Assembly (NCBI GenBank): GCA_902778055.1
Contig: CACYWL010000005.1
Location: 124,001-188,000 of the forward strand
Direction of reading: 5' to 3'
Length of the DNA stretch: 64,000 bases
Origin: an uncultured Eubacteriales bacterium
GTDB taxonomy: Bacteria > Bacillota > Clostridia > Christensenellales > Aristaeellaceae
The position numbers and the translations under genes were made by a program. Below the pieces are notes generated by a model. It was not told the origin of the DNA. It was given only the letters and a program-made list of their open reading frames with translations, and did not search any database. Numbering within the stretch: the first letter of the stretch is position 1; each line of letters starts with the position of its first letter. Below are positions 1-64,000 of this stretch, piece after piece.

Positions 1-70
1 AGATCACCAGCACCAGCACGTTCAGCTTGACCGTCAGGGAAACCCAGCCTTTCCTTTTTCTTCCCTTCAC
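1..70 (-). CDS. N-terminus of a membrane-anchored protein (cut by window edge)
   Basis: A GTG start at 68-70 follows a GGAGGAAGG ribosome site about 8 bases upstream. The 23 visible codons encode a basic head (KGRKRKGW) followed by SLTVKLNVLVLVI, which looks like the start of a first transmembrane segment. Such a head is common in HAMP-type sensor proteins and membrane-bound SpoIIE phosphatases, but no diagnostic domain is visible. It lies 115 bases downstream of the MATE-HATPase gene in the same direction and is probably co-transcribed with it. A partner-switch sensor or phosphatase would suit that neighbour, but this is inference. The rest of the gene lies outside the window. Confidence 0.55.
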   Translation of the reverse strand, partial: MKGRKRKGWVSLTVKLNVLVLVI

Positions 71-185
71 TTTTTGCCTTCCTCCCGTTCCGCCGTCCCG
101 CAGGCGGCCTTCTTCCTTCCGTCCCGCCGCGGTCCTTTTCCGCGGCCCGCACTTCGGAGCCTGCATTCGGCCCGCTTCCTGAGCC

Positions 186-1961
186 TTACAGCACGACCCT
201 CAGCACATTGAATCCCTCATAGTTCCTGTAATGCATGGATTTCGCCTGCTTCTTGACCAGCAGCACGCCCATGGAGTCCATCAGATGCTCCTCCTGATCC
301 CGCTGCAGCCGCCCGGTTTCCATCTGGAAGGGGTTGAAGCGCGGCGCGCTGTTGCGGATGCACAGGGAGTAGTCCCCGCCGTCTTCCTCGGCCATGGTCA
401 CCTGGATATATTCGTCCGGCTTCCCGCTGAAGGCCTGCTCCATGGTCACGAGGCACAGCTCCTCCACAGCCAGCTGCAGCTGCGCCGCTTTCCGGAGCGG
501 GATTTCCCGGGCCTCGCAGTATTCCTCCAGGGCGGCCAGCACCTTTCCGAGCTCGTGATCGGCGTTATCCATGCAGGCGCTGAAGGTAGCCGCCTCCTTA
601 CTTTCCCATTTGCGGGTCAGCCGTCTCCGGATCAGCAGCACCGTTCCCAGCGCGGCCGCCTCGCTGACCGGAAAGACCCACCAGAAGCCGGCCGGCCACA
701 GAAAGCCGAACAGCAGCATGGACAGCTGCAGAAACACGAAGCTCCTCAGCCCGGTAATCAGGCTGCTCGCCAGCTCCTGCCCGGTGGACTGGCTGAAGCC
801 CGTCAGGATAATCAGGATGCCCGCGAGGGGCGTACTCAGACAGAAGATACGGATGGCGGGCACGGAAACCGCCTTGGCCGCGGCCTCCTGAAGACCGAAG
901 ACAGCGGAGACCTGCCCGGAAAAGACGGCCGTCAGCCCGGCCATCACCGCGCCGATGCCGAGCCCCCAGGCCATCGTCAGCCGCAGAACGTACCGCAGGC
1001 TTCTGCGGTCATGCTCCTGGGTAAACGCCGCTCCGAGGGGCTGAACCGCCTCGGAGGCGGACTGATACGGCGCCAGGAGGACGTAGGACACGTTCATCAC
1101 CACGTCGAACACCGCCACGTACAGATCTCCGTTGATCAGCCCCCGGTCTCCCGCCCGCAGCAGCAGATGGTTGGCGCCCAGCAGGAACAGAAACTGAAAA
1201 ATGTATCGGAAGGAGGAGGAAAAACCGATGGTCAGGGAGCTCAGAACCTGCTTCCGGACACCCTTCCGTTCCGACCAGGAGGCCCGCAGAGCCTTCCACT
1301 GAAGAATTCCCCGCTTCTGAAACAGGTGCAGGGACAGAATCACCGCGCTGATCCCCTGGGAGGCGACGGTGGCGAGCACGGCTCCGCGGACGCCCATCCC
1401 CATCCCGATCACCAGCACGATATTGAGAATCACATCCGCCGCGCATCCCGTGGATAAACCCAGCGAGGCGAGGGCGGGATCGTTGTCGACCCGGACGAAG
1501 TCATACAGCAGGTAGTTCAGCATGAACAGCGGCGCCGCGCTCAGCAGCGGGCGGGCGTACTCCGTGCACAGCGCCAGCAGCTCGGGCCTGCGTCCGTCCG
1601 CGCCCAGCAGGAACAGAAGCTGATCCATCAGCAGGTTGGCCAGAAGCGCCGCGGCCGCGGCGCCCAGCAGCAGCCGGGCCGCGAGCATGCTGAAATGGCA
1701 CAGCGCGGTCTTTTCCCGGCCCTGGGCGGCCAGCTTCCCGTGGTTCACGCATCCCCCGGTGGCAAACCCATAGCCGAACAGGTTGTACAACATGTAGACC
1801 GGCGTTACGAGGCCGATGGCGGCCAGGCCCTTTTCGCCCAGCTGACTGCCCACGACCAGGGCGTCGGCGATGTCCGCCGCCGCCAGGGCCAGCCCGGAGA
1901 TCATGGAGGGCCACATCACCCGGTAAAACATGCTTCTCGGAATCCAGTTCGCTTTCTTCAT
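186..1961 (-). CDS. MATE-family transporter fused to a degenerate HATPase (RsbW-like) domain
   Basis: The 591-residue protein has about twelve hydrophobic segments over residues 10-450, with a MATE-type opening (MWPSMISGLALAAADIADAL) expected for a Na+/H+-coupled multidrug or metabolite exporter of the cytoplasmic membrane. Residues about 465-591 form a cytoplasmic domain with the layout of anti-sigma-factor kinases. The usual ATP/Mg residues are changed: the N-box reads VEELCLVTMEQAF (about 499-511) with Val where Asn is expected, the G1 box reads RNSAPRFNPF without the usual Asp, and the G2 region is DSMGVLLVKK. The domain therefore looks like a pseudo-kinase or sensor module. The ATG overlaps the stop of the upstream DUF2156 gene (ATGA), so the two are translationally coupled. 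Substrate unknown. Confidence 0.85.
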   Translation of the reverse strand: MKKANWIPRSMFYRVMWPSMISGLALAAADIADALVVGSQLGEKGLAAIGLVTPVYMLYNLFGYGFATGGCVNHGKLAAQGREKTALCHFSMLAARLLLGAAAAALLANLLMDQLLFLLGADGRRPELLALCTEYARPLLSAAPLFMLNYLLYDFVRVDNDPALASLGLSTGCAADVILNIVLVIGMGMGVRGAVLATVASQGISAVILSLHLFQKRGILQWKALRASWSERKGVRKQVLSSLTIGFSSSFRYIFQFLFLLGANHLLLRAGDRGLINGDLYVAVFDVVMNVSYVLLAPYQSASEAVQPLGAAFTQEHDRRSLRYVLRLTMAWGLGIGAVMAGLTAVFSGQVSAVFGLQEAAAKAVSVPAIRIFCLSTPLAGILIILTGFSQSTGQELASSLITGLRSFVFLQLSMLLFGFLWPAGFWWVFPVSEAAALGTVLLIRRRLTRKWESKEAATFSACMDNADHELGKVLAALEEYCEAREIPLRKAAQLQLAVEELCLVTMEQAFSGKPDEYIQVTMAEEDGGDYSLCIRNSAPRFNPFQMETGRLQRDQEEHLMDSMGVLLVKKQAKSMHYRNYEGFNVLRVVL

Positions 1962-2803
1962 CCGATTGCCTCGTATACGTTCAGCCGGTCCACGGGCGTG
2001 TACAGCAGCTTCGCCCGCCGCAGCCCGGCCAGTCCCAGATCCTCTTCCATGTTCACCAGCCGGTACCGTCCCTCCAGCATCCCGGCCAGTTCGCAGACCA
2101 TCACCGCCGTGACCTCCGAGGGCAGGCTCTCCTCATGCTTGGCCATGGTCAGGGTAAAGACGTCCCCGTGATCCGGATAACCCAGGTTGAACGCGCGCCT
2201 TCCGTCCTCCGTCTCCAGCACGCATCCGGTCAGCTCCAGCTGCTCGAAGCAGGCCATCTCCGTCTGCCAGACCTGCTCGTCCTGAAAATCGGTCCGCAGA
2301 CTCGCGCTTTCCGCGATGGCCGTCAGAAGCTCCCGGTCCTCCGCCGTGGCGGGGCGGACGGTGTACGGGATCCGGTTCCGGAACTGGTGCACCTTCTTTT
2401 TGTAGCTGTGGGCGACATGGTGCCCCTCCCGAAGCGCCAGGGAGCTCACGTCATAGATGTATTCGCTCAGATCGTCCCGCATTACGATGTGCAGCCCCTC
2501 CTGCTCCATCGTCTGGGCCTGCTCCTTTGTGAGATAGAGAAAATGTGGGTGTTTCTCTTCCCGGAGGGTTTCCCGGACAAAGCTCCTGCACTTCTCCGGA
2601 TCTCCGCAGGGCCCGTAGTAGGCCCCGTCGTGCAGGCTGCGGATTACAAAAAAATCCGGGTCCCCGCCCACGGTCAGCCCGTAGTTCCTCCGCCAGGAAA
2701 AAAGGGAAGTGAACGACAGGGCGGTAAAGGGATGCACCCGGGGATCCCTGCAGGCGGTGATCCAGGCCTGATCCGCCTCCGTCAGCTCGCGAAATGAAAT
2801 CAT
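1958..2803 (-). CDS. DUF2156 / phosphatidylglycerol lysyltransferase C-terminal-like protein
   Basis: The 281-residue soluble protein starts MISFRELTEADQAWI. The ATG at 2801-2803 follows a GGGGAG ribosome site, and an upstream in-frame extension was rejected because it crosses repeat-like noncoding sequence. It resembles the DUF2156 family, a GNAT-like double-acetyltransferase fold related to the catalytic half of MprF, which moves aminoacyl groups from aminoacyl-tRNA to lipids. The MprF membrane flippase part is absent, so lipid aminoacylation cannot be claimed. Family features include YGPCGDPEK and an acetyltransferase-like C-terminus (RLVNMEEDLGLAGLRRAKL). It is the first gene of the unit with the MATE-HATPase gene, and its product may act on the envelope. 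Confidence 0.7.
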   Translation of the reverse strand: MISFRELTEADQAWITACRDPRVHPFTALSFTSLFSWRRNYGLTVGGDPDFFVIRSLHDGAYYGPCGDPEKCRSFVRETLREEKHPHFLYLTKEQAQTMEQEGLHIVMRDDLSEYIYDVSSLALREGHHVAHSYKKKVHQFRNRIPYTVRPATAEDRELLTAIAESASLRTDFQDEQVWQTEMACFEQLELTGCVLETEDGRRAFNLGYPDHGDVFTLTMAKHEESLPSEVTAVMVCELAGMLEGRYRLVNMEEDLGLAGLRRAKLLYTPVDRLNVYEAIG

Positions 2804-3000
2804 ATTCTCCCCGCCCGGAAGGCCCGCGGAGCCGGTATTTCCGGCCGGACCCATCCGATCCTTTCCCTTGTCCTTTTCCCGGAGCGGAAGCCTCTTCCCG
2901 TCTCCCGTCCGATGGGGAAAGCGAAAGGATTCCGGCAGGCGGAACACACCGGCGGTGTCTTCCTTTTCTTCTCGGCCGCAGAAACCTGCTCCCCCATGAA

Positions 3001-3029
3001 AGAATACCATAGAAATCGGGTGCACGCAA
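3001..3029 (-). promoter_or_regulatory. Candidate promoter for DUF2156-MATE unit
   Basis: On the minus strand a TTGCGT -35 (3024-3029) and a TATTCT -10 (3001-3006) are separated by exactly 17 bases. It lies about 200 bases upstream of the DUF2156 start, which would leave a long leader. Confidence 0.4.
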
Positions 3030-3046
3030 TCTCCTTTTTGCTCCCC

Positions 3047-3077
3047 GGGAACGATGGGGACGGTCCTTTCCGTTCCC
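3047..3077. repeat. 31-bp palindromic REP-like element
   Basis: The arms GGGAACG (3047-3053) and CGTTCCC (3071-3077) enclose a core containing GGGGACGGTCC. The unit differs by one base from the copy at 13083-13113, so it is a dispersed repeat and not a local accident. Confidence 0.75.
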
Positions 3078-3156
3078 AACGGAAGGCCGGAAGAAATGAT
3101 CCCTTATTGCTCCCCGGAAGAACCGGAGGAAGGCTCCGTTTTTCGTTCCCCGGGGC

Positions 3157-3185
3157 TTGAAATACGGCGGAAAATCCGATACTAT
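3157..3185 (+). promoter_or_regulatory. Candidate promoter for GH78-GH31 operon
   Basis: A TTGAAA -35 (3157-3162) lies 17 bases from a TACTAT -10 (3180-3185). The start codon at 3243 is about 50 bases beyond the expected transcription start, with AAGGAGG just upstream of the ATG. Confidence 0.6.
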
Positions 3186-3242
3186 GATACATATCTTTCC
3201 CGTATTCTTACGGCTTTTCAAGTGAATAAGGAGGAAATCTTC

Positions 3243-5423
3243 ATGGAGATCAGGAACAGCCAGTGGATTACCGTCTCCCGGCCGGACCGGGACCTCGCGC
3301 CCGTTTTCCGCCGCGTCTTCTCCGCCGCCCGCCCCGTCGAAAGCGCCGTGCTGCAGCTGACGGCCCTGGGCGTCTATGAGGCGGAGCTGAACGGGCAGCG
3401 CGTCGGGGATTTCGTGCTGGCCCCCGGCTGGACAAGCTATGCCACGCGCCTGCAGGTGCAGTCCTATGATATTACTCCCCTGCTTCAGGGGGAAAACGAG
3501 CTCCGGGTCACGGTGGGCCGGGGCTGGTTCCGCTCCCCCATGCCGGGCTGGGACAGCCTGGGCATCCGGGAAAAGCGCTTCGCGCAGCCCTGCGGCCTGA
3601 TCGCCCTGCTGATTCTGCGCTTCGCCGACGGGTCGGAGGAGCGCATCGTTTCGGATGAAAGCTGGCAGTGGGCGGAGGGTCCCATCCGCTTCAGCGAGAT
3701 TTACGACGGGGAAACCGCGGATGCCCGGATCACGCCGGAAAACTGGGAACCCGTCCTGCCCCTGGACTGGAGCCGGGACTGCCTGATTCCCCAGGAGGGC
3801 GAGCCGATCCGGGAGGCGGAGCGGATTGCCGCCCGCCGGGTCTTCAAAACCCCCGATGGGGACACGGTCGTGGATTTCGGGCAGGAAGTCACGGGCTGGG
3901 TGGAGTTCACCCTGGAGGCGAAGGCCGGCGAGGAGGTGCTCTTCGATCACGCGGAGGTCCTGGACCGGAACGGCAGCTGGTACAATGAGAATTACCGCGG
4001 CGCGAAGGCAAAGGTCCGGTATATCTGCCGGGACGGGCGCCAGACCTGGCATCCCCGCCTGACCTTCTTCGGCTTCCGGATGATCCGCCTGATCTCCTGG
4101 CCCGGCAAGGCGTCTCCGGAGCAGTTTACCGCCGTCGCCGTGCATTCCGATCTGAGGAGGACCGGCTGGCTGAAGTCCGGGGATCCCCTGCTGAACCGCT
4201 TCTTCTCCAATGTGGTCTGGGGCCAGCTCGGCAACTTCCTGGATGTCCCCACCGACTGCCCCCAGCGGGATGAGCGTCTCGGCTGGACCGGGGACGCGGA
4301 GGCCTTCGTGCGCGCCGCCGCCTGCTTCTATGATGTGGAGCGCTTCTTCCGGAAATGGCTCCGGGATCTGCGGGCGGATCAGCGGCCGGACGGCGGCGTG
4401 GGCAGCGTGATTCCGGACGTGCTTCCGGGGGATCAGCCCGCCGCGGCCTGGGGCGATGCCGCCGCCATTGTTCCCTGGGAGATCTATCAGGCCTACGGCT
4501 GCCTGGATCTGCTGGCGGATCAGTTCGACAGCATGGTGCGCTGGGTCCGGGCCATTCCGGGCTATACGAAGACCCCGGATCTGTGGACGGACTGGCCGCA
4601 GTTCGCCGACTGGCTTGGCCTGGACGCCCCGGAGGGCAGCTATAAGGGCGCCAGCCGGGAAAACTACTGCGCCAGCGCCTTCTATGCCAATTCTCTGGAT
4701 CTGGCCGTCCGGACCGGCCGTCTCCTGGGCCGGGATGTCTCCGACCTGGAGACACAGCATGCGCGGACGGTCGCGGCCTTCCGCCGCGCCTTCCCGACCT
4801 GTGAAACCCAGACGGAATATGTCCTGGCCATCGAGTTCGGCCTCGCGGAGGATCCGCAGCAGGCGGCCGATGCGCTGGCGGAGATGATCCGGAAGGACGG
4901 GACGCGGCTGCGCACCGGTTTCATGGGCACCCCCCGCCTTCTGCATGTCCTCAGCCGTTACGGCTATTCCTCCCTCGCCTGGGATCTGCTGCTGCGGCGG
5001 GAATACCCCGGCTGGCTGTATCCGGTCACCCGGGGCGCCACGACCGTCTGGGAGCACTGGGACGGCATCCGGGAGGACAGCTCCTTCTGGTCCAGGGATA
5101 TGAATTCCTTCAATCATTATGCCTATGGCGCGGTCGCGGACTGGGTCTTCTCCCGGGCGGCCGGCCTGCGCCACGCGGAGGACCGCCCCGGTTACGCGGA
5201 GCTGATCTACGCCCCGGAGCCGGACGCGCGCATCGGATGGCTGCAGGCCCGGCTGGACACCCGCTTCGGCCCCGTCAGCGCCTTCTGGAGCTATGAGGAG
5301 GGCGGCATCCGCTATGATCTGGAGACCCCCGTGCCGGCCCTGATCCGCCTCGGCGGCGAGGAGCGTCGCGTCGCCCCCGGCCGCTATACCTTCTGGACGG
5401 AAGTCGGGAGGGATTGCAGATGA
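3243..5423 (+). CDS. Alpha-L-rhamnosidase-like glycoside hydrolase (GH78)
   Basis: The 726-residue protein has no signal peptide, so it is probably cytoplasmic and acts on imported oligosaccharides. The N-terminal beta-sandwich region (about 25-300) has the family pattern around LNGQRVGDFVLAPGWTSY. The (alpha/alpha)6 catalytic region carries the GH78 signature DCPQRDERLGWTGDAEAF with Asp343 and Glu344, and a second likely catalytic Glu604 in VWEHWDG. The start is the ATG at 3243, preceded by AAGGAGG; longer in-frame options run into promoter and repeat sequence. Its stop overlaps the next start (ATGA), which couples it to the GH31 gene. This suggests stepwise trimming of a rhamnose- and glucose/xylose-containing glycan. 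GH78 also includes other specificities, so the substrate is inferred. Confidence 0.88.
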   Translation: MEIRNSQWITVSRPDRDLAPVFRRVFSAARPVESAVLQLTALGVYEAELNGQRVGDFVLAPGWTSYATRLQVQSYDITPLLQGENELRVTVGRGWFRSPMPGWDSLGIREKRFAQPCGLIALLILRFADGSEERIVSDESWQWAEGPIRFSEIYDGETADARITPENWEPVLPLDWSRDCLIPQEGEPIREAERIAARRVFKTPDGDTVVDFGQEVTGWVEFTLEAKAGEEVLFDHAEVLDRNGSWYNENYRGAKAKVRYICRDGRQTWHPRLTFFGFRMIRLISWPGKASPEQFTAVAVHSDLRRTGWLKSGDPLLNRFFSNVVWGQLGNFLDVPTDCPQRDERLGWTGDAEAFVRAAACFYDVERFFRKWLRDLRADQRPDGGVGSVIPDVLPGDQPAAAWGDAAAIVPWEIYQAYGCLDLLADQFDSMVRWVRAIPGYTKTPDLWTDWPQFADWLGLDAPEGSYKGASRENYCASAFYANSLDLAVRTGRLLGRDVSDLETQHARTVAAFRRAFPTCETQTEYVLAIEFGLAEDPQQAADALAEMIRKDGTRLRTGFMGTPRLLHVLSRYGYSSLAWDLLLRREYPGWLYPVTRGATTVWEHWDGIREDSSFWSRDMNSFNHYAYGAVADWVFSRAAGLRHAEDRPGYAELIYAPEPDARIGWLQARLDTRFGPVSAFWSYEEGGIRYDLETPVPALIRLGGEERRVAPGRYTFWTEVGRDCR

Positions 5424-7723
5424 TCATCACCGGCAGGAATTACCGCATCAGTGTGCTCACCTCCCGCCTCCTCCGTCTCGAGTATCAGGAGGACGGCGTT
5501 TTTGAGGACCGGGGCACCGTCCTTGCCCGCTGCCGCAGCTTTCCGGAGCCGGAGGTCCGCCAAAAACAGACCGGTGAAGGCCTGGAGCTGGACACGGAGT
5601 ATCTTCATCTGGTGTATGACGGGAAGCCCTTCAGCCCCGCCGGGCTTTCCATTACCCTGAAGGGAAACGGCGGCGGCTTCTTCGGCCAGATGTGGCGCTT
5701 CGGCGATGAGATCCGGACCCTGGGGGGAACCGCCCGCACCCTGGACGGCGCGGACGGGGAAATTCCCGTGGGTCCCGGCGTGATTTCCCGGGGCGGCTTT
5801 GCCGTCCTGGAAGACAGCCGGAGCGTGCTGCTGGATGAGGAGGGGCATTTTTCGCCCCGCTCCTGCCCGGAGACGGATCTGTATTTCTTCGGCTACGGGC
5901 ATGACTACGCGGACTGTCTGCGGGATTTCTATCTCCTGACCGGCCGGGTGCCCATGCTCCCCCGCTTTGCCCTGGGCAACTGGTGGAGCCGTTATCACGT
6001 CTATACCGAGGAAAGCTATCTCCGTCTGATGGACCGTTTTGACCGGGCGGGCATTCCCCTGTCCGTGGCCGTCATCGACATGGACTGGCATATCACCGAA
6101 AACCCCTATACCAGCGGCTGGACGGGCTATACCTGGAACCGGGATCTCTTTCCGGATCCCGCCCGCTTCCTGGCCGCCCTGCACGCCCGGGGCCTGAAAA
6201 CCACCCTGAACCTGCACCCGGCCAGCGGCATCGGCGCCCATGAGGAGGCCTACTCCGCCTTCTGCGAGGCCGTGGGGCAGGATCCCTCCGAAAAGCTGAC
6301 CGTGGATTTCCGCCCGACGGATCCGAAGTTCATGAAGGCCTACTTTGAGCTCCTGCATCACCCGCTGGAGGAGCAGGGAGTCGATTTCTGGTGGATTGAC
6401 TGGCAGCAGGGCGGCTTCTGCGACATGAAGGGGCTGGATCCTCTCTGGCTGCTGAACGAGCTTCACTACCGGGACAGCGAAAGGGGCGGAAAGCGCGGGC
6501 TCATCTTCTCCCGTTACGCCGGGCCGGGAAGCCACCGCTATCCCGTGGGCTTCTCCGGCGACACCGTCACGACCTGGGCTTCCCTGGCCTTCCAGCCCCG
6601 CTTCACCGCCATGGCCTCGAACATCGGCTATCCCTGGTGGAGCCACGATATCGGCGGGCACATGGGCGGCATCCGCAGCGATGAGCTGACCGTCCGCTGG
6701 CTGCAGCTGGGGGTCTTCTCTCCGATTCTGCGGCTTCATTCGACGAAGTCCGATTTCATGAGCAAGGAGCCCTGGGCCTTCGGCCCGGAGACGGAGCGCA
6801 TCATGACCGAATGGCTCCGCTTCCGTCATCGGCTGATTCCGTATCTGTATTCCGCCGCCGAGCGGACCCACCGCCTCGGCGAGCCCCTCGTCCGGCCCCT
6901 GTACTATGCCTGGCCGGAGGAGGACAGCGCCTACCGCGTGCCCAATCAGTATCTCTTCGGCGAGTCCCTCCTGGTCTGCCCGATCACGGAGCCCCGCCGG
7001 CCGGAGCTGGGCCTGGCCCGGACTGAGGCCTGGCTGCCCGCGGGCCGGTGGTTCGACATCTTCACCGGCCAGATCTACACCGGGGACCGGTACATCGACC
7101 TCTGGCGGGATCTGGCGGAGATCCCCGTCCTCGCCCGCGAGGGCGCAATCCTTCCCCTGAGCGACGATCCCCGGGCGGACCGGCTGCCCGAAGCCCTGAC
7201 CCTGCGCATCTTCCCCGGCGCCTCCGGCAGCTATGTCCTCTACGAGGATGACGGGGAAAGCCAAAACAGCCCCGCCGTGCGGACGCACATTTCCCTGGAC
7301 TGGGAGGCCGGAACCCTTCGGATCGAGTCCGAGGGTGCCCTGGAGCTCCTGCCCGAAAAGCGGATCTGGCAGGTGGAGGCGATCGGCTTCACGGAAGCGG
7401 AAGTGACCGTCGGCGGCGTCCCGGCGGAAGCCGTATGGGATCCGGAACGGAACGCAATCTGCTTCCGCCTGGAAACCCTCCGGGGTGGCCCGGCCGCGGA
7501 GGCCTCCTTCCCCGGCGCGGATGTGGCCCGGGACAACGGGCCGGAGCGCACCCGCCGCCGCCTGCAGCGCCTGCAGTCCCCGAACGATGAGAAGGGCGCC
7601 GTCTGGCAGGCAATCTCGTCCCATGGGCGCAGCGCCTCGCTTCTCGGCACCCTGGAGCATCTCTGCAAAACTCCCGGCCTGGTCAGCTGCCTCAGCGAAA
7701 CCCTTTTCGGCCAGGACGAATAA
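5420..7723 (+). CDS. GH31 alpha-glucosidase/alpha-xylosidase-family hydrolase
   Basis: The 767-residue protein begins MIITGRNYRISVL, with the ATG inside the upstream stop (ATGA) and a GGGAGG ribosome site. The barrel motif FWWIDWQQGG holds the expected nucleophile Asp327, and GFSGDT holds the expected acid/base Asp381. The usual GH31 aromatic stretch GYPWWSHDIGGHMGG follows. The C-terminal beta-sandwich domain (about 610-720) has the family ending LYEDDGES. No secretion signal is present, so it is likely intracellular and works with the coupled GH78 enzyme. Substrate choice (alpha-glucoside, alpha-xyloside or other) cannot be read from sequence. A bidirectional terminator follows at 7736-7769. 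Confidence 0.9.
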   Translation: MIITGRNYRISVLTSRLLRLEYQEDGVFEDRGTVLARCRSFPEPEVRQKQTGEGLELDTEYLHLVYDGKPFSPAGLSITLKGNGGGFFGQMWRFGDEIRTLGGTARTLDGADGEIPVGPGVISRGGFAVLEDSRSVLLDEEGHFSPRSCPETDLYFFGYGHDYADCLRDFYLLTGRVPMLPRFALGNWWSRYHVYTEESYLRLMDRFDRAGIPLSVAVIDMDWHITENPYTSGWTGYTWNRDLFPDPARFLAALHARGLKTTLNLHPASGIGAHEEAYSAFCEAVGQDPSEKLTVDFRPTDPKFMKAYFELLHHPLEEQGVDFWWIDWQQGGFCDMKGLDPLWLLNELHYRDSERGGKRGLIFSRYAGPGSHRYPVGFSGDTVTTWASLAFQPRFTAMASNIGYPWWSHDIGGHMGGIRSDELTVRWLQLGVFSPILRLHSTKSDFMSKEPWAFGPETERIMTEWLRFRHRLIPYLYSAAERTHRLGEPLVRPLYYAWPEEDSAYRVPNQYLFGESLLVCPITEPRRPELGLARTEAWLPAGRWFDIFTGQIYTGDRYIDLWRDLAEIPVLAREGAILPLSDDPRADRLPEALTLRIFPGASGSYVLYEDDGESQNSPAVRTHISLDWEAGTLRIESEGALELLPEKRIWQVEAIGFTEAEVTVGGVPAEAVWDPERNAICFRLETLRGGPAAEASFPGADVARDNGPERTRRRLQRLQSPNDEKGAVWQAISSHGRSASLLGTLEHLCKTPGLVSCLSETLFGQDE

Positions 7724-7735
7724 CCCAGACCCATG

Positions 7736-7769
7736 AAAAAAAGGCTGTGATTCTTCACAGTCTTTTTTT
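7736..7769. terminator. Bidirectional Rho-independent terminator
   Basis: An A-run (7736-7742), the stem halves CTGTGA/TCACAG around a TTCT loop, and a T-run (7763-7769) lie between the convergent GH31 and cysE genes. The symmetric A and T tracts should stop transcription from both sides. Confidence 0.9.
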
Positions 7770-7824
7770 CGTCCGGTCCTGCAGGTTTTCCCTGCCCTCC
7801 GGCCGTGCCGTTGGGCGAATTCTG

Positions 7825-8784
7825 TCAGATGGTATAGAACCAGGAGGAATCCTCCCGGGAGATCTCCGGCTCCAGCACCACGTCCCGCCCGTTCCTGTAG
7901 GTCAGCTCCTGGCTCTTGATGCTGACCCGGGTTCCCGGGGCGATGGGATGGGTGATGAACACGTTGGATCCGATCACGGAATCATGGCCGATCACGGTCT
8001 CGCCGCCGAGAATGGAGGCGCCCGCGTAGATCGTTACGTTGTCCTCGATGGTCGGGTGCCGCCTTTTCCCGTGCAGCTTCTGTCCGCCGCGGGTCGACAG
8101 GGCGCCCAGGGTCACTCCCTGATAGATCTTGACATTGTCCCCGATCACCGTGGTCTCGCCCACGACGATGCCGGTGCCGTGGTCGATGAAGAAGTACCGG
8201 CCGATCCGCGCGCCGGGATGGATGTCGATGCCCGTCCGGCTATGGGCGGATTCCGTCATGATCCGGGGAATCAGCGGCACCTGCAGCTCGTACAGCACGT
8301 GGGCCAGCCGGTTGACGGTGATGGCGTACAAACCGGGATAGGCGATGATGACCTCCGCCTTGCTGCCGGCCGCCGGATCCCCGTCGTAGGCCGCCTGCAG
8401 ATCCGTCTCCACGAGGGCCCGGATCTCCGGCAGCTTCTCCAGGAAGGCGGCGGTCGTCTCCTCCGCGCGAGCCTGGGCTTCCTCCTCCGGCAGGTCTCCG
8501 CTTCCCCGCAGGGCCACGGCGATCTGCCGGTTCAGGTGATACGCCACGTCCTCAAGCAGCGCGGAGAGGTTTTTCTCCGGGTTGTAGATCCGGTAGGTGT
8601 AGTCCGGATAGTATCCCGGATACACGAGCCGGAACAGCTTGCCGATCAGCTCCTCGATGATCCCCCGGTCCGGCTGGGTGAACATCTCCAGCCGGTCGAT
8701 CACCCGACCGTTTCCGTAGTCCTCCAGAATCCGCTCCGACAGCTGATGCAGCCGGGCCGCAAAGCTTTCCCTGTTCCTCTCCAT
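7825..8784 (-). CDS. cysE: Serine O-acetyltransferase
   Basis: The 319-residue enzyme acetylates L-serine with acetyl-CoA to make O-acetylserine, the acceptor used by CysK. The C-terminal left-handed beta-helix is clear: HPGARIGRYFFIDHG, GTGIVVGETTVIGDNV, then QGVTLGALS and ILGGETVIGHDSVIGSNVF. The N-terminal helical domain is the long form. ATG 8784 sits 9 bases after AAGGA; an ATG at 8793 is too close to that site. The gene is 57 bases after cysK and is the last gene of the suf-cys unit. Unlike classical SATs, residues after the helix form a short tail ending in WFYTI. The terminal Ile is the type used to bind CysK and form the cysteine synthase complex. Confidence 0.93.
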   Translation of the reverse strand: MERNRESFAARLHQLSERILEDYGNGRVIDRLEMFTQPDRGIIEELIGKLFRLVYPGYYPDYTYRIYNPEKNLSALLEDVAYHLNRQIAVALRGSGDLPEEEAQARAEETTAAFLEKLPEIRALVETDLQAAYDGDPAAGSKAEVIIAYPGLYAITVNRLAHVLYELQVPLIPRIMTESAHSRTGIDIHPGARIGRYFFIDHGTGIVVGETTVIGDNVKIYQGVTLGALSTRGGQKLHGKRRHPTIEDNVTIYAGASILGGETVIGHDSVIGSNVFITHPIAPGTRVSIKSQELTYRNGRDVVLEPEISREDSSWFYTI

Positions 8785-8841
8785 CTTTTCCATTCCTTCT
8801 GTGTTTCTTCAGGCCGCGGAAGCGGTGTCTCCGCTCCGGGC

Positions 8842-9771
8842 TCAGGCGAACATAGGGCTGGACAGATACCGGTCCCCGCTGTCCGGCAGCAGGGCGACGA
8901 CCGTCTTTCCCTCGTTCTCCGGGCGGCGGGCCTCCTGGATGGCCGCCCACAGCGCGGCGCCGGAGGAGATGCCCACCAGCACCCCTTCCAGCCGGGCCGC
9001 CTGCCGTCCGCCGTAGAAGGCGTCCTCCGTGGTGACCCGGGTGATTCCGTCATAGATCCCCGTATCCAGCGCCTTCGGCACAAAGCCGGCGCCGATGCCC
9101 TGAATCTTGTGGGGCCCGGCCTTGCCGCCGGACAGCACCGGCGAATCCGCCGGCTCCACGCCGATGACCCGGAGGTCGGGCTTCCTGGCCTTCAGGTATT
9201 TTCCCGTCCCGGAGATCGTGCCGCCGGTTCCGATGCCCGCGACGAAGACGTCGACCTCCCCGTCGGTATCCTCCCAGATCTCCGGCCCGGTGGTTGCCTC
9301 GTGGGCCCGGGGATTCGCGGGGTTCTCAAACTGGGCGGGAATGAAGCTTCCCTCCGTCTGCGCCGCCAGTTCCTCCGCCCGGTCGATGGCGCCCTGCATG
9401 CCGCGGGAGCCCTCGGTCAGCACCAGCTCCGCGCCGTAGGCCTGCATCATCTGCCGCCGCTCGACGGACATGGTTTCCGGCATGACGATGATCAGCCGGT
9501 ATCCCCGGGCGGCCGCGATCATGGCCAGGCCGATGCCGGTGTTGCCGGAGGTGGGCTCGATGATCGTGGCGCCCTTCTTCAGCACGCCGCGCTTCTCCGC
9601 GTCCTCAATCATCGCCAGGGCCACCCGGTCCTTGACGCTGCCCGCCGGATTGGCGTATTCCAGCTTCACCAGCAGCCGGGCCTTCAGGCCCTCCGCCTCC
9701 TCGATTTTCTTCATCTCCATCAGCGGCGTATGCCCAACCAACTCCTCCACCGAGGTATAAATCCTGCCCAT
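8842..9771 (-). CDS. cysK: Cysteine synthase A (O-acetylserine sulfhydrylase)
   Basis: The 309-residue PLP enzyme makes L-cysteine from O-acetylserine and sulfide in the cytoplasm. The PLP lysine is Lys47 in NPAGSVKDR. The substrate loop PTSGNTGIGLAM and the phosphate-binding GTGGTISGTGKYLK match CysK, and the length is typical. The start ATG at 9769-9771 follows GGGAGAG. It lies between the sufB-like gene (145 bases upstream) and cysE, all in one direction, so cysteine supply is probably co-expressed with Fe-S cluster assembly, which consumes cysteine sulfur. Confidence 0.95.
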   Translation of the reverse strand: MGRIYTSVEELVGHTPLMEMKKIEEAEGLKARLLVKLEYANPAGSVKDRVALAMIEDAEKRGVLKKGATIIEPTSGNTGIGLAMIAAARGYRLIIVMPETMSVERRQMMQAYGAELVLTEGSRGMQGAIDRAEELAAQTEGSFIPAQFENPANPRAHEATTGPEIWEDTDGEVDVFVAGIGTGGTISGTGKYLKARKPDLRVIGVEPADSPVLSGGKAGPHKIQGIGAGFVPKALDTGIYDGITRVTTEDAFYGGRQAARLEGVLVGISSGAALWAAIQEARRPENEGKTVVALLPDSGDRYLSSPMFA

Positions 9772-9916
9772 GCTTCTCTCCCGGCCGGTGCGGCTCCGGC
9801 ATGCTTCTCCCCGCGGGGTTCGCCGCGTTCTTGAACCCTCGCGCTGTATTTCCGGGACTCCGGCCCGGCATCCTCCGTCCTCCGGCGGCGCCGGGCCGGA
9901 TCCCGCTTTTCCGTCC

Positions 9917-10834
9917 TTACTGCAGGAAGCCCTGGATGATCATTTCCTCCGCTTCCTTCTCCGTCAGCCCCATGGTCATCAGCTTGGTCAGCTGCTCCCC
10001 TGCGATCTTCCCGATGGCCGCCTCGTGAATCAGCTCCGCGTCGACGCAGGTCGCCTTCAGCTGCGGGGTCGCGACGATGACGCCCCTGTCCATGATGATG
10101 GAATCGCACTCCGCGTGCCCGTGGCAGGCCGCGTTGCCGTCGATGCCGATTTTAACCTCCTGGAGGCTGTTGCCCCGGGCGACGCCGCGGCTGATCAGGT
10201 CGCAGTTCCCGCCGTCGCCGTTCATGGCGACCGCGATTTCGGCCTTCGCCTGCTGCTCGCCCTCCGTCAGAATCTTGTCATGGATGACGATGGAGGCGTT
10301 CTCCGCCAGGGTGGCCTTCGTGATCCGCAGGGTGTCGTGGATGCCGCCGATCTGAGAGGTCTCCAGCACCATGGTGGCGCCCTCCGCCAGGTCAATGACC
10401 GTGGTCGGGTTCATCAGGCGCTTGCCCTCGCCGGTTCCCTCGCCGTAGTGCTTCTCGATGTACTTCACCCGGCTCCCTTTGGAAACGAAGAAGCTGTGGA
10501 TCCCGTCATGCCGGGAATCCTCCCCGCCGCAGTTGGAGATGCCGCATCCCGCGACGATGGTCACGTCGCAGTCCTCGCCGATGAAGAAATCGTTGTACAC
10601 CATCTCCTTCAGCCCGCTCTCGCTGATGATGACGGGGATGTGTACGCTCTGGTTCTTCGTGCCCGGCTTGATGATGATGTCGATGCCGGGCTTGTCCTTC
10701 TTGGTCACGATGTCGATGGAGGCGGTGGTATTCCTCGCGGCGCTCACGCCGTTGCTGCGGATGTTGTAGGCTCCGACGGGCAGGGCGTCCAGCTCCGCCA
10801 CTTCCTTCAGCAGTTTCTTCTGAATCGCGTCCAT
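9917..10834 (-). CDS. SufB/SufD-family Fe-S scaffold protein (minimal SUF, SmsB-like)
   Basis: The 305-residue protein has the SufBD beta-helix core, for example the stretches VTIVAGCGISNCGGEDSRHD, GATMVLETSQIGGI and HGHAECDSIIMD, with a C-terminal GEQLTKLMTMGLTEKEAEEMII. It is much shorter than SufB (about 465) or SufD (about 420). Together with SufC alone it matches the two-gene SUF-like minimal system (SmsCB) reported in anaerobes and archaea. I chose ATG 10834 because GGGAGG is 9-10 bases upstream; a GTG at 10840 overlapping the sufC stop is possible. No sufS, sufU or sufE is adjacent. Confidence 0.85.
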   Translation of the reverse strand: MDAIQKKLLKEVAELDALPVGAYNIRSNGVSAARNTTASIDIVTKKDKPGIDIIIKPGTKNQSVHIPVIISESGLKEMVYNDFFIGEDCDVTIVAGCGISNCGGEDSRHDGIHSFFVSKGSRVKYIEKHYGEGTGEGKRLMNPTTVIDLAEGATMVLETSQIGGIHDTLRITKATLAENASIVIHDKILTEGEQQAKAEIAVAMNGDGGNCDLISRGVARGNSLQEVKIGIDGNAACHGHAECDSIIMDRGVIVATPQLKATCVDAELIHEAAIGKIAGEQLTKLMTMGLTEKEAEEMIIQGFLQ

Positions 10835-10836
10835 GC

Positions 10837-11586
10837 TCACACCCCCTCCCGGATTCTCGCACAGACCGGCCCGGCCTGGCCGGCGTTCTCCCGGCGCACG
10901 TCCAGCGCCAGATCCTGCATGATCTTCCGGCCCTCGTCGTAAGCCAGCACCTCGCCGTCCTTCAGATAGATAATCTTGTCCGCGATGTTGAGGATCCTCT
11001 CCTGATGGCTGATGATCAGGATGGTGCCCTTCGTCTCCCGGTGCAGCCGCTCAAAGACCCGGATCAGGCTCTGGAAGCTCCACAGGTCGATCCCGGCCTC
11101 CGGCTCATCGAACAGGGTCAGCCGGGTGCCGCGGGCCGCCGCCATGGCGATCTCGATCCGCTTCATCTCGCCGCCGGAGAGCGTCGCGTCCAGCTCCCGG
11201 TTGATGTAGTCCTGGGCACACAGGCCGACCTCGCTGAGGATATTGCAGGCGCGCTTGAACCGCTCGGCCTCGCTCCCCTCCCGGTTTCCGGCCAGGCCCA
11301 GCAGATCCCGGACCCGCAGGCCCTTGAACCGGACGGGCTGCTGAAAGGCGAAGGAAATCCCGCCGTTTGCCCGCTCGGTGATGCTCTTCCCGGTGATGTC
11401 CTCCCCGTCCAGCAGGATCTGTCCTCCCGTGGGCTGCAGGATCCCCATGATGATCTTCAGCAGCGTGGATTTTCCGCTGCCGTTCGGCCCGGTCACCGCG
11501 ATGAACCGGTCGTCCAATGTCAGACTGACGTCCTTCAGAATCTGTTTTCCGTCCGCCTCGAAGCGGATATTCTTCAGCTCGAGCAT
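10837..11586 (-). CDS. sufC: Fe-S cluster assembly ATPase SufC
   Basis: The 249-residue ABC-type ATPase has a Walker A GPNGSGKSTLLK, signature LSGGEMKRIEIAMAAA, Walker B LTLFDEPEAGIDLWS and H-loop SHQERIL. The extended Walker B and the MKRIE after the signature are typical of SufC and not of transport ATPases. ATG 11584-11586 is preceded by AGGAGAG. The sufB-like gene follows at once. It would power conformational change of the SufB-like scaffold during Fe-S assembly. It is the first gene of sufC-sufB-cysK-cysE, with a promoter candidate at 11633-11661. Confidence 0.93.
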   Translation of the reverse strand: MLELKNIRFEADGKQILKDVSLTLDDRFIAVTGPNGSGKSTLLKIIMGILQPTGGQILLDGEDITGKSITERANGGISFAFQQPVRFKGLRVRDLLGLAGNREGSEAERFKRACNILSEVGLCAQDYINRELDATLSGGEMKRIEIAMAAARGTRLTLFDEPEAGIDLWSFQSLIRVFERLHRETKGTILIISHQERILNIADKIIYLKDGEVLAYDEGRKIMQDLALDVRRENAGQAGPVCARIREGV

Positions 11587-11608
11587 TTTTCTCTCCTGTA
11601 TGATGATC

Positions 11609-11626
11609 CGGCCCGTTCCCGGGCCG
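11609..11626 (-). promoter_or_regulatory. GC-rich hairpin in the sufC leader
   Basis: A perfect 7-bp stem (CGGCCCG/CGGGCCG) closes a four-base loop that reads GGAA on the transcript, a GNRA-type tetraloop. It lies 22 bases upstream of the sufC start and just after the expected transcription start, so it could stabilise the mRNA or be a protein target. Confidence 0.55.
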
Positions 11627-11632
11627 CTGCTT

Positions 11633-11661
11633 ATCTTACCTTTTTTTCGCCCTTCTTTCAA
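11633..11661 (-). promoter_or_regulatory. Candidate promoter for sufC-sufB-cysK-cysE
   Basis: On the minus strand, TTGAAA (11656-11661) and TAAGAT (11633-11638) are spaced 17 bases apart, about 47 bases upstream of the sufC start. Confidence 0.65.
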
Positions 11662-11709
11662 GTTTTTTGGCGCCCTCCCGGAAAAAACCGCCCCGCGGAT
11701 CAGCGAGTT

Positions 11710-11799
11710 GAAGACAGGGGGACGGTTCTTTTGGAAGACAGGGGGACGGTTCTTTTGTCTTGTCCGGCTCTGGGAGACTCGGGGACGGTTCCTTGTCTC
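11710..11799. repeat. Two 24-bp direct repeats plus a third variant of the GGGGACGGTT family
   Basis: Positions 11710-11733 and 11734-11757 are identical 24-mers beginning GAAGACAGGGGGACGG. A third copy, 11772-11799, keeps CGGGGACGGTTCCTTGTCTC. The second copy with its 3' flank folds with arms AAGACA/TGTCTT, and the third with GAGAC/GTCTC. They belong to the same family as the repeats at 3047 and 13083 and fill the space between the divergent sufC and DUF362 genes. Confidence 0.85.
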
Positions 11800-11901
11800 A
11801 TTTTCTCCGTCTTCTGTTTCCGCTGCCGCCGGGCCGGCCGCAGGGAAAAAGCCCGGGCTTCCAATCCATCTCCCTCTCCGGAATCTCTCCGGATATTTTG
11901 T

Positions 11902-11929
11902 TTGACATGCTTCGCAAAGCATGTATAAT
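11902..11929 (+). promoter_or_regulatory. Promoter with embedded palindromic operator for DUF362 gene
   Basis: A perfect TTGACA -35 (11902-11907) and perfect TATAAT -10 (11924-11929) flank a 16-base spacer. The spacer is nearly all an inverted repeat, ACATGCTT-cgca-AAGCATGT (11905-11924), which overlaps both hexamers. A repressor bound there would block polymerase. The DUF362 start codon is 31 bases downstream of the -10. Confidence 0.8.
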
Positions 11930-11960
11930 GACGGTACAAATCTCCGAAGGAGTTGTTCGA

Positions 11961-13082
11961 ATGGAAAAGTCAAAGGTATATTTTACGGACTTCCGGACCC
12001 AGCTGGATGTCAGCCTGGGCGTCAAGCTGCAGCGTCTCTGCCGGAAGGCCGGCATGGCGCAGATCGATTTTGAGGGGAAGTTTGTCGCCATCAAGATGCA
12101 CTTCGGTGAGCTCGGAAACTATTCCTTCATTCGTCCCAACTATGTCAAGGCGGTGGCGGATCTGGTGAAGGAGCTGGGCGGCAAGCCCTTCCTGACCGAC
12201 TGCAACACCCTCTATCCCGGCAGCCGCAAGAACGCGATCGACCATCTCTACAACGCGGAGGTCAACGGCTTCAACAGCGTGACCACCGGCTGCTACAACA
12301 TCATTGCCGACGGCCTGAAGGGGACGGATGACGTCACCGTGCCCGTGCCGAACGGGGAATACTGCAAGGAGGCCTATATCGGCCATGCTCTGTATGACGC
12401 GGATGTGCTGATCTCCCTGTCCCACTTCAAGGGACATGAGATGACGGGCTTCGGCGGCGCGATCAAGAACATCGGCATGGGCGGCGGCAGCCGCGCCGGC
12501 AAGATGCAGCAGCACTGTGACGGAAAACCCGTCGTGGATCCCGCCCTCTGCCGCGGATGCCGCAAATGCGCGAAGGAATGCGGCAGCGACGCCATCCGCT
12601 ATGAAAACGGCAAGGCCTTCATCGACCAGGATCTCTGCAAGGGCTGCGGCCGCTGCATCGGCGCCTGCGCCTTCGATGCCATCAGCGCCCAGAATGACAC
12701 GGCGCTGGATTCTCTCTGTGCCAAGATGGCGGAGTACACCGCCGCCATTTGCCAGGGAAAGCCCTGCTTCCATATCTCCCTGATCATGGACGTCTCCCCC
12801 AACTGCGACTGCCACGGGGAGAACGACGCCCCCATCCTGCCGGATCAGGGCATGCTGGCCTCCTTTGATCCCGTGGCCCTGGATCAGGCCTGCGCGGATC
12901 TCTGCCTCGCGGCGGAGCCCATCCGCAACAGCCAGCTGGGCGACAACCTGGCCCGTCCGGACTGGCACTGCCATCACGACCATTTCCTGGACAGCAACCC
13001 GAACGTCCGCTGGAGGAACACCCTCGCCCACGGCGAAAAGATCGGCCTGGGCACCCGCAGCTACGAGCTGATCAAGTTCTGA
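11961..13082 (+). CDS. DUF362 domain protein with two [4Fe-4S] ferredoxin motifs
   Basis: The 373-residue protein has a DUF362 N-terminal region (about 40-185, including MHFGELGNYSFIRPNYV and LSHFKGHEMTGFGGAIKN). Two ferredoxin cysteine sets follow: Cys197/200/203/207 and Cys226/229/232/236. A C-terminal tail ends in LGTRSYELIKF. ATG 11961 follows AAGGAG. Family members are widespread in anaerobes, and their function is not firmly assigned; a redox or Fe-S carrier role is plausible. The gene is divergent from the suf-cys unit, so a shared control by Fe-S or redox state would make sense. It has its own near-consensus promoter with a palindromic operator. Confidence 0.85.
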   Translation: MEKSKVYFTDFRTQLDVSLGVKLQRLCRKAGMAQIDFEGKFVAIKMHFGELGNYSFIRPNYVKAVADLVKELGGKPFLTDCNTLYPGSRKNAIDHLYNAEVNGFNSVTTGCYNIIADGLKGTDDVTVPVPNGEYCKEAYIGHALYDADVLISLSHFKGHEMTGFGGAIKNIGMGGGSRAGKMQQHCDGKPVVDPALCRGCRKCAKECGSDAIRYENGKAFIDQDLCKGCGRCIGACAFDAISAQNDTALDSLCAKMAEYTAAICQGKPCFHISLIMDVSPNCDCHGENDAPILPDQGMLASFDPVALDQACADLCLAAEPIRNSQLGDNLARPDWHCHHDHFLDSNPNVRWRNTLAHGEKIGLGTRSYELIKF

Positions 13083-13166
13083 GGGAACGATGGGGACGGT
13101 CCTTTTCGTTCCCCTTGCTTATCCACCCCGCTCGCCCGGAACGGCGCGGACAGTCCTTTTCGTTCC
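13083..13166. repeat. Pair of REP-like palindromes downstream of DUF362 gene
   Basis: The first unit (13083-13113) has arms GGGAACGA/TCGTTCCC and is nearly identical to 3047-3077. The second (13138-13166) is a diverged copy with GGAACG/CGTTCC arms. They start one base after the DUF362 stop codon and may act as a 3' hairpin. The following bases to about 13285 show nothing else clear. Confidence 0.75.
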
Positions 13167-13285
13167 CCACCCCTGCGCAGCCGCCCCGGCCCCTCCCGTT
13201 CTCAAAAAAGCAGACCCAAAAACAGAGCCGTTTTTTTTCATGCAGCTCCGGCGCTGCCGGCCGGAGGCCGTTTCTCCGACTCTTC

Positions 13286-13316
13286 AAAAAAAAACACCGC
13301 AGGAAAAATCCTGCGG
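13286..13316 (-). terminator. Terminator of the alpha-oxoamine synthase gene
   Basis: On the minus strand an 8-bp stem CCGCAGGA/TCCTGCGG with a four-base loop is followed by nine T residues. It lies 28 bases past the stop codon at 13344. Confidence 0.9.
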
Positions 13317-13343
13317 CGTAACTTGTGATGGATACCGGTTGGA

Positions 13344-14573
13344 TCAGGCGGAGGGAAGGGTGATATTGAGTTCCTTCGCGCACTGGACCAGCGTGTCCAG
13401 GGCGTACAGGATCTCCTCGTCCGTATGCTCGGAGATGACGTTGAACCGGAGCCGGGCCTCGCCCTTCGGCACGGCGGGGAAAACCGCCGGCGGGACGCAG
13501 ACGTTCCTGTCCCGCATGGCGTTGGAGAGCACGTAGGCGTCCAGATCCTCCCCGATCAGCACGGGAATGATCGCGGATTCGCCGGCCAGGCAGATGTTCA
13601 GCCCGCGCTTCTTCGCCTCATTGCAGAAGAAGTGGATGTTGTGGTGCAGCTTCTCCATGATCTGCGGCTCCTGATGCAGCAGCTCAATCGCCTTGCGGAC
13701 GGCCGCAGCCAGGGGCGGGGAAATGCCCACGGAGAAGGCAAATCCAGGCAGCATGTAGCGCAGGTAGTCGATGATTGCCTGGGATCCGGCCAGATATCCG
13801 CCGCAGGCGCCCAGGCCCTTGGACAGGGTGCCCATGTGGATATCGACATCCCCGGGCTGCAGGTCAAAGTATTCGTCCACGCCGCCGCCGGTCGGGCCCA
13901 GCACGCAGCTGGAGTGGGCCTCGTCCACCATCAGGAAGCAGCCGTATTTCTTCTTTACCGCAACCAGGCCGGGAATGTCGCCCACGTCCCCGTCCATGGA
14001 GTAGGCGCCCTCGGCGATGATCAGCACCTTGCCGAACCGTTCGCGCCGGGTGGAAAGGATCCGGTCCAGGGCCTCGATATTGTTGTGCGGGAAGGGCCGG
14101 CATGTCGCCCGGCTCAGCTGGCAGCCCTGCCAGACGGAGTTGTGGCTCAGGGAATCGTAGACGATCAGATCTCCCTCGCCGCAGAAGTTGCCGACGAAGG
14201 TCACGTTGGTCGCGTGTCCGCTGACCAGCACCAGCGCGTCCTCCGAGCGCTTCCACCGGGCGATCTCATGCTCCAGCTCGCGGTACATGGTCTTTTCCCC
14301 GGCCAGCAGGCGGCTGCCGCTGGCGGAGGTGCCGTACTGGTCGATGGCGGCCTTGGCGGCCTCGGAGACCTCCTTCCGGCCGGACATGCCGACGTAGTTG
14401 TAGCTGGCAAAGTTCAGCTTCCGCACGCCGTCCACCAGCGAGGTGTCCGTCAGGGCGGAATCATGCCGGATAAAGTAGGGGTCCCGGTTGCCCGTCGCGG
14501 CAATCATTTCCTCCCGCCGGGCCTTGAACTCCTTGTATTCAGGGGCGTCTTCAAACCTTGTAATGGGCTGCAT
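13344..14573 (-). CDS. Alpha-oxoamine synthase-family PLP enzyme
   Basis: The 409-residue enzyme belongs to the group that condenses an amino acid with an acyl-CoA (BioF, Kbl, serine palmitoyltransferase, HemA). PLP residues are visible: VDEAH (Asp217, His220) and the Schiff-base lysine Lys252 in MGTLSKGLGACGGY. The GTSASGSRLLAG and NYVGMSG segments also match. The substrates cannot be fixed. No other bio genes and no threonine dehydrogenase are adjacent, and the sequence around the lysine fits SPT-like stand-alone enzymes as well as Kbl. ATG 14573 follows AAGGAGG; the upstream in-frame ATG at 14612 would put the leader hairpin into coding sequence. It has its own complex promoter and a terminator. 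Confidence 0.85.
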   Translation of the reverse strand: MQPITRFEDAPEYKEFKARREEMIAATGNRDPYFIRHDSALTDTSLVDGVRKLNFASYNYVGMSGRKEVSEAAKAAIDQYGTSASGSRLLAGEKTMYRELEHEIARWKRSEDALVLVSGHATNVTFVGNFCGEGDLIVYDSLSHNSVWQGCQLSRATCRPFPHNNIEALDRILSTRRERFGKVLIIAEGAYSMDGDVGDIPGLVAVKKKYGCFLMVDEAHSSCVLGPTGGGVDEYFDLQPGDVDIHMGTLSKGLGACGGYLAGSQAIIDYLRYMLPGFAFSVGISPPLAAAVRKAIELLHQEPQIMEKLHHNIHFFCNEAKKRGLNICLAGESAIIPVLIGEDLDAYVLSNAMRDRNVCVPPAVFPAVPKGEARLRFNVISEHTDEEILYALDTLVQCAKELNITLPSA

Positions 14574-14601
14574 CCTGCGTCCTCCTTCAGTTTCAGGTCC
14601 T

Positions 14602-14653
14602 CCGGCGGGCACGAAAAAACCCGCCGGTTCACTATTGTACAGAAACCGGCGGG
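14602..14653 (-). promoter_or_regulatory. Three mutually pairing GC-rich arms in oxoamine synthase control region
   Basis: CCGGCGGG at 14602-14609, its complement CCCGCCGG at 14620-14627, and CCGGCGGG again at 14646-14653 allow two exclusive hairpins. On the minus strand the 14620-14653 pairing is a 10-bp stem followed by TTTTTT, the form of an intrinsic terminator. The alternative 14602-14627 pairing lies in the leader, just before the ribosome site. Confidence 0.75.
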
Positions 14654-14661
14654 AAAATCAA
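14634..14661 (-). promoter_or_regulatory. Candidate promoter of oxoamine synthase gene
   Basis: TTGATT (14656-14661) and TACAAT (14634-14639) are 16 bases apart on the minus strand. The -10 sits in the loop of the 14620-14653 inverted repeat, so palindrome and promoter overlap. Confidence 0.55.
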
Positions 14662-14679
14662 TCTTAAGCCCTCAAAAAA

Positions 14680-14721
14680 ACAATCGGAGCACAGAATTAA
14701 ACAATCTCAGCACAGAATTCA
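14680..14721. repeat. Two 21-bp tandem direct repeats upstream of oxoamine synthase promoter
   Basis: The units 14680-14700 and 14701-14721 share 18 of 21 bases, beginning ACAATC and containing AGCACAGAATT. The 21-base period equals two helical turns, and the pair ends 19 bases upstream of the -35, as expected for a dimeric activator site. Confidence 0.75.
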
Positions 14722-14798
14722 TCCTCCGGCGGAAAGCCTTCCGTCCGGTGCGTTCCCGTCTCTTCCGGCCTTCGGTTTCATCCGCGGAGCCCCGCCCT

Positions 14799-17700
14799 TT
14801 ACCACCATTCGCCGTCGTAGTTATCCTCCATCGCGCCGACATACTCGGAGGTGATCTCATATTCCTCCGGCCGCAGCTCCGTGCCCGCCCTCCGGCTGAA
14901 AAGGATGCCTTGCTGAAGCTCGAACTCTACCAGGAACATCTCCTGCCCGACGACAGGCTCGGTCGGAAAGCGATAATACCCGTCTCCCCGCAGATCCGCG
15001 TAGAAGGACAGCTGATCCAGCTCGTTTCTCATGGTCTTCTCGTTCTCAACATAGAAGTGCGCCGTCACCGTTTTCCGGCTGTGCGCCGGCACCCATCCCT
15101 CGAGGAAAGCGCCCCACGTCTGTCCTCCGACCTTCACCCCGGATAGCTGGATATACCTTTCCTCCTCCGTTTCGTTCTCGATCTCGAAGGTCATGTTCAT
15201 CGAATCAATATAGTTGGATACAAGCCCGACAGACCTCAGGAAGAGCCGGACGCCGTCCTTTTCCGCGATCAGCCTGGATTCCCCGGCCCCGGACTCCTCA
15301 GCGGCAGTCAGCCGGAAGGGTTCCTCCAGCGTCATCGGTATGGTCAGCGCCGCGCCGCCGCCCGCCTCGTTCGTTCCGAGGAAGAAGGTCAGCCGGGAAA
15401 CGGCGCCGTATCCGTGCCGCTGCAGCACATTTCGTTCCCGCGCGCGGCCGTCATCGTCCATCGACGCATTTTCATACACAAAGGCAAATTCCCCGGTTTC
15501 GCCGGCCGCAAGGGACAGATGGTTGAGCAGGGCGTCGGTCACCGTGTCCTCCGCCATCATGGAGGAATGCAGGATATACACCTCCCCTTCCGTCCGGTTG
15601 GTCAGGCGCACCCGCCCGATCAGCTCGCCGTGCAGCCCCGTGTCCAGCGCGGTCAGCTCCGCGGCGAAATCCCCGGATTCGGACCGGGCCAGGATCCTTT
15701 CCGGGCGCACCTCCGCCGGCTCGGCCGGGGTCACCTCCGTGCCGGAGGCCGCAAGATAAGCGCCGCCCCGGTCATTGATCCGCACCGTGTCCGTCAGCCG
15801 GATCACCGCGCGGTCCGTCCGCCGATCCTCCCAGGCAAAGCTGAACCCGAGCTGATCCACAATATGCTCGATCGGCAGAAGGTTCAGGGTGCTGAGATGA
15901 ATGCACCGGCAGGCGGTTCCTCCGGCGGGCAGAAGCAGGCTTTCCTCCCCGTCGTTCTCGGCGTCCAGTCCCTGGATCATCCTGTCCCCCAGGGTCAGGA
16001 GGATCGGCCGGTCCGTCAAGTTCTCTGCCCGGAGCCGGATTCCGGCGCCGTTGCTGCCGATCAGGACCCGCTCCGCCCAGACCCGGATCTCCTCCTGGTC
16101 CAGCAGCAGCAGGTCCTCCCCCGCGGTCGCCGGAGCGCCCGCCCGCAGAGGGAAGGGGTTCTCCAGGGAAAGGGTCAGCGTGCGGATCCCGTCTTCCTCC
16201 GCCCGGAGAAGCTGCAGGGTATGCACCTCGCCGAGGCCGGCGCCCTGCAGCAGCCGTTCCCGGCCCAGATGGGCCATCCCCCGCCGCTCTTTCCATTCAA
16301 TGCTCAGCCCGTACAGGCTGGCGCGGTTTTCGAAGTGCCAGAGGCAGTATCCGTCCGTGCCCGGCAGAACACTGCCTTCCGCGCGCAGGTTCCCGGTGAT
16401 GCCTTCCGCGGCCAATTCCCAGTCGGCGGCGCTGAACAGCGTTTCGGTGTCATTTTCGACGCGCACCGCCGCGGTCAGCGATCCGTCCTTTTCCTCCCGC
16501 AGCTCCGCCAGCTCCAGCCGGAGGTTCTCCCCGGCGGCCTCCGCCAGCGCGGGGCCCGCCGCCGGCGCGATCCGGTCCAGGGGGCACGAAAGCCCGGTGA
16601 TCTCCATCGTGAAGGATCCTCCCCAGTCCGTCGTCAGATCCAGCCGGAAGCTCAGCTCCGTCAGATTTTCCAGTCCCCGCAGGCTTTCTCCGGGAATCCG
16701 GAAATATCCCCTGCGCACAAACCCGGGCTGAATGTACGACAGCTCCTCTCCGCCGGATTCGTCATACCAGAAAAGCGACTGATGCCCGTTGGCCGTCAGA
16801 TTATGGATTTCTGCCGAAGCTTTTTCCAGGCCCTCCGCGGTGAATTCGAGGCAGAGCAGGAGGGAGGGATTCATCCGGGAGGTATCCGCCAGAATGGTCT
16901 CCGTTATGGTGACCCGGGGGGGTTCGATACCCTCCTCCGCCCGCTCCAGCACAAGCTCGGCGGAATCCCGGTCGATCCGGATCAGGTTCGGGTTCTCCAC
17001 GGGGATCATCGGGCACATCCAGGTATTCTGCCAGTAATCCGTGATCTCAAAGGCGGCAAAGAGCTGCGCCCCACTGATCTGCTCCTCCAGAAACTGAAAG
17101 CGCCATTCTTCCCCCAGGGAAATCTGCTCCGAGGACTGATCCCCCCTCCCCCATTTGTCCAGCCCGGGAATCGGATCCGCGGGCGTGGGAATACGCGAGG
17201 CCAGGGGATCGAAGCTGAGGTCGGAATAGTTCTCCTCCTGAATCGCGAGGCGCTCCGTAAAGCGCTCCGTCAGCGGGTCATAGATTTCTCTCCGGAGGAT
17301 CCGCAGGCTCCCGTTTTTTTCCTCCTCGCAGACGAAGAGAACGGAGGCGTCCTCCGCCGCGTTTTCCCGTCCCGTCCGCTCCATGTATCGGCCCTGAACG
17401 CAGATTTTTCCGTCCTCCGACAGCCGCCAGGCCAGGGGGCCGACAAGGGGCTCGCCGCTTTCGTCCGTCACATACAGGGCCCGTTCGCTGTACCGCGCGG
17501 TCACCCGTCCCTTTTCGTCGATCTCCGCCTCCGCAAAGGCGACGGGGGAATACCACCACTGGCGTTCTCCCTCCCCGACGTTTCCGCTGAAGACCGCCGC
17601 GGCCTCGCTGTCCCAGGGGCGCAGAATCACCAGCTGCGCCTGCAGAAAGCTGGTCTGCTGCTCCGGCGTCAGCTGCAGGGAGAAGAATGGTCCGTCCCCT

Positions 17701-18929
17701 TCCGCCTCCTCCTGCCGCATGCCGTCCAGGCCCCGCCAGTAGCTGCCGTCCCCGCTCAGCAGCTGAGTGCCGAACCGGAGCAGGTAATCCGTATAGCCGC
17801 TGCAGAAGCCCAGCCTGCGGTATTCCAGCGCCCAGCCGGCCAGATATTGATCCTTGTTCTGATAGGGATGATAGACGGAGAGCCCTCCGGACTCGCCCCG
17901 GTTTTCCCGGTGATAGACCACCGCCTCGCCCAGCGCCTTCTCCAGCCGGTCCGCGCCGTTGCTTTCTCCGTAAAGGGAGATCAGGCTCTTCAGGTCCACC
18001 AGGTCGTATCCGCTGCTCTCCGTGCCCTGGATCGCCTTGCCGAAGCTGACGCTCTCGCCCCGCCTCTCGGAGAACCAGGAGAACCGCTCGGGGCTGACCA
18101 GATCCGCCAGGGAGGCGAAGTACTGATTCATCTCCCCGACCACCCCGGCGACCCTGGACAGGTCCGTGCAGGCCAGCGTGCACAGGGATTCGCTGCCCGC
18201 CTGGGATTCGATATACAGATCAATGATCCGGCGGGCCGTGCTTTCCAGCTCCGGATTCTCCGCCAGATCCCGCAGAAAGCTGTAGTCCCACCCGGCCGAG
18301 GGTTCCGTCTCCTGGGAGGCGATCAGATAGTCCGCCCAGGGGCTGAGGGCGGAGGCCACCTCGACGGTGCTCATCAGGCAGGCGTCGAACCCGATCCAGC
18401 GGAGCTTTTCCGGCTGCCCCGCAGCCTCCAGGGCCAGCCCCAGCTCGTCCAGCGTCAGCCGGTCCGGGGCGTGCTGCTCGTCCAGGCATACGCCGCCGAG
18501 GGGCCCGGCGCCGTGGTCCCAGAGGATCAGCGCGTAGCTTTGCGCCGGATACCGCTCCCGCGCGAAGCGCATCAGCCAGGCCAGCGTTTCCGGATCGCCC
18601 ATGCTGAGCGGCGGGGATTCCTCCTTCAGCTCCCGGGATTTGTGATTCCCGACCTGCGTCAGCACGGTGCCCTCCCCGCTCTGCCCGTTGTGCCATCGGC
18701 GGGAGCCGCCCGTCATCACGAGCACGTTCAGTTTGCTCTCGTCAAACCCGGCGTTCTCCATCTCCTCCAGATCCCGGGTCGCGCTGGCGCCCTCGCTCTC
18801 CAGATTGCTGCCGCACATGTAGACGATCAGCGTCAGGGGCTTCTCCGCGCGGCTCTGGGCCCGGGCCGCCGTCATCCGCGCCGCCAGCAGGAAAAGAACG
18901 AAAAGCAGCAGACCGTACCGTTTTTTCAT
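14799..18929 (-). CDS. Very large secreted clostripain-family (C11) peptidase
   Basis: The 1376-residue protein starts with a signal peptide (MKKRYGLLLFVLFLLAARMT...ARA). The C11 catalytic domain spans roughly residues 30-400: YMCGSNLES, the catalytic His139 in LILWDHGAG and Cys184 in GFDACLMSTVEVASA. Known C11 peptidases cut after Arg or Lys. The remaining 950 or so residues are not recognised. They look like repeated beta-sandwich modules (for example VRVENDTETLFSAADWEL, IRLRAENLTDRPILLTLGDR, VRLTNRTEGEVYILHSS) and may bind substrate or the wall. No C-terminal membrane anchor or sortase motif is visible. Most family members are far shorter. ATG 18929 is preceded by GGAAGGGAG. The neighbours are separate units. 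Confidence 0.85.
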   Translation of the reverse strand: MKKRYGLLLFVLFLLAARMTAARAQSRAEKPLTLIVYMCGSNLESEGASATRDLEEMENAGFDESKLNVLVMTGGSRRWHNGQSGEGTVLTQVGNHKSRELKEESPPLSMGDPETLAWLMRFARERYPAQSYALILWDHGAGPLGGVCLDEQHAPDRLTLDELGLALEAAGQPEKLRWIGFDACLMSTVEVASALSPWADYLIASQETEPSAGWDYSFLRDLAENPELESTARRIIDLYIESQAGSESLCTLACTDLSRVAGVVGEMNQYFASLADLVSPERFSWFSERRGESVSFGKAIQGTESSGYDLVDLKSLISLYGESNGADRLEKALGEAVVYHRENRGESGGLSVYHPYQNKDQYLAGWALEYRRLGFCSGYTDYLLRFGTQLLSGDGSYWRGLDGMRQEEAEGDGPFFSLQLTPEQQTSFLQAQLVILRPWDSEAAAVFSGNVGEGERQWWYSPVAFAEAEIDEKGRVTARYSERALYVTDESGEPLVGPLAWRLSEDGKICVQGRYMERTGRENAAEDASVLFVCEEEKNGSLRILRREIYDPLTERFTERLAIQEENYSDLSFDPLASRIPTPADPIPGLDKWGRGDQSSEQISLGEEWRFQFLEEQISGAQLFAAFEITDYWQNTWMCPMIPVENPNLIRIDRDSAELVLERAEEGIEPPRVTITETILADTSRMNPSLLLCLEFTAEGLEKASAEIHNLTANGHQSLFWYDESGGEELSYIQPGFVRRGYFRIPGESLRGLENLTELSFRLDLTTDWGGSFTMEITGLSCPLDRIAPAAGPALAEAAGENLRLELAELREEKDGSLTAAVRVENDTETLFSAADWELAAEGITGNLRAEGSVLPGTDGYCLWHFENRASLYGLSIEWKERRGMAHLGRERLLQGAGLGEVHTLQLLRAEEDGIRTLTLSLENPFPLRAGAPATAGEDLLLLDQEEIRVWAERVLIGSNGAGIRLRAENLTDRPILLTLGDRMIQGLDAENDGEESLLLPAGGTACRCIHLSTLNLLPIEHIVDQLGFSFAWEDRRTDRAVIRLTDTVRINDRGGAYLAASGTEVTPAEPAEVRPERILARSESGDFAAELTALDTGLHGELIGRVRLTNRTEGEVYILHSSMMAEDTVTDALLNHLSLAAGETGEFAFVYENASMDDDGRARERNVLQRHGYGAVSRLTFFLGTNEAGGGAALTIPMTLEEPFRLTAAEESGAGESRLIAEKDGVRLFLRSVGLVSNYIDSMNMTFEIENETEEERYIQLSGVKVGGQTWGAFLEGWVPAHSRKTVTAHFYVENEKTMRNELDQLSFYADLRGDGYYRFPTEPVVGQEMFLVEFELQQGILFSRRAGTELRPEEYEITSEYVGAMEDNYDGEWW

Positions 18930-18987
18930 CTCTGGATGCTCCCTTCCGCCGTCCGGCACGGCCCCTGTGAAACTGTGCTGCCGGGAT

Positions 18988-19037
18988 AAAAAAGCTCCGG
19001 AGGGAGAAAGGGCCGACGGCCCCTCCCCGCCTCCGGG
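18988..19037 (-). terminator. Terminator of fumC
   Basis: On the minus strand a long GC-rich stem (CCGGAG...CTCCGG outer, GGGCC/GGCCC inner) is followed by six T residues. It lies 8 bases past the fumC stop, which separates fumC from the C11 peptidase gene. Confidence 0.8.
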
Positions 19038-19044
19038 CGGATTC

Positions 19045-20439
19045 TCAAGGATTTCCGGTCCGGCCCGTCATTTCCTCCGGGTGAAAGACCTCGTCGAATT
19101 TTTCCGGCGTCAGGAAGCCCAGCGCGGTGCAGGCCTCACGCAGGGAGATGTTCTCCCGGAAGGCCTTCTTTGCCGTCTTCGCGGCGTTCTCATAGCCGAT
19201 ATAGGGGTTCAGCGCCGTGACCAGCATCAGCGAGCGCTCCAGGTTCTCCCGCATTTTGTCCCGGTTGGCGGTGATTCCCTCCGCGCACCGCTCCGTGAAG
19301 GCCGCGATGGATTCGCTCAGCAGCCGGGCGGACTGCAGGAAGTTGTAGGCGATCACGGGGAGAAAAACGTTCAGCTCGAAGTTCCCCTGGGAGGCGGCCA
19401 GGGATACCGCCGTGTCGTTTCCCAGGACCTGCACCGCGACCATCGTTACCTGCTCGCACTGGGTGGGGTTCACCTTCCCGGGCATGATGGAGCTTCCAGG
19501 CTCGTTCTCCGGAATCCGGATCTCCCCGAGCCCGCATCGGGGGCCGGAGGCCATCCAGCGCACGTCGTTGGCGATCTTCATCATGTCGCAGGCCAGGGCC
19601 TTGACCGCGCCGTGGGCAAACACGATTTCGTCCCGGGAGGTCAGGGCGTGGAATTTGTTTTCCGCCGTCCGGAAGGGCAGGCCCGTCCGCCGCGCCGCGG
19701 CCTCTGCGGCCAGCGCGTCAAAGCCCGCCGGGGCGTTCAGCCCCGTGCCCACCGCCGTGCCGCCCAGGGCCAGCTCGTACAGGGGTTCCAGCGCCGTCCG
19801 CAGCATCGATGCGTCCCGCTCCAGGGAGGCCCGCCATCCGCTGATCTCCTGCCCGAAGGTGATCGGCACCGCGTCCATCAGATGGGTGCGCCCGCTCTTG
19901 ACCGCGTCCGCGTTTTCCTCCTCGAGCCGCCGCATCACGCGGATCAGCCCCTCCGCGGCGGGAATCAGCCTCTCCTGCAGAGCCTCCGCCGCCGCGATGT
20001 GCAGCGCCGTGGGAAAGGTGTCGTTCGAGGACTGGCTCATGTTGACGTCGTCGTTCGGATGCAGCAGGGGCTTCCCGGCGATTTCGTTTCCCCGGTTGGC
20101 GATGACCTCGTTGGCGTTCATGTTGCTCTGGGTCCCGCTGCCCGTCTGCCAGACCACCAGCGGAAAATGCTCCATCAGCTTTCCCTCGGCGACCTCCCCG
20201 GCGGCCTGCAGGATCGCCCGGTATTTCTCCTCCGTCATCTTTTCCGGCAGCAGGGCCCGGTTCGCCTCGGCGGCGGCCGTTTTCAGGATCCCGAAGGCCC
20301 GGATGATTTCCTCCGGCATGGTTTCCTTCCCGACGCCGATGGGAAAATTCTCCCGGCTCCGCTGGGTCTGGGCGCCCCAGTATCTGTCCGCCGGCACCCG
20401 CACCTCTCCCATGGAGTCATGCTCAATCCGCTCCCGCAT
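19045..20439 (-). CDS. fumC: Fumarate hydratase, class II
   Basis: The 464-residue enzyme interconverts fumarate and malate. It has the class II/aspartase superfamily signature GSSIMPGKVNP (315-325). The FumC-type segments WQTGSGTQSNMNANEV (97-112) and QSSNDTFPTALHIA favour fumarase over aspartate ammonia-lyase. In the B-site loop HPNDDVN replaces the more usual HPNDHVN, which might alter the allosteric site. Class II enzymes need no Fe-S cluster, a contrast with the class I fumarases common in anaerobic Clostridia. It lies 118 bases after the PstS-like gene in the same direction and may be part of that unit. Confidence 0.88.
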   Translation of the reverse strand: MRERIEHDSMGEVRVPADRYWGAQTQRSRENFPIGVGKETMPEEIIRAFGILKTAAAEANRALLPEKMTEEKYRAILQAAGEVAEGKLMEHFPLVVWQTGSGTQSNMNANEVIANRGNEIAGKPLLHPNDDVNMSQSSNDTFPTALHIAAAEALQERLIPAAEGLIRVMRRLEEENADAVKSGRTHLMDAVPITFGQEISGWRASLERDASMLRTALEPLYELALGGTAVGTGLNAPAGFDALAAEAAARRTGLPFRTAENKFHALTSRDEIVFAHGAVKALACDMMKIANDVRWMASGPRCGLGEIRIPENEPGSSIMPGKVNPTQCEQVTMVAVQVLGNDTAVSLAASQGNFELNVFLPVIAYNFLQSARLLSESIAAFTERCAEGITANRDKMRENLERSLMLVTALNPYIGYENAAKTAKKAFRENISLREACTALGFLTPEKFDEVFHPEEMTGRTGNP

Positions 20440-20557
20440 TTCTTCTTCCTCCGTTCTTTCTCTGAAGGCTCCGCCCCGCGGTCCGGGGATTCGCTCCGCT
20501 CCGGTTTCCGGAGCTGCCCGCCGCTCCCCGGCCCGCAGATCCTTTCTCCCGTTTCCT

Positions 20558-21634
20558 TTATTCTTCCGTCTCCGTCAGCGTCACGTAGCCCGCCTGGGCG
20601 ACGCACCGCTGCCCCTCCTCCGAGGTCAGCCACCGGGCAAAGCGTTCCGCGTTTTCGTTTCCCTCGGCATAGACGGCATAGTAGTATACCGTGAAGGGAT
20701 ACGCGCCGGACCGCAGGTTTTCCGGGGTGGGCGCCGCCCCGTCGACGGACAGCACCTTCACGCTGCCGCTGCGGTACAGGCTGTTCACATAGTACAGATA
20801 GGAGTATCCGATGGCGTCCGCGCTGTTGTCATAGTTTCCGATCTGTGCGATCAGGTCGGACATGCCCTCGGAAATGTAGTTTTCCTCGGCTGCGGCCAGC
20901 TGGAAGCCGTTCATGACCAGTTCCTCCATGGCCGTCTGGCTGCCGGATCCGTGGGGCCGCTGATAGGCGATGATCGGCCGGTCCTCCGGGCCGCCCACCT
21001 CGCTCCAGAACCGCGTCGTCCCCGTATAGATCCCGCGGATCTGGTCGGCCGTCAGGCTGTCGACCGGGTTCTCCCCGTTCACCAGGAACACGAAGGCGTC
21101 GAAGCAGACGGGCACCATCTTCAGCTTCACCCCCGCCTCCTCCGCCGCGGCGCGCTCGTCCGCGTTCGGCCCGGTGCCCAGCACAAGATCGATGGGATGC
21201 TCCTCGTCCATCATCGCCATCCGGCTCACCAGCGTCACGCCGGGGTTTCCCTTTCCGTGGAACAGCCGGTCATAGGCATAGGGCGTCGTGGAGAAGTTCA
21301 CGAACCCGTTCAGATCCTCCTCCGACAGGTCCAGCCACTGCCGGGCCAGCTCCATGGCCAGGGGCACGCACACCGTGGATCCGTCCAGGGAGGGATAGCT
21401 GCCCCAGTCCACGACGCTGATCTCCGGCTGCCCCTCCAGGGGATGGGCCTCTCCCAGCTGGAAAGCCGAAGGATCCGTCACGATCCGCTGCCAGCCCTCC
21501 CCCTTCTTGACCGACTGATTGATCTGATCCCACGATCCGCCCTCCGCGGCCCCGAGGGCCGGAAGAAGGCTCATCAGCAGGCACGCCGTCAGGCAGAGCG
21601 CCCGGCGCATTCCCCGTTTCCACTCGTATCTCAT
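20558..21634 (-). CDS. PstS-like phosphate-family periplasmic-binding-fold protein (secreted)
   Basis: The 358-residue protein has a signal peptide (MRYEWKRGMRRALCLTACLLMSLLPALGAAEG) and no clear lipobox, so it is probably released or held by other means. The PBP-like-2 core matches PstS: TADQIRGIYTGTTRFWSEVGG, the anion loop RPHGSGSQTAMEELV, and the C-terminal GAYPFTVYYYAVYAE. The ATG at 21634 follows AAAGGAG. No pstCAB genes are nearby, so it may sense or bind a phosphate-like anion instead of feeding a local transporter. It lies 75 bases after the BspA-like gene and is likely co-transcribed with it. Confidence 0.8.
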   Translation of the reverse strand: MRYEWKRGMRRALCLTACLLMSLLPALGAAEGGSWDQINQSVKKGEGWQRIVTDPSAFQLGEAHPLEGQPEISVVDWGSYPSLDGSTVCVPLAMELARQWLDLSEEDLNGFVNFSTTPYAYDRLFHGKGNPGVTLVSRMAMMDEEHPIDLVLGTGPNADERAAAEEAGVKLKMVPVCFDAFVFLVNGENPVDSLTADQIRGIYTGTTRFWSEVGGPEDRPIIAYQRPHGSGSQTAMEELVMNGFQLAAAEENYISEGMSDLIAQIGNYDNSADAIGYSYLYYVNSLYRSGSVKVLSVDGAAPTPENLRSGAYPFTVYYYAVYAEGNENAERFARWLTSEEGQRCVAQAGYVTLTETEE

Positions 21635-21709
21635 GTCTCGTTTCTCCTTTCAGCCGCCTTCTCCGTCCTTCCGCAGCAGGAAAAGGCTTTTTTCGGTTCG
21701 GCCTTCCGG

Positions 21710-23869
21710 TCAGTTTCCGGAGCCCTCCGGCGTCACCGGCACCGCGTTTTCCTCCCGGATCCAGCCTTCAGCCCGGACGGTCCGCACCCGCAGCCAGCCC
21801 CCGCTCCGCTCCAGGATCTCCGCTTCCTCACCCCGGTAGGTGAAGTCCAGGGCCGTGCCCTCCGGGCGGTCCAGCAGGCGGATGGGCTCCGTCCCGCTCT
21901 CCGCGTACAGGTACGCGAAGCTCCGCGCCGGATCCGTCTGATCGCAGCTCAGGGCCGTCATCGGCAGGGGCAGGATGCCCTCCTGCTCCGTCCGCTCTCC
22001 CTTGACCGTGCGGGGCAGGATGAAATGCACCTGCATCTCGTCCAGATCCATCCAGACATAGGTGTATCCCTCCAGGCCCTGCTCCCGCAGCGCCTTCTCG
22101 CCCTCTGCCGTGGGGCTCATCCGGGTCACCCGGAACAGCGCCCCCTCGCAGCGGGGCATCAGGCTTCCGGTCTCCACCCAGGCCTCGGGATCCTCCCAGC
22201 TGATTTTCGCCCGTCCGGAGCTGAAATGTCCGGTCCAGACCAGGGTTCCGGAGGGGTAAAGCCGCACCGTCCGATCCGATTCGGCATCGGCGTATCCGGG
22301 CACCTCCCCTTCCCCGTTCTCCCCGCGGATCCAGGCATAGAAGCCTCCTCCGCCGCTCTGCGGGCCCTCCGGGTCCGGCGCTCTTCCCGTGGCGCCGTTG
22401 TCCCCCGTATAGCTCGAATAGTCCGCCCGGCTGGAATAACCCTCGGAGAAATCCGCCCGCAGCCAGGGCGGCAGGGACAGCCGCTCCAGGCTGACGCAGT
22501 CCACAAACGCCGTGGGATCCATCTCCGTCACCGTCAGGGGCACCGTCACCGCGTTCAGCCGCCCGCAGCCGCTGAAGGCGTACCGTCCGATTTTCTTCAG
22601 CCCCGCCGGCAGCGAAATCGTCTGCAGGCGGATGTCCATATCGCTGTCCGAAAAGGCGTAGTCATAAATGGTCTCCGTCCCCTTCGGCACGTCGTAATGA
22701 AGGTCCGGCTTCCGGTTCGGATAGGCGTAGAGCGTTTTTCCGTCCGCGCCGAACAGAACCCCGTCCCGGGTCCGGAACAGCGGGTTTCCTTCCTCCGCCT
22801 CCCAGGCGGTGATCCCGGAATCATCCCCCTTCGGAATCGCCTTCAGCCGGTAATCCGCGGAAAGGATGATCTTCTCCGCCGTGCAGCGGTACAGGAAATT
22901 GGGGCTCAGGTACTCAAGCGTTCCCGGAATCCTCAGCTTCTTCAGCTGCGCGCCGTCAATGGCGTACGCGTCCAGTGTCCGCAGGGTGGACGGAAAGCGG
23001 ATGGATTTCGCGGCCTGCCCGTAATCGTCCCAGACGTAGAGGGTGTCCACCCAGATCTCGCCCTTTTCATACCGGGTCGGAAACATCACCTCTTCGGCCG
23101 GGTTTCCCTCCGCGGGATCGGTTCCCTCCAGCCATTCGGAGGCGTTCCAGTCCTCCGATTCCCAGACCGCGCCCATCCGGGTCACCCCTTCCCGGATGAC
23201 CAAGGTTTCTCCCTCCAGGGAGCAGGGATTGGCGTCATACAAGTTTTCCGATGGCACGAAGCCCCAGACCGTCCGGCCCTCCGCCTCCGTCTCGACGCAG
23301 GTCCAGGACCGGTCCTCCCGCTGGATCCTGAGCAGGGCGATGGCCTGCTCCCCGGCGGTCATGCGCCGGATTTCCCGGCCGCTGCCCAGCGGGTCGTCCG
23401 TCAGGGCGCAGTCCTCGCCGATCTCGCAGAGGGCCCGCTCCAGGCTGAGGCTGTCCGCCGTCCCCGGCATGTTCTTCGGGCGCCGGATCCATCCGATCCG
23501 CCCGGCTTTGGCATCCACCTGATAGGAAACCAGGAGCCATTCCCCGTCCTGGGCGCTGCCCAGCAGCAGAAAGGGCTCCGCCGCGCTGACGGCCGCCCGG
23601 CCGCCCGCGCCCCGCCAGGCCTCCTCAAAGGGCGCGCCGTATACGGGCAGCTTCGCGTCCCGGGAAACCCCGAGTTCCTTCGCCCCGACCTCCGTTCCTC
23701 CGCCGCTGCCCCAGGAATAATAGGGGATCAACCGGTTCATGTCGGCCGAGGCGGCCCCGGCCCACAGCCAGACCAGCCATCCCGCCAGCAGCCCGGCCAG
23801 CAGGAGACCCCGGCGCGCCCGGCGGCTCCGGCTTCCCTTTTCGCCCGTCCCGGCCTTCTTTCCGCTCAT
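21710..23869 (-). CDS. BspA-like leucine-rich-repeat protein with SH3-type domains
   Basis: The 719-residue protein opens with a basic head and one hydrophobic segment (LLLAGLLAGWLVWLWAGAASA), a signal peptide or anchor. Residues about 50-230 include SH3-like strands (LLLGSAQDGEWLLVSYQ, WTCVETEAEGRTVWGFVPSENL). Residues about 265-460 hold LRR_5-type repeats: ETIYDYAFSDS, LKKIGRYAFSGCGRL and MDPTAFVDCVSLERLSLP. The C-terminus (about 650-715) is another SH3-like domain (LERSGGWLRVRTVRAEGWI). LRR_5 proteins often act in adhesion. It is the first gene of a likely unit with the PstS-like gene. ATG 23869 follows GGGGAGG, and a near-consensus promoter lies at 23951-23979. Confidence 0.82.
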   Translation of the reverse strand: MSGKKAGTGEKGSRSRRARRGLLLAGLLAGWLVWLWAGAASADMNRLIPYYSWGSGGGTEVGAKELGVSRDAKLPVYGAPFEEAWRGAGGRAAVSAAEPFLLLGSAQDGEWLLVSYQVDAKAGRIGWIRRPKNMPGTADSLSLERALCEIGEDCALTDDPLGSGREIRRMTAGEQAIALLRIQREDRSWTCVETEAEGRTVWGFVPSENLYDANPCSLEGETLVIREGVTRMGAVWESEDWNASEWLEGTDPAEGNPAEEVMFPTRYEKGEIWVDTLYVWDDYGQAAKSIRFPSTLRTLDAYAIDGAQLKKLRIPGTLEYLSPNFLYRCTAEKIILSADYRLKAIPKGDDSGITAWEAEEGNPLFRTRDGVLFGADGKTLYAYPNRKPDLHYDVPKGTETIYDYAFSDSDMDIRLQTISLPAGLKKIGRYAFSGCGRLNAVTVPLTVTEMDPTAFVDCVSLERLSLPPWLRADFSEGYSSRADYSSYTGDNGATGRAPDPEGPQSGGGGFYAWIRGENGEGEVPGYADAESDRTVRLYPSGTLVWTGHFSSGRAKISWEDPEAWVETGSLMPRCEGALFRVTRMSPTAEGEKALREQGLEGYTYVWMDLDEMQVHFILPRTVKGERTEQEGILPLPMTALSCDQTDPARSFAYLYAESGTEPIRLLDRPEGTALDFTYRGEEAEILERSGGWLRVRTVRAEGWIREENAVPVTPEGSGN

Positions 23870-23907
23870 TCCTTTCGCCTCCCCGCGAGGTTGATCGCGC
23901 TGTGTCC

Positions 23908-23924
23908 GGGCGCGTTCCGCGCCC
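23908..23924. promoter_or_regulatory. GC hairpin in BspA-like gene leader
   Basis: GGGCGCG/CGCGCCC arms with a 3-base loop sit between the promoter at 23951 and the start codon. A T-run on the plus-strand side makes it look like a plus-strand terminator, but no plus-strand gene precedes it. Confidence 0.5.
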
Positions 23925-23950
23925 CCGTTTTTTCGTTCGTCTTCGGTTCA

Positions 23951-23979
23951 ATTATATCCGCTTTCCCGGGGAATGACAA
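23951..23979 (-). promoter_or_regulatory. Promoter of BspA-like/PstS-like unit
   Basis: TTGTCA (23974-23979) and a perfect TATAAT (23951-23956) on the minus strand are 17 bases apart. Confidence 0.8.
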
Positions 23980-24005
23980 CCGTCCGGAGCGGCCGGCCGG
24001 GCACA

Positions 24006-24031
24006 GAAAAAGGCAGGCCCGAAAGCCTGCC
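24006..24031 (-). terminator. Terminator of potABCD operon
   Basis: A stem GGCAGGC/GCCTGCC (24012-24018, 24025-24031) is followed by five T residues on the minus strand, 16 bases after the potD stop. Confidence 0.92.
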
Positions 24032-24046
24032 CTGAAAGCGCGTTTC

Positions 24047-25120
24047 TTATTCCGCCATGACCTTGGCCCAGAGATCGGGCTGCCTGGCCTGCCAGTCCGC
24101 CGGCAGATCCACGTACACCTCGTCCTTCTCGTATCCGGCCCGCGGCACGTAGGCCGCGTTGCCCTCGTATTCCCCGCCGGGGCCGCTCAGCTCCGCCAGC
24201 ACCTGGGCGTTGGCCGAGGCGTATCCGACCTCGATGGAGTTCGCTTTGGAGGCGTCATAGTCCAGCATGTATTTGATGAACACGTTCGCCAGCTTCGGGT
24301 TCTTCGCGTTGGCGGGAATCACCATGGCGTCCACGGCGATGTTGGTTCCCTGGTGAGGCACGCAGTAGGCCATGTCCTCATTCTCCCCGAGGATGTAGGC
24401 CGCGTCGCCGCTGTAGACGACCGCCATCCACTTCAGGCCCTCGGCCATGCTGTCGATGACCTCGTCGGTGACGTAGGAGGGCTGCAGTGTCGCGTTCATC
24501 TTCCGCAGCCATTCATAGGCCTCGTTGATCTGGGCCTCGTCCGTCGTGTTGGCGGAATATCCCAGCGTCTTCTCCGCGATCATGAAGGCATCCCGGGAAG
24601 AGTCATAGAAGTAGGCGTGTCCGGCATAGGACGCGTTCTGATACGCCTCCCAGCCCTGGGCCTCCATCTCCTCCTCGGGGATCTTCGTCGTGTCGTACAC
24701 GATGCCCATGGTCTGCCAGAAGTAGGGCACGGAATAGGTGTTGTCCGGATCGTAGCCCTGGTTCCGGACGCCCTCAGCCAGCTGATCCAGGTTGGTCACG
24801 ATGCTCTTGTCCAGCGGCTGAAGCATGTTCGCGGCGATCAGCCGCTCAATCATATAATCGCTGGGAACGATGACGTCCCAGGCGTCTCCGGACTGCATCT
24901 GCAGCCACAGATACTCGTTGGATTCATAGGTTTTGTAGTTCACCCGGACGCCGTATTCCTTTTCAAACGACCGGATCACGTCCATGTCCACATACTCGCC
25001 CCAGTTATACACATTCAGCGTCGTGCCCTCGAACTCCTTCGGGTCGAAGCCCTCGGTCAGTCCCATCGCGGGCAGCAGGGCCAGGCACAGCGCCAGCATC
25101 ACCAGAAGCGTTTTTTTCAT
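24047..25120 (-). CDS. potD: Spermidine/putrescine-binding protein
   Basis: The 357-residue extracellular binding protein has a signal peptide (MKKTLLVMLALCLALLPAMGLTEG). PotD features are LNVYNWGEYVDMDVIRSFEKEYG, SGDAWDVIVPSDYMIERLI, the substrate-region PYFWQTMGIVYDT and the late AYEWLRKMNATLQPSY. No obvious lipobox Cys follows the signal segment, which is unusual for a Gram-positive binding protein and would leave it free or uncleaved. It is the last gene of the operon, 4 bases after potC, with AAGGAGG upstream and a terminator downstream. Confidence 0.93.
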   Translation of the reverse strand: MKKTLLVMLALCLALLPAMGLTEGFDPKEFEGTTLNVYNWGEYVDMDVIRSFEKEYGVRVNYKTYESNEYLWLQMQSGDAWDVIVPSDYMIERLIAANMLQPLDKSIVTNLDQLAEGVRNQGYDPDNTYSVPYFWQTMGIVYDTTKIPEEEMEAQGWEAYQNASYAGHAYFYDSSRDAFMIAEKTLGYSANTTDEAQINEAYEWLRKMNATLQPSYVTDEVIDSMAEGLKWMAVVYSGDAAYILGENEDMAYCVPHQGTNIAVDAMVIPANAKNPKLANVFIKYMLDYDASKANSIEVGYASANAQVLAELSGPGGEYEGNAAYVPRAGYEKDEVYVDLPADWQARQPDLWAKVMAE

Positions 25121-25124
25121 TGTC

Positions 25125-25928
25125 TCACAGTTCCTCCTTTTTATTTTTTCTCTCCCTGAGAGCGGGGATCAGGTTGGCCAGGACCAGGATCAGCGTCACC
25201 GCGGCCACGATCAGGGTGGAAAGGGCGTTGACGCTCGGGTTGAACCGCTTCATGGAGTAGACGTACATGGAAATGTTCTGGACGTCGACCCCCGCGGTGA
25301 AGAAGGAAATCACGAAATCGTCGAAGCTCATGCTGAAGGCGATGAGCGCGCCGGAGAAGACCGCCGGATAGATCTGGGGCAGGATCACCTTCGTCAGGGC
25401 CTGCCAGGGGCTGGCGCCCAGATCCAGCGCGGCCTCCGCCACGTTGTCGTCCAGCTGCCGCAGCTTGGGCATGACGGACAGGATGACGTAGGGAATGCAG
25501 AAGGTGATGTGGGCCAGCGTCAGGGTGACGATGCTCCGCTGGATCTTCGCGCTCAGGAACAGCAGCATCAGGCTGATGGCGGTCACGATGTCCGGGTTCA
25601 GCACCGGCAGGTTGTTGATCTCGAGCACAACGGTCCGGATGATCGGCCGGGCCTTGGAAAGGCCGATGGCGGAGATCGTGCCGACGACGGTGGAAACCAC
25701 CGTGGCGATCAGCGCCACGATCACCGTGTAGTAGATGCTCTCCAGCATCTCCCGGTTCTCAAACATGGCCTCGTACCACCGGGTCGAGAAGCCGGAAAAG
25801 GAGATCATGGACTTGCTGTCGTTGAAGGAAAACAGCATCACGTACAGGATCGGCAGATAGATGAAGGCCAGCACCAGGATCAGATATCCGCCGGAGAAAA
25901 AGCGCCCGGGAGTTTTCTTTCTTTCCAT
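25125..25928 (-). CDS. potC: Polyamine ABC transporter permease PotC
   Basis: The 267-residue membrane protein has six predicted segments and the EAA loop AALDLGASPWQALTKVILPQIYP, which contacts the ATPase. The start MERKKTPGRFF follows GGGGGAGGAG. The gene lies 3 bases after potB and 4 before potD. It forms the heterodimeric translocation channel with PotB. Confidence 0.93.
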   Translation of the reverse strand: MERKKTPGRFFSGGYLILVLAFIYLPILYVMLFSFNDSKSMISFSGFSTRWYEAMFENREMLESIYYTVIVALIATVVSTVVGTISAIGLSKARPIIRTVVLEINNLPVLNPDIVTAISLMLLFLSAKIQRSIVTLTLAHITFCIPYVILSVMPKLRQLDDNVAEAALDLGASPWQALTKVILPQIYPAVFSGALIAFSMSFDDFVISFFTAGVDVQNISMYVYSMKRFNPSVNALSTLIVAAVTLILVLANLIPALRERKNKKEEL

Positions 25929-25931
25929 GCC

Positions 25932-26711
25932 TTACTCCTCCCCCGCGCTGCGGTCCAGCTTCTTGGTCAGATACATGCTCCCGATGATGATCAGGGCCAT
26001 GATCAGGGAGATGGCGCTGCCGAAGTTCCAGTCCCCGGCAACCAGGAAATAGGTCTCGATCAGGTTGCCGATCAGGACGTAGTTTCCGCCGCCCAGCAGC
26101 TTCGGAATCACGAAGCTGGACACCGCCGGCAGGAAAACCAGCGTGATGCCGCTGATGATGCCCGGCACGCTCAGGGGCAGGGTCACCTTCAGGAAGGTCT
26201 TCCACCGGTTCGCCCCCAGGTCGTAGGCGGCGACGAGCAGGTTCCGGTCCAGCTTGGCGATGGCCGTGTGGATCTGGATGATCATGTAGGGCAGGAAGTC
26301 GTAGACCATGCCGATGAACACCTTGATCTCGCTCTCGAGCTCGAAGTTCATCAGGATGCCGCGCCAGGCGTAGGTCTTCAGCAGCATGTTGATCCACATC
26401 GGCAGCGTCAGCAGCAGGATCATCAGGGTCTGCCGCCTCTCCGGCAGGTTGGCGATGAAAAGCGCCGCCGGATAGCCGATCAGGATGCAGAACACCGTGG
26501 TCAGCAGCGCGATCCGCAGCGAGGTCCACAGCACCCTCAGAAAGGTCGGGTCGCTCAGGAACCGGCTGAAGTTCTCCAGGGTGAAGCTGAAGGTGATCGT
26601 GCCGTTGCCGGACCGGGTCACCGCGTACAGCAGGATCATGATCATCGGGGCCACGATGAACAGCGCGATCCACAGCAGGTACGGGTAGCTCATCCGAAAG
26701 AAGGATTTCAT
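25932..26711 (-). CDS. potB: Polyamine ABC transporter permease PotB
   Basis: The 259-residue membrane protein has about six segments and the EAA loop [24 protein letters not shown]. The [15 protein letters not shown] segment is typical of PotB. The ATG at 26711 overlaps the potA stop by 4 bases, so it is translationally coupled to the ATPase gene. It pairs with PotC in the membrane. Confidence 0.93.
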
Positions 26712-28288
26712 GCGTCCGCCACTTCCTTATGCATGACGTGAATATCCTCCGGCCCGAAGGCCAGCCCGACCCGGTCCCCGACCTCGAGGCGGGAGGTCGT
26801 CTCCACCTTGTAAATCCGGCCCCGGGTGGAGAAGGTGATGTCGTAGGAGCCCTCCTTCACGGAGGAGGGGTCGAAGTCGAACTTGACGTCCGTAATCTCG
26901 ACGGGCGAGTCGTCCTGCAGGTTCCAGGCTTCGGCGCTGGCCCAGGTCTTCAGGTCCGTGGAGATGGCCATGGATTCCCACAGCTCGTCCGGGGTGATGA
27001 AGAAGTCCAGCGCGGTGATGCCGATGTTGTGCCGCGGATCCTCGACGTATTCCGGATGGATCACGTGCACCTTCACGGTGACCTCGGTGCCCTTTTCCGT
27101 CCCGAAGGTGATCTCGTAGACCCCCGGCTTCTTCTCGATGTTGTGCCGCACCCGGGTCAGGGAAATGTCCCGTTCCTCCTCGTCCCAGGCCTGGGCATTG
27201 GCGATGGAGATGAAGTCCGCGTCGGTCATCTCCCGGTTCTCCAGGTCGTCCGAGTCGACGTAGAAGTCGTTGGCGCTGATCTTCTCCCCGGCCTGGGGGT
27301 TGGTCAGGTCATGCTGGGTCACGACGTTCATCCGGACGGTCTTGCTCGTGCCGGTCCGGGTCTCGACCATCAGCTCGTAGTGGACGCCCTTGAACACGAC
27401 GTTCTTGACCTCTCCGCGCAGGACGCCGTCCTTCGGCTTCACGACGGCCAGGTCCTCCGGCCGGATCAGCACGTCCACGGGTTCGTTTTCCCGGAATCCG
27501 AAATCGACGCAATCGTAGTTCCGCTCGTCGAAGCGGACCTTCCGGTCCGCCAGCATGACGCCGTCGACGATGTTGCTTTCGCCGATGAACCGGGCCACGT
27601 AGGCGTTGGCCGGCTCGTTGTAGATCTCCAGGGGGGAGCCGATCTGCTCGATGCGGCCCTCGTTCATGACGACGATCTTGTCGCTCATGGTCAGGGCCTC
27701 CTCCTGGTCGTGGGTGACGAAGATGAAGGTGATCCCGACCTCCTGCTGGATGCGCTTCAGCTCCCGCTGCATCTCCTTGCGCAGCTTCAGGTCCAGGGCG
27801 CCCAGCGGCTCGTCGAGCAGCAGCACGTTCGGCTCGTTGACAAGGGCCCGCGCGATGGCGACCCGCTGCTGCTGTCCGCCGGAAAGGCTGGTCACGTTCC
27901 GCTTCTCGTATCCCGTCAGGTTCACGAGGCTCAGCATGCGGTTCACCTTCTGGGCGATGATGTCGTTGCCCATCTTCTTGATCCGCAGGCCGAAGGCGAT
28001 GTTTTCATAGACGTTCAGATGGGGAAACAGGGCATATCGCTGGAATACGGTGTTGATTTCCCGCTTGTACGGCGGCACGCTGTCGATGCACTCCCCGTCA
28101 AAGATGACCGTGCCCTCGTCCTGCTCGAGAAATCCGCCCAGGATGCGCAGCAGCGTCGTCTTGCCGCATCCGGAGGGCCCCAGCAGGGTCACAAACTCGT
28201 TCTCGTAGATGTTCAGGTTCACGCCCTTCAGCACGACCTGCCCGTCAAAGCTCTTGACGATGTTCCGAAACTCGATCAGCTTCCGCAT
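26708..28288 (-). CDS. potA: Polyamine ABC transporter ATPase with an insertion in its TOBE domain
   Basis: The 526-residue protein is about 150-170 residues longer than usual PotA. The ATPase part is normal: Walker [13 protein letters not shown], signature [15 protein letters not shown], Walker [18 protein letters not shown] domain begins at about residue 289 ([20 protein letters not shown]) and ends at the C-terminus ([20 protein letters not shown]). Between its halves, about 323-495, are two related units of about 70 residues. One has [10 protein letters not shown] and [16 protein letters not shown], the other [10 protein letters not shown] and [14 protein letters not shown]. They resemble Ig-like repeats of Gram-positive surface proteins. 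ATG 28288 follows GGAGG. The regulatory domain is thus enlarged, perhaps for sensing. Confidence 0.92.
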
Positions 28289-28337
28289 ACCCTTTTCCTC
28301 CAGGTGTGTAGAATCCAAGGCTTTTCAGCAGCATAAA

Positions 28338-28366
28338 AATCTATCATGTTTCCGGCAAAAACACAA
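28338..28366 (-). promoter_or_regulatory. Candidate promoter of potABCD
   Basis: TTGTGT (28361-28366) and TAGATT (28338-28343) on the minus strand are 17 bases apart, about 50 bases upstream of the potA start. Confidence 0.5.
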
Positions 28367-28512
28367 TACTTCCCGCAAGATTGTCCGCGGACCCCGCGCC
28401 GCCGGGCTTCCGGGCCTCCGCGGCGGGCCGGATGCCCCGCCGAAATCGGCTTCTGTCCCCCGCCGCGCGGGCTGTCCGTTCCTCCGGCTCCTCCCTCCGG
28501 GCTTCCGGGGAC

Positions 28513-29994
28513 TTACCGGCAGGTGATCCGGAAGAAGACCGGGCTCTCGGAGCGGACCTCCCGGGTCTGAATCTCGAGGCCCTCCCCGGTCTGCTTCCAG
28601 ACCGGCTTCTCCCCGAAGCCCAGCACATCCACATCGTCGATGATCCCGTAGAAGGGGGAATCGGCCGTGTGCTCCTTCCGCCCCAGGGACCGGATCAGGA
28701 TCTTCCCGTCCTCCGGATACCGCATGCAGGCAGCGTAGATTTTGCCGTCCTTCTCGGTAAAGCGGAAATCCTCGGAGGTGTAGATCTTGTCCTTCCCGTC
28801 GGTGAACTGCCCCTTCTCCTGCCGGGTCGGGCCCTCCTGGGCGTATCTCCACGGCCGGGATCCGTAGATCGCCTCGCCGTTCATTTTCATCCAGGCGCCG
28901 ATTTCCTTCAGCACCCTGGTGTCCTCCTCCGAGATCGTCCCGTCCGCCTTCGGTCCGACGTTCAGCAGCATCGTCCCGTTCTTGGCGACGACGTCGACCA
29001 GGTCGCACAGGATGCTCCAGGGCTTCTTGAAATCGTTCCCCTCCGTGTAGCACCAGGAGTTCTTCGCGATGGCGGTGTCCGTCTGCCAGGGGAAGGGCTG
29101 GACGCTGTCGAACTGCCCCCGCTCAATGTCGACAACCGCCGTGCCAAAGGCGAAGGCGTCGTGCTTGTAGGCGATCATCACGTCCCTGCCCCACTGCGCC
29201 GCCCGGTTGTAGTAGTAGGCCGCGATTTTGCGCAGGTAGGGCTTGGCGGCGGCGATCTGGATCCACCAGTCGAAGTACAGCTCCTTCGGCTCGTATCGGT
29301 CGATCAGCTCGACGGTGCGGATCATCCAGTCGTTCAGGAATTCCTCCGAGGGCACGGGCTCGCTGAACAGGTCGTCATGGTTTTCCGGCTGCTCCGCAAC
29401 GGCGGGCCAGTAGAAATCTCCCCGTTTCTCCTGATCCGTGATGTCGGATTCGAAGTGCCGTCCGCCGCCCATGAACCACCAGTGCTCGATGCGGTGGGTC
29501 GAAGCGCCGTTCACCAGCCCCTGCTTCTTCGCCTCGGCGCTCAGCTCGCCCAGCACGTCCCGCTTCGGTCCCATCTCCGCCGCGTTCCATCGGGACAGCT
29601 CGGACCGGTACATCTGGAACCCGTCGTGATGCTCCGCGACGGGCACGACGTACTTCGCCCCGGCCTCCCGGAACAGGGAGATCCATTTTTCCGGGTCGAA
29701 CTTCTCCGCCCGGAAAAGCGGGATGAAGTCCTTGTATCCGAATTCCTTCTGGGGTCCCCAGGTCTTCACGTGGTGCTCAAACTCCGGCGTTCCCTGCTGA
29801 TACATGTTCCGGGAGTACCACTCGTTGGCGAAGGCCGGCACGCTGTAGATTCCCCAGTGAATGAAGATCCCCAGTTTCGCGTCCCGGAACCATTCCGGCG
29901 CCGGGTGTTTGGCCAGGCTCTCCCATCTGTCCGTATAGGGTCCCGCGGCAATCACCTGTTCAATTTTCTCCAGCCATTCCTTCTGATCATACAT
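28513..29994 (-). CDS. Alpha-L-fucosidase (GH29)
   Basis: The 493-residue enzyme has the GH29 N-terminal barrel: WFRDAKLGIFIHWGIYSVPAF, then the active-site AEHHDGFQMY. The likely nucleophile is the Asp of ELYFDWWI. A C-terminal beta domain runs from about 400 (MNGEAIYGSRPW to the end). It hydrolyses terminal alpha-L-fucose. No signal peptide is seen, so it likely acts on imported fucosylated glycans. Its start overlaps the end of trmB by 8 bases, so it is translated at the end of the aromatic amino acid/trmB operon, an unexpected place for a glycosidase. Together with GH78 and GH31 it points to use of host or plant glycans. Confidence 0.9.
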   Translation of the reverse strand: MYDQKEWLEKIEQVIAAGPYTDRWESLAKHPAPEWFRDAKLGIFIHWGIYSVPAFANEWYSRNMYQQGTPEFEHHVKTWGPQKEFGYKDFIPLFRAEKFDPEKWISLFREAGAKYVVPVAEHHDGFQMYRSELSRWNAAEMGPKRDVLGELSAEAKKQGLVNGASTHRIEHWWFMGGGRHFESDITDQEKRGDFYWPAVAEQPENHDDLFSEPVPSEEFLNDWMIRTVELIDRYEPKELYFDWWIQIAAAKPYLRKIAAYYYNRAAQWGRDVMIAYKHDAFAFGTAVVDIERGQFDSVQPFPWQTDTAIAKNSWCYTEGNDFKKPWSILCDLVDVVAKNGTMLLNVGPKADGTISEEDTRVLKEIGAWMKMNGEAIYGSRPWRYAQEGPTRQEKGQFTDGKDKIYTSEDFRFTEKDGKIYAACMRYPEDGKILIRSLGRKEHTADSPFYGIIDDVDVLGFGEKPVWKQTGEGLEIQTREVRSESPVFFRITCR

Positions 29995-30754
29995 CCTGCT
30001 TCTCCCCCTTCCGGTTCATCGTTCCTGAGATTTCCTCCAGCACCCTTTTCTTCACCCCGGGCGTCAGCCGGAACCGGGTCGGATCAAAGTCCGGCGCCTT
30101 CTCCGTCATCCGGAAGATGCCGAATTTGATCGGCACGCCCAGGGCCATGTATTTCTCCTCGTGCTCCGAAATGTAGTTCGGCGCGAACCCGCTCCCGGCC
30201 AGATCCCGGATCAGCGTCACCGGCTCAAATCCGCACAGGGCAAAGTAGGCCAGCGAATCCTCGTACAGCGTGTCGTCGTCGGTCTTGAACCAGATCTCGC
30301 CGCCCTCCCGCAGCATCTCCCGGTACTGGATCAGCTGCCTCGGGTGGGTCAGTCGGCGTTTCTCGTGCTTCGGCCGCTCGCTCCAGGGGTTGCAGAAGGA
30401 GATGATGATCCGCTCCGCCCCGTCCTCCCGGCTGAAGCATTTCCCGATGAAGCAGATGTCCGCGCTGAGGAGCCGGATGTTCCCCGGGTTCTCCCCGCAG
30501 GCCCGGACGATGTTCCGCCGCGCGTCCCCGAGCACGTCCTCGCTGATGTCGACCGCGACGTAGTTGATCTCCGGGTTCGCCGCGGCCATCTTCGCCGTGC
30601 TGACGCCCTTTCCGCATCCCATCTCCAGGTGCAGGGGCTTCCCCGGATCGGCGAAGCCCTCCCGCCACCGGCCCCGCCGGCTCTCCCCCTCCGCGTCGAA
30701 GAAGGGGCAGGCCGCCAGCTCCGGCCGGGCCCATTTTTTTCTCCGAATATGCAA
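29987..30754 (-). CDS. trmB: tRNA (guanine-N7-)-methyltransferase
   Basis: The 255-residue SAM-dependent enzyme makes m7G46 in tRNA. It begins HIRRKKWARPEL, the family's usual N-terminus, which fixes a TTG start at 30752-30754 behind AGAGGAG. The SAM site LEMGCGKGVSTAKM and the PDPWSKKRHEKRR-like segment (here NPWSERPKHEKRRLTHP) are present. It sits 20 bases after aroQ and overlaps the GH29 start. Confidence 0.92.
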   Translation of the reverse strand: MHIRRKKWARPELAACPFFDAEGESRRGRWREGFADPGKPLHLEMGCGKGVSTAKMAAANPEINYVAVDISEDVLGDARRNIVRACGENPGNIRLLSADICFIGKCFSREDGAERIIISFCNPWSERPKHEKRRLTHPRQLIQYREMLREGGEIWFKTDDDTLYEDSLAYFALCGFEPVTLIRDLAGSGFAPNYISEHEEKYMALGVPIKFGIFRMTEKAPDFDPTRFRLTPGVKKRVLEEISGTMNRKGEKQDV

Positions 30755-30774
30755 TGGCTTCTCCTCTTTCCGCT

Positions 30775-31212
30775 TCAGCTCCGGCCGCAGTGTTCCTTCA
30801 GGCAGATCAGCGCCTGCCGGTATCCCTCGAATCCCAGCCCCATGTAGGTCTTCACGCACGCCATCCGGACGTAGGACACCTGGCGGAAGTCCTCCCTCTT
30901 GGACACGTCCGAGATGTGTACCTCGACCGCGGGCAGGTTCACCGCCTTCAGCGCGTCCAGCAGCGCGATGCTGGTGTGGGTGTAGGCGCCGGGGTTGATG
31001 ACGATGCCGTCGTATCCGTCCGCGGCCTCCTGGATCCAGTCCACCAGCGTCCCCTCATGGTTGCTCTGGCGGCAGTCAGCCTCCAGGCCCTCCTCCGCCG
31101 CGCTCTTTTCGATGAAGGCGACCAGGTCGGCGTAGCTCTGGGCGCCGTAGATCCCAGGCTCCCGTTTTCCCAGCATGTTCAGGTTCGGGCCGTTCAGCAC
31201 AAGAATCTTCAT
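30775..31212 (-). CDS. aroQ: 3-dehydroquinate dehydratase, type II
   Basis: The 145-residue enzyme converts 3-dehydroquinate to 3-dehydroshikimate. The signatures are LNGPNLNMLGKREPGIYG with the catalytic Tyr, and NPGAYTHTSIAL. The ATG overlaps the aroE stop (ATGA). Length is typical for the dodecameric type II enzyme. Confidence 0.95.
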   Translation of the reverse strand: MKILVLNGPNLNMLGKREPGIYGAQSYADLVAFIEKSAAEEGLEADCRQSNHEGTLVDWIQEAADGYDGIVINPGAYTHTSIALLDALKAVNLPAVEVHISDVSKREDFRQVSYVRMACVKTYMGLGFEGYRQALICLKEHCGRS

Positions 31213-31967
31213 TTCTTCGACAGCTCCCTGTAGATTTTCTCGGCCCTTTCGGCCGGAATGGGCTCCCCGAGAAACCGCTCCGCGGCCTTCCATCCCTGGG
31301 CCACCAGCATGTACAGGCCGTTGCAGGCCGGCAGGCCCATCTCCCGGGCCTGCCGCATCAGCCGGGTCTCCGGAGGGTTGTAGATGATGTCGATCACGCC
31401 CCGCAGTCCGGGCAGCCGGCGCAGATCCACCGGCGAGGCGTCCGTCTTCGGATACATCCCGACCGGCGTCGTATTCACGAGGAAGGCCGCGTCCGCGTGC
31501 CGTTCCAGGTTCTCATAGTTGTCCTCCCCGCTGCGGCTGACGGTGATCACCGGCCCGGCCCCGAGGCGCCGCAGCGCCTCCCGCACGGCCGCCGAGGCCC
31601 CGCCGCTGCCCAGCACCAGCGTCTTCTGCCCGGAGACCGGGAATCCGAAGTACCGGATCATCTCCTCGAAGCCGTAGACATCCGTGTTGTCCCCGAGCAG
31701 CGTCCCGTCCGCCCTCCGGACGATCGTGTTCACGCTCCCCAGCGCGGCCGCCACGGGCGTCAGCTCGTCCAGAAAGGGGATGACCGTCTTCTTGTACGGG
31801 ATGGTGACGTTCATGCCCCGCCAGCTCCCCCCGCGCAGAAACTCCGGGATCTCCTCCTCCCGCTTCTCGTACAGCCGGTATTCGTAGTCCGCCAGCCCGG
31901 CATGAATCTCCGGGGACCAGCTGTGCCCCAGCTTCTCCCCCAGCAGTCCGCATCTGATTTCTTCCAT
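31209..31967 (-). CDS. aroE: Shikimate dehydrogenase
   Basis: The 252-residue NADPH enzyme reduces 3-dehydroshikimate to shikimate. Substrate residues are seen in GHSWSPEIH, in NVTIPYKK (catalytic Lys) and in GDNTDVYGFE. The nucleotide loop is VLGSGGASAAVREAL. ATG 31967 follows GGGGGAG. The gene is coupled to aroQ by a 4-base overlap and lies 24 bases after aroC. Confidence 0.95.
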   Translation of the reverse strand: MEEIRCGLLGEKLGHSWSPEIHAGLADYEYRLYEKREEEIPEFLRGGSWRGMNVTIPYKKTVIPFLDELTPVAAALGSVNTIVRRADGTLLGDNTDVYGFEEMIRYFGFPVSGQKTLVLGSGGASAAVREALRRLGAGPVITVSRSGEDNYENLERHADAAFLVNTTPVGMYPKTDASPVDLRRLPGLRGVIDIIYNPPETRLMRQAREMGLPACNGLYMLVAQGWKAAERFLGEPIPAERAEKIYRELSKK

Positions 31968-31991
31968 CCGTCTCCCCCGGTCTTCGCCTGC

Positions 31992-33074
31992 TCAGACCCT
32001 TCCGTTGATTTCCCTTCTCCGTCCCAGCAGCGCGTCCGTTACGGCCAGGGCCGCCGCGGCCTCGATGCAGGGCACCGCCCGCGGCACGATGCAGGGATCG
32101 TGCCTTCCGGGCACGTTCAGCTCCGCCGGCTCCCCGGTCTCCAGGTTCACGCTCTTCTGCGTCCGCGCGATGGAGGGGGTGGGCTTCAGCGCCGCCCGGA
32201 AGATCAGCGGCATCCCGTTCGTGATGCCCCCGAGGATGCCCCCCGCGTGGTTGGTTTCCGTCCGCAGGCGCCCGTCCTCCCCCGGCACAAAAGCGTCGTT
32301 GCTCCAGGATCCGGTCCGCTCCGCCGCGGCAAATCCGTCCCCGAACTCGAGGCCCTTCACCGCGGGAATCCCGAACACGATTTTCGCGATCCGGTTCTCC
32401 ATCCCGTCGAACATCGGGTCGCCGAGCCCGGCCGGCAGCCCCAGCACGGCGCATTCGATCACGCCGCCCACGGAGTCCCCCTCCGCGCGCTTCCCGGCAA
32501 TCAGGGCCCGCATCTTCTCCCCCTGGACGTCGCTGAGGGTGGGAAACTCCTTTTCCGCAACGGATTCCTCCGGGTTCCCCTCGTCCGGGATGCCCCCGAT
32601 CGCGGCGATGTGGGCCCGGATCCGGATGCCCTCCGCCTCCAGAAACTGCAGGCAGATGCCTCCCGCGATGCACAGCGGCGCGGTCAGCCTCCCGGAGAAA
32701 TGTCCGCCCCCCGCCGCGTCCTGGAATCCGCCGTATTTGATCTGGGCGGTGTAGTCCGCGTGCCCCGGCCGGGGAATCTTCTTCAGCAGGCTGTAGTCCC
32801 CGCTCCGGGTGTTGGTGTTCCGGATAATCGCCGTCATCGGCGTCCCGCAGGTGGTGTTCCCCGCCAGGCCGGACAGAAACTCCGGCACGTCCGCCTCCTT
32901 CCGGGGCGTGGACCAGGCGTTCTGTCCCGGGGCCCGCCGCGCCAGAAAGCGGTTCAGCTTCTCCATGTCCACGGGGAAGCCCGCCGGCAGGCCTTCCATC
33001 GTCATCCCGATCGCCGCGGAGTGGCTCTGCCCGAAGATCGTCACCCGCAGGTTTTCTCCCACGCTGGAACTCAT
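31992..33074 (-). CDS. aroC: Chorismate synthase
   Basis: The 360-residue FMN-dependent enzyme makes chorismate from EPSP. Signatures are FGQSHSAAIGMTMEGLPAG, the loop RNTNTRSGDYS, GGGHFSGRLTAPLC and the late NHAGGILGGITNGMP. The start MSSSVGEN at 33074 follows AGGAGGTGA. The Gly-rich QDAAGGGHFSGR is as in other AroC proteins. Confidence 0.95.
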   Translation of the reverse strand: MSSSVGENLRVTIFGQSHSAAIGMTMEGLPAGFPVDMEKLNRFLARRAPGQNAWSTPRKEADVPEFLSGLAGNTTCGTPMTAIIRNTNTRSGDYSLLKKIPRPGHADYTAQIKYGGFQDAAGGGHFSGRLTAPLCIAGGICLQFLEAEGIRIRAHIAAIGGIPDEGNPEESVAEKEFPTLSDVQGEKMRALIAGKRAEGDSVGGVIECAVLGLPAGLGDPMFDGMENRIAKIVFGIPAVKGLEFGDGFAAAERTGSWSNDAFVPGEDGRLRTETNHAGGILGGITNGMPLIFRAALKPTPSIARTQKSVNLETGEPAELNVPGRHDPCIVPRAVPCIEAAAALAVTDALLGRRREINGRV

Positions 33075-33181
33075 CGCGTTCACCTCCTGGCGCAAAGCGC
33101 CGAAGCTCCTCACATTCTTCTCTGAACCCTGTACCCTCAGCCGGACACCGCTTCCGGATCTCTTATCCTGAGCCCTTCACT

Positions 33182-34474
33182 TCATTCCGGCCGGTCCGCC
33201 TGCGGTCCTTGCTCTGAAATCCCGAGCCCTTTCAGCTTCTCCCAGAAGCCCGGAAAGGATTTCTCCGTGCATTCGGCGCCCTCGATCACGACCGGCTCCC
33301 CGCACACGGCCGCGGCCACCGCCGCGCTCATGGCGATCCGGTGATCGTTGAAGGAGGAAACCTTCCCTCCCCGCAGCCTTTCCTTTCCCCGGATCACGAG
33401 CCCGTCCTCCGTCTCCCGGATGTCCGCGCCAAGGGCCGTCAGCATGGCCGTCGTGGTCTTCAGCCGGTCCGATTCCTTCAGCCGCAGCCGCTCCGCGTGC
33501 TCGATGACCGTCTCGCCCCGGGCCGCGGCCGCGGCGGCCGCCAGCACCGGCACCAGGTCCGGAATTCCGCTGGCGTCGATCCGCTGCCCCCGCAGCTCCC
33601 CGGCGGAAACCCGAATCCATCCGTCCCCGGTCTCCGTCCTCGCGCCGAAGGCCTCCAGCAGAGGCAGAATCCTCCGGTCGCCCTGCCGGGAGGCGGGATC
33701 CATGCCGAGCACCGTCACGCCGGCGGGCGACAGCGCCCCCAGCGCCAGAAAAAAGGCCGCCGAGGACCAGTCCGCCTCGACCCGCAGGGGAGCTTCTTCT
33801 CCCCGTCCGTTCTTACTGTATCCGTCCCCGGGAATCCGGTAGGTCCATCCCTGCTTTTCGATCGGCACGCCGAACTGCGCCAGGGCGTCCTCCGTCATGG
33901 CGATGTAGTCCGCGGACTCGACCTTCCCCGTCACCCGCAGCTCGCTCTCCCCGGTCAGCAGGGGCAGGGCGAACAGCAGCCCGGAGACAAACTGGGAGGA
34001 GATATTGCCGGGCATCTCATACGTTCCCGGCCGCAGCTGACCGGAAAAGGAAAGCCGCCCTCCCTCCAGGGAAAGCCGCATGCCCTTTTCGCAGAGAACA
34101 TCCCACAGGGGCTGCAGCGGCCGCTCTGCCAGCCGCCCCTCCAGTACGAATTCGCCCGTCAGGCCCATCGCGCCCGCCACCGGCAGCAGGAACCGCAGAG
34201 TGGATCCGCTTTCCCCGCAGCGCAGGGTCACGCCTTCCCTCCGTGCCCCCGTATCCGGCGAAACCCGGATCCGGTCTCCGCCGATTTCCACGCGGCTTCC
34301 CATCTCCCGCAGGCAGGCGGCGGTGGCCTCGATGTCCTTCGAGATGCCCTCGCAGATCAGCTCCCGGGGCCGGCCCCGCAGCGCGGAGCAGATCAGCAGC
34401 CGGTGGGCCCTGGATTTGGAGGCCGGTATGGAAACCGACCCCCTCCGGGGGCCGGGTAAAATGGTTTCGGTCAT
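33182..34474 (-). CDS. aroA: EPSP synthase (3-phosphoshikimate 1-carboxyvinyltransferase)
   Basis: The 430-residue enzyme transfers enolpyruvyl from PEP to shikimate-3-phosphate. Active-site stretches are PASKSRAHRLLI, ESGSTLRFLLPVAGA, RLKESDRLKTT and SFNDHRIAMSAAVAA. The first Ala after Lys (KSRA) and overall divergence from the E. coli pattern suggest a class II-like enzyme, but that would need alignment. ATG 34474 follows GAGGAG. The gene lies 119 bases after tyrA and 107 before aroC. No shikimate kinase gene is in the window. Confidence 0.95.
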   Translation of the reverse strand: MTETILPGPRRGSVSIPASKSRAHRLLICSALRGRPRELICEGISKDIEATAACLREMGSRVEIGGDRIRVSPDTGARREGVTLRCGESGSTLRFLLPVAGAMGLTGEFVLEGRLAERPLQPLWDVLCEKGMRLSLEGGRLSFSGQLRPGTYEMPGNISSQFVSGLLFALPLLTGESELRVTGKVESADYIAMTEDALAQFGVPIEKQGWTYRIPGDGYSKNGRGEEAPLRVEADWSSAAFFLALGALSPAGVTVLGMDPASRQGDRRILPLLEAFGARTETGDGWIRVSAGELRGQRIDASGIPDLVPVLAAAAAAARGETVIEHAERLRLKESDRLKTTTAMLTALGADIRETEDGLVIRGKERLRGGKVSSFNDHRIAMSAAVAAAVCGEPVVIEGAECTEKSFPGFWEKLKGLGISEQGPQADRPE

Positions 34475-34593
34475 GATCCGCTCCTCCTCTGTCCGCTTCT
34501 TTTTCTCGATATGCTTCGCGCTTCGCCGTCCGGCATTTTCCCGCGCCTGTTCTGCGCCCCGCCGTCCGGCATTCCCCGCGGCCGTTCCGCGCC

Positions 34594-35424
34594 TCAGCCG
34601 TCCAGCTCTTCCTTGCGCTTCTTTCCTTCCGCCAGCAGGCGGATCAGGTCCTCCCGGTCGCCCTTCTCGAGGTCGTCCCGGTATTCCTTCAGCCGGGAGA
34701 TCAGCGTGTCGATCTCCTCTTTCAGGTAGTCCCGGTTGTCCAGGAACAGCTCCGCCCACATCTCCGGGTTCAGCCAGGCCACCCGGGTCAGATCCCGGTA
34801 GCTTCCGGCCGAGAAGCCCTTGTGCACCTGGGCGGACGGGCTCTTGACATACGCGTTGGAAACCACGTGGGCCAGCTGGCTGGTGAAGGCGATGATCCGG
34901 TCATGCTGCTCGGCGGTGGCGATGGTGAAGCACCCGAAACCGACCGGCTTCAGCATCCGCTTCGCCCTCCGCAGCAGCTCCTCCGGAGCGCCCTCCGGCG
35001 GAACGATCACCATCGGCGCTCCCTGATACAGGTCCGCCCGGGAGTATTCAAAGCCGGAAAACTGCGTTCCGGCCATGGGATGTCCTCCCAGATAGGCGAA
35101 GCCGAACTCCTTCGCCGCGGCCATACCTGCCACGACAATCTGCCTTTTCGTCCCGCAGCAGTCGATGACCACGGGGTGCCGGCCGAAAACCGGCCCGTAT
35201 TCCCGCAGGAAGGCCGCGGCCGCCAGGGGATACACGCAGACCAGGATCAGGTCGCAGGCGCCCGCGTTTTCCTTCGTCAGCCGGTCCTGCACCGCCTGGG
35301 CGCGGACGGCCTCGCCGTAGACCTCTTCGCTCTTTTCCAGCGCGTAAACCTCATGACCCGCGGCACTGTAGGCCCGGGCAAAGGATCCGCCGATCAGCCC
35401 CAGCCCGACAATTCCGATTTTCAT
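34594..35424 (-). CDS. tyrA: Prephenate dehydrogenase
   Basis: The 276-residue enzyme oxidises prephenate to 4-hydroxyphenylpyruvate for tyrosine synthesis. The nucleotide fold GIVGLGLIGGSFARAY starts at residue 3, and the substrate region GGHPMAGTQFSGFEYSRADLY is typical. There is no ACT or chorismate mutase domain, so feedback control by tyrosine through such a domain is absent. It is the first of the aromatic genes. A 14-bp palindrome (35475-35488) lies upstream, but no clear promoter was found. Confidence 0.93.
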   Translation of the reverse strand: MKIGIVGLGLIGGSFARAYSAAGHEVYALEKSEEVYGEAVRAQAVQDRLTKENAGACDLILVCVYPLAAAAFLREYGPVFGRHPVVIDCCGTKRQIVVAGMAAAKEFGFAYLGGHPMAGTQFSGFEYSRADLYQGAPMVIVPPEGAPEELLRRAKRMLKPVGFGCFTIATAEQHDRIIAFTSQLAHVVSNAYVKSPSAQVHKGFSAGSYRDLTRVAWLNPEMWAELFLDNRDYLKEEIDTLISRLKEYRDDLEKGDREDLIRLLAEGKKRKEELDG

Positions 35425-35474
35425 CTGATTCTTCCCCCGTCCGCCGGAAGCGGCTCCGTCATTTTCCTCCCAAT

Positions 35475-35488
35475 GGCGCTGCAGCGCC
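35475..35488. promoter_or_regulatory. Perfect 14-bp palindrome upstream of tyrA
   Basis: GGCGCTGCAGCGCC lies 51 bases upstream of the tyrA start and could be an operator. The only support is the symmetry and position. Confidence 0.3.
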
Positions 35489-35527
35489 CATGGCCGCCGC
35501 AGGTATCACCGGTCGGAAGCAGTTCCG

Positions 35528-35596
35528 TTATTTTTTCTTTTTCATGTAGCTGACGACACCGACCGCGACCACTGCCACCGCAATAATGACCAACAT
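35528..35596 (-). CDS. 22-residue single-span membrane peptide
   Basis: This small gene encodes a 22-residue peptide: a short hydrophobic run (LVIIAVAVVAVGVVSYM) followed by four lysines. It has a strong GGAGGAAGG ribosome site 5 bases or so before the ATG at 35594-35596. The arrangement predicts one membrane helix with the C-terminus inside. I do not recognise a family. It lies between a DUF4230 gene and tyrA in the same direction. Regulatory micropeptides that bind membrane partners often look like this, but no partner can be named. Confidence 0.6.
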   Translation of the reverse strand: MLVIIAVAVVAVGVVSYMKKKK

Positions 35597-35729
35597 ACTT
35601 CCTTCCTCCCGCTCAATGCTTTTTCCGTCCTCGCCCGGGCTGCTTCATCCGCCTGGCCCGATACTTCGTCTCCGGTTTCCAGCCGGCACAGGCCGCGGCA
35701 TCTTGCCTCCGCGCCGTGCTCTTACGGGC

Positions 35730-36398
35730 TCACCGCGGCTGCTCCAGCCACCGGACCCGGTACTCCGTTCCCAGTCCCTTGCCGACCTTGGTCACATATT
35801 CCTCCAGGATCGCCCGCGCGTTGCTCCTCGCCCGCCGGAGCATGGCCTGATCCTGCGAGGCCTTTTCCTTCATATTCCTCTGTGTCTCCGCAAAAACCTT
35901 CGTCTGCTCCTCCGCCGTGATGCTCACGAGGAATCCGGTGTCCTCGTAGATCGCGAAGGTATCATCCGCCGCGTCCACGCTCAGCACCCTGGCCTCCGGC
36001 AGATAGATCTCGACGACGCCGTGCTCGTCCGGATCATTGACCTGGATGACGTCCGTCTTCGTGTCGATGCCGTATTCGACGATCCCGTCGTATTCGACCC
36101 ACAGCCGCTTGTATCCCGGCCGGATCAGCTCGTTGAACGGCCAGAGGGCGATGTCGCTCAGGATCTTCGAGACCCCCTCCAGCCGGTATTCAAACTCGCC
36201 CACGTCGTGGTAGAAGCACCTGAGGGTGGCAAGCTCGCACAGATAGTTGACCGCCGCGCTGTCGGTCAGCTGCAGCTTCTCCGCGGTCTGTTCAGGCCCC
36301 GGAATCAGCAGCAGCCCCGCCGCGATCGCCGCGCAGATGATCATCACCGCCAGGTTCCGGACGATTCCCCGTCGGACCTTCCCGGTCTTTTCCTCCAT
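35730..36398 (-). CDS. DUF4230 domain protein, membrane anchored
   Basis: The 222-residue protein has one N-terminal membrane segment (VRNLAVMIICAAIAAGLLLI) and a DUF4230 domain with FYHDVGEFEYRLEG, YDGIVEYGIDTKTDVIQV and a C-terminal helical region rich in charged residues (QRNMKEKASQDQAMLRRARSNARAIL). The function of DUF4230 is not known. A paralogue lies 140 bases upstream. AAAGGAGG precedes the start ATG at 36398 by 11 bases. Confidence 0.8.
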   Translation of the reverse strand: MEEKTGKVRRGIVRNLAVMIICAAIAAGLLLIPGPEQTAEKLQLTDSAAVNYLCELATLRCFYHDVGEFEYRLEGVSKILSDIALWPFNELIRPGYKRLWVEYDGIVEYGIDTKTDVIQVNDPDEHGVVEIYLPEARVLSVDAADDTFAIYEDTGFLVSITAEEQTKVFAETQRNMKEKASQDQAMLRRARSNARAILEEYVTKVGKGLGTEYRVRWLEQPR

Positions 36399-36538
36399 GC
36401 CTGATCACACCTCCTTTGCCGTGTGCTCTCCCTGTTCAAATGCCGGCAGCGATTCCTTCGCCGCGCCGTCTCCTGCAAACCCGTCGCGCCGCTTCGTTTC
36501 CTGTGTCTTCCGGCGTGCGATTCCTTCGCCGCTCCGTC

Positions 36539-37096
36539 TTATTCAAAAACCAGCGTATAGCCCTTCTGCTTCAGCAGCGGATAGAGCCACCCTCTGATCG
36601 TGGATTCCAGATTCTCCCGCGCGGTTCGTGTCAGCTCCCCGGAGGCCTTCGCCTCCTTCTCCGCGTCGGCCAGGCTGGCCTTTCTCATCTCCGGCAGGCT
36701 CACGGAGGCGTTCGCCGGCATGGTCCGCATCTCGTCCTCGTCGACGATGCCGGCCTTCAGCTGGATCTCCGGCAGCCGGAGAATGACCTTTTTTGCTTCA
36801 TGATCGATGACCGGATCCTCCATCCTGTTCAGGTCGATCCCGGCCTTCACCGTCGCGGAGTAGCAGACCCGGCATCGGAGAACCGTCGGCCGGTTCTGCT
36901 CGTATACCTCGGCGATCCCCCGGTACTGGAACTCCGCCGTGGAAAGATCGGCAATATCCAGCGCGCTTTTCAGCGTCGCCGAGGTGAGGATGGTTTCCCG
37001 GCCGGTCCGGTAGATCCATCCGAACCGGATCACCGCCGCGGCCAGCACCAACGCCAGCCCCGCCAGAAGAACCCTGGAAAAAGGCCGTTTCCTCAT
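36539..37096 (-). CDS. Second DUF4230 domain protein
   Basis: The 185-residue protein has a membrane segment (VLLAGLALVLAAAVIRFGWIY) and a DUF4230 domain (SALDIADLSTAEFQYRGIAEVYE, CYSATVKAGIDLNRM), and ends in a helical charged tail. It is clearly related to the 222-residue neighbour in its fold but diverged in sequence, so the pair may form a heteromer. ATG 37096 follows GGAGGGAG. It lies 173 bases after zapA in the same direction. Confidence 0.78.
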   Translation of the reverse strand: MRKRPFSRVLLAGLALVLAAAVIRFGWIYRTGRETILTSATLKSALDIADLSTAEFQYRGIAEVYEQNRPTVLRCRVCYSATVKAGIDLNRMEDPVIDHEAKKVILRLPEIQLKAGIVDEDEMRTMPANASVSLPEMRKASLADAEKEAKASGELTRTARENLESTIRGWLYPLLKQKGYTLVFE

Positions 37097-37269
37097 TTTT
37101 GCTCCCTCCTTCCGGTTTTGTCCGTCCTTTCCGGGCCGGCGGCAGCCGTCCGTTCCCGGCCGGAAATCTGTCTCTGACCCGTGTCCGCCCCTTCGGCGGA
37201 TTCTTCTCCGTCGGTCCGGGGTTTCCGTTCTCCGTCCGGTCTCTCCCGGATCGGATTCCGCGCGGCTTT

Positions 37270-37629
37270 TTATCTTCCGTCCAGGATGTCCCAGACGGAA
37301 ACCTGTCCCGGATCCTTTCCCGGGGCCTTCGGCGGATTCTTCTCAGCCGGCTTCCGCGGATTCCTTCCGGCCAGCGCCGGGTCGGCCTCCCGCGCATCGG
37401 ACAGCTCCCGCATCTCCCGCATTTTCTCTTCCGTTCTCAGCAGCTCGTCCGTCAGCGTCAGCACGGAGAGCACGGCGTTGGTATAGGCGGAGGGCCCGGC
37501 ATACCGGGCGGTCCGCTTCATCACCGCGTTCGCGCGATGCTCCAGGGCCGTCAGATAGGCCTCCGAATCATCCGAATAAAACCCGCAGGGCTGGCCGCCG
37601 ATGGATAACGTAACCTTTCTCTTTTCCAC
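37270..37629 (-). CDS. zapA: Cell division protein ZapA
   Basis: The 119-residue protein has the ZapA fold: KRKVTLSIGGQPCGFYSDDSEAYL followed by the coiled coil ELLRTEEKMREM. ZapA bundles FtsZ filaments at the division ring. A GTG start (37627-37629) after AGAGGA is chosen because residues before it are not family-like. The C-terminal 40 residues are Pro/Lys-rich (RNPRKPAEKNPPKAPGK) and extend past the usual ZapA end, so a flexible tail is likely. Confidence 0.85.
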   Translation of the reverse strand: MEKRKVTLSIGGQPCGFYSDDSEAYLTALEHRANAVMKRTARYAGPSAYTNAVLSVLTLTDELLRTEEKMREMRELSDAREADPALAGRNPRKPAEKNPPKAPGKDPGQVSVWDILDGR

Positions 37630-37723
37630 GTTCAATCCTCTTTCCGGAGCTGTAGCGATCCGGGAGAATTCCGCTTCCCGCGGCTCATCTCCCTTTTCGG
37701 GATTCTTCACAAAATCCCAGTAT

Positions 37724-37752
37724 ATCCTATCAGAAACCCCATGGATTTTCAA
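37724..37752 (-). promoter_or_regulatory. Candidate promoter of zapA
   Basis: TTGAAA (37747-37752) and TAGGAT (37724-37729) on the minus strand are 17 bases apart. The -10 is imperfect. Confidence 0.45.
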
Positions 37753-37780
37753 CCCTGGGCCCCGGATCCCCGCGCCCTTT

Positions 37781-37894
37781 CCTGCCTCGCAGAAGGGTAT
37801 GCCTTTCAGGCCTTCTGGCCGGCATCCGGCTTTCTTTCCGGCCCGGCAAAAAGGTGTTTTTTTCAGGCCCGCCGGTCTGTGCCCGGCTCCCCCT
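37781..37894. repeat. Two imperfect 57-bp tandem repeats
   Basis: Units 37781-37837 and 37838-37894 share a pattern (CAGAAGGG / CAAAAAGG, TTTCAGGCC, CCGGC, CTTT/CCCT) and end in the start of a third copy at 37895. They lie between divergent zapA and the secreted protein gene and seem noncoding. Confidence 0.6.
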
Positions 37895-37948
37895 CCGGCC
37901 CGGAACTAGTATGTTAAATATCTATCTTTTGAAAAGAGGTTTTTTCGA

Positions 37949-37976
37949 TTGCATTGTTTTCTTTTCCGTGTATAAT
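37949..37976 (+). promoter_or_regulatory. Promoter of the secreted duplicated protein
   Basis: TTGCAT (37949-37954) and perfect TATAAT (37971-37976) are 16 bases apart; AGGAGGTG at 37995-38002 precedes ATG 38011. Confidence 0.75.
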
Positions 37977-38010
37977 GGGCTCATCTCAAATTCTAGGAGG
38001 TGTTTCTTTT

Positions 38011-38736
38011 ATGAAGAAACTTGTTTCCCTGCTGCTTGCTCTTTCCCTGCTGGTTGTGGCCGCCGTGGCCTTTGCGGAGACCGCGGAGAACGCGGAGAAC
38101 CAGACCGGCGTCTACACCGTGTATAATGAGACCGGCGAAAAGGTGACCGAGCTGTTCATTTCCGACAACGTCTCCGGCGACAAGACCGAGAATCTCGCCG
38201 TGGATGAGGAGAATGACGGCCTGGCCGCCGGCGAAATCATCGTTCTGGAATACTCCATTCCCGCCGGGGAAGACGGCAGCCATCGCCTGACCCTGTCCTT
38301 CAAGACCGAGGGCGGATACGAAGCGGCCTTCCAGACCCTGAGCATCGAGGAAGCCCCCGTCACCCTGCTGGCGGCCGACGCCATGACCGGCGCGACCCCG
38401 ATCGCCTTCGCCGCCGCGCAGCAGACCGGCACCTACACTGTCTACAACAAGACCGGTGAGAAGGTGACCGAGCTGTACATCTTCCTGACCGGCGCCGAGG
38501 ACAAGGGCGAGAACCTGGCGGGTGAAGAAGGCCTGGCCGCGGATGCTTCCGCCGAGCTGACCAAGTCCATCGACAAGATCCTGGACGGCAGCCATGCCCT
38601 GACCCTGTCCTTCAAGACCGAGGGCGGATACGAAGCTGCCTTCACGACCCTGAGCATCGAGGAAGCCCCCATCACCCTGCTGGCGGCTGACGCCATGACC
38701 GGTGCGACCCCGATCTCCTTCTCCAAGCCCGAATAA
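38011..38736 (+). CDS. Secreted protein of two tandem-duplicated domains
   Basis: The 241-residue protein has a clear signal peptide (MKKLVSLLLALSLLVVAAVAFAE) and then two homologous units, about 32-135 and 139-241. Each begins with TGxYTVYNxTGEKVTELYI and ends with FKTEGGYEAAF, TLSIEEAP and ADAMTGATPI. A 129-base stretch near each unit end (38275-38403 and 38587-38715) is almost identical in DNA, so the duplication is recent or kept uniform by gene conversion. No known family was recognised, and no anchor or lipobox is visible. Strong promoter, ribosome site and terminator suggest an abundant product. Confidence 0.85.
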   Translation: MKKLVSLLLALSLLVVAAVAFAETAENAENQTGVYTVYNETGEKVTELFISDNVSGDKTENLAVDEENDGLAAGEIIVLEYSIPAGEDGSHRLTLSFKTEGGYEAAFQTLSIEEAPVTLLAADAMTGATPIAFAAAQQTGTYTVYNKTGEKVTELYIFLTGAEDKGENLAGEEGLAADASAELTKSIDKILDGSHALTLSFKTEGGYEAAFTTLSIEEAPITLLAADAMTGATPISFSKPE

Positions 38737-38772
38737 TCCGGTTCCGTACCGGATCCGTCCGGAGCAATCCAG

Positions 38773-38797
38773 CCCTCTCCTTCGGGAGAGGGTTTTT
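38773..38797 (+). terminator. Terminator of the secreted protein gene
   Basis: A perfect 8-bp stem CCCTCTCC/GGAGAGGG with TTCG loop is followed by five T residues. Confidence 0.95.
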
Positions 38798-39103
38798 GCA
38801 TGCCTGAAAGGAATCCGAGGGCGGACGGTTCCTGTCCTGTCCGCCGAATTCAGTGCTCAGAAATGATTCACAAGTTGAATGGCTCAGTTTGCAGTCCGAT
38901 GTGGTTGGAACTTCAAACGGCAAGGTCGCATGGCTCAGTTGGTAGAATAAGCAAGTCATTGGCGTCGTATTTCACCGCCCTGATTCATAAGTTTGTGTTT
39001 TCTGAGTGAACCAAAAACATAGGAAAATCAACATGTTAAGGGCAATTTATGGTAGTTTCGCTCAAAATGGCAGCTCGTTTTGTTGCTCAGGCTCTTCCGG
39101 AAA

Positions 39104-39155
39104 CGGTATAGATTCCGGTTCTGGAAAAGGTTCAATATCCGGAACAGCTATACCG
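39104..39155. repeat. Long imperfect hairpin
   Basis: Outer arms CGGTATAG (39104-39111) and CTATACCG (39148-39155), inner arms TTCCGG (39113-39118) and CCGGAA (39139-39144). Confidence 0.65.
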
Positions 39156-39216
39156 CAGACAGCATTGCAGCTATGCGCAACAAATTGCTTGCATATGATA
39201 TCTGTTCACATACCTG

Positions 39217-39243
39217 ACGCTCGCATGTGTATGCGAGCGTTTT
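39217..39243 (+). terminator. Strong hairpin, terminator-like on plus strand
   Basis: A perfect 10-bp stem ACGCTCGCAT/ATGCGAGCGT with a GTGT loop is followed by a short T-run. It lies 75 bases downstream of the minus-strand HAD gene's stop, so it may define that transcript's 3' end despite lacking a minus-side T-run. Confidence 0.5.
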
Positions 39244-39317
39244 ACTGCGCATGGATAGTAGGACTACCGTGTCTGGATGAAGCGCTTACGCAGCAACAAG
39301 CATGTGCAGCATCCAGA

Positions 39318-40367
39318 TTACTTCTTCATGACCCCATCGCCATAGATGGTCGTCCAATCATCCCGCATGGAAATCGGCACCCAGCCGAAATTTTCGCACA
39401 GGGAAAACATCTTGGCAGCCTTGGCCTCATCGCCGTTTTCCCGCACGGTATCGTCGCAGCAGAGCATGAAGGCCATGCTGGCGTAGGGATTATTGCTGGT
39501 CACGTATTCCGCCATGCTGGCATCGCCGGTGCTGTTGCCGAAGGACAATACAGGCTGCTGGCCGATTTCTTGGATGATTACGGCCACCTTGTTCATTTTC
39601 AGGTTCTTTACCACAAAGTCGCCGCCCAGGATCAACACGTCATCGTCCACGAATACATAGTTCAGTCCATCCTCGTTTCCCTGCTTGGAGGCTACCACTG
39701 TTTCATCAGACCCAATGATATTCCGGGGCGGCAGACCCAGCGGAGAATCATAAGCGATGCCTCGTACAATGAAGCGATCCGTGCCGCTGACGATATAAAC
39801 GGTAAAATCGTTGGCTTTCAGGTATTCCACCACCTGCAGCATGGGCAGATACCAGCCGTCGCCGCGGTTCATGCCGTCATAGCTGGGCATGGGCAGTTTT
39901 TTGAACTCCTGGATATAATTGTTGAATTCCTCCAGCGTCATACCGGCAAAGGAAGAAGCGATGCATTTTCCATGATCCACCTCCAGGCCGGAGAAGGACA
40001 GGCCATAATTGTTCTGTCCTACGATTTTAAGCGCTGTTTCCCGTTCAAAAGCGCTGGCCTGATCCTTGTAATCCGGGTCCTCCAATACGCGATGTACCAG
40101 CAGCGTGTAGTCAAAATAATTGGGATCGGTCTCGCAGAATAGCGTACCGTCCAGGTCGAACACAGCAATGCGGTCAATAGGCGGGATGTAATCCTCGCTG
40201 CTCTTATCTGTGATGGCCGCCATATAGGTGATCAGCATCTCTTTGGCGACAGCATCCTCTGTCCACAGGGACAAAGGATCGCTGGTTGACGCTTCTTCCT
40301 CGGCAAAAACATTCAGCGTTACCAGCATCAGCAGCAGGGCTAGTATCAGCGAAAAGGTCTTCTTCAT
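39318..40367 (-). CDS. Secreted HAD-family phosphatase
   Basis: The 349-residue protein has a signal peptide (MKKTFSLILALLLMLVTLNVFAEEE). HAD motifs are complete: motif I VFDLDGTLF, motif II IVSGTDR, a basic residue in VASKQGNEDG, and motif IV SFGNSTGDASM. It resembles secreted acid phosphatases related to phosphoserine phosphatase. The substrate is unknown; it could release phosphate outside the cell. ATG 40367 is 9 bases from GGAG; ATG 40373 is an alternative. It is the last gene of the coiled coil-DUF308-UbiB group. Confidence 0.82.
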   Translation of the reverse strand: MKKTFSLILALLLMLVTLNVFAEEEASTSDPLSLWTEDAVAKEMLITYMAAITDKSSEDYIPPIDRIAVFDLDGTLFCETDPNYFDYTLLVHRVLEDPDYKDQASAFERETALKIVGQNNYGLSFSGLEVDHGKCIASSFAGMTLEEFNNYIQEFKKLPMPSYDGMNRGDGWYLPMLQVVEYLKANDFTVYIVSGTDRFIVRGIAYDSPLGLPPRNIIGSDETVVASKQGNEDGLNYVFVDDDVLILGGDFVVKNLKMNKVAVIIQEIGQQPVLSFGNSTGDASMAEYVTSNNPYASMAFMLCCDDTVRENGDEAKAAKMFSLCENFGWVPISMRDDWTTIYGDGVMKK

Positions 40368-40383
40368 CGTCATTCTCTCCTTT

Positions 40384-40630
40384 AATTTGGCTTTATAGTT
40401 TCATAATAATGGTCATTTCCACCATGCGTCCTCGGATGGACACCTTCACATCATCCGCTACCTTCGCCACTACGGATTTTTCCAGCTCGTCCCAGGCTTC
40501 CTTGGCGGAGTCGTCGTTTGCTTTTACCCGATTTGAAAGCGCATCTTCATACTTTATCATGGACCATGTGCAGCAGCAGAGCTGCAATGGAGAAAAGCCC
40601 ATGCGCCGCGTTGATCTTTTTCATCTTCAT
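40384..40630 (-). pseudogene. Remnant or pair of tiny ORFs between UbiB and HAD genes
   Basis: A 27-residue frame (40547-40630) starts MKMKKINAAHGLFSIAALLL, like the head of a small membrane protein, and then stops. A second frame (40393-40560) overlaps it and encodes MIKYEDALSNRVKAND..., ending near 40393, with no convincing ribosome site. Together they look like a small gene broken by a frameshift, or a short translated leader. No family was recognised. Confidence 0.35.
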
Positions 40631-40753
40631 CGTCTATTTCAAATCCTTCCTGTAAGCTTTTTTGTGCTACAGGGAAAAATGACTTTGTTCGAAAAAACGC
40701 TTTCGGGATTGCCTGCATGGCGTTTCCTGGAAGCGTTTGCTTGCATGTGCTGG

Positions 40754-42742
40754 TTATTTCTTCTTCGACATTCTCTTAATCGTATAGATACCCAAGGCTA
40801 CGGAGATTATCATCCCAATTGCGGCGACAACCGGTTGTCCGGTTGGCGTCTTTGGCTGCATATCCACCGAGGACAGGATGCACGACCCGATGAACAGCAC
40901 GCAGGAAAAGAGCGCAAACACGATGTTTTTGACGGTGGTGTTCAGGTTCTTGAGGACGTCCTCATAGCCGGTCAGCTCGAAGCTGATTTTTGTTCGGCCC
41001 TTGACCATGTTGTTCAAAGCATCGTACGCCAGGGCGGGCATTTTGGAAACCTTTTTGCCCACGTCCAGCGCGTCCTTGCCGGCGGCAAGCAGCTTCTGCT
41101 CCACATCGATATTCTGCTTCACCCGTTCCATCAGCCTGTCGGTGATCTGCTGGAACAGATTAAGCTCCGGACACAGCTGCTCGATGACGCCTTCGATTGT
41201 GGCGATGGAGCGAACGAGCATGGTATATTTACCAGGCAGGGAAATATGATGCTTTTCCGCCAGCGTCATGACCTCGTCCAGCAGGGAGGACAAGTCCAGC
41301 TCCTGCAGGTTTGTCACGTTCATATACTTGTCGAACATCATGTCCGCGTCTTCCATGAGCTTGCCGCGGTTGGTCTGGGGAGAGGCAGCGCCCATAGACA
41401 TGATGGCGTTGACCAGCTTGTCCAGATCCCGTTCGATCAGGGAAAGGATTAATGACTGAATAATGTTCACGTCCGCATCGCTGATGCGCCCGATCATGCC
41501 AAAATCGATCCAGACGGGCTTGCCATGGCTGACCATGATGTTGCCCTGGTGGGGATCGGCGTGGAAGGAGCCCACATCCAGAACCTGATGCAGATAGTTA
41601 TCCAGGATCACCGAGCCGATCTGCTCCGGATCATAGCCCTCTTCGATCAGCCGATCCCGCTTGGAGATGGAATAGCCGTCCACGAAGGTCATGGTGAAGA
41701 GACGTTCGGTGGTCAGCTCGTCGATGACCGTGGGGCAGGAGATCTTTTCCTCGTCGTCGATGCAGTTTTCCTTGAAGAAACGGGTGTTTTCCGCTTCCAC
41801 GCGGAAATCCAGTTCCTCGTTCTCGACCTTTTCCAGTTCTTCAATCACCGACAGCAGGTCGACCATCTGCTCGCTGTCTTCGTCTACTTCCTTCACGACG
41901 TTCACGGCGGTCGCCATTTTTTTGAGCAGTACGAAGTCTTCCCGCATCATTTCGGCGATCAGGGGGCGCTGCACCTTGGTGACCACCTTCGTGCCATCCT
42001 TCAGCACAGCCAGATGGGCCTGGCCGATGGAAGCGGAGCCCAGGGGCTTATCGCGGAATTCCAGGAACAGCTCGTCGATCTTTTTGCCCGTCTCCTGCTC
42101 AATCACCGCCTTGGCGATTTCAGGGTCCAGCTCCTTCACGTTCTGACGAAGCTTTTCCAGCTCCTTGCAGTAGCTGACAGGCAGCATATCCACGCGGCTG
42201 GACATGATCTGGCCGATCTTGACATAGGTTGGACCCAGGTCCTCCAGGGTGGTGCGCAGTTCCACGGGAGTCAGGCCGCCGGCGTAAAAATTATGCTTGG
42301 CAAACACAGCCAGAATCTCCGCTGCCCGCGTCTTCTTCCACTTGTTCATCGCCTTGATGTCGCCGGAGAGCAGCTTCTTCATTTTGTCGCTCAGCTCAGC
42401 CTTGGTGTGCACCAAGGCTTGCTTGCGGCGCTCCAGCTCCTGCTGCATTTCTTCCTTGCTTTTTGTCACGGCTTCCTGGCGCTTCTGTTTTTTCTCGATC
42501 CGCTCGGCTTTCCTGACCTGCTTTTTCTGTTCGGCTATCGCTTTTCTGGCCGAAGCGATTTCCTTGCTTGCCTCGGAGGCGCGCTGCCGGCTGGACACAA
42601 TCTCTTCCTTTGCCCTTTGGACGGACCGCTCCGTTTCCTCCAGCTGAGCCCTGCGCTTTTCCACTTCGCTCATCGGCTTCTGATCCGCCGCTTCCGGCGT
42701 ATCGCCTACTGCCTGCATATCTCTGTTCGTATTCTCTTCCAT
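40754..42742 (-). CDS. UbiB/ABC1-family atypical kinase with N-terminal coiled coil
   Basis: The 662-residue protein has an unusual charged helical N-terminus (about 20-120, Ala/Glu/Lys/Arg-rich), the ABC1 core, and two C-terminal membrane segments (about 605-655). Core motifs are the KxGQ-type YVKIGQIMSSR, the A-rich loop GSASIGQAHLA, the lysine region KVVTKVQRP, HADPHQGN and WIDFGMIGRI. UbiB kinases support coenzyme Q in aerobes, but a Clostridium has no such pathway, so this one may serve membrane lipid or isoprenoid handling. It lies 13 bases after the DUF308 gene, with AAGGAGGG before ATG 42742. Confidence 0.85.
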   Translation of the reverse strand: MEENTNRDMQAVGDTPEAADQKPMSEVEKRRAQLEETERSVQRAKEEIVSSRQRASEASKEIASARKAIAEQKKQVRKAERIEKKQKRQEAVTKSKEEMQQELERRKQALVHTKAELSDKMKKLLSGDIKAMNKWKKTRAAEILAVFAKHNFYAGGLTPVELRTTLEDLGPTYVKIGQIMSSRVDMLPVSYCKELEKLRQNVKELDPEIAKAVIEQETGKKIDELFLEFRDKPLGSASIGQAHLAVLKDGTKVVTKVQRPLIAEMMREDFVLLKKMATAVNVVKEVDEDSEQMVDLLSVIEELEKVENEELDFRVEAENTRFFKENCIDDEEKISCPTVIDELTTERLFTMTFVDGYSISKRDRLIEEGYDPEQIGSVILDNYLHQVLDVGSFHADPHQGNIMVSHGKPVWIDFGMIGRISDADVNIIQSLILSLIERDLDKLVNAIMSMGAASPQTNRGKLMEDADMMFDKYMNVTNLQELDLSSLLDEVMTLAEKHHISLPGKYTMLVRSIATIEGVIEQLCPELNLFQQITDRLMERVKQNIDVEQKLLAAGKDALDVGKKVSKMPALAYDALNNMVKGRTKISFELTGYEDVLKNLNTTVKNIVFALFSCVLFIGSCILSSVDMQPKTPTGQPVVAAIGMIISVALGIYTIKRMSKKK

Positions 42743-42755
42743 CGTTCAGCCCTCC

Positions 42756-43301
42756 TTATTCGCCCTTGATCGGCCAAAGAAAGATCAGGCGCACAATGCC
42801 AACCACAGAGGAGTACAGCAGCATGCAGCCAATTACGTCAAACAGCTGATTGATTTCCTTCCACCAGGGATTGATCAACAAAAGCACGCCGAAGGCAATC
42901 ATGATCCCGGATAGCAAGGCCAGCAGCCACCAGTTTTTGAGTTCCGCCCGCCGTGCAAACATCCAGGCCCTGACGAGGCTGATACCGCCGGTTCCGATCA
43001 GCACCAGACCAAACACGATGCCCAGCACCCGGACAATATCGTCCAGCGTCAGCACCGCGATGCCCAGCAGCGCCAGGAGCAGCGCCCCGGTGAGATAGAT
43101 GTAATTCATCAGGACTTTTCTGCTGGAAAGAAAGTCCATGACCATCACGGCGGCCAGCGTCACCATTCCGTACCCCAGCGCGGAAACCAGTGTGTCAATG
43201 TACTGTGGGGGACAGATAATCATCAGGATTCCAACCGCTATCAGAATGATCGAGGTCATGATGGATGACCGTTTTAGTTTACTCAGTTCCTGAAAGAGCA
43301 T
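42756..43301 (-). CDS. DUF308 (HdeD-like) multi-span membrane protein
   Basis: The 181-residue protein has six hydrophobic segments in three pairs (for example ILIAVGILMIICPPQYI, VRVLGIVFGLVLIGTGGISLV and WLLALLSGIMIAFGVLLLI), typical of DUF308/HdeD. HdeD is linked to acid resistance in enterics, but the family role in Firmicutes is unclear. AGGAGGAG precedes ATG 43301. It lies 143 bases after the coiled-coil gene and 13 before the UbiB-like gene. Confidence 0.8.
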   Translation of the reverse strand: MLFQELSKLKRSSIMTSIILIAVGILMIICPPQYIDTLVSALGYGMVTLAAVMVMDFLSSRKVLMNYIYLTGALLLALLGIAVLTLDDIVRVLGIVFGLVLIGTGGISLVRAWMFARRAELKNWWLLALLSGIMIAFGVLLLINPWWKEINQLFDVIGCMLLYSSVVGIVRLIFLWPIKGE

Positions 43302-43322
43302 AATATCTCCTCCTGTTCATTC

Positions 43323-43434
43323 CTGTATGCGCCGCTGTCTGGCGATGCTGCGCATACAGCTCTGCCGGGCGGGCTGCTGTATCGCCGAATCATACCGCGC
43401 GGCTGCCGTCTGAAATCAACGGTCAGCCGCGCGG
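43323..43434. repeat. Two strong hairpins between coiled-coil and DUF308 genes
   Basis: Hairpin 1 has arms CTGTATGCGC/GCGCATACAG (43323-43332, 43350-43359). Hairpin 2 has arms CCGCGCGGCTG/CAGCCGCGCGG (43395-43405, 43424-43434) and an inner CCGT/ACGG. Neither has a clear T-run, so they could be mRNA processing or stability elements. Confidence 0.65.
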
Positions 43435-43444
43435 AAATACTGGC

Positions 43445-43915
43445 TTATGCCTCTGTGCTGGCCTCCGGGAGAGCTTCAGGCTCGGCGTCGCGGCCAAAGC
43501 GGGCGTCATATTCCTGCAGCGCCTTGGCAGCTTCCAGGATCGACAGCTCGGCGTCGATAATCAGGAGCGCGGCAGCGTCGTAGCAATCAAGCACATAGTT
43601 GATCCGGTCGTCAACGAACCGCTCCAGGCGTTTCTGGTCACGGGCGTCCTTGTAATCCTCGGCCTTCGCCTTCGCCGTCATCCGAAGCTTTAAGATTTCG
43701 CTGCGGATCTTGCTCTGGTGTTCTTCACCGGCCAGCCGGGCGTTTTCCTGCATCGCGGCAGCATTGCCCTTTACGGTGCTGATCTTTTCATCGATCGCTT
43801 CCTGCATCAGCTCACGGTAAGCTTTTGCGTCGTCGGCCGCTTCCGCGGTCTTTTTGCTCAGGTCGCTCAGTTTCACGCTGAGGTTATTCAGTTTCTCATC
43901 CCAACTTTTTGCCAT
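43445..43915 (-). CDS. Coiled-coil protein of unknown function
   Basis: The 156-residue protein is nearly all helix, with heptad-like spacing (LNNLSVKLSDLSKKTAEAADDAKAY and later AEDYKDARDQKRLERF) and an acidic Ala/Glu tail. No membrane segment or signal peptide is seen. It looks like a phasin- or apolipoprotein-like amphipathic scaffold. I chose ATG 43915, with AAGGA 9 bases upstream; ATG 43921 is possible. It is the first gene before DUF308 and UbiB-like genes, so it may act at the membrane with them. Confidence 0.7.
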   Translation of the reverse strand: MAKSWDEKLNNLSVKLSDLSKKTAEAADDAKAYRELMQEAIDEKISTVKGNAAAMQENARLAGEEHQSKIRSEILKLRMTAKAKAEDYKDARDQKRLERFVDDRINYVLDCYDAAALLIIDAELSILEAAKALQEYDARFGRDAEPEALPEASTEA

Positions 43916-43997
43916 GGTCATCCGTCCTTCTTTCTTTTTCTATTTATCTGGCGTTGATGCGCAGATATATATTCTCCCGCCGAAGCGGTTTTTATCT

Positions 43998-44030
43998 ATT
44001 ATAGTCTAAAACCATTCATGATCGTTTCAA
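43998..44030 (-). promoter_or_regulatory. Possible promoter of coiled-coil-DUF308-UbiB unit
   Basis: A perfect TATAAT (43998-44003) lies on the minus strand with TTGAAA (44025-44030) upstream, but the 21-base spacing is too long for a simple sigma-A promoter. The -10 may rely on an activator. Confidence 0.35.
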
Positions 44031-44035
44031 ACCGT

Positions 44036-45739
44036 TCAGTTCCGGCCGTACTCTCCCGTTTTTGATCCAGGGGGTTGAAGACCGGCCTGTTGCTTAACGC
44101 CAGTAATCCCTGTGTAATCTGCTTCAAAAACATTACCAGATTCCTCCGACCGGCCGCCCCGGTAGGCCACGCACAGCATGGTCAGGTCGTCAAACTGGTC
44201 CGCGCCCTTGACGAAGGCGTCCACGTCCGCCCGCACGCCCTTCAAAACGCTCTCCGGGTCGCGTTCCTGGATCTGGTTCAGCGCCAGTTCCATGCGGCCC
44301 AGGGTGTACTGTTCATCTTCGGCGTTGTTGGCCTCGGGCACGCCGTCGGTGTAGACGAACACCGCGTCGCTGGGCTTCATCCTGATCTCATAATCCTGAT
44401 ACTTCATCCCCGGCATCACGCCCAGGGGCAGCCCGTGCACGTCCGTCAGCAGCCGGAACAGGCCGTCCTCGCGGATGGCGGGATACTCATGGCCCGCATT
44501 GGCGCAGGTCATGACGCCGGTTTTCACATCCAATATGCCCATCCACACGGTGATAAACATGCCGGATTCGTTGTTCTCGCACAGCTGGCCGTTGACCTCC
44601 GCAAGGATCTGTGCGGGGCTGCCGCCCATGCGGGCGCGGAAGTTGATGAGTATCTTGGCCGACATCATCAAAAGCGCCGCGGGCACGCCCTTATCGGACA
44701 CATCCGCAATCACCAGCGCCAGGTGATCGTCGTCGATCATGAAGAAATCGTAGAAGTCCCCGCCCACTTCCCGGGCAGGATCCATGCTGGCGTAGATCTC
44801 AAACTCCTCCCGCTCCGGGAAGGGCGGAAAGATCATGGGCAGCATGGATTCCTGGATCTTCGTGGCGGTATCCAGCTCCGCGCGCACCACCGCCATGCGC
44901 TTGCCCCGGCCGGAGATCACGGAGCCCATGGCCAGCAGGATGGACAGCAGCACGCCACTGTACTGGAGCGCCCTGTTGGAGAAGGCGAACGTCACGATCA
45001 TGCCCGCCAGAGGCATCAGCAGAAACATGGCCGCGATCCTTTTTTCCCGCTTCGTGCCTTCAAATTGGGTAAAGCCACGCAGCAGGGGCGGCAGGATAAT
45101 CAGCAGGCAGGCCGTTATCAGGGGATACAGGCCCCGCCTTTGGAATACCCCGTCCGAACCCACAGCGAACACGATCGGCCAGAACAGATTGACGACCAGT
45201 ATCACCGAATAGAAGATGAAAAAGACGTTCAGCGCCCGGGTGATCCTGCGGCTCTTCTCCTGCTCAATGCCCAGCAGGTACGCGCTGTAAAGCCAGAACT
45301 GATAGCAAATGGCCGCGTTGACAAACACCAGCGCCGTGACGCACAGGCGGTGCAGCAGCGCCAGCGCGGCGACTCCGTCCATCAGCCAGCTGCATCCGGC
45401 CAGGAACATGCCCGTGACATTGGTCACGATCAGTGTGGCAAACAGCCGGGTGTGCACCTCGGCGCTGTCCGGGTCCTGCATATAGCTGTAATAGATCAGC
45501 ATCGACACCAGCATGCCCAGCAGCTCCATGCCCCCGGCGATCGCCGTGTCCGCGGAGGTGGCGTGGTCATGGAACAATAGCGTCAATACCACGGCGGCCG
45601 CCGTCATCGCGCAGATCAGCGCGTTGCCGTGCGCGAGCCGCTTCCGCACCGCTTCGGAGGGCAGCTCCCTCAGCTCGATCGCGCCAAGGAATTGCTCCCT
45701 CGTGGAACGCTGGAGCCATTTGGGATCGACTATCTTCAC
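44036..45739 (-). CDS. Membrane-bound SpoIIE/RsbU-type PP2C phosphatase
   Basis: The 567-residue protein has about seven to eight membrane segments (40-280) and a C-terminal PP2C-like domain (about 285-530). The metal-site aspartates are present: Asp328 in GGDFYDF, then IADVSDKG, Asp465 in FVYTDG and Asp517-518 in QFDDLT. Such phosphatases remove phosphate from Ser in STAS-domain proteins. Its gene starts 12 bases after the STAS-ligase gene, which makes that fused STAS domain the obvious substrate. The membrane part may sense an envelope signal. AAGGAGG precedes ATG 45739. Confidence 0.9.
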   Translation of the reverse strand: MKIVDPKWLQRSTREQFLGAIELRELPSEAVRKRLAHGNALICAMTAAAVVLTLLFHDHATSADTAIAGGMELLGMLVSMLIYYSYMQDPDSAEVHTRLFATLIVTNVTGMFLAGCSWLMDGVAALALLHRLCVTALVFVNAAICYQFWLYSAYLLGIEQEKSRRITRALNVFFIFYSVILVVNLFWPIVFAVGSDGVFQRRGLYPLITACLLIILPPLLRGFTQFEGTKREKRIAAMFLLMPLAGMIVTFAFSNRALQYSGVLLSILLAMGSVISGRGKRMAVVRAELDTATKIQESMLPMIFPPFPEREEFEIYASMDPAREVGGDFYDFFMIDDDHLALVIADVSDKGVPAALLMMSAKILINFRARMGGSPAQILAEVNGQLCENNESGMFITVWMGILDVKTGVMTCANAGHEYPAIREDGLFRLLTDVHGLPLGVMPGMKYQDYEIRMKPSDAVFVYTDGVPEANNAEDEQYTLGRMELALNQIQERDPESVLKGVRADVDAFVKGADQFDDLTMLCVAYRGGRSEESGNVFEADYTGITGVKQQAGLQPPGSKTGEYGRN

Positions 45740-45751
45740 ATCGCATCCTCC

Positions 45752-47629
45752 TTATTTTTTCCCGGCCAGCTTCTCCAGCGCGTCCTTCTTCAGGGCCACG
45801 CCGTCGATCTTGCCGCTGCCCAGCATAGGAAACCGGTCATAGACGATGAAGAAGGAGGGCACCTTGTATTTCGCCAGGCGCTTGAGCAGCTCCGCCTTCA
45901 CCGCCGCCTCGTCGAAGCTCGCGCCGTCCTTTAACTTGATGCAGGCCGCCACTTCCTCGCCAAAGAAGTCGCTGGGTACGCCGATCACCTTCACGTTGTC
46001 GATGATGTCCAGCTCGGAGATCGCCTCCTCCACCTCCCGGGGCATGATGTTTTCGCCGCCGCGGATGATCAGCTCCTTGAACCTGCCGGACAGGCACAGG
46101 TAGCCCATCTCGTCGATATAACCCATGTCGCCGGTATGCAGCCAGCCCTCGTCGTCGATGGCCTGGTCGGCCAGGGCCAGCTTGTAATAGCCGGTCATCA
46201 GGTTGAAGCCCTGCACCAAAATCTCGCCGCTCTCCCCCGTCGGGCGCTCGGCGCCGGTGGCATGATCGACGATCTTCACGCTGATGTTCTCCACGGGCTT
46301 GCCCACCGTGTGCAGGATGCGGTCGTCATCGTCATCGTACTGCGTCACGCTCACCGGGGCCATCTCGCTCAGGCCGTAGGCGATCATGAAGTGGTTGTCC
46401 GGCATCTTCTCCCGGAACATCTTCAGCTGGGCCTCGGTGGCCGCCGCGCCGGCCAGATAGGTGCAGCGCAGGCTCTGGAAGGCCTCGGCGGAGAAGTCCT
46501 TGTTGTTGATCAGGGCGATGATCATCGTGGGCACCGAGTGCAGCAGCGTGCACTTTTCATAGTTCATGATGCGGATCAGCGTGCCCGTGCGGATGTCACC
46601 CGGAATGTACAGCACCGCGTTGGTCATGGCGCAGGGCAGGAAGCACACCACCAGGCCCAGGATGTGGAACAGCGGCACGATCAGCAGGTTCTTGTCCTGG
46701 CTGGTCATGCGCTGCAGCCTCACCTGCACCGCCGCGGCGTTCAGCAGATTGTAGGAGGAGAGGATCACGCCCTTGGGCTTGCCGGTGGAACCGGAGGTGA
46801 AGATCACCACGCAGGGCGCGTCTCCCTCCACCTTCTGCTCGTACTTGCCCTTCAGGGCTTCGTACTCGCCGAAGCGGGTGCGCAGGCGCACGCTGCTGCG
46901 GATGGAGTAGTTGCGCGTCAGCTTGCCCTCGCTGGCGGCGCGGACCTCCTCCAGGAATGCCACCTCGTCCTTCATGGCCGGGATCTCGCCGTAGCACAGG
47001 CAGGTGATGTCGCCGATGCCGCAGATTTTGCCGATCTCCTGGGCGCTCTGGGTGGGGTTGATCAGCATGGCGATGGCCCCCAGCTTCTGGGTGGCGTAGA
47101 ACGTCAGCACCCAGTTCACGGAGTTGCCGCCGCAGATGCCCACATGGCTGCCCGCGCCCACGCCCAGGCGGGCCAGGTCCTCAGCGATGATCTGGGAGGC
47201 CCGCTCGATGTCATACCAGGTGAAGAGCTCCTCCTCGCTTCGCAGCACGATCTGGTCGGCGCCTGTACTCACATGATGGGCCAGCAGCTCCTTGATGGAC
47301 ATGTGGATATAGGTGGACACATCCTCCACCATCTCCTCGATGGTGAATATGGAATCAAAGCCCACGGTCCTGAAGACGGCGAAGATGTCGCTGTTGACGT
47401 TTTTCAACAGCAGCCGGTCCTTGGAAAAGCGCCGGCCGCACACCACCAGCTCCCGAAGCCCGGCGGAGGTGACAATCGTCACATCCCGGAAGTCCATCGT
47501 CAGGGCGGCGGTATCCCTGGGAATCCGGGCGATGGCCTCGCGGAGCTGGGGCGCGGTGTTGGTGTCGATGCGCCCGGAGAGGTACAGCTCGAGGGTGCCG
47601 TCGGCGAGTTGTTTCTTGATGATCTCCAT
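45752..47629 (-). CDS. STAS domain fused to AMP-dependent acyl-CoA synthetase-like ligase
   Basis: The 625-residue protein has an N-terminal STAS domain (about 1-105) with the phosphosite motif VTSAGLREL, Ser55 being the usual target. An adenylate-forming enzyme follows (about 110-620): A3 IFTSGSTGKPKGVILS (276-291), A5 YGLSEMAPVSVTQ (418-430), A8 GWLHTGDMGYIDEMGYLCLSGRFKELI, and the A10 lysine Lys607 in LGSGKID. It should activate a carboxylate with ATP and probably CoA. A STAS domain on such an enzyme suggests control by phosphorylation. It lies between two acyltransferase genes and the SpoIIE-type phosphatase gene in one operon. Acyl substrate unknown; AAGGAG precedes ATG 47629. Confidence 0.88.
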   Translation of the reverse strand: MEIIKKQLADGTLELYLSGRIDTNTAPQLREAIARIPRDTAALTMDFRDVTIVTSAGLRELVVCGRRFSKDRLLLKNVNSDIFAVFRTVGFDSIFTIEEMVEDVSTYIHMSIKELLAHHVSTGADQIVLRSEEELFTWYDIERASQIIAEDLARLGVGAGSHVGICGGNSVNWVLTFYATQKLGAIAMLINPTQSAQEIGKICGIGDITCLCYGEIPAMKDEVAFLEEVRAASEGKLTRNYSIRSSVRLRTRFGEYEALKGKYEQKVEGDAPCVVIFTSGSTGKPKGVILSSYNLLNAAAVQVRLQRMTSQDKNLLIVPLFHILGLVVCFLPCAMTNAVLYIPGDIRTGTLIRIMNYEKCTLLHSVPTMIIALINNKDFSAEAFQSLRCTYLAGAAATEAQLKMFREKMPDNHFMIAYGLSEMAPVSVTQYDDDDDRILHTVGKPVENISVKIVDHATGAERPTGESGEILVQGFNLMTGYYKLALADQAIDDEGWLHTGDMGYIDEMGYLCLSGRFKELIIRGGENIMPREVEEAISELDIIDNVKVIGVPSDFFGEEVAACIKLKDGASFDEAAVKAELLKRLAKYKVPSFFIVYDRFPMLGSGKIDGVALKKDALEKLAGKK

Positions 47630-47656
47630 GTCGATTTCTCCTTTTCTGTTCGATGG

Positions 47657-48865
47657 TCAGGGCAGCAGGTAATTGTTTCCGGGGGTGGCAAAGGTTTCGA
47701 TCCTGGGCATCGCGTAGAGCACCACCGCGATGGTAAGTGCCCAAATCAGGCAGAACACCGCCTTGCGTTTGGCGCCCCGCAATCCGGCAATACCGAAGTG
47801 CAGGTGTTTTGAATTCCATTCAATGATGAAATAGCAGGCGACGAGCGTAAACAGCCCGTACACAAACGGCAGCAGGCCGCCCGGCATCAGATGGCCGCAG
47901 GTGGCGATCAGGATCGTCATCATCGGGAAGGTGAACATATAGCTCACGCAGTAATACTGATTGATGTTGCCGGAGATCTGGTTGACCAGTGCCGGGGCCT
48001 TGCCGCCCATCAGCTCCGTCAGCTTATAGAACAGCGCCAGGATCGCCAGCGCCGACAGGCACTGGGCGACGGCATCCGGGCCGGGGATCGTGATGTATTG
48101 CAGCCTTCCGCCAAATTCCGGCATCAGCGGGAAGGGCACGGACATGCGCAGCACATAATACGCCGCGCATACCGGCAGGCAGATGAGCAGGACCCGGTTG
48201 GCCAGCCCCTTTTTGTCGGCGATCCGGGGATACATCCCCCCGATGAAGTAACCAAAGGCTACAAACACGAAGTAGCTGGTCAGCGGGAAAAAGGAATAGG
48301 CGTCGTTCACCACAAAATAGCCGATCAGCACATCCACCGGAAAGCTGGACGTATTCCCGATAAGGCGGCTGAGCGTCAGCGCCAGCACATTCATGACAAA
48401 GCCGATGGCCAGGATCCCCACATCCGGCACCTTCAGCTTTTTCAGCAGCGCGATCAACAGGAACGCAATGCCTGCGAAGGAGAGGATGTCCGCCTGGACC
48501 ACCAGCAGCGAATTGGCGATAAAGAACTGCTCACCCTTGATCCACCAGGCGATCAGGTTGGGCAGGGCGTTGCGCAGCAGGTTCAGAAGCTGCCCCACCG
48601 TGAGGATCTCAATGCCGCGATAGACGTAGTCCGCCGGAGACTGCTTCCTGGAATAGCGCATGCCCACGCCCATGCAGATCATGAAACAGGCGGCGCCGGT
48701 GAAGATGCATGCATAGTCCAGAAAGTGGTAGATCGGGCTGGTCTGCTCGATGGCACAGTCCTCATAGATGTGCAGGAAGATCATGCAAACGATGCAAAAT
48801 GCCTTCAGCCAGTCCAGCTCCGGCTGCCGGCCCTTGTTGACTCTTTCACTGGCAAAGTAACTCAA
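47657..48865 (-). CDS. Multi-span acyltransferase (AT3/HGSNAT-like), paralogue 1
   Basis: The 402-residue membrane protein starts at a TTG (48863-48865) behind AAAGGAG. This start aligns its N-terminus (SYFASERVNKGRQPELDWLK) with the paralogue's SYLADHEVNKGRQPEIDCLK. Conserved features are the first-helix Arg/Asp and a His (FLHIYEDC), as in acyltransferase-3 and heparan-glucosaminide acetyltransferase families. About ten to eleven membrane segments follow. It would move acyl groups onto an extracytoplasmic substrate. It lies 27 bases before the STAS-ligase gene, so the ligase may supply its acyl donor. Confidence 0.82.
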   Translation of the reverse strand: MSYFASERVNKGRQPELDWLKAFCIVCMIFLHIYEDCAIEQTSPIYHFLDYACIFTGAACFMICMGVGMRYSRKQSPADYVYRGIEILTVGQLLNLLRNALPNLIAWWIKGEQFFIANSLLVVQADILSFAGIAFLLIALLKKLKVPDVGILAIGFVMNVLALTLSRLIGNTSSFPVDVLIGYFVVNDAYSFFPLTSYFVFVAFGYFIGGMYPRIADKKGLANRVLLICLPVCAAYYVLRMSVPFPLMPEFGGRLQYITIPGPDAVAQCLSALAILALFYKLTELMGGKAPALVNQISGNINQYYCVSYMFTFPMMTILIATCGHLMPGGLLPFVYGLFTLVACYFIIEWNSKHLHFGIAGLRGAKRKAVFCLIWALTIAVVLYAMPRIETFATPGNNYLLP

Positions 48866-48887
48866 GCGGAATGCTCCTTTCCCTGGG

Positions 48888-50090
48888 TCAAATCCCGAGG
48901 TAATCGTTCCAGATCGTGGCATATTCCGTGATCCTGGGGTAAGCATAGGCAAAGACGGCAATGGTCGCGATCCAGACCACCGCGAACGTCACCGCTTTCC
49001 AGGGCATCTTCAGCTTCGTGATGCTGTTCGGAAGCCCCTTCCGATCCTGCCACTCGATGACCAGATAGCAGACCGCCAGCGTGACCAGGCCGCCCATCAG
49101 CGGAAGCAGCGTGCCGGTCAGCAGCTCGCCACGGGTCGCCAGCAGCAGCACGCTTGTCGGCGTCAGCAGCACATAGCTGTAGCAGTAGTACTGGTTGATG
49201 TGGCCGGACAGGTGGTTGACCAGCTTCGGCGCGTTCCTGTGGCGAAGCAGCTTGTGGAACAGCGCCAGCAGGGCCAGGGACATCAATACATTCGCCAGGG
49301 CGTCCGTCACGGGCTTCATGATGTACATCTCCGTGCTGTCAAACTCCGGCAGCAGCGGGACGGGCACGAACGCGCGCAGCAGGTAATAGGCGGCGGCGAT
49401 GGTGCCGCAGATGAGCAGCACCCGCGTGGACAGCGCATCCTTGTCCTTTATTCTCGGATAGATGCCGCCCAGGGCATAGCCGAAGGCAACGAACACAAAG
49501 TAGCAGCACAGTGGGAAATAGGCCTCCGCCTCCGTGACCACGACAAAGCCCAGCACCTGGTCCGCCAGGTAGCTGCCCGTGGTGCGGAAGAAGCTGGACA
49601 GCACGAAGGCAAAGGCGTTCATGGCAATGCCGACGCCCACAATCGCGCCGTCCGAGAGCTTCAGCTTCTTGAACAGCGCCAGCAGCATGAACGCGAAGCC
49701 CGCGAAGGTCATGATGTCCGTCTGCACCACCAGCAGCGACATGGCGATGAACGTCGGCTCCCCCTTGCACCACCAGGCAATCAGGTTGGGCAGGGCATCC
49801 CGCACCAGGTTCAGCGCCTGGCCGACAGTCAGCAGTTCGAAGCCCCTTTTCAGGTAGTCCATGGGCGCCTGATGGCGGGAGTAGCGGGTGCCGATGCCCA
49901 TGCACAGCATGAAGGCCCCCGCGCCGGTCAGGCATTCGATAATCGTAATGATGTGATAAACGGCGCCCGGCGCCTCGGCGCACTCCTCAAAGGCGTGCAG
50001 AATAACCATGAAGAAGATGCAAAACGCCTTCAGGCAGTCGATCTCCGGCTGTCTGCCCTTGTTGACCTCGTGGTCCGCCAAATAGCTCAT
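48888..50090 (-). CDS. Multi-span acyltransferase (AT3/HGSNAT-like), paralogue 2
   Basis: The 400-residue membrane protein starts MSYLADHEVNKGRQPEIDCLK after GGAGG. It has the same layout as paralogue 1: VILHAFEEC in helix 1, MCMGIGTRYSRHQ, the large GYALGGIYPRIKDKD loop, and SGHINQYYCYSYVL near the end. The two copies diverged but keep the loop and His residues, so both are probably active and may modify different sites or form a pair. It lies 18 bases after the C11 peptidase gene. Confidence 0.82.
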   Translation of the reverse strand: MSYLADHEVNKGRQPEIDCLKAFCIFFMVILHAFEECAEAPGAVYHIITIIECLTGAGAFMLCMGIGTRYSRHQAPMDYLKRGFELLTVGQALNLVRDALPNLIAWWCKGEPTFIAMSLLVVQTDIMTFAGFAFMLLALFKKLKLSDGAIVGVGIAMNAFAFVLSSFFRTTGSYLADQVLGFVVVTEAEAYFPLCCYFVFVAFGYALGGIYPRIKDKDALSTRVLLICGTIAAAYYLLRAFVPVPLLPEFDSTEMYIMKPVTDALANVLMSLALLALFHKLLRHRNAPKLVNHLSGHINQYYCYSYVLLTPTSVLLLATRGELLTGTLLPLMGGLVTLAVCYLVIEWQDRKGLPNSITKLKMPWKAVTFAVVWIATIAVFAYAYPRITEYATIWNDYLGI

Positions 50091-50108
50091 TTTCTTTCCT
50101 CCGATCCT

Positions 50109-52199
50109 TTACCAGTATTCCTCAGGGATCACTAGCTCCTCGACACCCTCCCAGGAATAATCCTCCGGCAAAATCATGCTGTCGCCGGTCCACTCCGCCT
50201 CGATCGTCTCCATCGGCATCGGGCGCATGAACATATCGTACACGATGTACTGCATGTAATAGGTTCCGGGCGGCAGCGGCTTGTCCTCCAGGTACATGGA
50301 GCGATAGAGGGTCTGCGGTTCAGCCGCGACGAACTCCGCCCAGGGGTCATACTCGTCGATGTACACGGGATACAGCACCGAATACTCCTGACCGGCCATC
50401 TGGGACAGCGACTTCACGTTCCGGTTGAACTGGCTGCTGTCCGTGTCGTAGCCCTCCCACAGGCCGTACACCGTATACCGGTCCTCCGCGCCGAAGTAGC
50501 CATAGCGCAGGAACCATTCCTTGCCTTCGATCTGTATGGGGATGCTGCCCAAATAGTTGATGGAGCCCGGCTCCACCATGTTGCTGACGAAGGAGGCCAC
50601 CGTCTGGCCCTCCAGCGCCGGCCAAAGCCACGGCTCAATGGCGGAATACTCGCCGTTTTCGCCGACGGATTCGTCGAAAAAGGCCGGCATGATGCCCATG
50701 GACAGCAGTTGTCCCGTCTCCTCGTCCTTCTTGAACAGCCTGTAGCGCACCATGCCCGCGCCGACGCCATAATCCCCCACGAAGGACAGGGCGGGCGTGC
50801 CGTCCTCCCGCTTGACCTTCTCGACCCTGATCTTGTACGCGTCGAGCTCAGACATCTCCGGCAGGCGCTCACAGGTATCGTACACCCAATCCGGTGCGGT
50901 CCACGGGCTGATGGCGTCCAGAAACGCCAGATAGTGCGGCATGGGGCAGTTGCGGGCGTAGCTGTCCATCTCGTCCAGGTCAAAGTCCACCGCGTAGCAG
51001 AAGGATATTCCCCGCGCGGCGCTGCGCCCGGGGCCGCGCACACAGTAAACCACGGTCTCTGTCAGGGCTTCCAGCATGGTCTGAAGGACCTCCGGCCGAA
51101 TCACCATGGCGATCTCCGGCGCGTAGAGCAAACCCGGCAGGTCGAACATGCCCTCGATGCTGTCGTTGGTGCCGAACCGCTCGATGTCCATCAGGTACTT
51201 GGCGAACTGGGACATCAGCCTGGGATATTTGGCGTAGACCTTTCCCACGCTTTCAAAGCCAAAGTCCACCAGCTTCACCAGCTGCGGGATCTTCTTCAGA
51301 TCGATGACCGACCAGGTGAGCAGCTGCTGGGCCTCATCGTCGCCCTCGTCGGTGTACTTGATCTGGCTCATGTCGCAGACCCAGCGCCCAAACATTTCTC
51401 CGTTGAACTCCGGGGTGATGTAGAGCTGCTGGAGCCAGTCGTCCACGGCGCTGCCCTTTCCCGCGACCACCTCCTCCGAGGCGATCATCCAGTTGGCGGA
51501 ATCCGCGATGGCGCTCGCGGTCTCGATCCCCGCCATCATGCAGGCGTCGAACATCACGGCTTCCAGGTGAACCCCGCTTTCCCGCAGGGCGTCGCCCAGC
51601 TCACCCAGGTCCATGGTGTCGCCGCTGAACAGCTCGTCGATGAAGATGCCCGTCTTGCTGCCGCCGCCGTGGTCCCACAGCACCAGCGCGTATTTCTTCG
51701 CCGGATAGTTTTCCGCGCCCCAGCGCACGAAATCCGTCAGGGTCTCCGGGTCGGCCATGCTCTGCAGGGGCAGGCTCTGCTCCAGGAAGAAGCCCTCCGG
51801 CAGGTCGTCATCCAGATAGCCCTCGTAGCGCCAGCGCTGCAGCGCGTCGCTGGAGATGTCCATCCCCAGCTCCCGGGCGGTGTGCCACTGCCTGCAGCCG
51901 CCGGTTTCGATCAGCACGTTGATGCGCCCCGGATTGGGCATCTCGGCCCGGTCCATCAGGGCTTCGTACTTTTTCATCATGTCGCCGATCCTGCTGTGGG
52001 GATAGACGCAGCTGGCGATCTCCTCCAGGTTGCCGGTGGCATAGCTGTTTCGCGATTCCAGATCGGAGCCGCACATGTAAAACAGCACCGTCCACTCGTC
52101 CATGTCTTCCGTCGGCTCCGCGAGCGCCGTGGACGTGCCGACCAGCAGCATCGCGCAGACGAGCGCCAACAGGGTTGGCAGCCATTTTCCCTTCATCAT
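50109..52199 (-). CDS. Secreted clostripain-family (C11) peptidase
   Basis: The 696-residue protein has a signal peptide (KWLPTLLALVCAMLLVGTSTALA). C11 features are FYMCGSDLES, catalytic His177 in VLWDHGGG and Cys220 in FDACMMAGIETASAI. Residues about 240-440 complete the caspase-like fold. The rest (about 440-696) is an unassigned beta-rich region. C11 peptidases cleave after Arg/Lys and often self-activate. It is the first gene of the operon with the acyltransferases, STAS-ligase and phosphatase, so it may process an envelope protein modified by them. It has no close similarity in length or tail to the 1376-residue C11 protein at 14799. Confidence 0.87.
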   Translation of the reverse strand: MMKGKWLPTLLALVCAMLLVGTSTALAEPTEDMDEWTVLFYMCGSDLESRNSYATGNLEEIASCVYPHSRIGDMMKKYEALMDRAEMPNPGRINVLIETGGCRQWHTARELGMDISSDALQRWRYEGYLDDDLPEGFFLEQSLPLQSMADPETLTDFVRWGAENYPAKKYALVLWDHGGGSKTGIFIDELFSGDTMDLGELGDALRESGVHLEAVMFDACMMAGIETASAIADSANWMIASEEVVAGKGSAVDDWLQQLYITPEFNGEMFGRWVCDMSQIKYTDEGDDEAQQLLTWSVIDLKKIPQLVKLVDFGFESVGKVYAKYPRLMSQFAKYLMDIERFGTNDSIEGMFDLPGLLYAPEIAMVIRPEVLQTMLEALTETVVYCVRGPGRSAARGISFCYAVDFDLDEMDSYARNCPMPHYLAFLDAISPWTAPDWVYDTCERLPEMSELDAYKIRVEKVKREDGTPALSFVGDYGVGAGMVRYRLFKKDEETGQLLSMGIMPAFFDESVGENGEYSAIEPWLWPALEGQTVASFVSNMVEPGSINYLGSIPIQIEGKEWFLRYGYFGAEDRYTVYGLWEGYDTDSSQFNRNVKSLSQMAGQEYSVLYPVYIDEYDPWAEFVAAEPQTLYRSMYLEDKPLPPGTYYMQYIVYDMFMRPMPMETIEAEWTGDSMILPEDYSWEGVEELVIPEEYW

Positions 52200-52231
52200 A
52201 GGACTCCTTTTGATCGCTTGAAAAACGCCCG

Positions 52232-52261
52232 AAAGGGAACCGCCTAAAAGCGGCTCCCTTT
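52232..52261 (-). terminator. Terminator after giant adhesin gene
   Basis: Arms AAAGGGA-CCGC and GCGG-TCCCTTT with a CTAAAA loop give a 12-bp stem on the minus strand with one G-U pair, followed by T-rich sequence. A second hairpin (CCTAAA...TTTAGG, 52277-52308) lies just after the adhesin stop. Between them they separate the adhesin gene from the C11-acyltransferase operon, although read-through is possible. Confidence 0.75.
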
Positions 52262-52310
52262 GGTATGGAATTGTTGCCTAAAGCTCCCCCTGAAGGGGAA
52301 GGTTTAGGGC

Positions 52311-55300
52311 TTACACCGCCACGGCATCCTCCGGAAGAGGCTCGGTGGGGGCATCCTCCTCGGGATACCACTCGCCCTCTACCTGTTCGTACCGGTTGCC
52401 CGCAATGTCCTCGGCGGTATTCTCACCGGTCCATTCCGGCCAGATGGCCTGGCCTTCCTTGACGGTCACGTTCAGGTCGCCGTCCGCGATGCCCTCGATG
52501 CGGATGTAGTCGCTGTCGAAGGTATCGCCGTCGAAGGTGTTGGTGTAGAAGCCGTCGAACATGCTCACCTCGCCGTCCGTGCCGTCGCACATGGCGAAGA
52601 AGTGGTCGGTCAGGCTGTAGACCGGCAGGTCCGCGCCCTCCAGGTGGAAGCCGCGCAGCACGATGCGCAGGGGCACCGGCATGTCGAGCTCGTTTTTCCC
52701 AACCACGTTGGTCACGACCTTCACCAGGCTCTTTTCGCCTTCGGGCGTGTCGAAGAACATGCAGTTGTACTTCTCGATCTCCGCGCGGTCGGACTGGCTG
52801 TCGCGGTACAGGTACAGCGACACGTCCACGGGCTCCTCGCCGCCTTCGATCATGTTCACGCTGGTACGGAAGGCGTCCACTTCGTCGGTTTCCTCGTTGA
52901 CCAGCAGGTAGATCAGGATCTGGTCGGGATCTTCCGCCGTCTCAGGCGTGTCGCCCAGCCAGTACTTCTTCCAACCGTCCGCCTCGCCGTCGGGGACCAG
53001 GCCCTCGGCGATGCTGCCCTCCGGCAGCTCCTCGCCGTTCATGGCGGCGCCGTTGGCCGCGTCGGGATCGGCGATCATGCCGCGGATGAAGCCCTCGTCG
53101 ATCTTGCCCAGCAGCCAGTTGGCGGAGACCTCGTGCAGGTAGAGCTCGAAGTCGGCCAGGGACGGCAGCGTCAGCATGCCGGTGGCGAAGTTCAGCGAAC
53201 CCGTGGAACCCACAGGCATCACCGGATTGGAGAAGGCCCGCTTGGTCAGCGCCGTGATGATGTCGATGTCATGGATCTCGCCGTCGCCGCGCACTTCGCC
53301 TCGGAGCACCTCGGCCACATACTGCAGCATGATCTTGCCCGCGCGCCGGTTGCCGTACAGGCGGGTGGCATTGGGCAGCAGGTAGACGTCCAGATAGGTG
53401 GCGGTGTTGTTCCACAGCCGGTATTTGTTGATCTGCTCGTTGTCCAGGGTCACGTCCTTCGTCAGCACCACGGGATACTCCAGCACGAAGATCTTGCCGG
53501 CGGCGGCGTAGTCCTCCTCGCCGTAGCGGGCGCGTACCGTGCCGATGATCTGATCCACCTGGCGCTGAATATCCGTCAGCGGAGCCAGCGCCTTTTCCAT
53601 ATGTCTCCTCAGCGTACGCTCCAGATCATGCCAGTTCAGGTCGGAAACATAGGAGCTCTGCCCCATGCCTTTCTCCGAATCCTTGTCCTGATCCGCGTTT
53701 TCCTCCTCATAGCAGAAGTCACACCGCCGCTTCGCCGCGCCGAAGGCCCAGGATTTGTTGCTTCCGTTTTCCTGGATCTTATAGTCAATACAGTTCTGCG
53801 GATTCCGGGCGATGTGAATCTTATCGCCGCGGAACGTCACACTGAGGGTGTTGGTGCTCTTAATCTGGTTGAAGGAGGTTCCGGTGATGATGGCGGTCGG
53901 ATCCTCGGACGCGAAGGCGCCGCTGTCTCCCGTTTCCGCGATGGCGACCAGATAGGGTCTGTCCCCTGTTCCGAAATTGTTCACCAGCAGCTGAACCTTG
54001 GCCCGCTCACCGTTTTCCTTCATGGGGTTGGTCGCCGACAGGCTGGCATTGTCAATCCAGATCGTGTTCTGAAGGTTCGCGGTAATCTGGCTCTTCGCCA
54101 CGATATCGCTGTAGAGGGCGCCGCCATAAGCTTCGCTCTTCGTCTTGGCCCGCAGGCCCTGGTTGTCCGCGCGGATAACGATATCCCCGGTGTGGGCTGT
54201 CATCGCAGCCTTCGCGGTATTTCCGGTACCCTCGTTCCTGTTGATGTTGATATAAGTGGTAAAATTCAGCGTGTTGTAAACCCCGGAGTTTGGCCATACG
54301 AAGGCGCCCTGGGCCTTCACAACGCCCTTGGCATAGATACCGAAAGGCTTGCTGTCATCCGTGTTGCTCGTGCCGTAGTTGGTTTTCTCCGGCCGGGAGT
54401 GATTGTCCAGAGCGTCCTCCGCCTTGTCGCTGTCCGCGTACATCTTGTCCTTCGCCGCATCGTTTTCGGCTTTGGCAGCATCCCGCTCCGCAATCCGCTT
54501 ATCCTTTTCCTCCTGGCTCAGATTTTCCTCTGAGGAAGCTCCGACGATCGCGAGAATTTCATTGTCCTCCGGATGATCCGGTTCCATCAGGTTGGAATCG
54601 CCTTCGGAGGCGTAGCTGGTGGCCCGGGCCACCATCCTCAGATCCTTGTGCGCCGTCATCCGGGCGTTAGCCCCGATCTTGATGGTATTGACGGAAGTCA
54701 GTTTGTTCTCCGAATAAGCGCTGCCAATGGTGAACAGTCCGCCGGATTTTACATAGCTTTCCGAGGTGATGTTGTCCCCGACGCCGCTGATGTTCTCCAC
54801 GAAGATATTCGAGGTGTCGGATCGGATCAGCGCGCCGTTGTCCACGGTGATCCCGGTGTTGCGATTGATGTTGTTCACCGAGGAGACGACCTCGCCGCCC
54901 AGGATACCGCCGCCGCCCCGGACGATGGCCTTGGCTTCCGCTTTGGTGCTGTCGGCCGCCAGAATGCGCACCGTCCCCTCCGCGGTCACATGGGTCTGCT
55001 GACCGATGTCGATGTTGTTCTGGCTGTCGATGTTGTTTTCACCCCGGATAATGCTGTAATCCACCAGAACGCCTGCGCCGAGGGAGTCCAGGTCAGAAAC
55101 GGCGTTCGGCCTGGAGATGCTCCGGATGTCCAGGGTATTCCGGGAATCCAGCTGCACTTTCTGCCCGATGGCCACGCCCGTATCGTAGTACGAATGCGTC
55201 GGAATCGAGGCGTACTTCACGCCGACAATGTCCACGACATTCTTCGTAAAGTCCGTGTTTGTCTCTCCGTTGTTCTCCGCGTACAGAAGCATGGCGCCTT

Positions 55301-58300
55301 CGCTCTTCAGCTTCGTGTCGTCGCCGATCAGTACCATGGCGGTCTGCCGGTCCTCCTCTTCGCCGATCCCAGCCCGGATGTGGGAGATGCTCAGCGACAC
55401 GATGCCGGTGTCCGCGGGAGAGGTCGCTTCAGAGGTCGCCTTGGTATTTCCCTTGGCATAGACGGTAACGGGGCCCGCGATATCGGCGTCCACGCCGCTC
55501 ACTTGCGCATAGAAGCTGTCGCCCGTCCGGGCCTCCGTGTTCAGGCCGCCGATGGAGAGCACGTTGAATTCGACGCTTTCCTTGCTGCTGGCGGTGGCGG
55601 CGGTCTTTCCATCCCGGGAGATGCCGCTGCGCACTGTCAGCTCGTCGGCGGTGATCCCGTTGTTCTCGCTGCCGGTGCCCTGGATCATGGCGGTGGAATC
55701 AATGTTTTCCTTCGCCCGCACATAGTGCATCGTAAATTCACCGACGTTGATCTCAAAGCCGTCCTGGGGCTCGTCATTGGTGCCGGAGGCGCCATGGCTG
55801 GCGCCGGTCGTCGCGTTGTCCGTCATGCTGCGGACGTTCACAGCTGCCGCGTCCAGAATGGTGCCTTTGTCCAGCTTCAGCACAGCCGCCTGTCTGTTGG
55901 CCAGCTCGGCCCGGGCCAGGCTGCCGCCGATGTTGACGCCTTTCAGGGCAAAGTAGTTGGCGGAAGCGACGCCGCTGTCCGCGGAGCCCCATCCGTTCAC
56001 TTTCACGTTGATATCCCCGTCCGAGGACACAGTCGCGTCGTCAATCTCCAGCTGCGCCCGGGCGTAGGCCTTCCCCTTGGCTTCCGCCATATCGAAGCTC
56101 ATCTCGGACAGCTTGATGTCCACGCCCAGCGCGGAGGGATTGACCACCGCGTTCGCTTTGCTGGTGTAGTCCGTAGTCACGTCCGCGTTCTTCAGATTGT
56201 AATCCCCGCCCCGCAGGGTCACATGGTTGTCATATACATCCTTGCTGTAGGCGACCCCGTCCATAAAGGCAATGGTACCGGCCAGCTGCAGGTCCTGATT
56301 CAGAATCTTGCTTTCCACATCGTTGGATCCGGTCACCTTGCTCTTCACGGCCATCTTCCGGGCCGTGTCCGCCGGCGCCGCGCCGAGGTCGATATCCACC
56401 AGCGCCTGGCTGGTGCCCTTCGCCTTGGCCACGTTGACGGCGATGCCCGCCAGGCCGATGGCGCCGGTCAGCTGCTTGGCGTGCGTCTTGGCGTCCAGAT
56501 TCGCGGCAGCGTCCAGGTCTCCCCCGATCGCGCCTCCGATCCTCATCTGACTGAGGCTGGTGGCCTCGTTCAGCGCCACCGCCACGGAGGCACTGCCTGT
56601 GCCTGCGGAAAGGGCGAGTCCGACCAGAAGCGCATCCGCTTCCGCAATGCCATTGGATTTCAGCTCTACGCTGCTTCCTCCGATACCGTTGTTGCCGTTG
56701 ATCATGGCCGCGCTGACCGCCCGGTTTCTCGCCACCGCGGCGTTCAGGGACACGGCCCCGCCCTTGGGCGAGAAGGCCGCGTCCGCGGACAGAGAGGTCA
56801 CGCTGGCGCTGGTTTTGCCTTCGCGCTTGTCATTGGTGACAACCTTCACCGGCCCGGTGACTGTTCCGTCAAATTCATCCGTATTAATGGAGGCGATGTT
56901 TCTGGAGTTCACGTCCACATAGCTGACGCTCGCGCCGATGCTGGCATTGAATCCGACGCCAAGATGCGCGAAGGTGGCTTCGCCTTCCGCGTCCAGATTG
57001 CCGCTGACCTTCAGGCTGCCGATTTCTCCGCCGGCTCTGCCGATCCGGGCTTCCGCGTCCGTATCGTTGAACACCAGCAGCACGTTGCCCGCGATGCCGG
57101 CTTTCATGGAGGCGGATATGGAGGCCAGAAGAGAGTTCGCGCTGCTTTCCACATCATTGTCTATTTCAACGCTCTTCATCTTCCCAAGGCTGGTCCTGGC
57201 GTTCGCGCCAGTCTTCGGGTTCACGCCGATCGTGGTATGAATCTCCGGATTCACGTTCACCATGGAAAATCCCAGTCCCAGCGCTATCGTACCGGAGTAA
57301 GCCGCGCTGATCATCATGCTCTCTCCGCTGGTCACGGAGGTAGCTTTCACGTGCAGGTTGCCGCCTTCTCCGCCGATATTCAGGGATGCGCCCTGATCGA
57401 TGGAGGTGTTCTGCGTCAGACTGTTGTTCACCACGCTGACGGTGCCCACGCCGGAGGCCGTCATCCCGACAGCCGCAGAAGCCGCGCCTGTCCGGGCCTT
57501 CATCATGCCTTCCGTCGTTACATAGATATTCGAGTTCGTTCCGGTGATATCCGCGCTGTCGTCGATTCTTGCTTCGACTTCGCCGTCGGCGATGGCGACC
57601 GCCACGGAACCCGCGATGGCGTGGCTGACACCGCCGGCGCCGGCCACGGTCACCGCCAGAATATTCTCATATTTCGAGGCGCCGTTCACCGTCAGATCCT
57701 TCACATTCTGAACCTTGCCGCCCAGGATGGCCTGGGTAATGTTGTCCGCCCTGGCCACGCTGCCCGCGAGGCCCAGTCCCTGCGAACCGCCGCCCACGGC
57801 GAGGCCCACCACCCGGATGGACCGGGCAGTCGCTTCTCCGCCCTCGCTGAAGCTCTTCATCAGGGAAGAGTTCCGCTCCGCCGCAGTGGTGTCCTCTTTC
57901 GCTGTCTTCAGGGCGTCCCCTGTGGTGGAGCGGGCGTCCACCGTCATATTGCCGCCCTGGGCGTCCACGGTGCCAAGGGAGGCCGCAATCACATTGCTTC
58001 GCAGGATGGCGATGCCGAATCCGACGCCCGCGCCGCCCAGTTCCTTGCCAATGCCGATGGTGGCGCTGAACAGGTCTGCCGTGGAATCCTGCTCCGCGGT
58101 CACATTCACGCCCCGGGCGGTAATCTCCGCGTCCCTGGCAATCCGGGCCACCACAGCGTCGTCCGGGTCGTCGCTGTACACGGTGGTACCGACGCTCCGG
58201 GCATTCACGATATCCTTTGTTTCCTTTGTTTCCCGGTTCTCGTCCTTGTTTTCGGGGTTATGCTCCGCCCCCTGGGTCTGATCCAGTTTCGCCTGCTCCC

Positions 58301-61300
58301 GCTCCTGACCGCTCAGCGTGGTATCATCCTTGAAATCATCCTGATTCACCATGCCGGAGCTGGCGTCGAATACGCCGTCCGTCTGGGTTTTCACCTCATA
58401 GCTGGCGTTTTGGTTGCCGCTCAGATCCTCGGTGATCCCGCTGATCTGCCGCGTCCTGGTCCGGTCTCTGGGATCCGGGGTCTCCTCGCGGGCTTCCAGA
58501 TCCGAGGTATCAACGCCCAGCTCCTTCAGCCGCGAGACCATCGCGTCGCTGTCGAAGGCCTTCTGTCCGCTCTCTTTGTTGTTGCTGCCATAGGCCAGCA
58601 TGTCCGCGGCGTCCTTGTCCATCCTGTCGCCGGCCACCAGGGACATCACGGTCACCCCGACGCCTGCTGTCCCCGCGCCGCTCACGTTCAGGGCCACGTC
58701 GACGATGTCACGCTTCGCGCTGGCGCTGATGTTGGCCGCGCCGTCCAGCGCCGCTTTGCCTTCCATTTCCGCCAGCACATTGGCCTTCGCCACGGTAACG
58801 ATGGTGTTCACGGCTCCGGCGATGGCAGTGGCGCTGCTGTCATAGGAGATCGCAGCGGAAGCGCCCGTCAGGTCGTAGTCGCCCTGGGCGTTCACATCCA
58901 GCGAACCCGCGCTGATGCTGGTTCCGTGCTGCACCAGGGCATTGGTGGAATCCTTCAGGAACATCAGACTCACCGCGCCGGATACCGTGTATTTTCCCAT
59001 TCCCATGCCCGCTGCCGCGCCGATGGTGTACTGATCAATATCCTTATACGCGTCCGCGCTGATGTTCACCGCGCCCGCCGCATCCACCTCGCCGCTGCCC
59101 AGCATGGCATTTGTTTCCCCGCCATAGTAGGTCAGCGCGAACACAGGCGCCAGCGTCAGATCGCTGGTGGCAGTCCCTGCCAGGGCAATATTGATATTGT
59201 CGATGAAGCTCCGATTCTTCGCCGTCAGGTTGAAGCTGCCCTTTACCGCCTTCACCTCGCTGGCCACGGCAGCGTTGACGCTGTTCTTCAGCACCTGGAC
59301 GGAAATGCCCGTCTGAATATTCCCGCTGCCCATGCCCATGGTTGCACCGGCATTGACATTCAGTTCGTTGATTTCATCCCGGTTATCCGCGGTCACGTTC
59401 ACGTCCTGCAGAGCATGCAGATGATGTCCCAGGGCCTTGACATCCTTGGATGCCGTCAGCACGATCAGTCCCGGGCCCACGCTGTTGCCGAAGGAAAGGC
59501 TCAGGCCGCCGGCCACCGCCCAGATCAGGCTGTCCGCCTTTGCTTTTACGTTCACGCTCCCTCCGGCGGTGGGCCGGGTGATATTGTTCACCGCGAAAAG
59601 CTCCGCCTTTCCGGCGTCCGCATGGACGGTGTTGCTGTTCACGGAGGTTACCGCGTTTACGTTGACGCTGTTCCGGCCGGTGCTGACCGCAATGCCCGCC
59701 GTAATGCCGTAGGTATGGTCATTTTCCTCCGCGCCGACCAGGATATCCCCGCCCCTGGCCTGCACGGTGCTGGTACCCATTTCGGTCTTCACCGTATTGT
59801 TCCGGAAAGCGAACAGCGCGCCGGCGCCGGTAGCGCTTCCGTCCTGACCCCCGGGCTTGCTCAGGGAAACAGCCACCTGTCCGGCCACCGCCACGGTGGT
59901 ATCCTCCAGCCGGGAGGTGAATTCCGCCTTGCCGCCCGCGGTGATCAGGGCCTTGCCCAGGGTATTCTTCACTTCATTCGAAGTGACCAGGATCGGCAGA
60001 TTGCCGCTGGCAGCGCTTTTTTTTGCGCCGCTCAGGGCCAGGGCGGCCAGCACGGAGAGATCGGCTCCCTCCGCGGCCATCCGCACATCCTTCCCGGCAG
60101 TCATCCGGTATCCGTCGCCGCCCTTCACGCTGACGCCGGATTCCCGGCTGAAGAAGTTGAAGTTCAGGTTCAGGCCGATACCGCCCTTCTTGGCGCCGGC
60201 CGCAGCCAGAGTTGCGTTCACCGCGCGGGTTTCCGCTTCCCCGGCGATTTCGATATTGCCGGCAGCAAACAGCCCGTGGCCTTCTCCGCCCGCCGCGAGT
60301 TCGACAAGAGCCTTCGTCCGGGCGTGGATGATGTTCAGCGTGCCCGCGAAGGACTTTCCGCCGTCGCCCACAGCATCTAAGCCGACGGAGGCGCTGGCGG
60401 CCGCGGAAATCACCCTGTCCACGGAATCCGCCCGGATCGTCAGATCCCCGCTCTTTGCTTCCAGCCGCTGGTTTTTCCCGATTTTTATCCTCGCTTCCGT
60501 CTGCAGATCGTTGTACGCGACGGTGCCGCCCACGGCGGTGCCCCGGGACGCGCCCATGGCGCTGACGATGATCGTCATCAGATCCTTGTCCGCGCTGGCA
60601 GTCGTCTCCACGCTGCCGCCGGTAATCCGCGCGTTGTCCCCGATGGAATTGATTGCCCTGTTCTGCAGCAAAATCACTTCCAGGCTGCCGCCCAGGGCCC
60701 GGGATTCATCCTTGACCTCCGTACTCACGGCAGCGGCCGCGTTGATGGACATGACCTCCATGTCGGCGCTGACAGCCTGTTTCACCGCGCCGTCCGCTTC
60801 AATCACCAATCCCGCGCCGGAGGCTGCGTTGACCTTGTCCTGGTTGTACAGGAAGGTCACCGTGGCGCCTGCGGCGTTCTTCGCGCTGCCCACGGACAGG
60901 GCGCCGCCGATCAGGCGGGCCGTCGTGTCGCCGGAGGCGACGATCTGGACCCGGTTTTCCGGCGCCGCCGCGCTGTCAGCTGTCTGCTCGGCCTGGGCCT
61001 GCTTCTGCACGATCTTTACGTTTTTCCCAAGAATGGCGTCAATTATGTTTTCAGCCCGGACGATGGAGAAGCTTCCCGTCAGGTTCAGGGCGTTGGCCGT
61101 GCCAAGCTTCGCCTGTCCGGTGATCAGGGATCCGCCCACGGCCTCCGCGTAGTAGTTCTGGCTGCTCAGGAAGTTCAGTTCGTCGACGAAGTTCATCAGG
61201 GCATAGCTGTCAACGTTGATGTCGATGGAATAGCTCTTCTCGCCAGGCTTCCGGTGCACGTCGATGAGGCCGGTATAGACATTCTCCCGCTGCTCGTCGT

Positions 61301-64000
61301 TCAGCTCGGAGGTGTCCGTCATGAAGTTTTTCGCGCCTACAGGCCAGACAAAATCGTCATAGGTCACCTTCTGCTTGATGGCGCTCAGGGCAAATTCGTT
61401 CGCCTCGACCGTTGTGTTGTCTCCGATGGATGCTGTAACGGTATTTCCGCTCCAGATAGTAGCGGAAGACATGCCCACGCCCTTGCTGGCGCCGGTGGAG
61501 AGGTTGACCCCGCCCGCGCGGATGGCCAGCTTGCTCTTGTCGTTCGCGGTCACGCTGACGATCCTGCCGGTGATCCGGGCCGGATTTGCGGTCGTCGCGC
61601 TGTCGTTCTTCACGGTGGCCTTCGTCACCGCATGGCTGACCAGCGCGCTCAGCGCTCCGGAAATGGCCAGGTCATATCCCTTGCCGGAGAAAGCTCCGGA
61701 TACGCTCTGAACCGCCAGATATCCCTTGTATTCATCCGTCTGATTCTGCTTCAGATCCGCCGCTACAGTCACATCGCCGTTTTCGGCGACCAGGTTGCCC
61801 TGCACGTCCACCACGGCCTGATTGTTATTGACGCTGACGCCGAAGGCCAGCGCGATATCCTTGCCGCCGCCGAAAGCCGCCGCCATGGACATGGCCGCCG
61901 CGGTCGAACGGGTACGGAAATTGCCCGCGTTCATGGAGGTCAGCGAGATATCTCCCTCGCCGGAGGTAACGCTGCCATAGACATTCGTCCGGGCCTTGTG
62001 ACTGGAGACGGTGACCGCAGCCGTGGCGGCCGCCTGGATCTTGGATTTTCCCTGTCCGATAATCTTTCCGGTCAGGTCCTTCCCTGCCTTCTCCTGTACC
62101 TGGCCCAGCGCTTCGCTTCCGTCCACCGCGTTCTGGGCGTCCTCCGCATTGTCCGCCTGCGCGTTCTGGCTCCGCATCACGTTGTCTGATACAGCCAGAT
62201 CGCCCCGGGCCTCCTGGCCATCCTCGGCCCTGTTGCGGTTCAGCCCCTCGGCGATCCGCTCGCCGGTGTCGTTTCCCTTGGTCTTTGTTTTCTTGTCGAA
62301 GATTTCGCCGGTGGTCAGCCCGTTGGCTGTCTCTTCCGTCTTCTCCGCCATCTCCGCCGCCTTGTTCAGCTTCCGCTGAATATCCGCGCCCATGGCGGAG
62401 GCGAAGCTCCAGGTATTGTCCCGGCTCAGGCTGTGGCTGCGCACGTCCACCTTGCCGGCGGCTGCCGCGCCGGCTCCGAGGGCAGCTTCAATTTCGCTGA
62501 GCGAAACGTTCACCGCGACGCTGGCGCCCACCGCGGTGGTGGAACCCGTCGCGAAGGCGCTGGCCTTGGTCTCGTTCTCGCTCACCTCCGTCGCGGAGAT
62601 GATCACCGCGCCGTTGCGGATCTCGATGTCCTTCGGCTCATCTTCGCCGGTGTCTTCATTGGCTGTTTCCTGATCATTGGTCTTTTCGGAAAGCGATTTC
62701 TTTTCTTCCTTCACGTGGCGCTCCGGATCATTCACGCCGGGGATGGCCGTGGTCTTCACGCCCGTTCCCTTCGCGATGCCGGCATAGATATCATTGTCCA
62801 GAATGTTGATCGCCACGGAGGCGTCCACGCCCAGATCCTTCTCTCCCGCGCCCTCCTGCTGGTTGGAGCTGGTGCCCTCAAAGGGATCCGTGCCCGCGGT
62901 GGAGAAGTTTTCTTCCTCGTGCTCCGAGGAGGCGGTGACGCTAATGGTTCCCGCGGTCACCTGGCCCCGGGCGCCGCTCTTTCCGTTTTCCGGATCCCGG
63001 CTGCCGATCTGGGCCGTCACATTGGAATTGCCGTAGGTCAGGGCAAAGGCCGCGCCTACGCCGACCTTCCGCCCCATGGCGTCCTTGGCCATCGTCGCGG
63101 CTTCGAAGCCGTCCGGCAGCTCCAGGTCTTCCCAGCTGTCTTCCTGATCCGCCGCATTCTGCTGCCCCTGCGCCATGGTAAACGTGATTTCCGACACGAA
63201 TCCGGCGGGCATCAGGATGCCGTAGACGGTTTCGTTCCGGTTCTCGCTGATCAGCGTAAACTTCGACGGATCCGTTTTCAGCGTATAGCTGTGCTCTTTC
63301 AGCTCCTCGTCTCTGTATTTGACGGTAACCTCGTCCACCTGTTGTCCGGAAGCGGTTTTGGGGAAGGTCAGCCGAACCATCTCCCCGGGCCGGGCCAACT
63401 GAGCTCCGTCCTCATCCGGCTCCCGATCGTCCACCGCGACGCTGCCCTTCAGGTTTCCGTCTTTGCTGCTTGGCACGGCGACCTGGTAGGTCTTCTCCTC
63501 AAACAGCACTTCGACTTCCATCTTGACCACGTCGTCCGGGGAGTCAAAGCCCTTGAAGACGTAGAATGACTCATCCCCGCTGCCGATGGTCAGTTCCCTG
63601 CTGACGGAATTGCCTTCCGCATCCGTCCAGGTGCGTTTGATTGTGGTCGGCCGCCTGTAGCCTTCATCCGGCGTCAGCGTGATGTAACCGTCGACGTCCT
63701 TGTCGATTTCCACCTTGCCGCCCTTGTTATAGGACACGATGACGCGGTCGCTGTCTGATTTGACGCTGTTGGGAGCCACAGAATTGCCGCTTCCCGTGTT
63801 ATCCTCTTCCGAGTCTCCGATTCCTTCGTTGTTATCCGGCAGAGCTTCCACCGGGTCGCCGCCGTTGCGCGCATCCACCGCCGCCGTGGCATGGGTCCGG
63901 ACCCTGCGCAGCTCCTCCGCGTTCAGGATCATATCCCCGTCCACCGTAACCGTCTTGTCGCTGGCGGCAATCTCCGCCTGGGTATCCATGTTCACCACCG
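52311..64000 (-). CDS. Giant repeat-rich adhesin-like surface protein (5' end outside window)
   Basis: At least 3895 residues are visible, and the reading frame stays open to the window edge, so the N-terminus with any signal peptide is missing. The N-terminal visible part has beta domains (KVEIDKDVDGYITLTPDEGYRR). The middle, about 61900-54000, is a long series of units such as AALGAGAAAAGKVDVRS and LGTVDAQGGNMTVDARS, with alternating Gly/Ala/Ser/Val/Asn. This is a beta-helix style of filamentous adhesins and leukotoxin-like proteins. Charged linkers interrupt it. A globular C-terminal region (about 53780-52311) has a CDFC motif. No transport barrel, LPxTG motif or anchor is seen at the C-terminus (ends EDAVAV). 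It lies just upstream of the C11-acyltransferase operon. Confidence 0.8.
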   Translation of the reverse strand, partial: VVNMDTQAEIAASDKTVTVDGDMILNAEELRRVRTHATAAVDARNGGDPVEALPDNNEGIGDSEEDNTGSGNSVAPNSVKSDSDRVIVSYNKGGKVEIDKDVDGYITLTPDEGYRRPTTIKRTWTDAEGNSVSRELTIGSGDESFYVFKGFDSPDDVVKMEVEVLFEEKTYQVAVPSSKDGNLKGSVAVDDREPDEDGAQLARPGEMVRLTFPKTASGQQVDEVTVKYRDEELKEHSYTLKTDPSKFTLISENRNETVYGILMPAGFVSEITFTMAQGQQNAADQEDSWEDLELPDGFEAATMAKDAMGRKVGVGAAFALTYGNSNVTAQIGSRDPENGKSGARGQVTAGTISVTASSEHEEENFSTAGTDPFEGTSSNQQEGAGEKDLGVDASVAINILDNDIYAGIAKGTGVKTTAIPGVNDPERHVKEEKKSLSEKTNDQETANEDTGEDEPKDIEIRNGAVIISATEVSENETKASAFATGSTTAVGASVAVNVSLSEIEAALGAGAAAAGKVDVRSHSLSRDNTWSFASAMGADIQRKLNKAAEMAEKTEETANGLTTGEIFDKKTKTKGNDTGERIAEGLNRNRAEDGQEARGDLAVSDNVMRSQNAQADNAEDAQNAVDGSEALGQVQEKAGKDLTGKIIGQGKSKIQAAATAAVTVSSHKARTNVYGSVTSGEGDISLTSMNAGNFRTRSTAAAMSMAAAFGGGKDIALAFGVSVNNNQAVVDVQGNLVAENGDVTVAADLKQNQTDEYKGYLAVQSVSGAFSGKGYDLAISGALSALVSHAVTKATVKNDSATTANPARITGRIVSVTANDKSKLAIRAGGVNLSTGASKGVGMSSATIWSGNTVTASIGDNTTVEANEFALSAIKQKVTYDDFVWPVGAKNFMTDTSELNDEQRENVYTGLIDVHRKPGEKSYSIDINVDSYALMNFVDELNFLSSQNYYAEAVGGSLITGQAKLGTANALNLTGSFSIVRAENIIDAILGKNVKIVQKQAQAEQTADSAAAPENRVQIVASGDTTARLIGGALSVGSAKNAAGATVTFLYNQDKVNAASGAGLVIEADGAVKQAVSADMEVMSINAAAAVSTEVKDESRALGGSLEVILLQNRAINSIGDNARITGGSVETTASADKDLMTIIVSAMGASRGTAVGGTVAYNDLQTEARIKIGKNQRLEAKSGDLTIRADSVDRVISAAASASVGLDAVGDGGKSFAGTLNIIHARTKALVELAAGGEGHGLFAAGNIEIAGEAETRAVNATLAAAGAKKGGIGLNLNFNFFSRESGVSVKGGDGYRMTAGKDVRMAAEGADLSVLAALALSGAKKSAASGNLPILVTSNEVKNTLGKALITAGGKAEFTSRLEDTTVAVAGQVAVSLSKPGGQDGSATGAGALFAFRNNTVKTEMGTSTVQARGGDILVGAEENDHTYGITAGIAVSTGRNSVNVNAVTSVNSNTVHADAGKAELFAVNNITRPTAGGSVNVKAKADSLIWAVAGGLSLSFGNSVGPGLIVLTASKDVKALGHHLHALQDVNVTADNRDEINELNVNAGATMGMGSGNIQTGISVQVLKNSVNAAVASEVKAVKGSFNLTAKNRSFIDNINIALAGTATSDLTLAPVFALTYYGGETNAMLGSGEVDAAGAVNISADAYKDIDQYTIGAAAGMGMGKYTVSGAVSLMFLKDSTNALVQHGTSISAGSLDVNAQGDYDLTGASAAISYDSSATAIAGAVNTIVTVAKANVLAEMEGKAALDGAANISASAKRDIVDVALNVSGAGTAGVGVTVMSLVAGDRMDKDAADMLAYGSNNKESGQKAFDSDAMVSRLKELGVDTSDLEAREETPDPRDRTRTRQISGITEDLSGNQNASYEVKTQTDGVFDASSGMVNQDDFKDDTTLSGQEREQAKLDQTQGAEHNPENKDENRETKETKDIVNARSVGTTVYSDDPDDAVVARIARDAEITARGVNVTAEQDSTADLFSATIGIGKELGGAGVGFGIAILRSNVIAASLGTVDAQGGNMTVDARSTTGDALKTAKEDTTAAERNSSLMKSFSEGGEATARSIRVVGLAVGGGSQGLGLAGSVARADNITQAILGGKVQNVKDLTVNGASKYENILAVTVAGAGGVSHAIAGSVAVAIADGEVEARIDDSADITGTNSNIYVTTEGMMKARTGAASAAVGMTASGVGTVSVVNNSLTQNTSIDQGASLNIGGEGGNLHVKATSVTSGESMMISAAYSGTIALGLGFSMVNVNPEIHTTIGVNPKTGANARTSLGKMKSVEIDNDVESSANSLLASISASMKAGIAGNVLLVFNDTDAEARIGRAGGEIGSLKVSGNLDAEGEATFAHLGVGFNASIGASVSYVDVNSRNIASINTDEFDGTVTGPVKVVTNDKREGKTSASVTSLSADAAFSPKGGAVSLNAAVARNRAVSAAMINGNNGIGGSSVELKSNGIAEADALLVGLALSAGTGSASVAVALNEATSLSQMRIGGAIGGDLDAAANLDAKTHAKQLTGAIGLAGIAVNVAKAKGTSQALVDIDLGAAPADTARKMAVKSKVTGSNDVESKILNQDLQLAGTIAFMDGVAYSKDVYDNHVTLRGGDYNLKNADVTTDYTSKANAVVNPSALGVDIKLSEMSFDMAEAKGKAYARAQLEIDDATVSSDGDINVKVNGWGSADSGVASANYFALKGVNIGGSLARAELANRQAAVLKLDKGTILDAAAVNVRSMTDNATTGASHGASGTNDEPQDGFEINVGEFTMHYVRAKENIDSTAMIQGTGSENNGITADELTVRSGISRDGKTAATASSKESVEFNVLSIGGLNTEARTGDSFYAQVSGVDADIAGPVTVYAKGNTKATSEATSPADTGIVSLSISHIRAGIGEEEDRQTAMVLIGDDTKLKSEGAMLLYAENNGETNTDFTKNVVDIVGVKYASIPTHSYYDTGVAIGQKVQLDSRNTLDIRSISRPNAVSDLDSLGAGVLVDYSIIRGENNIDSQNNIDIGQQTHVTAEGTVRILAADSTKAEAKAIVRGGGGILGGEVVSSVNNINRNTGITVDNGALIRSDTSNIFVENISGVGDNITSESYVKSGGLFTIGSAYSENKLTSVNTIKIGANARMTAHKDLRMVARATSYASEGDSNLMEPDHPEDNEILAIVGASSEENLSQEEKDKRIAERDAAKAENDAAKDKMYADSDKAEDALDNHSRPEKTNYGTSNTDDSKPFGIYAKGVVKAQGAFVWPNSGVYNTLNFTTYININRNEGTGNTAKAAMTAHTGDIVIRADNQGLRAKTKSEAYGGALYSDIVAKSQITANLQNTIWIDNASLSATNPMKENGERAKVQLLVNNFGTGDRPYLVAIAETGDSGAFASEDPTAIITGTSFNQIKSTNTLSVTFRGDKIHIARNPQNCIDYKIQENGSNKSWAFGAAKRRCDFCYEEENADQDKDSEKGMGQSSYVSDLNWHDLERTLRRHMEKALAPLTDIQRQVDQIIGTVRARYGEEDYAAAGKIFVLEYPVVLTKDVTLDNEQINKYRLWNNTATYLDVYLLPNATRLYGNRRAGKIMLQYVAEVLRGEVRGDGEIHDIDIITALTKRAFSNPVMPVGSTGSLNFATGMLTLPSLADFELYLHEVSANWLLGKIDEGFIRGMIADPDAANGAAMNGEELPEGSIAEGLVPDGEADGWKKYWLGDTPETAEDPDQILIYLLVNEETDEVDAFRTSVNMIEGGEEPVDVSLYLYRDSQSDRAEIEKYNCMFFDTPEGEKSLVKVVTNVVGKNELDMPVPLRIVLRGFHLEGADLPVYSLTDHFFAMCDGTDGEVSMFDGFYTNTFDGDTFDSDYIRIEGIADGDLNVTVKEGQAIWPEWTGENTAEDIAGNRYEQVEGEWYPEEDAPTEPLPEDAVAV

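Follow-up and report, generated by a model that had tools for sequence, protein, structure and literature searches.

Partner switching is mostly taught as a means of freeing sigma factors. In the window, i.e. the whole 64,000-nucleotide stretch of DNA analysed here, from an uncultured Eubacteriales bacterium, a STAS domain appeared to be fused directly to an acyl-CoA-synthetase-like enzyme. This raises the question of whether the fusion is genuine and, if it is, whether a partner switch could act here on an enzyme of metabolism.

A STAS domain and an acyl ligase share one reading frame

The fusion ORF runs on the minus strand from 47629 to 45752, from ATG to TAA and without interruption; the plus-strand frame over 45752-47629 contains a stop and is meaningless. 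The features of the locus are the following:

45752..47629, minus strand: STAS-acyl ligase fusion, a two-domain frame of 625 aa
47333..47629, minus strand: N-terminal STAS domain, residues 1-99 (PF01740, PDB sequence matches, model)
47465..47467, minus strand: codon for the predicted phosphosite, Ser55 (10 of 11 intact homologues have Ser here)
45767..47278, minus strand: AMP-forming acyl ligase, residues 118-621 (PF00501, PF13193, Foldseek)
44036..45739, minus strand: SpoIIE/RsbU-type PP2C phosphatase, 567 aa, GTG start (PF07228, 152 bits)
47657..48961, minus strand: HGSNAT-like multi-TM membrane acyltransferase (PF07786, 39 bits; module HMM, 638 bits)
48888..50090, minus strand: second HGSNAT-like membrane acyltransferase (PF07786, 37 bits)
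50109..52199, minus strand: C11 (clostripain-type) peptidase with a signal-peptide-like start (PF03415, 85 bits)

In Pfam searches, the STAS domain (PF01740) scores 32 bits over residues 7-103 (cut-off 22.6), AMP-binding (PF00501) 243 bits over residues 118-482 and AMP-binding_C (PF13193) 42.5 bits over residues 532-607, the latter two likewise above their curated cut-offs. The AlphaFold2 model of the fusion protein reached a mean pLDDT of 93 and a pTM of 0.81 with a 50-sequence alignment (pLDDT 67 with 6 sequences), and it is least confident at the linker, around residues 101-110. Pfam, the model and the homologues described below bear out the original prediction of a STAS domain joined to an acyl ligase in a single 625-aa frame and, since the same intact two-domain frame is present in ten other genomes, the fusion is not an artefact of assembly or reading frame. 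Neither Pfam nor TM prediction detected a transporter domain in the protein, which sets it apart from the SulP/SLC26 family; the sole hydrophobic stretch found by TM prediction (residues 315-333) falls inside the ligase. A promoter and terminator scan around the locus gave no clear boundaries.

The ligase part possesses both the N- and the C-terminal subdomain of the ANL superfamily (PF00501, PF13193, Foldseek). As had been claimed, its motifs are intact: this holds for A3, A5, A7 and A8, with TSGSTGKPKG at residues 278-287, YGLSE at 418-422 and GRFKELIIRGGENI at 515-528, and for the A10 lysine, K607. The motifs are kept in nearly all fusion copies, and the A10 lysine is invariant among the intact ones. 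Foldseek matched the ligase part to EntE, CahJ, 4CL and MenE at E-values of 1e-40 to 1e-46; the best fold matches are CahJ, FscC and EntE, and the best sequence matches 8weu, 5buq and 3a9u. As to the substrate class, none of the 25 best NCBIfam models reached its own curated cut-off.

The STAS domain is predicted to be RsbV-like

The STAS part is modelled with the topology b-b-a-b-a-b-a-b (pLDDT 90-95), and the top PDB sequence matches of residues 1-107 are the anti-sigma factor antagonists 4hyl, 6m36, 4qtp and 1sbo. Ser55 lies within IVTSAGLREL, opens helix 2 in the AlphaFold2 model and, in the alignment with 6m36, matches the serine of the RsbV motif 'MDSTGLG'; motif, position and alignment agree on an intact predicted phosphosite. 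The intact copies of the fusion keep the serine with a single exception, L244, which has Leu at this position and in which the A3 and A8 motifs are altered as well; Asp46 of the STAS-ligases is invariant among the intact copies. Conservation of Ser55 alone is no proof of its use, since Ser or Thr is common at this site in STAS proteins lacking proven phosphorylation, as noted in work on MlaB (PMC7367683). We therefore treat the domain as predicted to be RsbV-like and Ser55 as a putative phosphosite.

The fusion is rare, and its copies form one clade

Besides the copy in the window, we found ten that are intact and one that is broken; most come from Clostridia of the rumen and gut. Six of these came from a scan of named genomes, namely L054 (72% identity), L055 (62%), L056, L057, L059 and the broken L058; whole-genome profile searches added four further copies in the family of L059's genome and one in the class. 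Genes were called with a codon-bias caller, as a longest-ORF caller chose shadow frames in these GC-rich genomes. Profile scores are bimodal, with full-length copies at 860 bits or more and unfused ligases at 461 or less.

The original prediction had named two grounds against itself, a serine not conserved in relatives, or an inactive ligase together with a sporadic fusion, and the outcome is mixed: Ser55 is kept in 10 of 11 intact copies and is Leu in one, and the ligase retains its catalytic residues, but the fusion is rare. It occurs in 5 of 397 genomes of the family of the L059-bearing Lachnospiraceae MAG (L059's own included), in 2 of 391 genomes of a class-level sample (the window's own included) and, as a frame with STAS and ligase, in 1 of 396 genomes of an order-level sample (the window's own only). 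It is thus rare yet kept in at least 11 genomes, a large share of which are MAGs from rumen or gut, and because the copies form one clade we regard it as a rare architecture and not as an artefact. In L058 (6309-8190, a Selenomonadaceae MAG) the STAS-ligase is broken by several frameshifts and a stop; this is either a pseudogene or a poor assembly, and possibly a horizontal acquisition. Both parts look to be under purifying selection in the comparison of the window with L054 and L055 (NG86 dN/dS of 0.25-0.45 for STAS and 0.19-0.42 for the ligase, wider comparisons lying near dS saturation).

Sister ligases bear a HATPase-like tail

The nearest relatives in the ligase tree have no STAS domain and end in a HATPase_c_2-like domain. 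In this maximum-likelihood tree of 64 rows, midpoint-rooted and of limited sampling, the 11 STAS-ligases form one clade (100/100), as do the nine ligase-HATPases (100/100); the two clades are sisters (100/98), and 44 of 44 unfused ligases fall outside. Against Pfam HATPase_c_2 the tail scores 25.7 bits (E 1.3e-5), just under the cut-off of 27.4, and profile comparison with intact kinases gives an E-value of 4.8e-6. Neither the N-box Asn (EEMLTER, EEMLTDR) nor the GGLGI box (G2 motif) survives in this tail, whereas the stand-alone kinases and SpoIIE-HATPases of the same genome set keep both. These losses suggest that the tail, kinase-like but catalytically degraded, is probably a binding domain.

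The ligase-HATPases stand in mirror operons, found in Lachnospiraceae, with the constant gene order ligase-HATPase, HGSNAT-like acyltransferase, free STAS and SpoIIE-HATPase sensor (L245, L246 and L247).

Phosphatase and acyltransferase genes lie beside several fused ligases

In the window, the phosphatase gene follows the fusion after a 12-bp gap that contains GGAGG. Its product has about seven TM helices (38-275) ahead of the phosphatase domain (288-529) (TM prediction, Pfam); its PDB matches are the response-regulator phosphatase 3es2/3eq2 and Rv1364c, and the nearest relative of its sensor half is encoded in the L055 genome, directly after a stand-alone STAS gene. Upstream, at 27 bp, lies the first of two acyltransferase genes, both of the HGSNAT/Acyl_transf_3 kind; as homology of the first begins at residue 32, its true start is probably near 48868. 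The C11 peptidase gene keeps its synteny in L054 and L055, and its membership in the module is uncertain. No kinase gene was found near the fusion in the window genome.

Further upstream, a very long, repetitive, adhesin-like frame (52311-63998, minus strand; 3895 aa within the window) nearly reaches the window's end, and a similar long repetitive frame precedes the fusion in L054 and L055. Near the opposite end, a MATE transporter with a C-terminal HATPase_c_2 domain (186-1961, minus strand; 43.6 bits) has lost its N-box Asn, and just past it, outside the window, lies a SpoIIE phosphatase gene (G000:C5:122415-122987). Similar MATE-HATPase frames occur at L045 9298-11139 (N-box retained), L219 7693-9471 (adjoining an NRPS-like gene), L194 1830-3602 and L050 2004-3809, and we found no description of such fusions in the open-licence papers searched.

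Several distant copies of the fusion repeat the association. L241 has SpoIIE, then the STAS-ligase; L242 has SpoIIE, STAS-ligase, further genes, acyltransferase, SpoIIE and kinase; and L243 has acyltransferase, STAS-ligase, free STAS, further genes (among them an ECF-like sigma factor and another STAS), SpoIIE and kinase. The RsbW-like kinases of the L242 and L243 clusters have intact N-box and GGLGI motifs. An HMM survey placed a SpoIIE phosphatase 1.86 kb downstream of the fusion in L054. A SpoIIE gene lies within 2 kb in the window, L054, L241 and L242; extending the distance to 8 kb adds L243, for a total of 5 of 11. In the 8-kb survey an HGSNAT-like acyltransferase is near the fusion in the window, L054, L055, L242 and L243 (again 5 of 11). 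The same survey of 19 unfused ligases found STAS, SpoIIE, HATPase or HGSNAT neighbours beside none (Fisher p = 0.003 for SpoIIE and for HGSNAT linkage alike). In the survey and its Fisher tests, relatedness lowers the effective number, and some of the very genes counted had served as HMM seeds. A SpoIIE gene within 2 kb in 4 of 11 copies has a chance probability of about 1e-6; with close relatives merged (3 of 9), this becomes 2e-5 to 7e-5. In the 14 genomes checked, the HGSNAT-like family is nearly confined to fused-ligase modules: 10 of its 13 copies adjoin a fused ligase.

No phosphatase gene was seen near the fusion in L055, L056, L057, L059, L244 and L269, several of which are at contig ends. 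L057 and L059 have NRPS-like (A-PCP-C) genes and no acyltransferase as neighbours, and the L057 cluster also encodes a ligase-HATPase sister enzyme. An NRPS or siderophore role, which these two loci and the EntE-like folds had brought to mind, was rejected for the window, L054 and L055, where NRPS genes do not adjoin the fusion. As regards the co-occurrence of a HATPase kinase gene with the fusion, which the original prediction had proposed to check, HATPase_c_2 exceeds the Pfam cut-off in every fusion-bearing genome but that of L056; this genome, with no HATPase_c_2 above the cut-off and marginal SpoIIE matches only, is small and perhaps incomplete.

Several other arrangements of the same domains came to light. 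STAS, an aminoglycoside-phosphotransferase (APH)-like kinase and HATPase form triple fusions at L193 5728-7308 (minus strand) and L195 6732-8408 (plus strand) (Pfam), whose clusters also encode free STAS and SpoIIE sensors, in a constant order; L189, L191, L194 and L196 have similar N-terminal STAS frames of 525-555 aa, and L192 3442-4617 has STAS and APH only (Pfam). At L217 6723-8985 and L218 4592-6939, sensor, SpoIIE and HATPase form one chain, and a small STAS gene comes next; at L217 these two genes adjoin an NRPS-like gene in a horse-gut genome. A conserved family of about 200 aa with no Pfam match adjoins stand-alone STAS genes (L045 8641-9228, L193 9943-10548, L243 8475-9107); it was considered as a degraded HATPase and rejected, with a profile comparison probability of 2.9%. 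Proteins of about 430 aa at L059 1-7042 and L048 8157-9467, near fused ligases, have no Pfam match and are condensation/acyltransferase-like.

A candidate partner switch with an acyl ligase as its output

The adjoining SpoIIE genes, the kinase genes in other clusters, the kinase-like sister clade and the HATPase co-occurrence together support control by partner switching. We consider it reasonably probable that the locus encodes a partner-switching module that acts directly on an acyl ligase, which in turn feeds a membrane acyltransferase. In this model, an RsbW-like HATPase kinase would phosphorylate Ser55; the intact kinase candidates of the window genome are an orphan kinase (G000:C4:91651-92022) and a MATE-HATPase on C12, and either might serve. 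A signal sensed by the adjoining 7-TM phosphatase would lead to removal of the phosphate from STAS, and the two forms of STAS, differing in the partners they bind, would gate or recruit the ligase. The ligase would produce an acyl thioester (or acyl adenylate), and the neighbouring acyltransferase could transfer the activated acyl group to an acceptor that lies at the membrane or beyond it. The arrangement would be mirrored in the sister lineage, with a free STAS, dephosphorylated by the SpoIIE-HATPase sensor, binding the ligase's non-catalytic HATPase domain. The genomic context lends good support to the control by partner switching that had been proposed; the domains, motifs, linkage and tree are established from sequence, while phosphorylation, its effect on the ligase, the direction of control, the substrate and the acyl acceptor are inferred. 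More tentatively, the sister ligase lineages may have taken opposite halves of the switch, STAS in one and a degraded HATPase in the other, with phosphorylation and not transcription setting the acylation of a surface or secreted product; in that reading, each lineage has a phosphatase sensor and the same membrane acyltransferase family in some genomes.

The STAS domain could instead be a docking module without a phospho-switch that tethers the ligase to a HATPase-bearing partner, either the MATE-HATPase transporter or the L057 ligase-HATPase, and so joins enzymes or couples synthesis to export. This would fit the absence of the N-box Asn from the ligase-HATPases (also without G2) and the window MATE-HATPase, both of which look more like binders than kinases, the occurrence of MATE-HATPases beside an NRPS-like gene (L219) and close to the fusion (L244), and the L056 genome, which is without clear kinase and phosphatase. 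However, Ser55 is retained in 10 of the 11 copies, SpoIIE phosphatases adjoin the fusion in several unrelated contexts and the kinases of the L242 and L243 clusters are intact, and we consider docking alone unlikely.

Control might also flow the other way, with the ligase, loaded or empty, as an acid or adenylate sensor and STAS as a conventional anti-anti-sigma output that would signal the supply of acid to an anti-sigma kinase and a sigma factor. RsbR, like YtvA, reportedly has sensor inputs fused to a STAS output. Sensor-fused STAS outputs such as YtvA (PMC10949197) and the ECF-sigma-like gene of the L243 cluster would suit this reading, which we regard as distinctly unlikely: the conserved catalytic residues and the co-encoded acyltransferase fit an active enzyme, no sigma factor gene adjoins the fusion in the window, and the kinase-like domain on the mirror-operon ligases is degraded. 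Docking of STAS to an acyl or peptidyl carrier protein that the ligase loads, in the manner of the YchM STAS-ACP structure (Babu 2010, as cited in PMC7367683) and in keeping with the A-PCP-C genes beside L057 and L059, seems very improbable, because no carrier-protein gene was seen beside the window, L054 or L055 fusions and the SpoIIE genes and mirror HATPase-STAS operons would be left unexplained.

If, as in the partner-switching reading that we prefer, STAS acts in cis on an acyl-activating enzyme, metabolism would be subject to rapid post-translational control, and a single-protein system would allow the consequence of STAS phosphorylation to be read as measurable enzyme activity. Sister enzymes with mirrored fusions, STAS on one and HATPase on the other, would constitute a natural experiment on which half of the switch a target must carry. 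The module also points to an uncharacterised pathway of acyl activation and membrane acyl transfer in rumen and gut Clostridia.

Comparison with known systems

With ANL ligases of the FadD, 4CL, MenE and EntE types the fusion shares the complete ANL fold and motifs; it differs from them in its N-terminal STAS domain and in grouping with the ligase-HATPases apart from the 44 unfused ligases. All4160 of Anabaena is likewise a STAS-enzyme fusion, although of another enzyme class, and we know of no kinase-phosphatase operon or mirror fusion that accompanies it. The original view, which took STAS domains as a rule to be stand-alone antagonists or transporter tails, proved too narrow, given STAS fused to a sensor in YtvA (PMC10949197) and, N-terminally, to a glycosyltransferase in all4160 (as cited in PMC8256260). 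MlaB, whose STAS binds the MlaF ATPase (PMC7367683), and the STAS domains of SulP/SLC26 also have non-transcriptional partners, but the fusion protein includes no transporter domain. As in RsbU-RsbV-RsbW and SpoIIE-SpoIIAA-SpoIIAB of Bacillus subtilis, a STAS domain whose helix 2 begins with Ser is often encoded in one cluster with RsbW-like HATPase kinases and SpoIIE/RsbU-type PP2C phosphatases; here, however, STAS and acyl ligase are covalently joined, and the output is not evidently a sigma factor.

The component families are known, as are partner switches that target enzymes. In the open-licence papers searched, however, we found neither of the two fusion types, STAS-acyl ligase and ligase-HATPase, described, nor any account of these operons. 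The SiaABCD system of Pseudomonas aeruginosa sets a precedent in which a phosphatase/kinase partner switch controls an enzyme in place of a sigma factor (PMC8457831, PMC7647112). There, SiaC stands apart as its own protein and targets a diguanylate cyclase, while in the window the switch domain and the acyl ligase are joined in cis; in the mirror arrangement a kinase-like domain is placed on the ligase itself.
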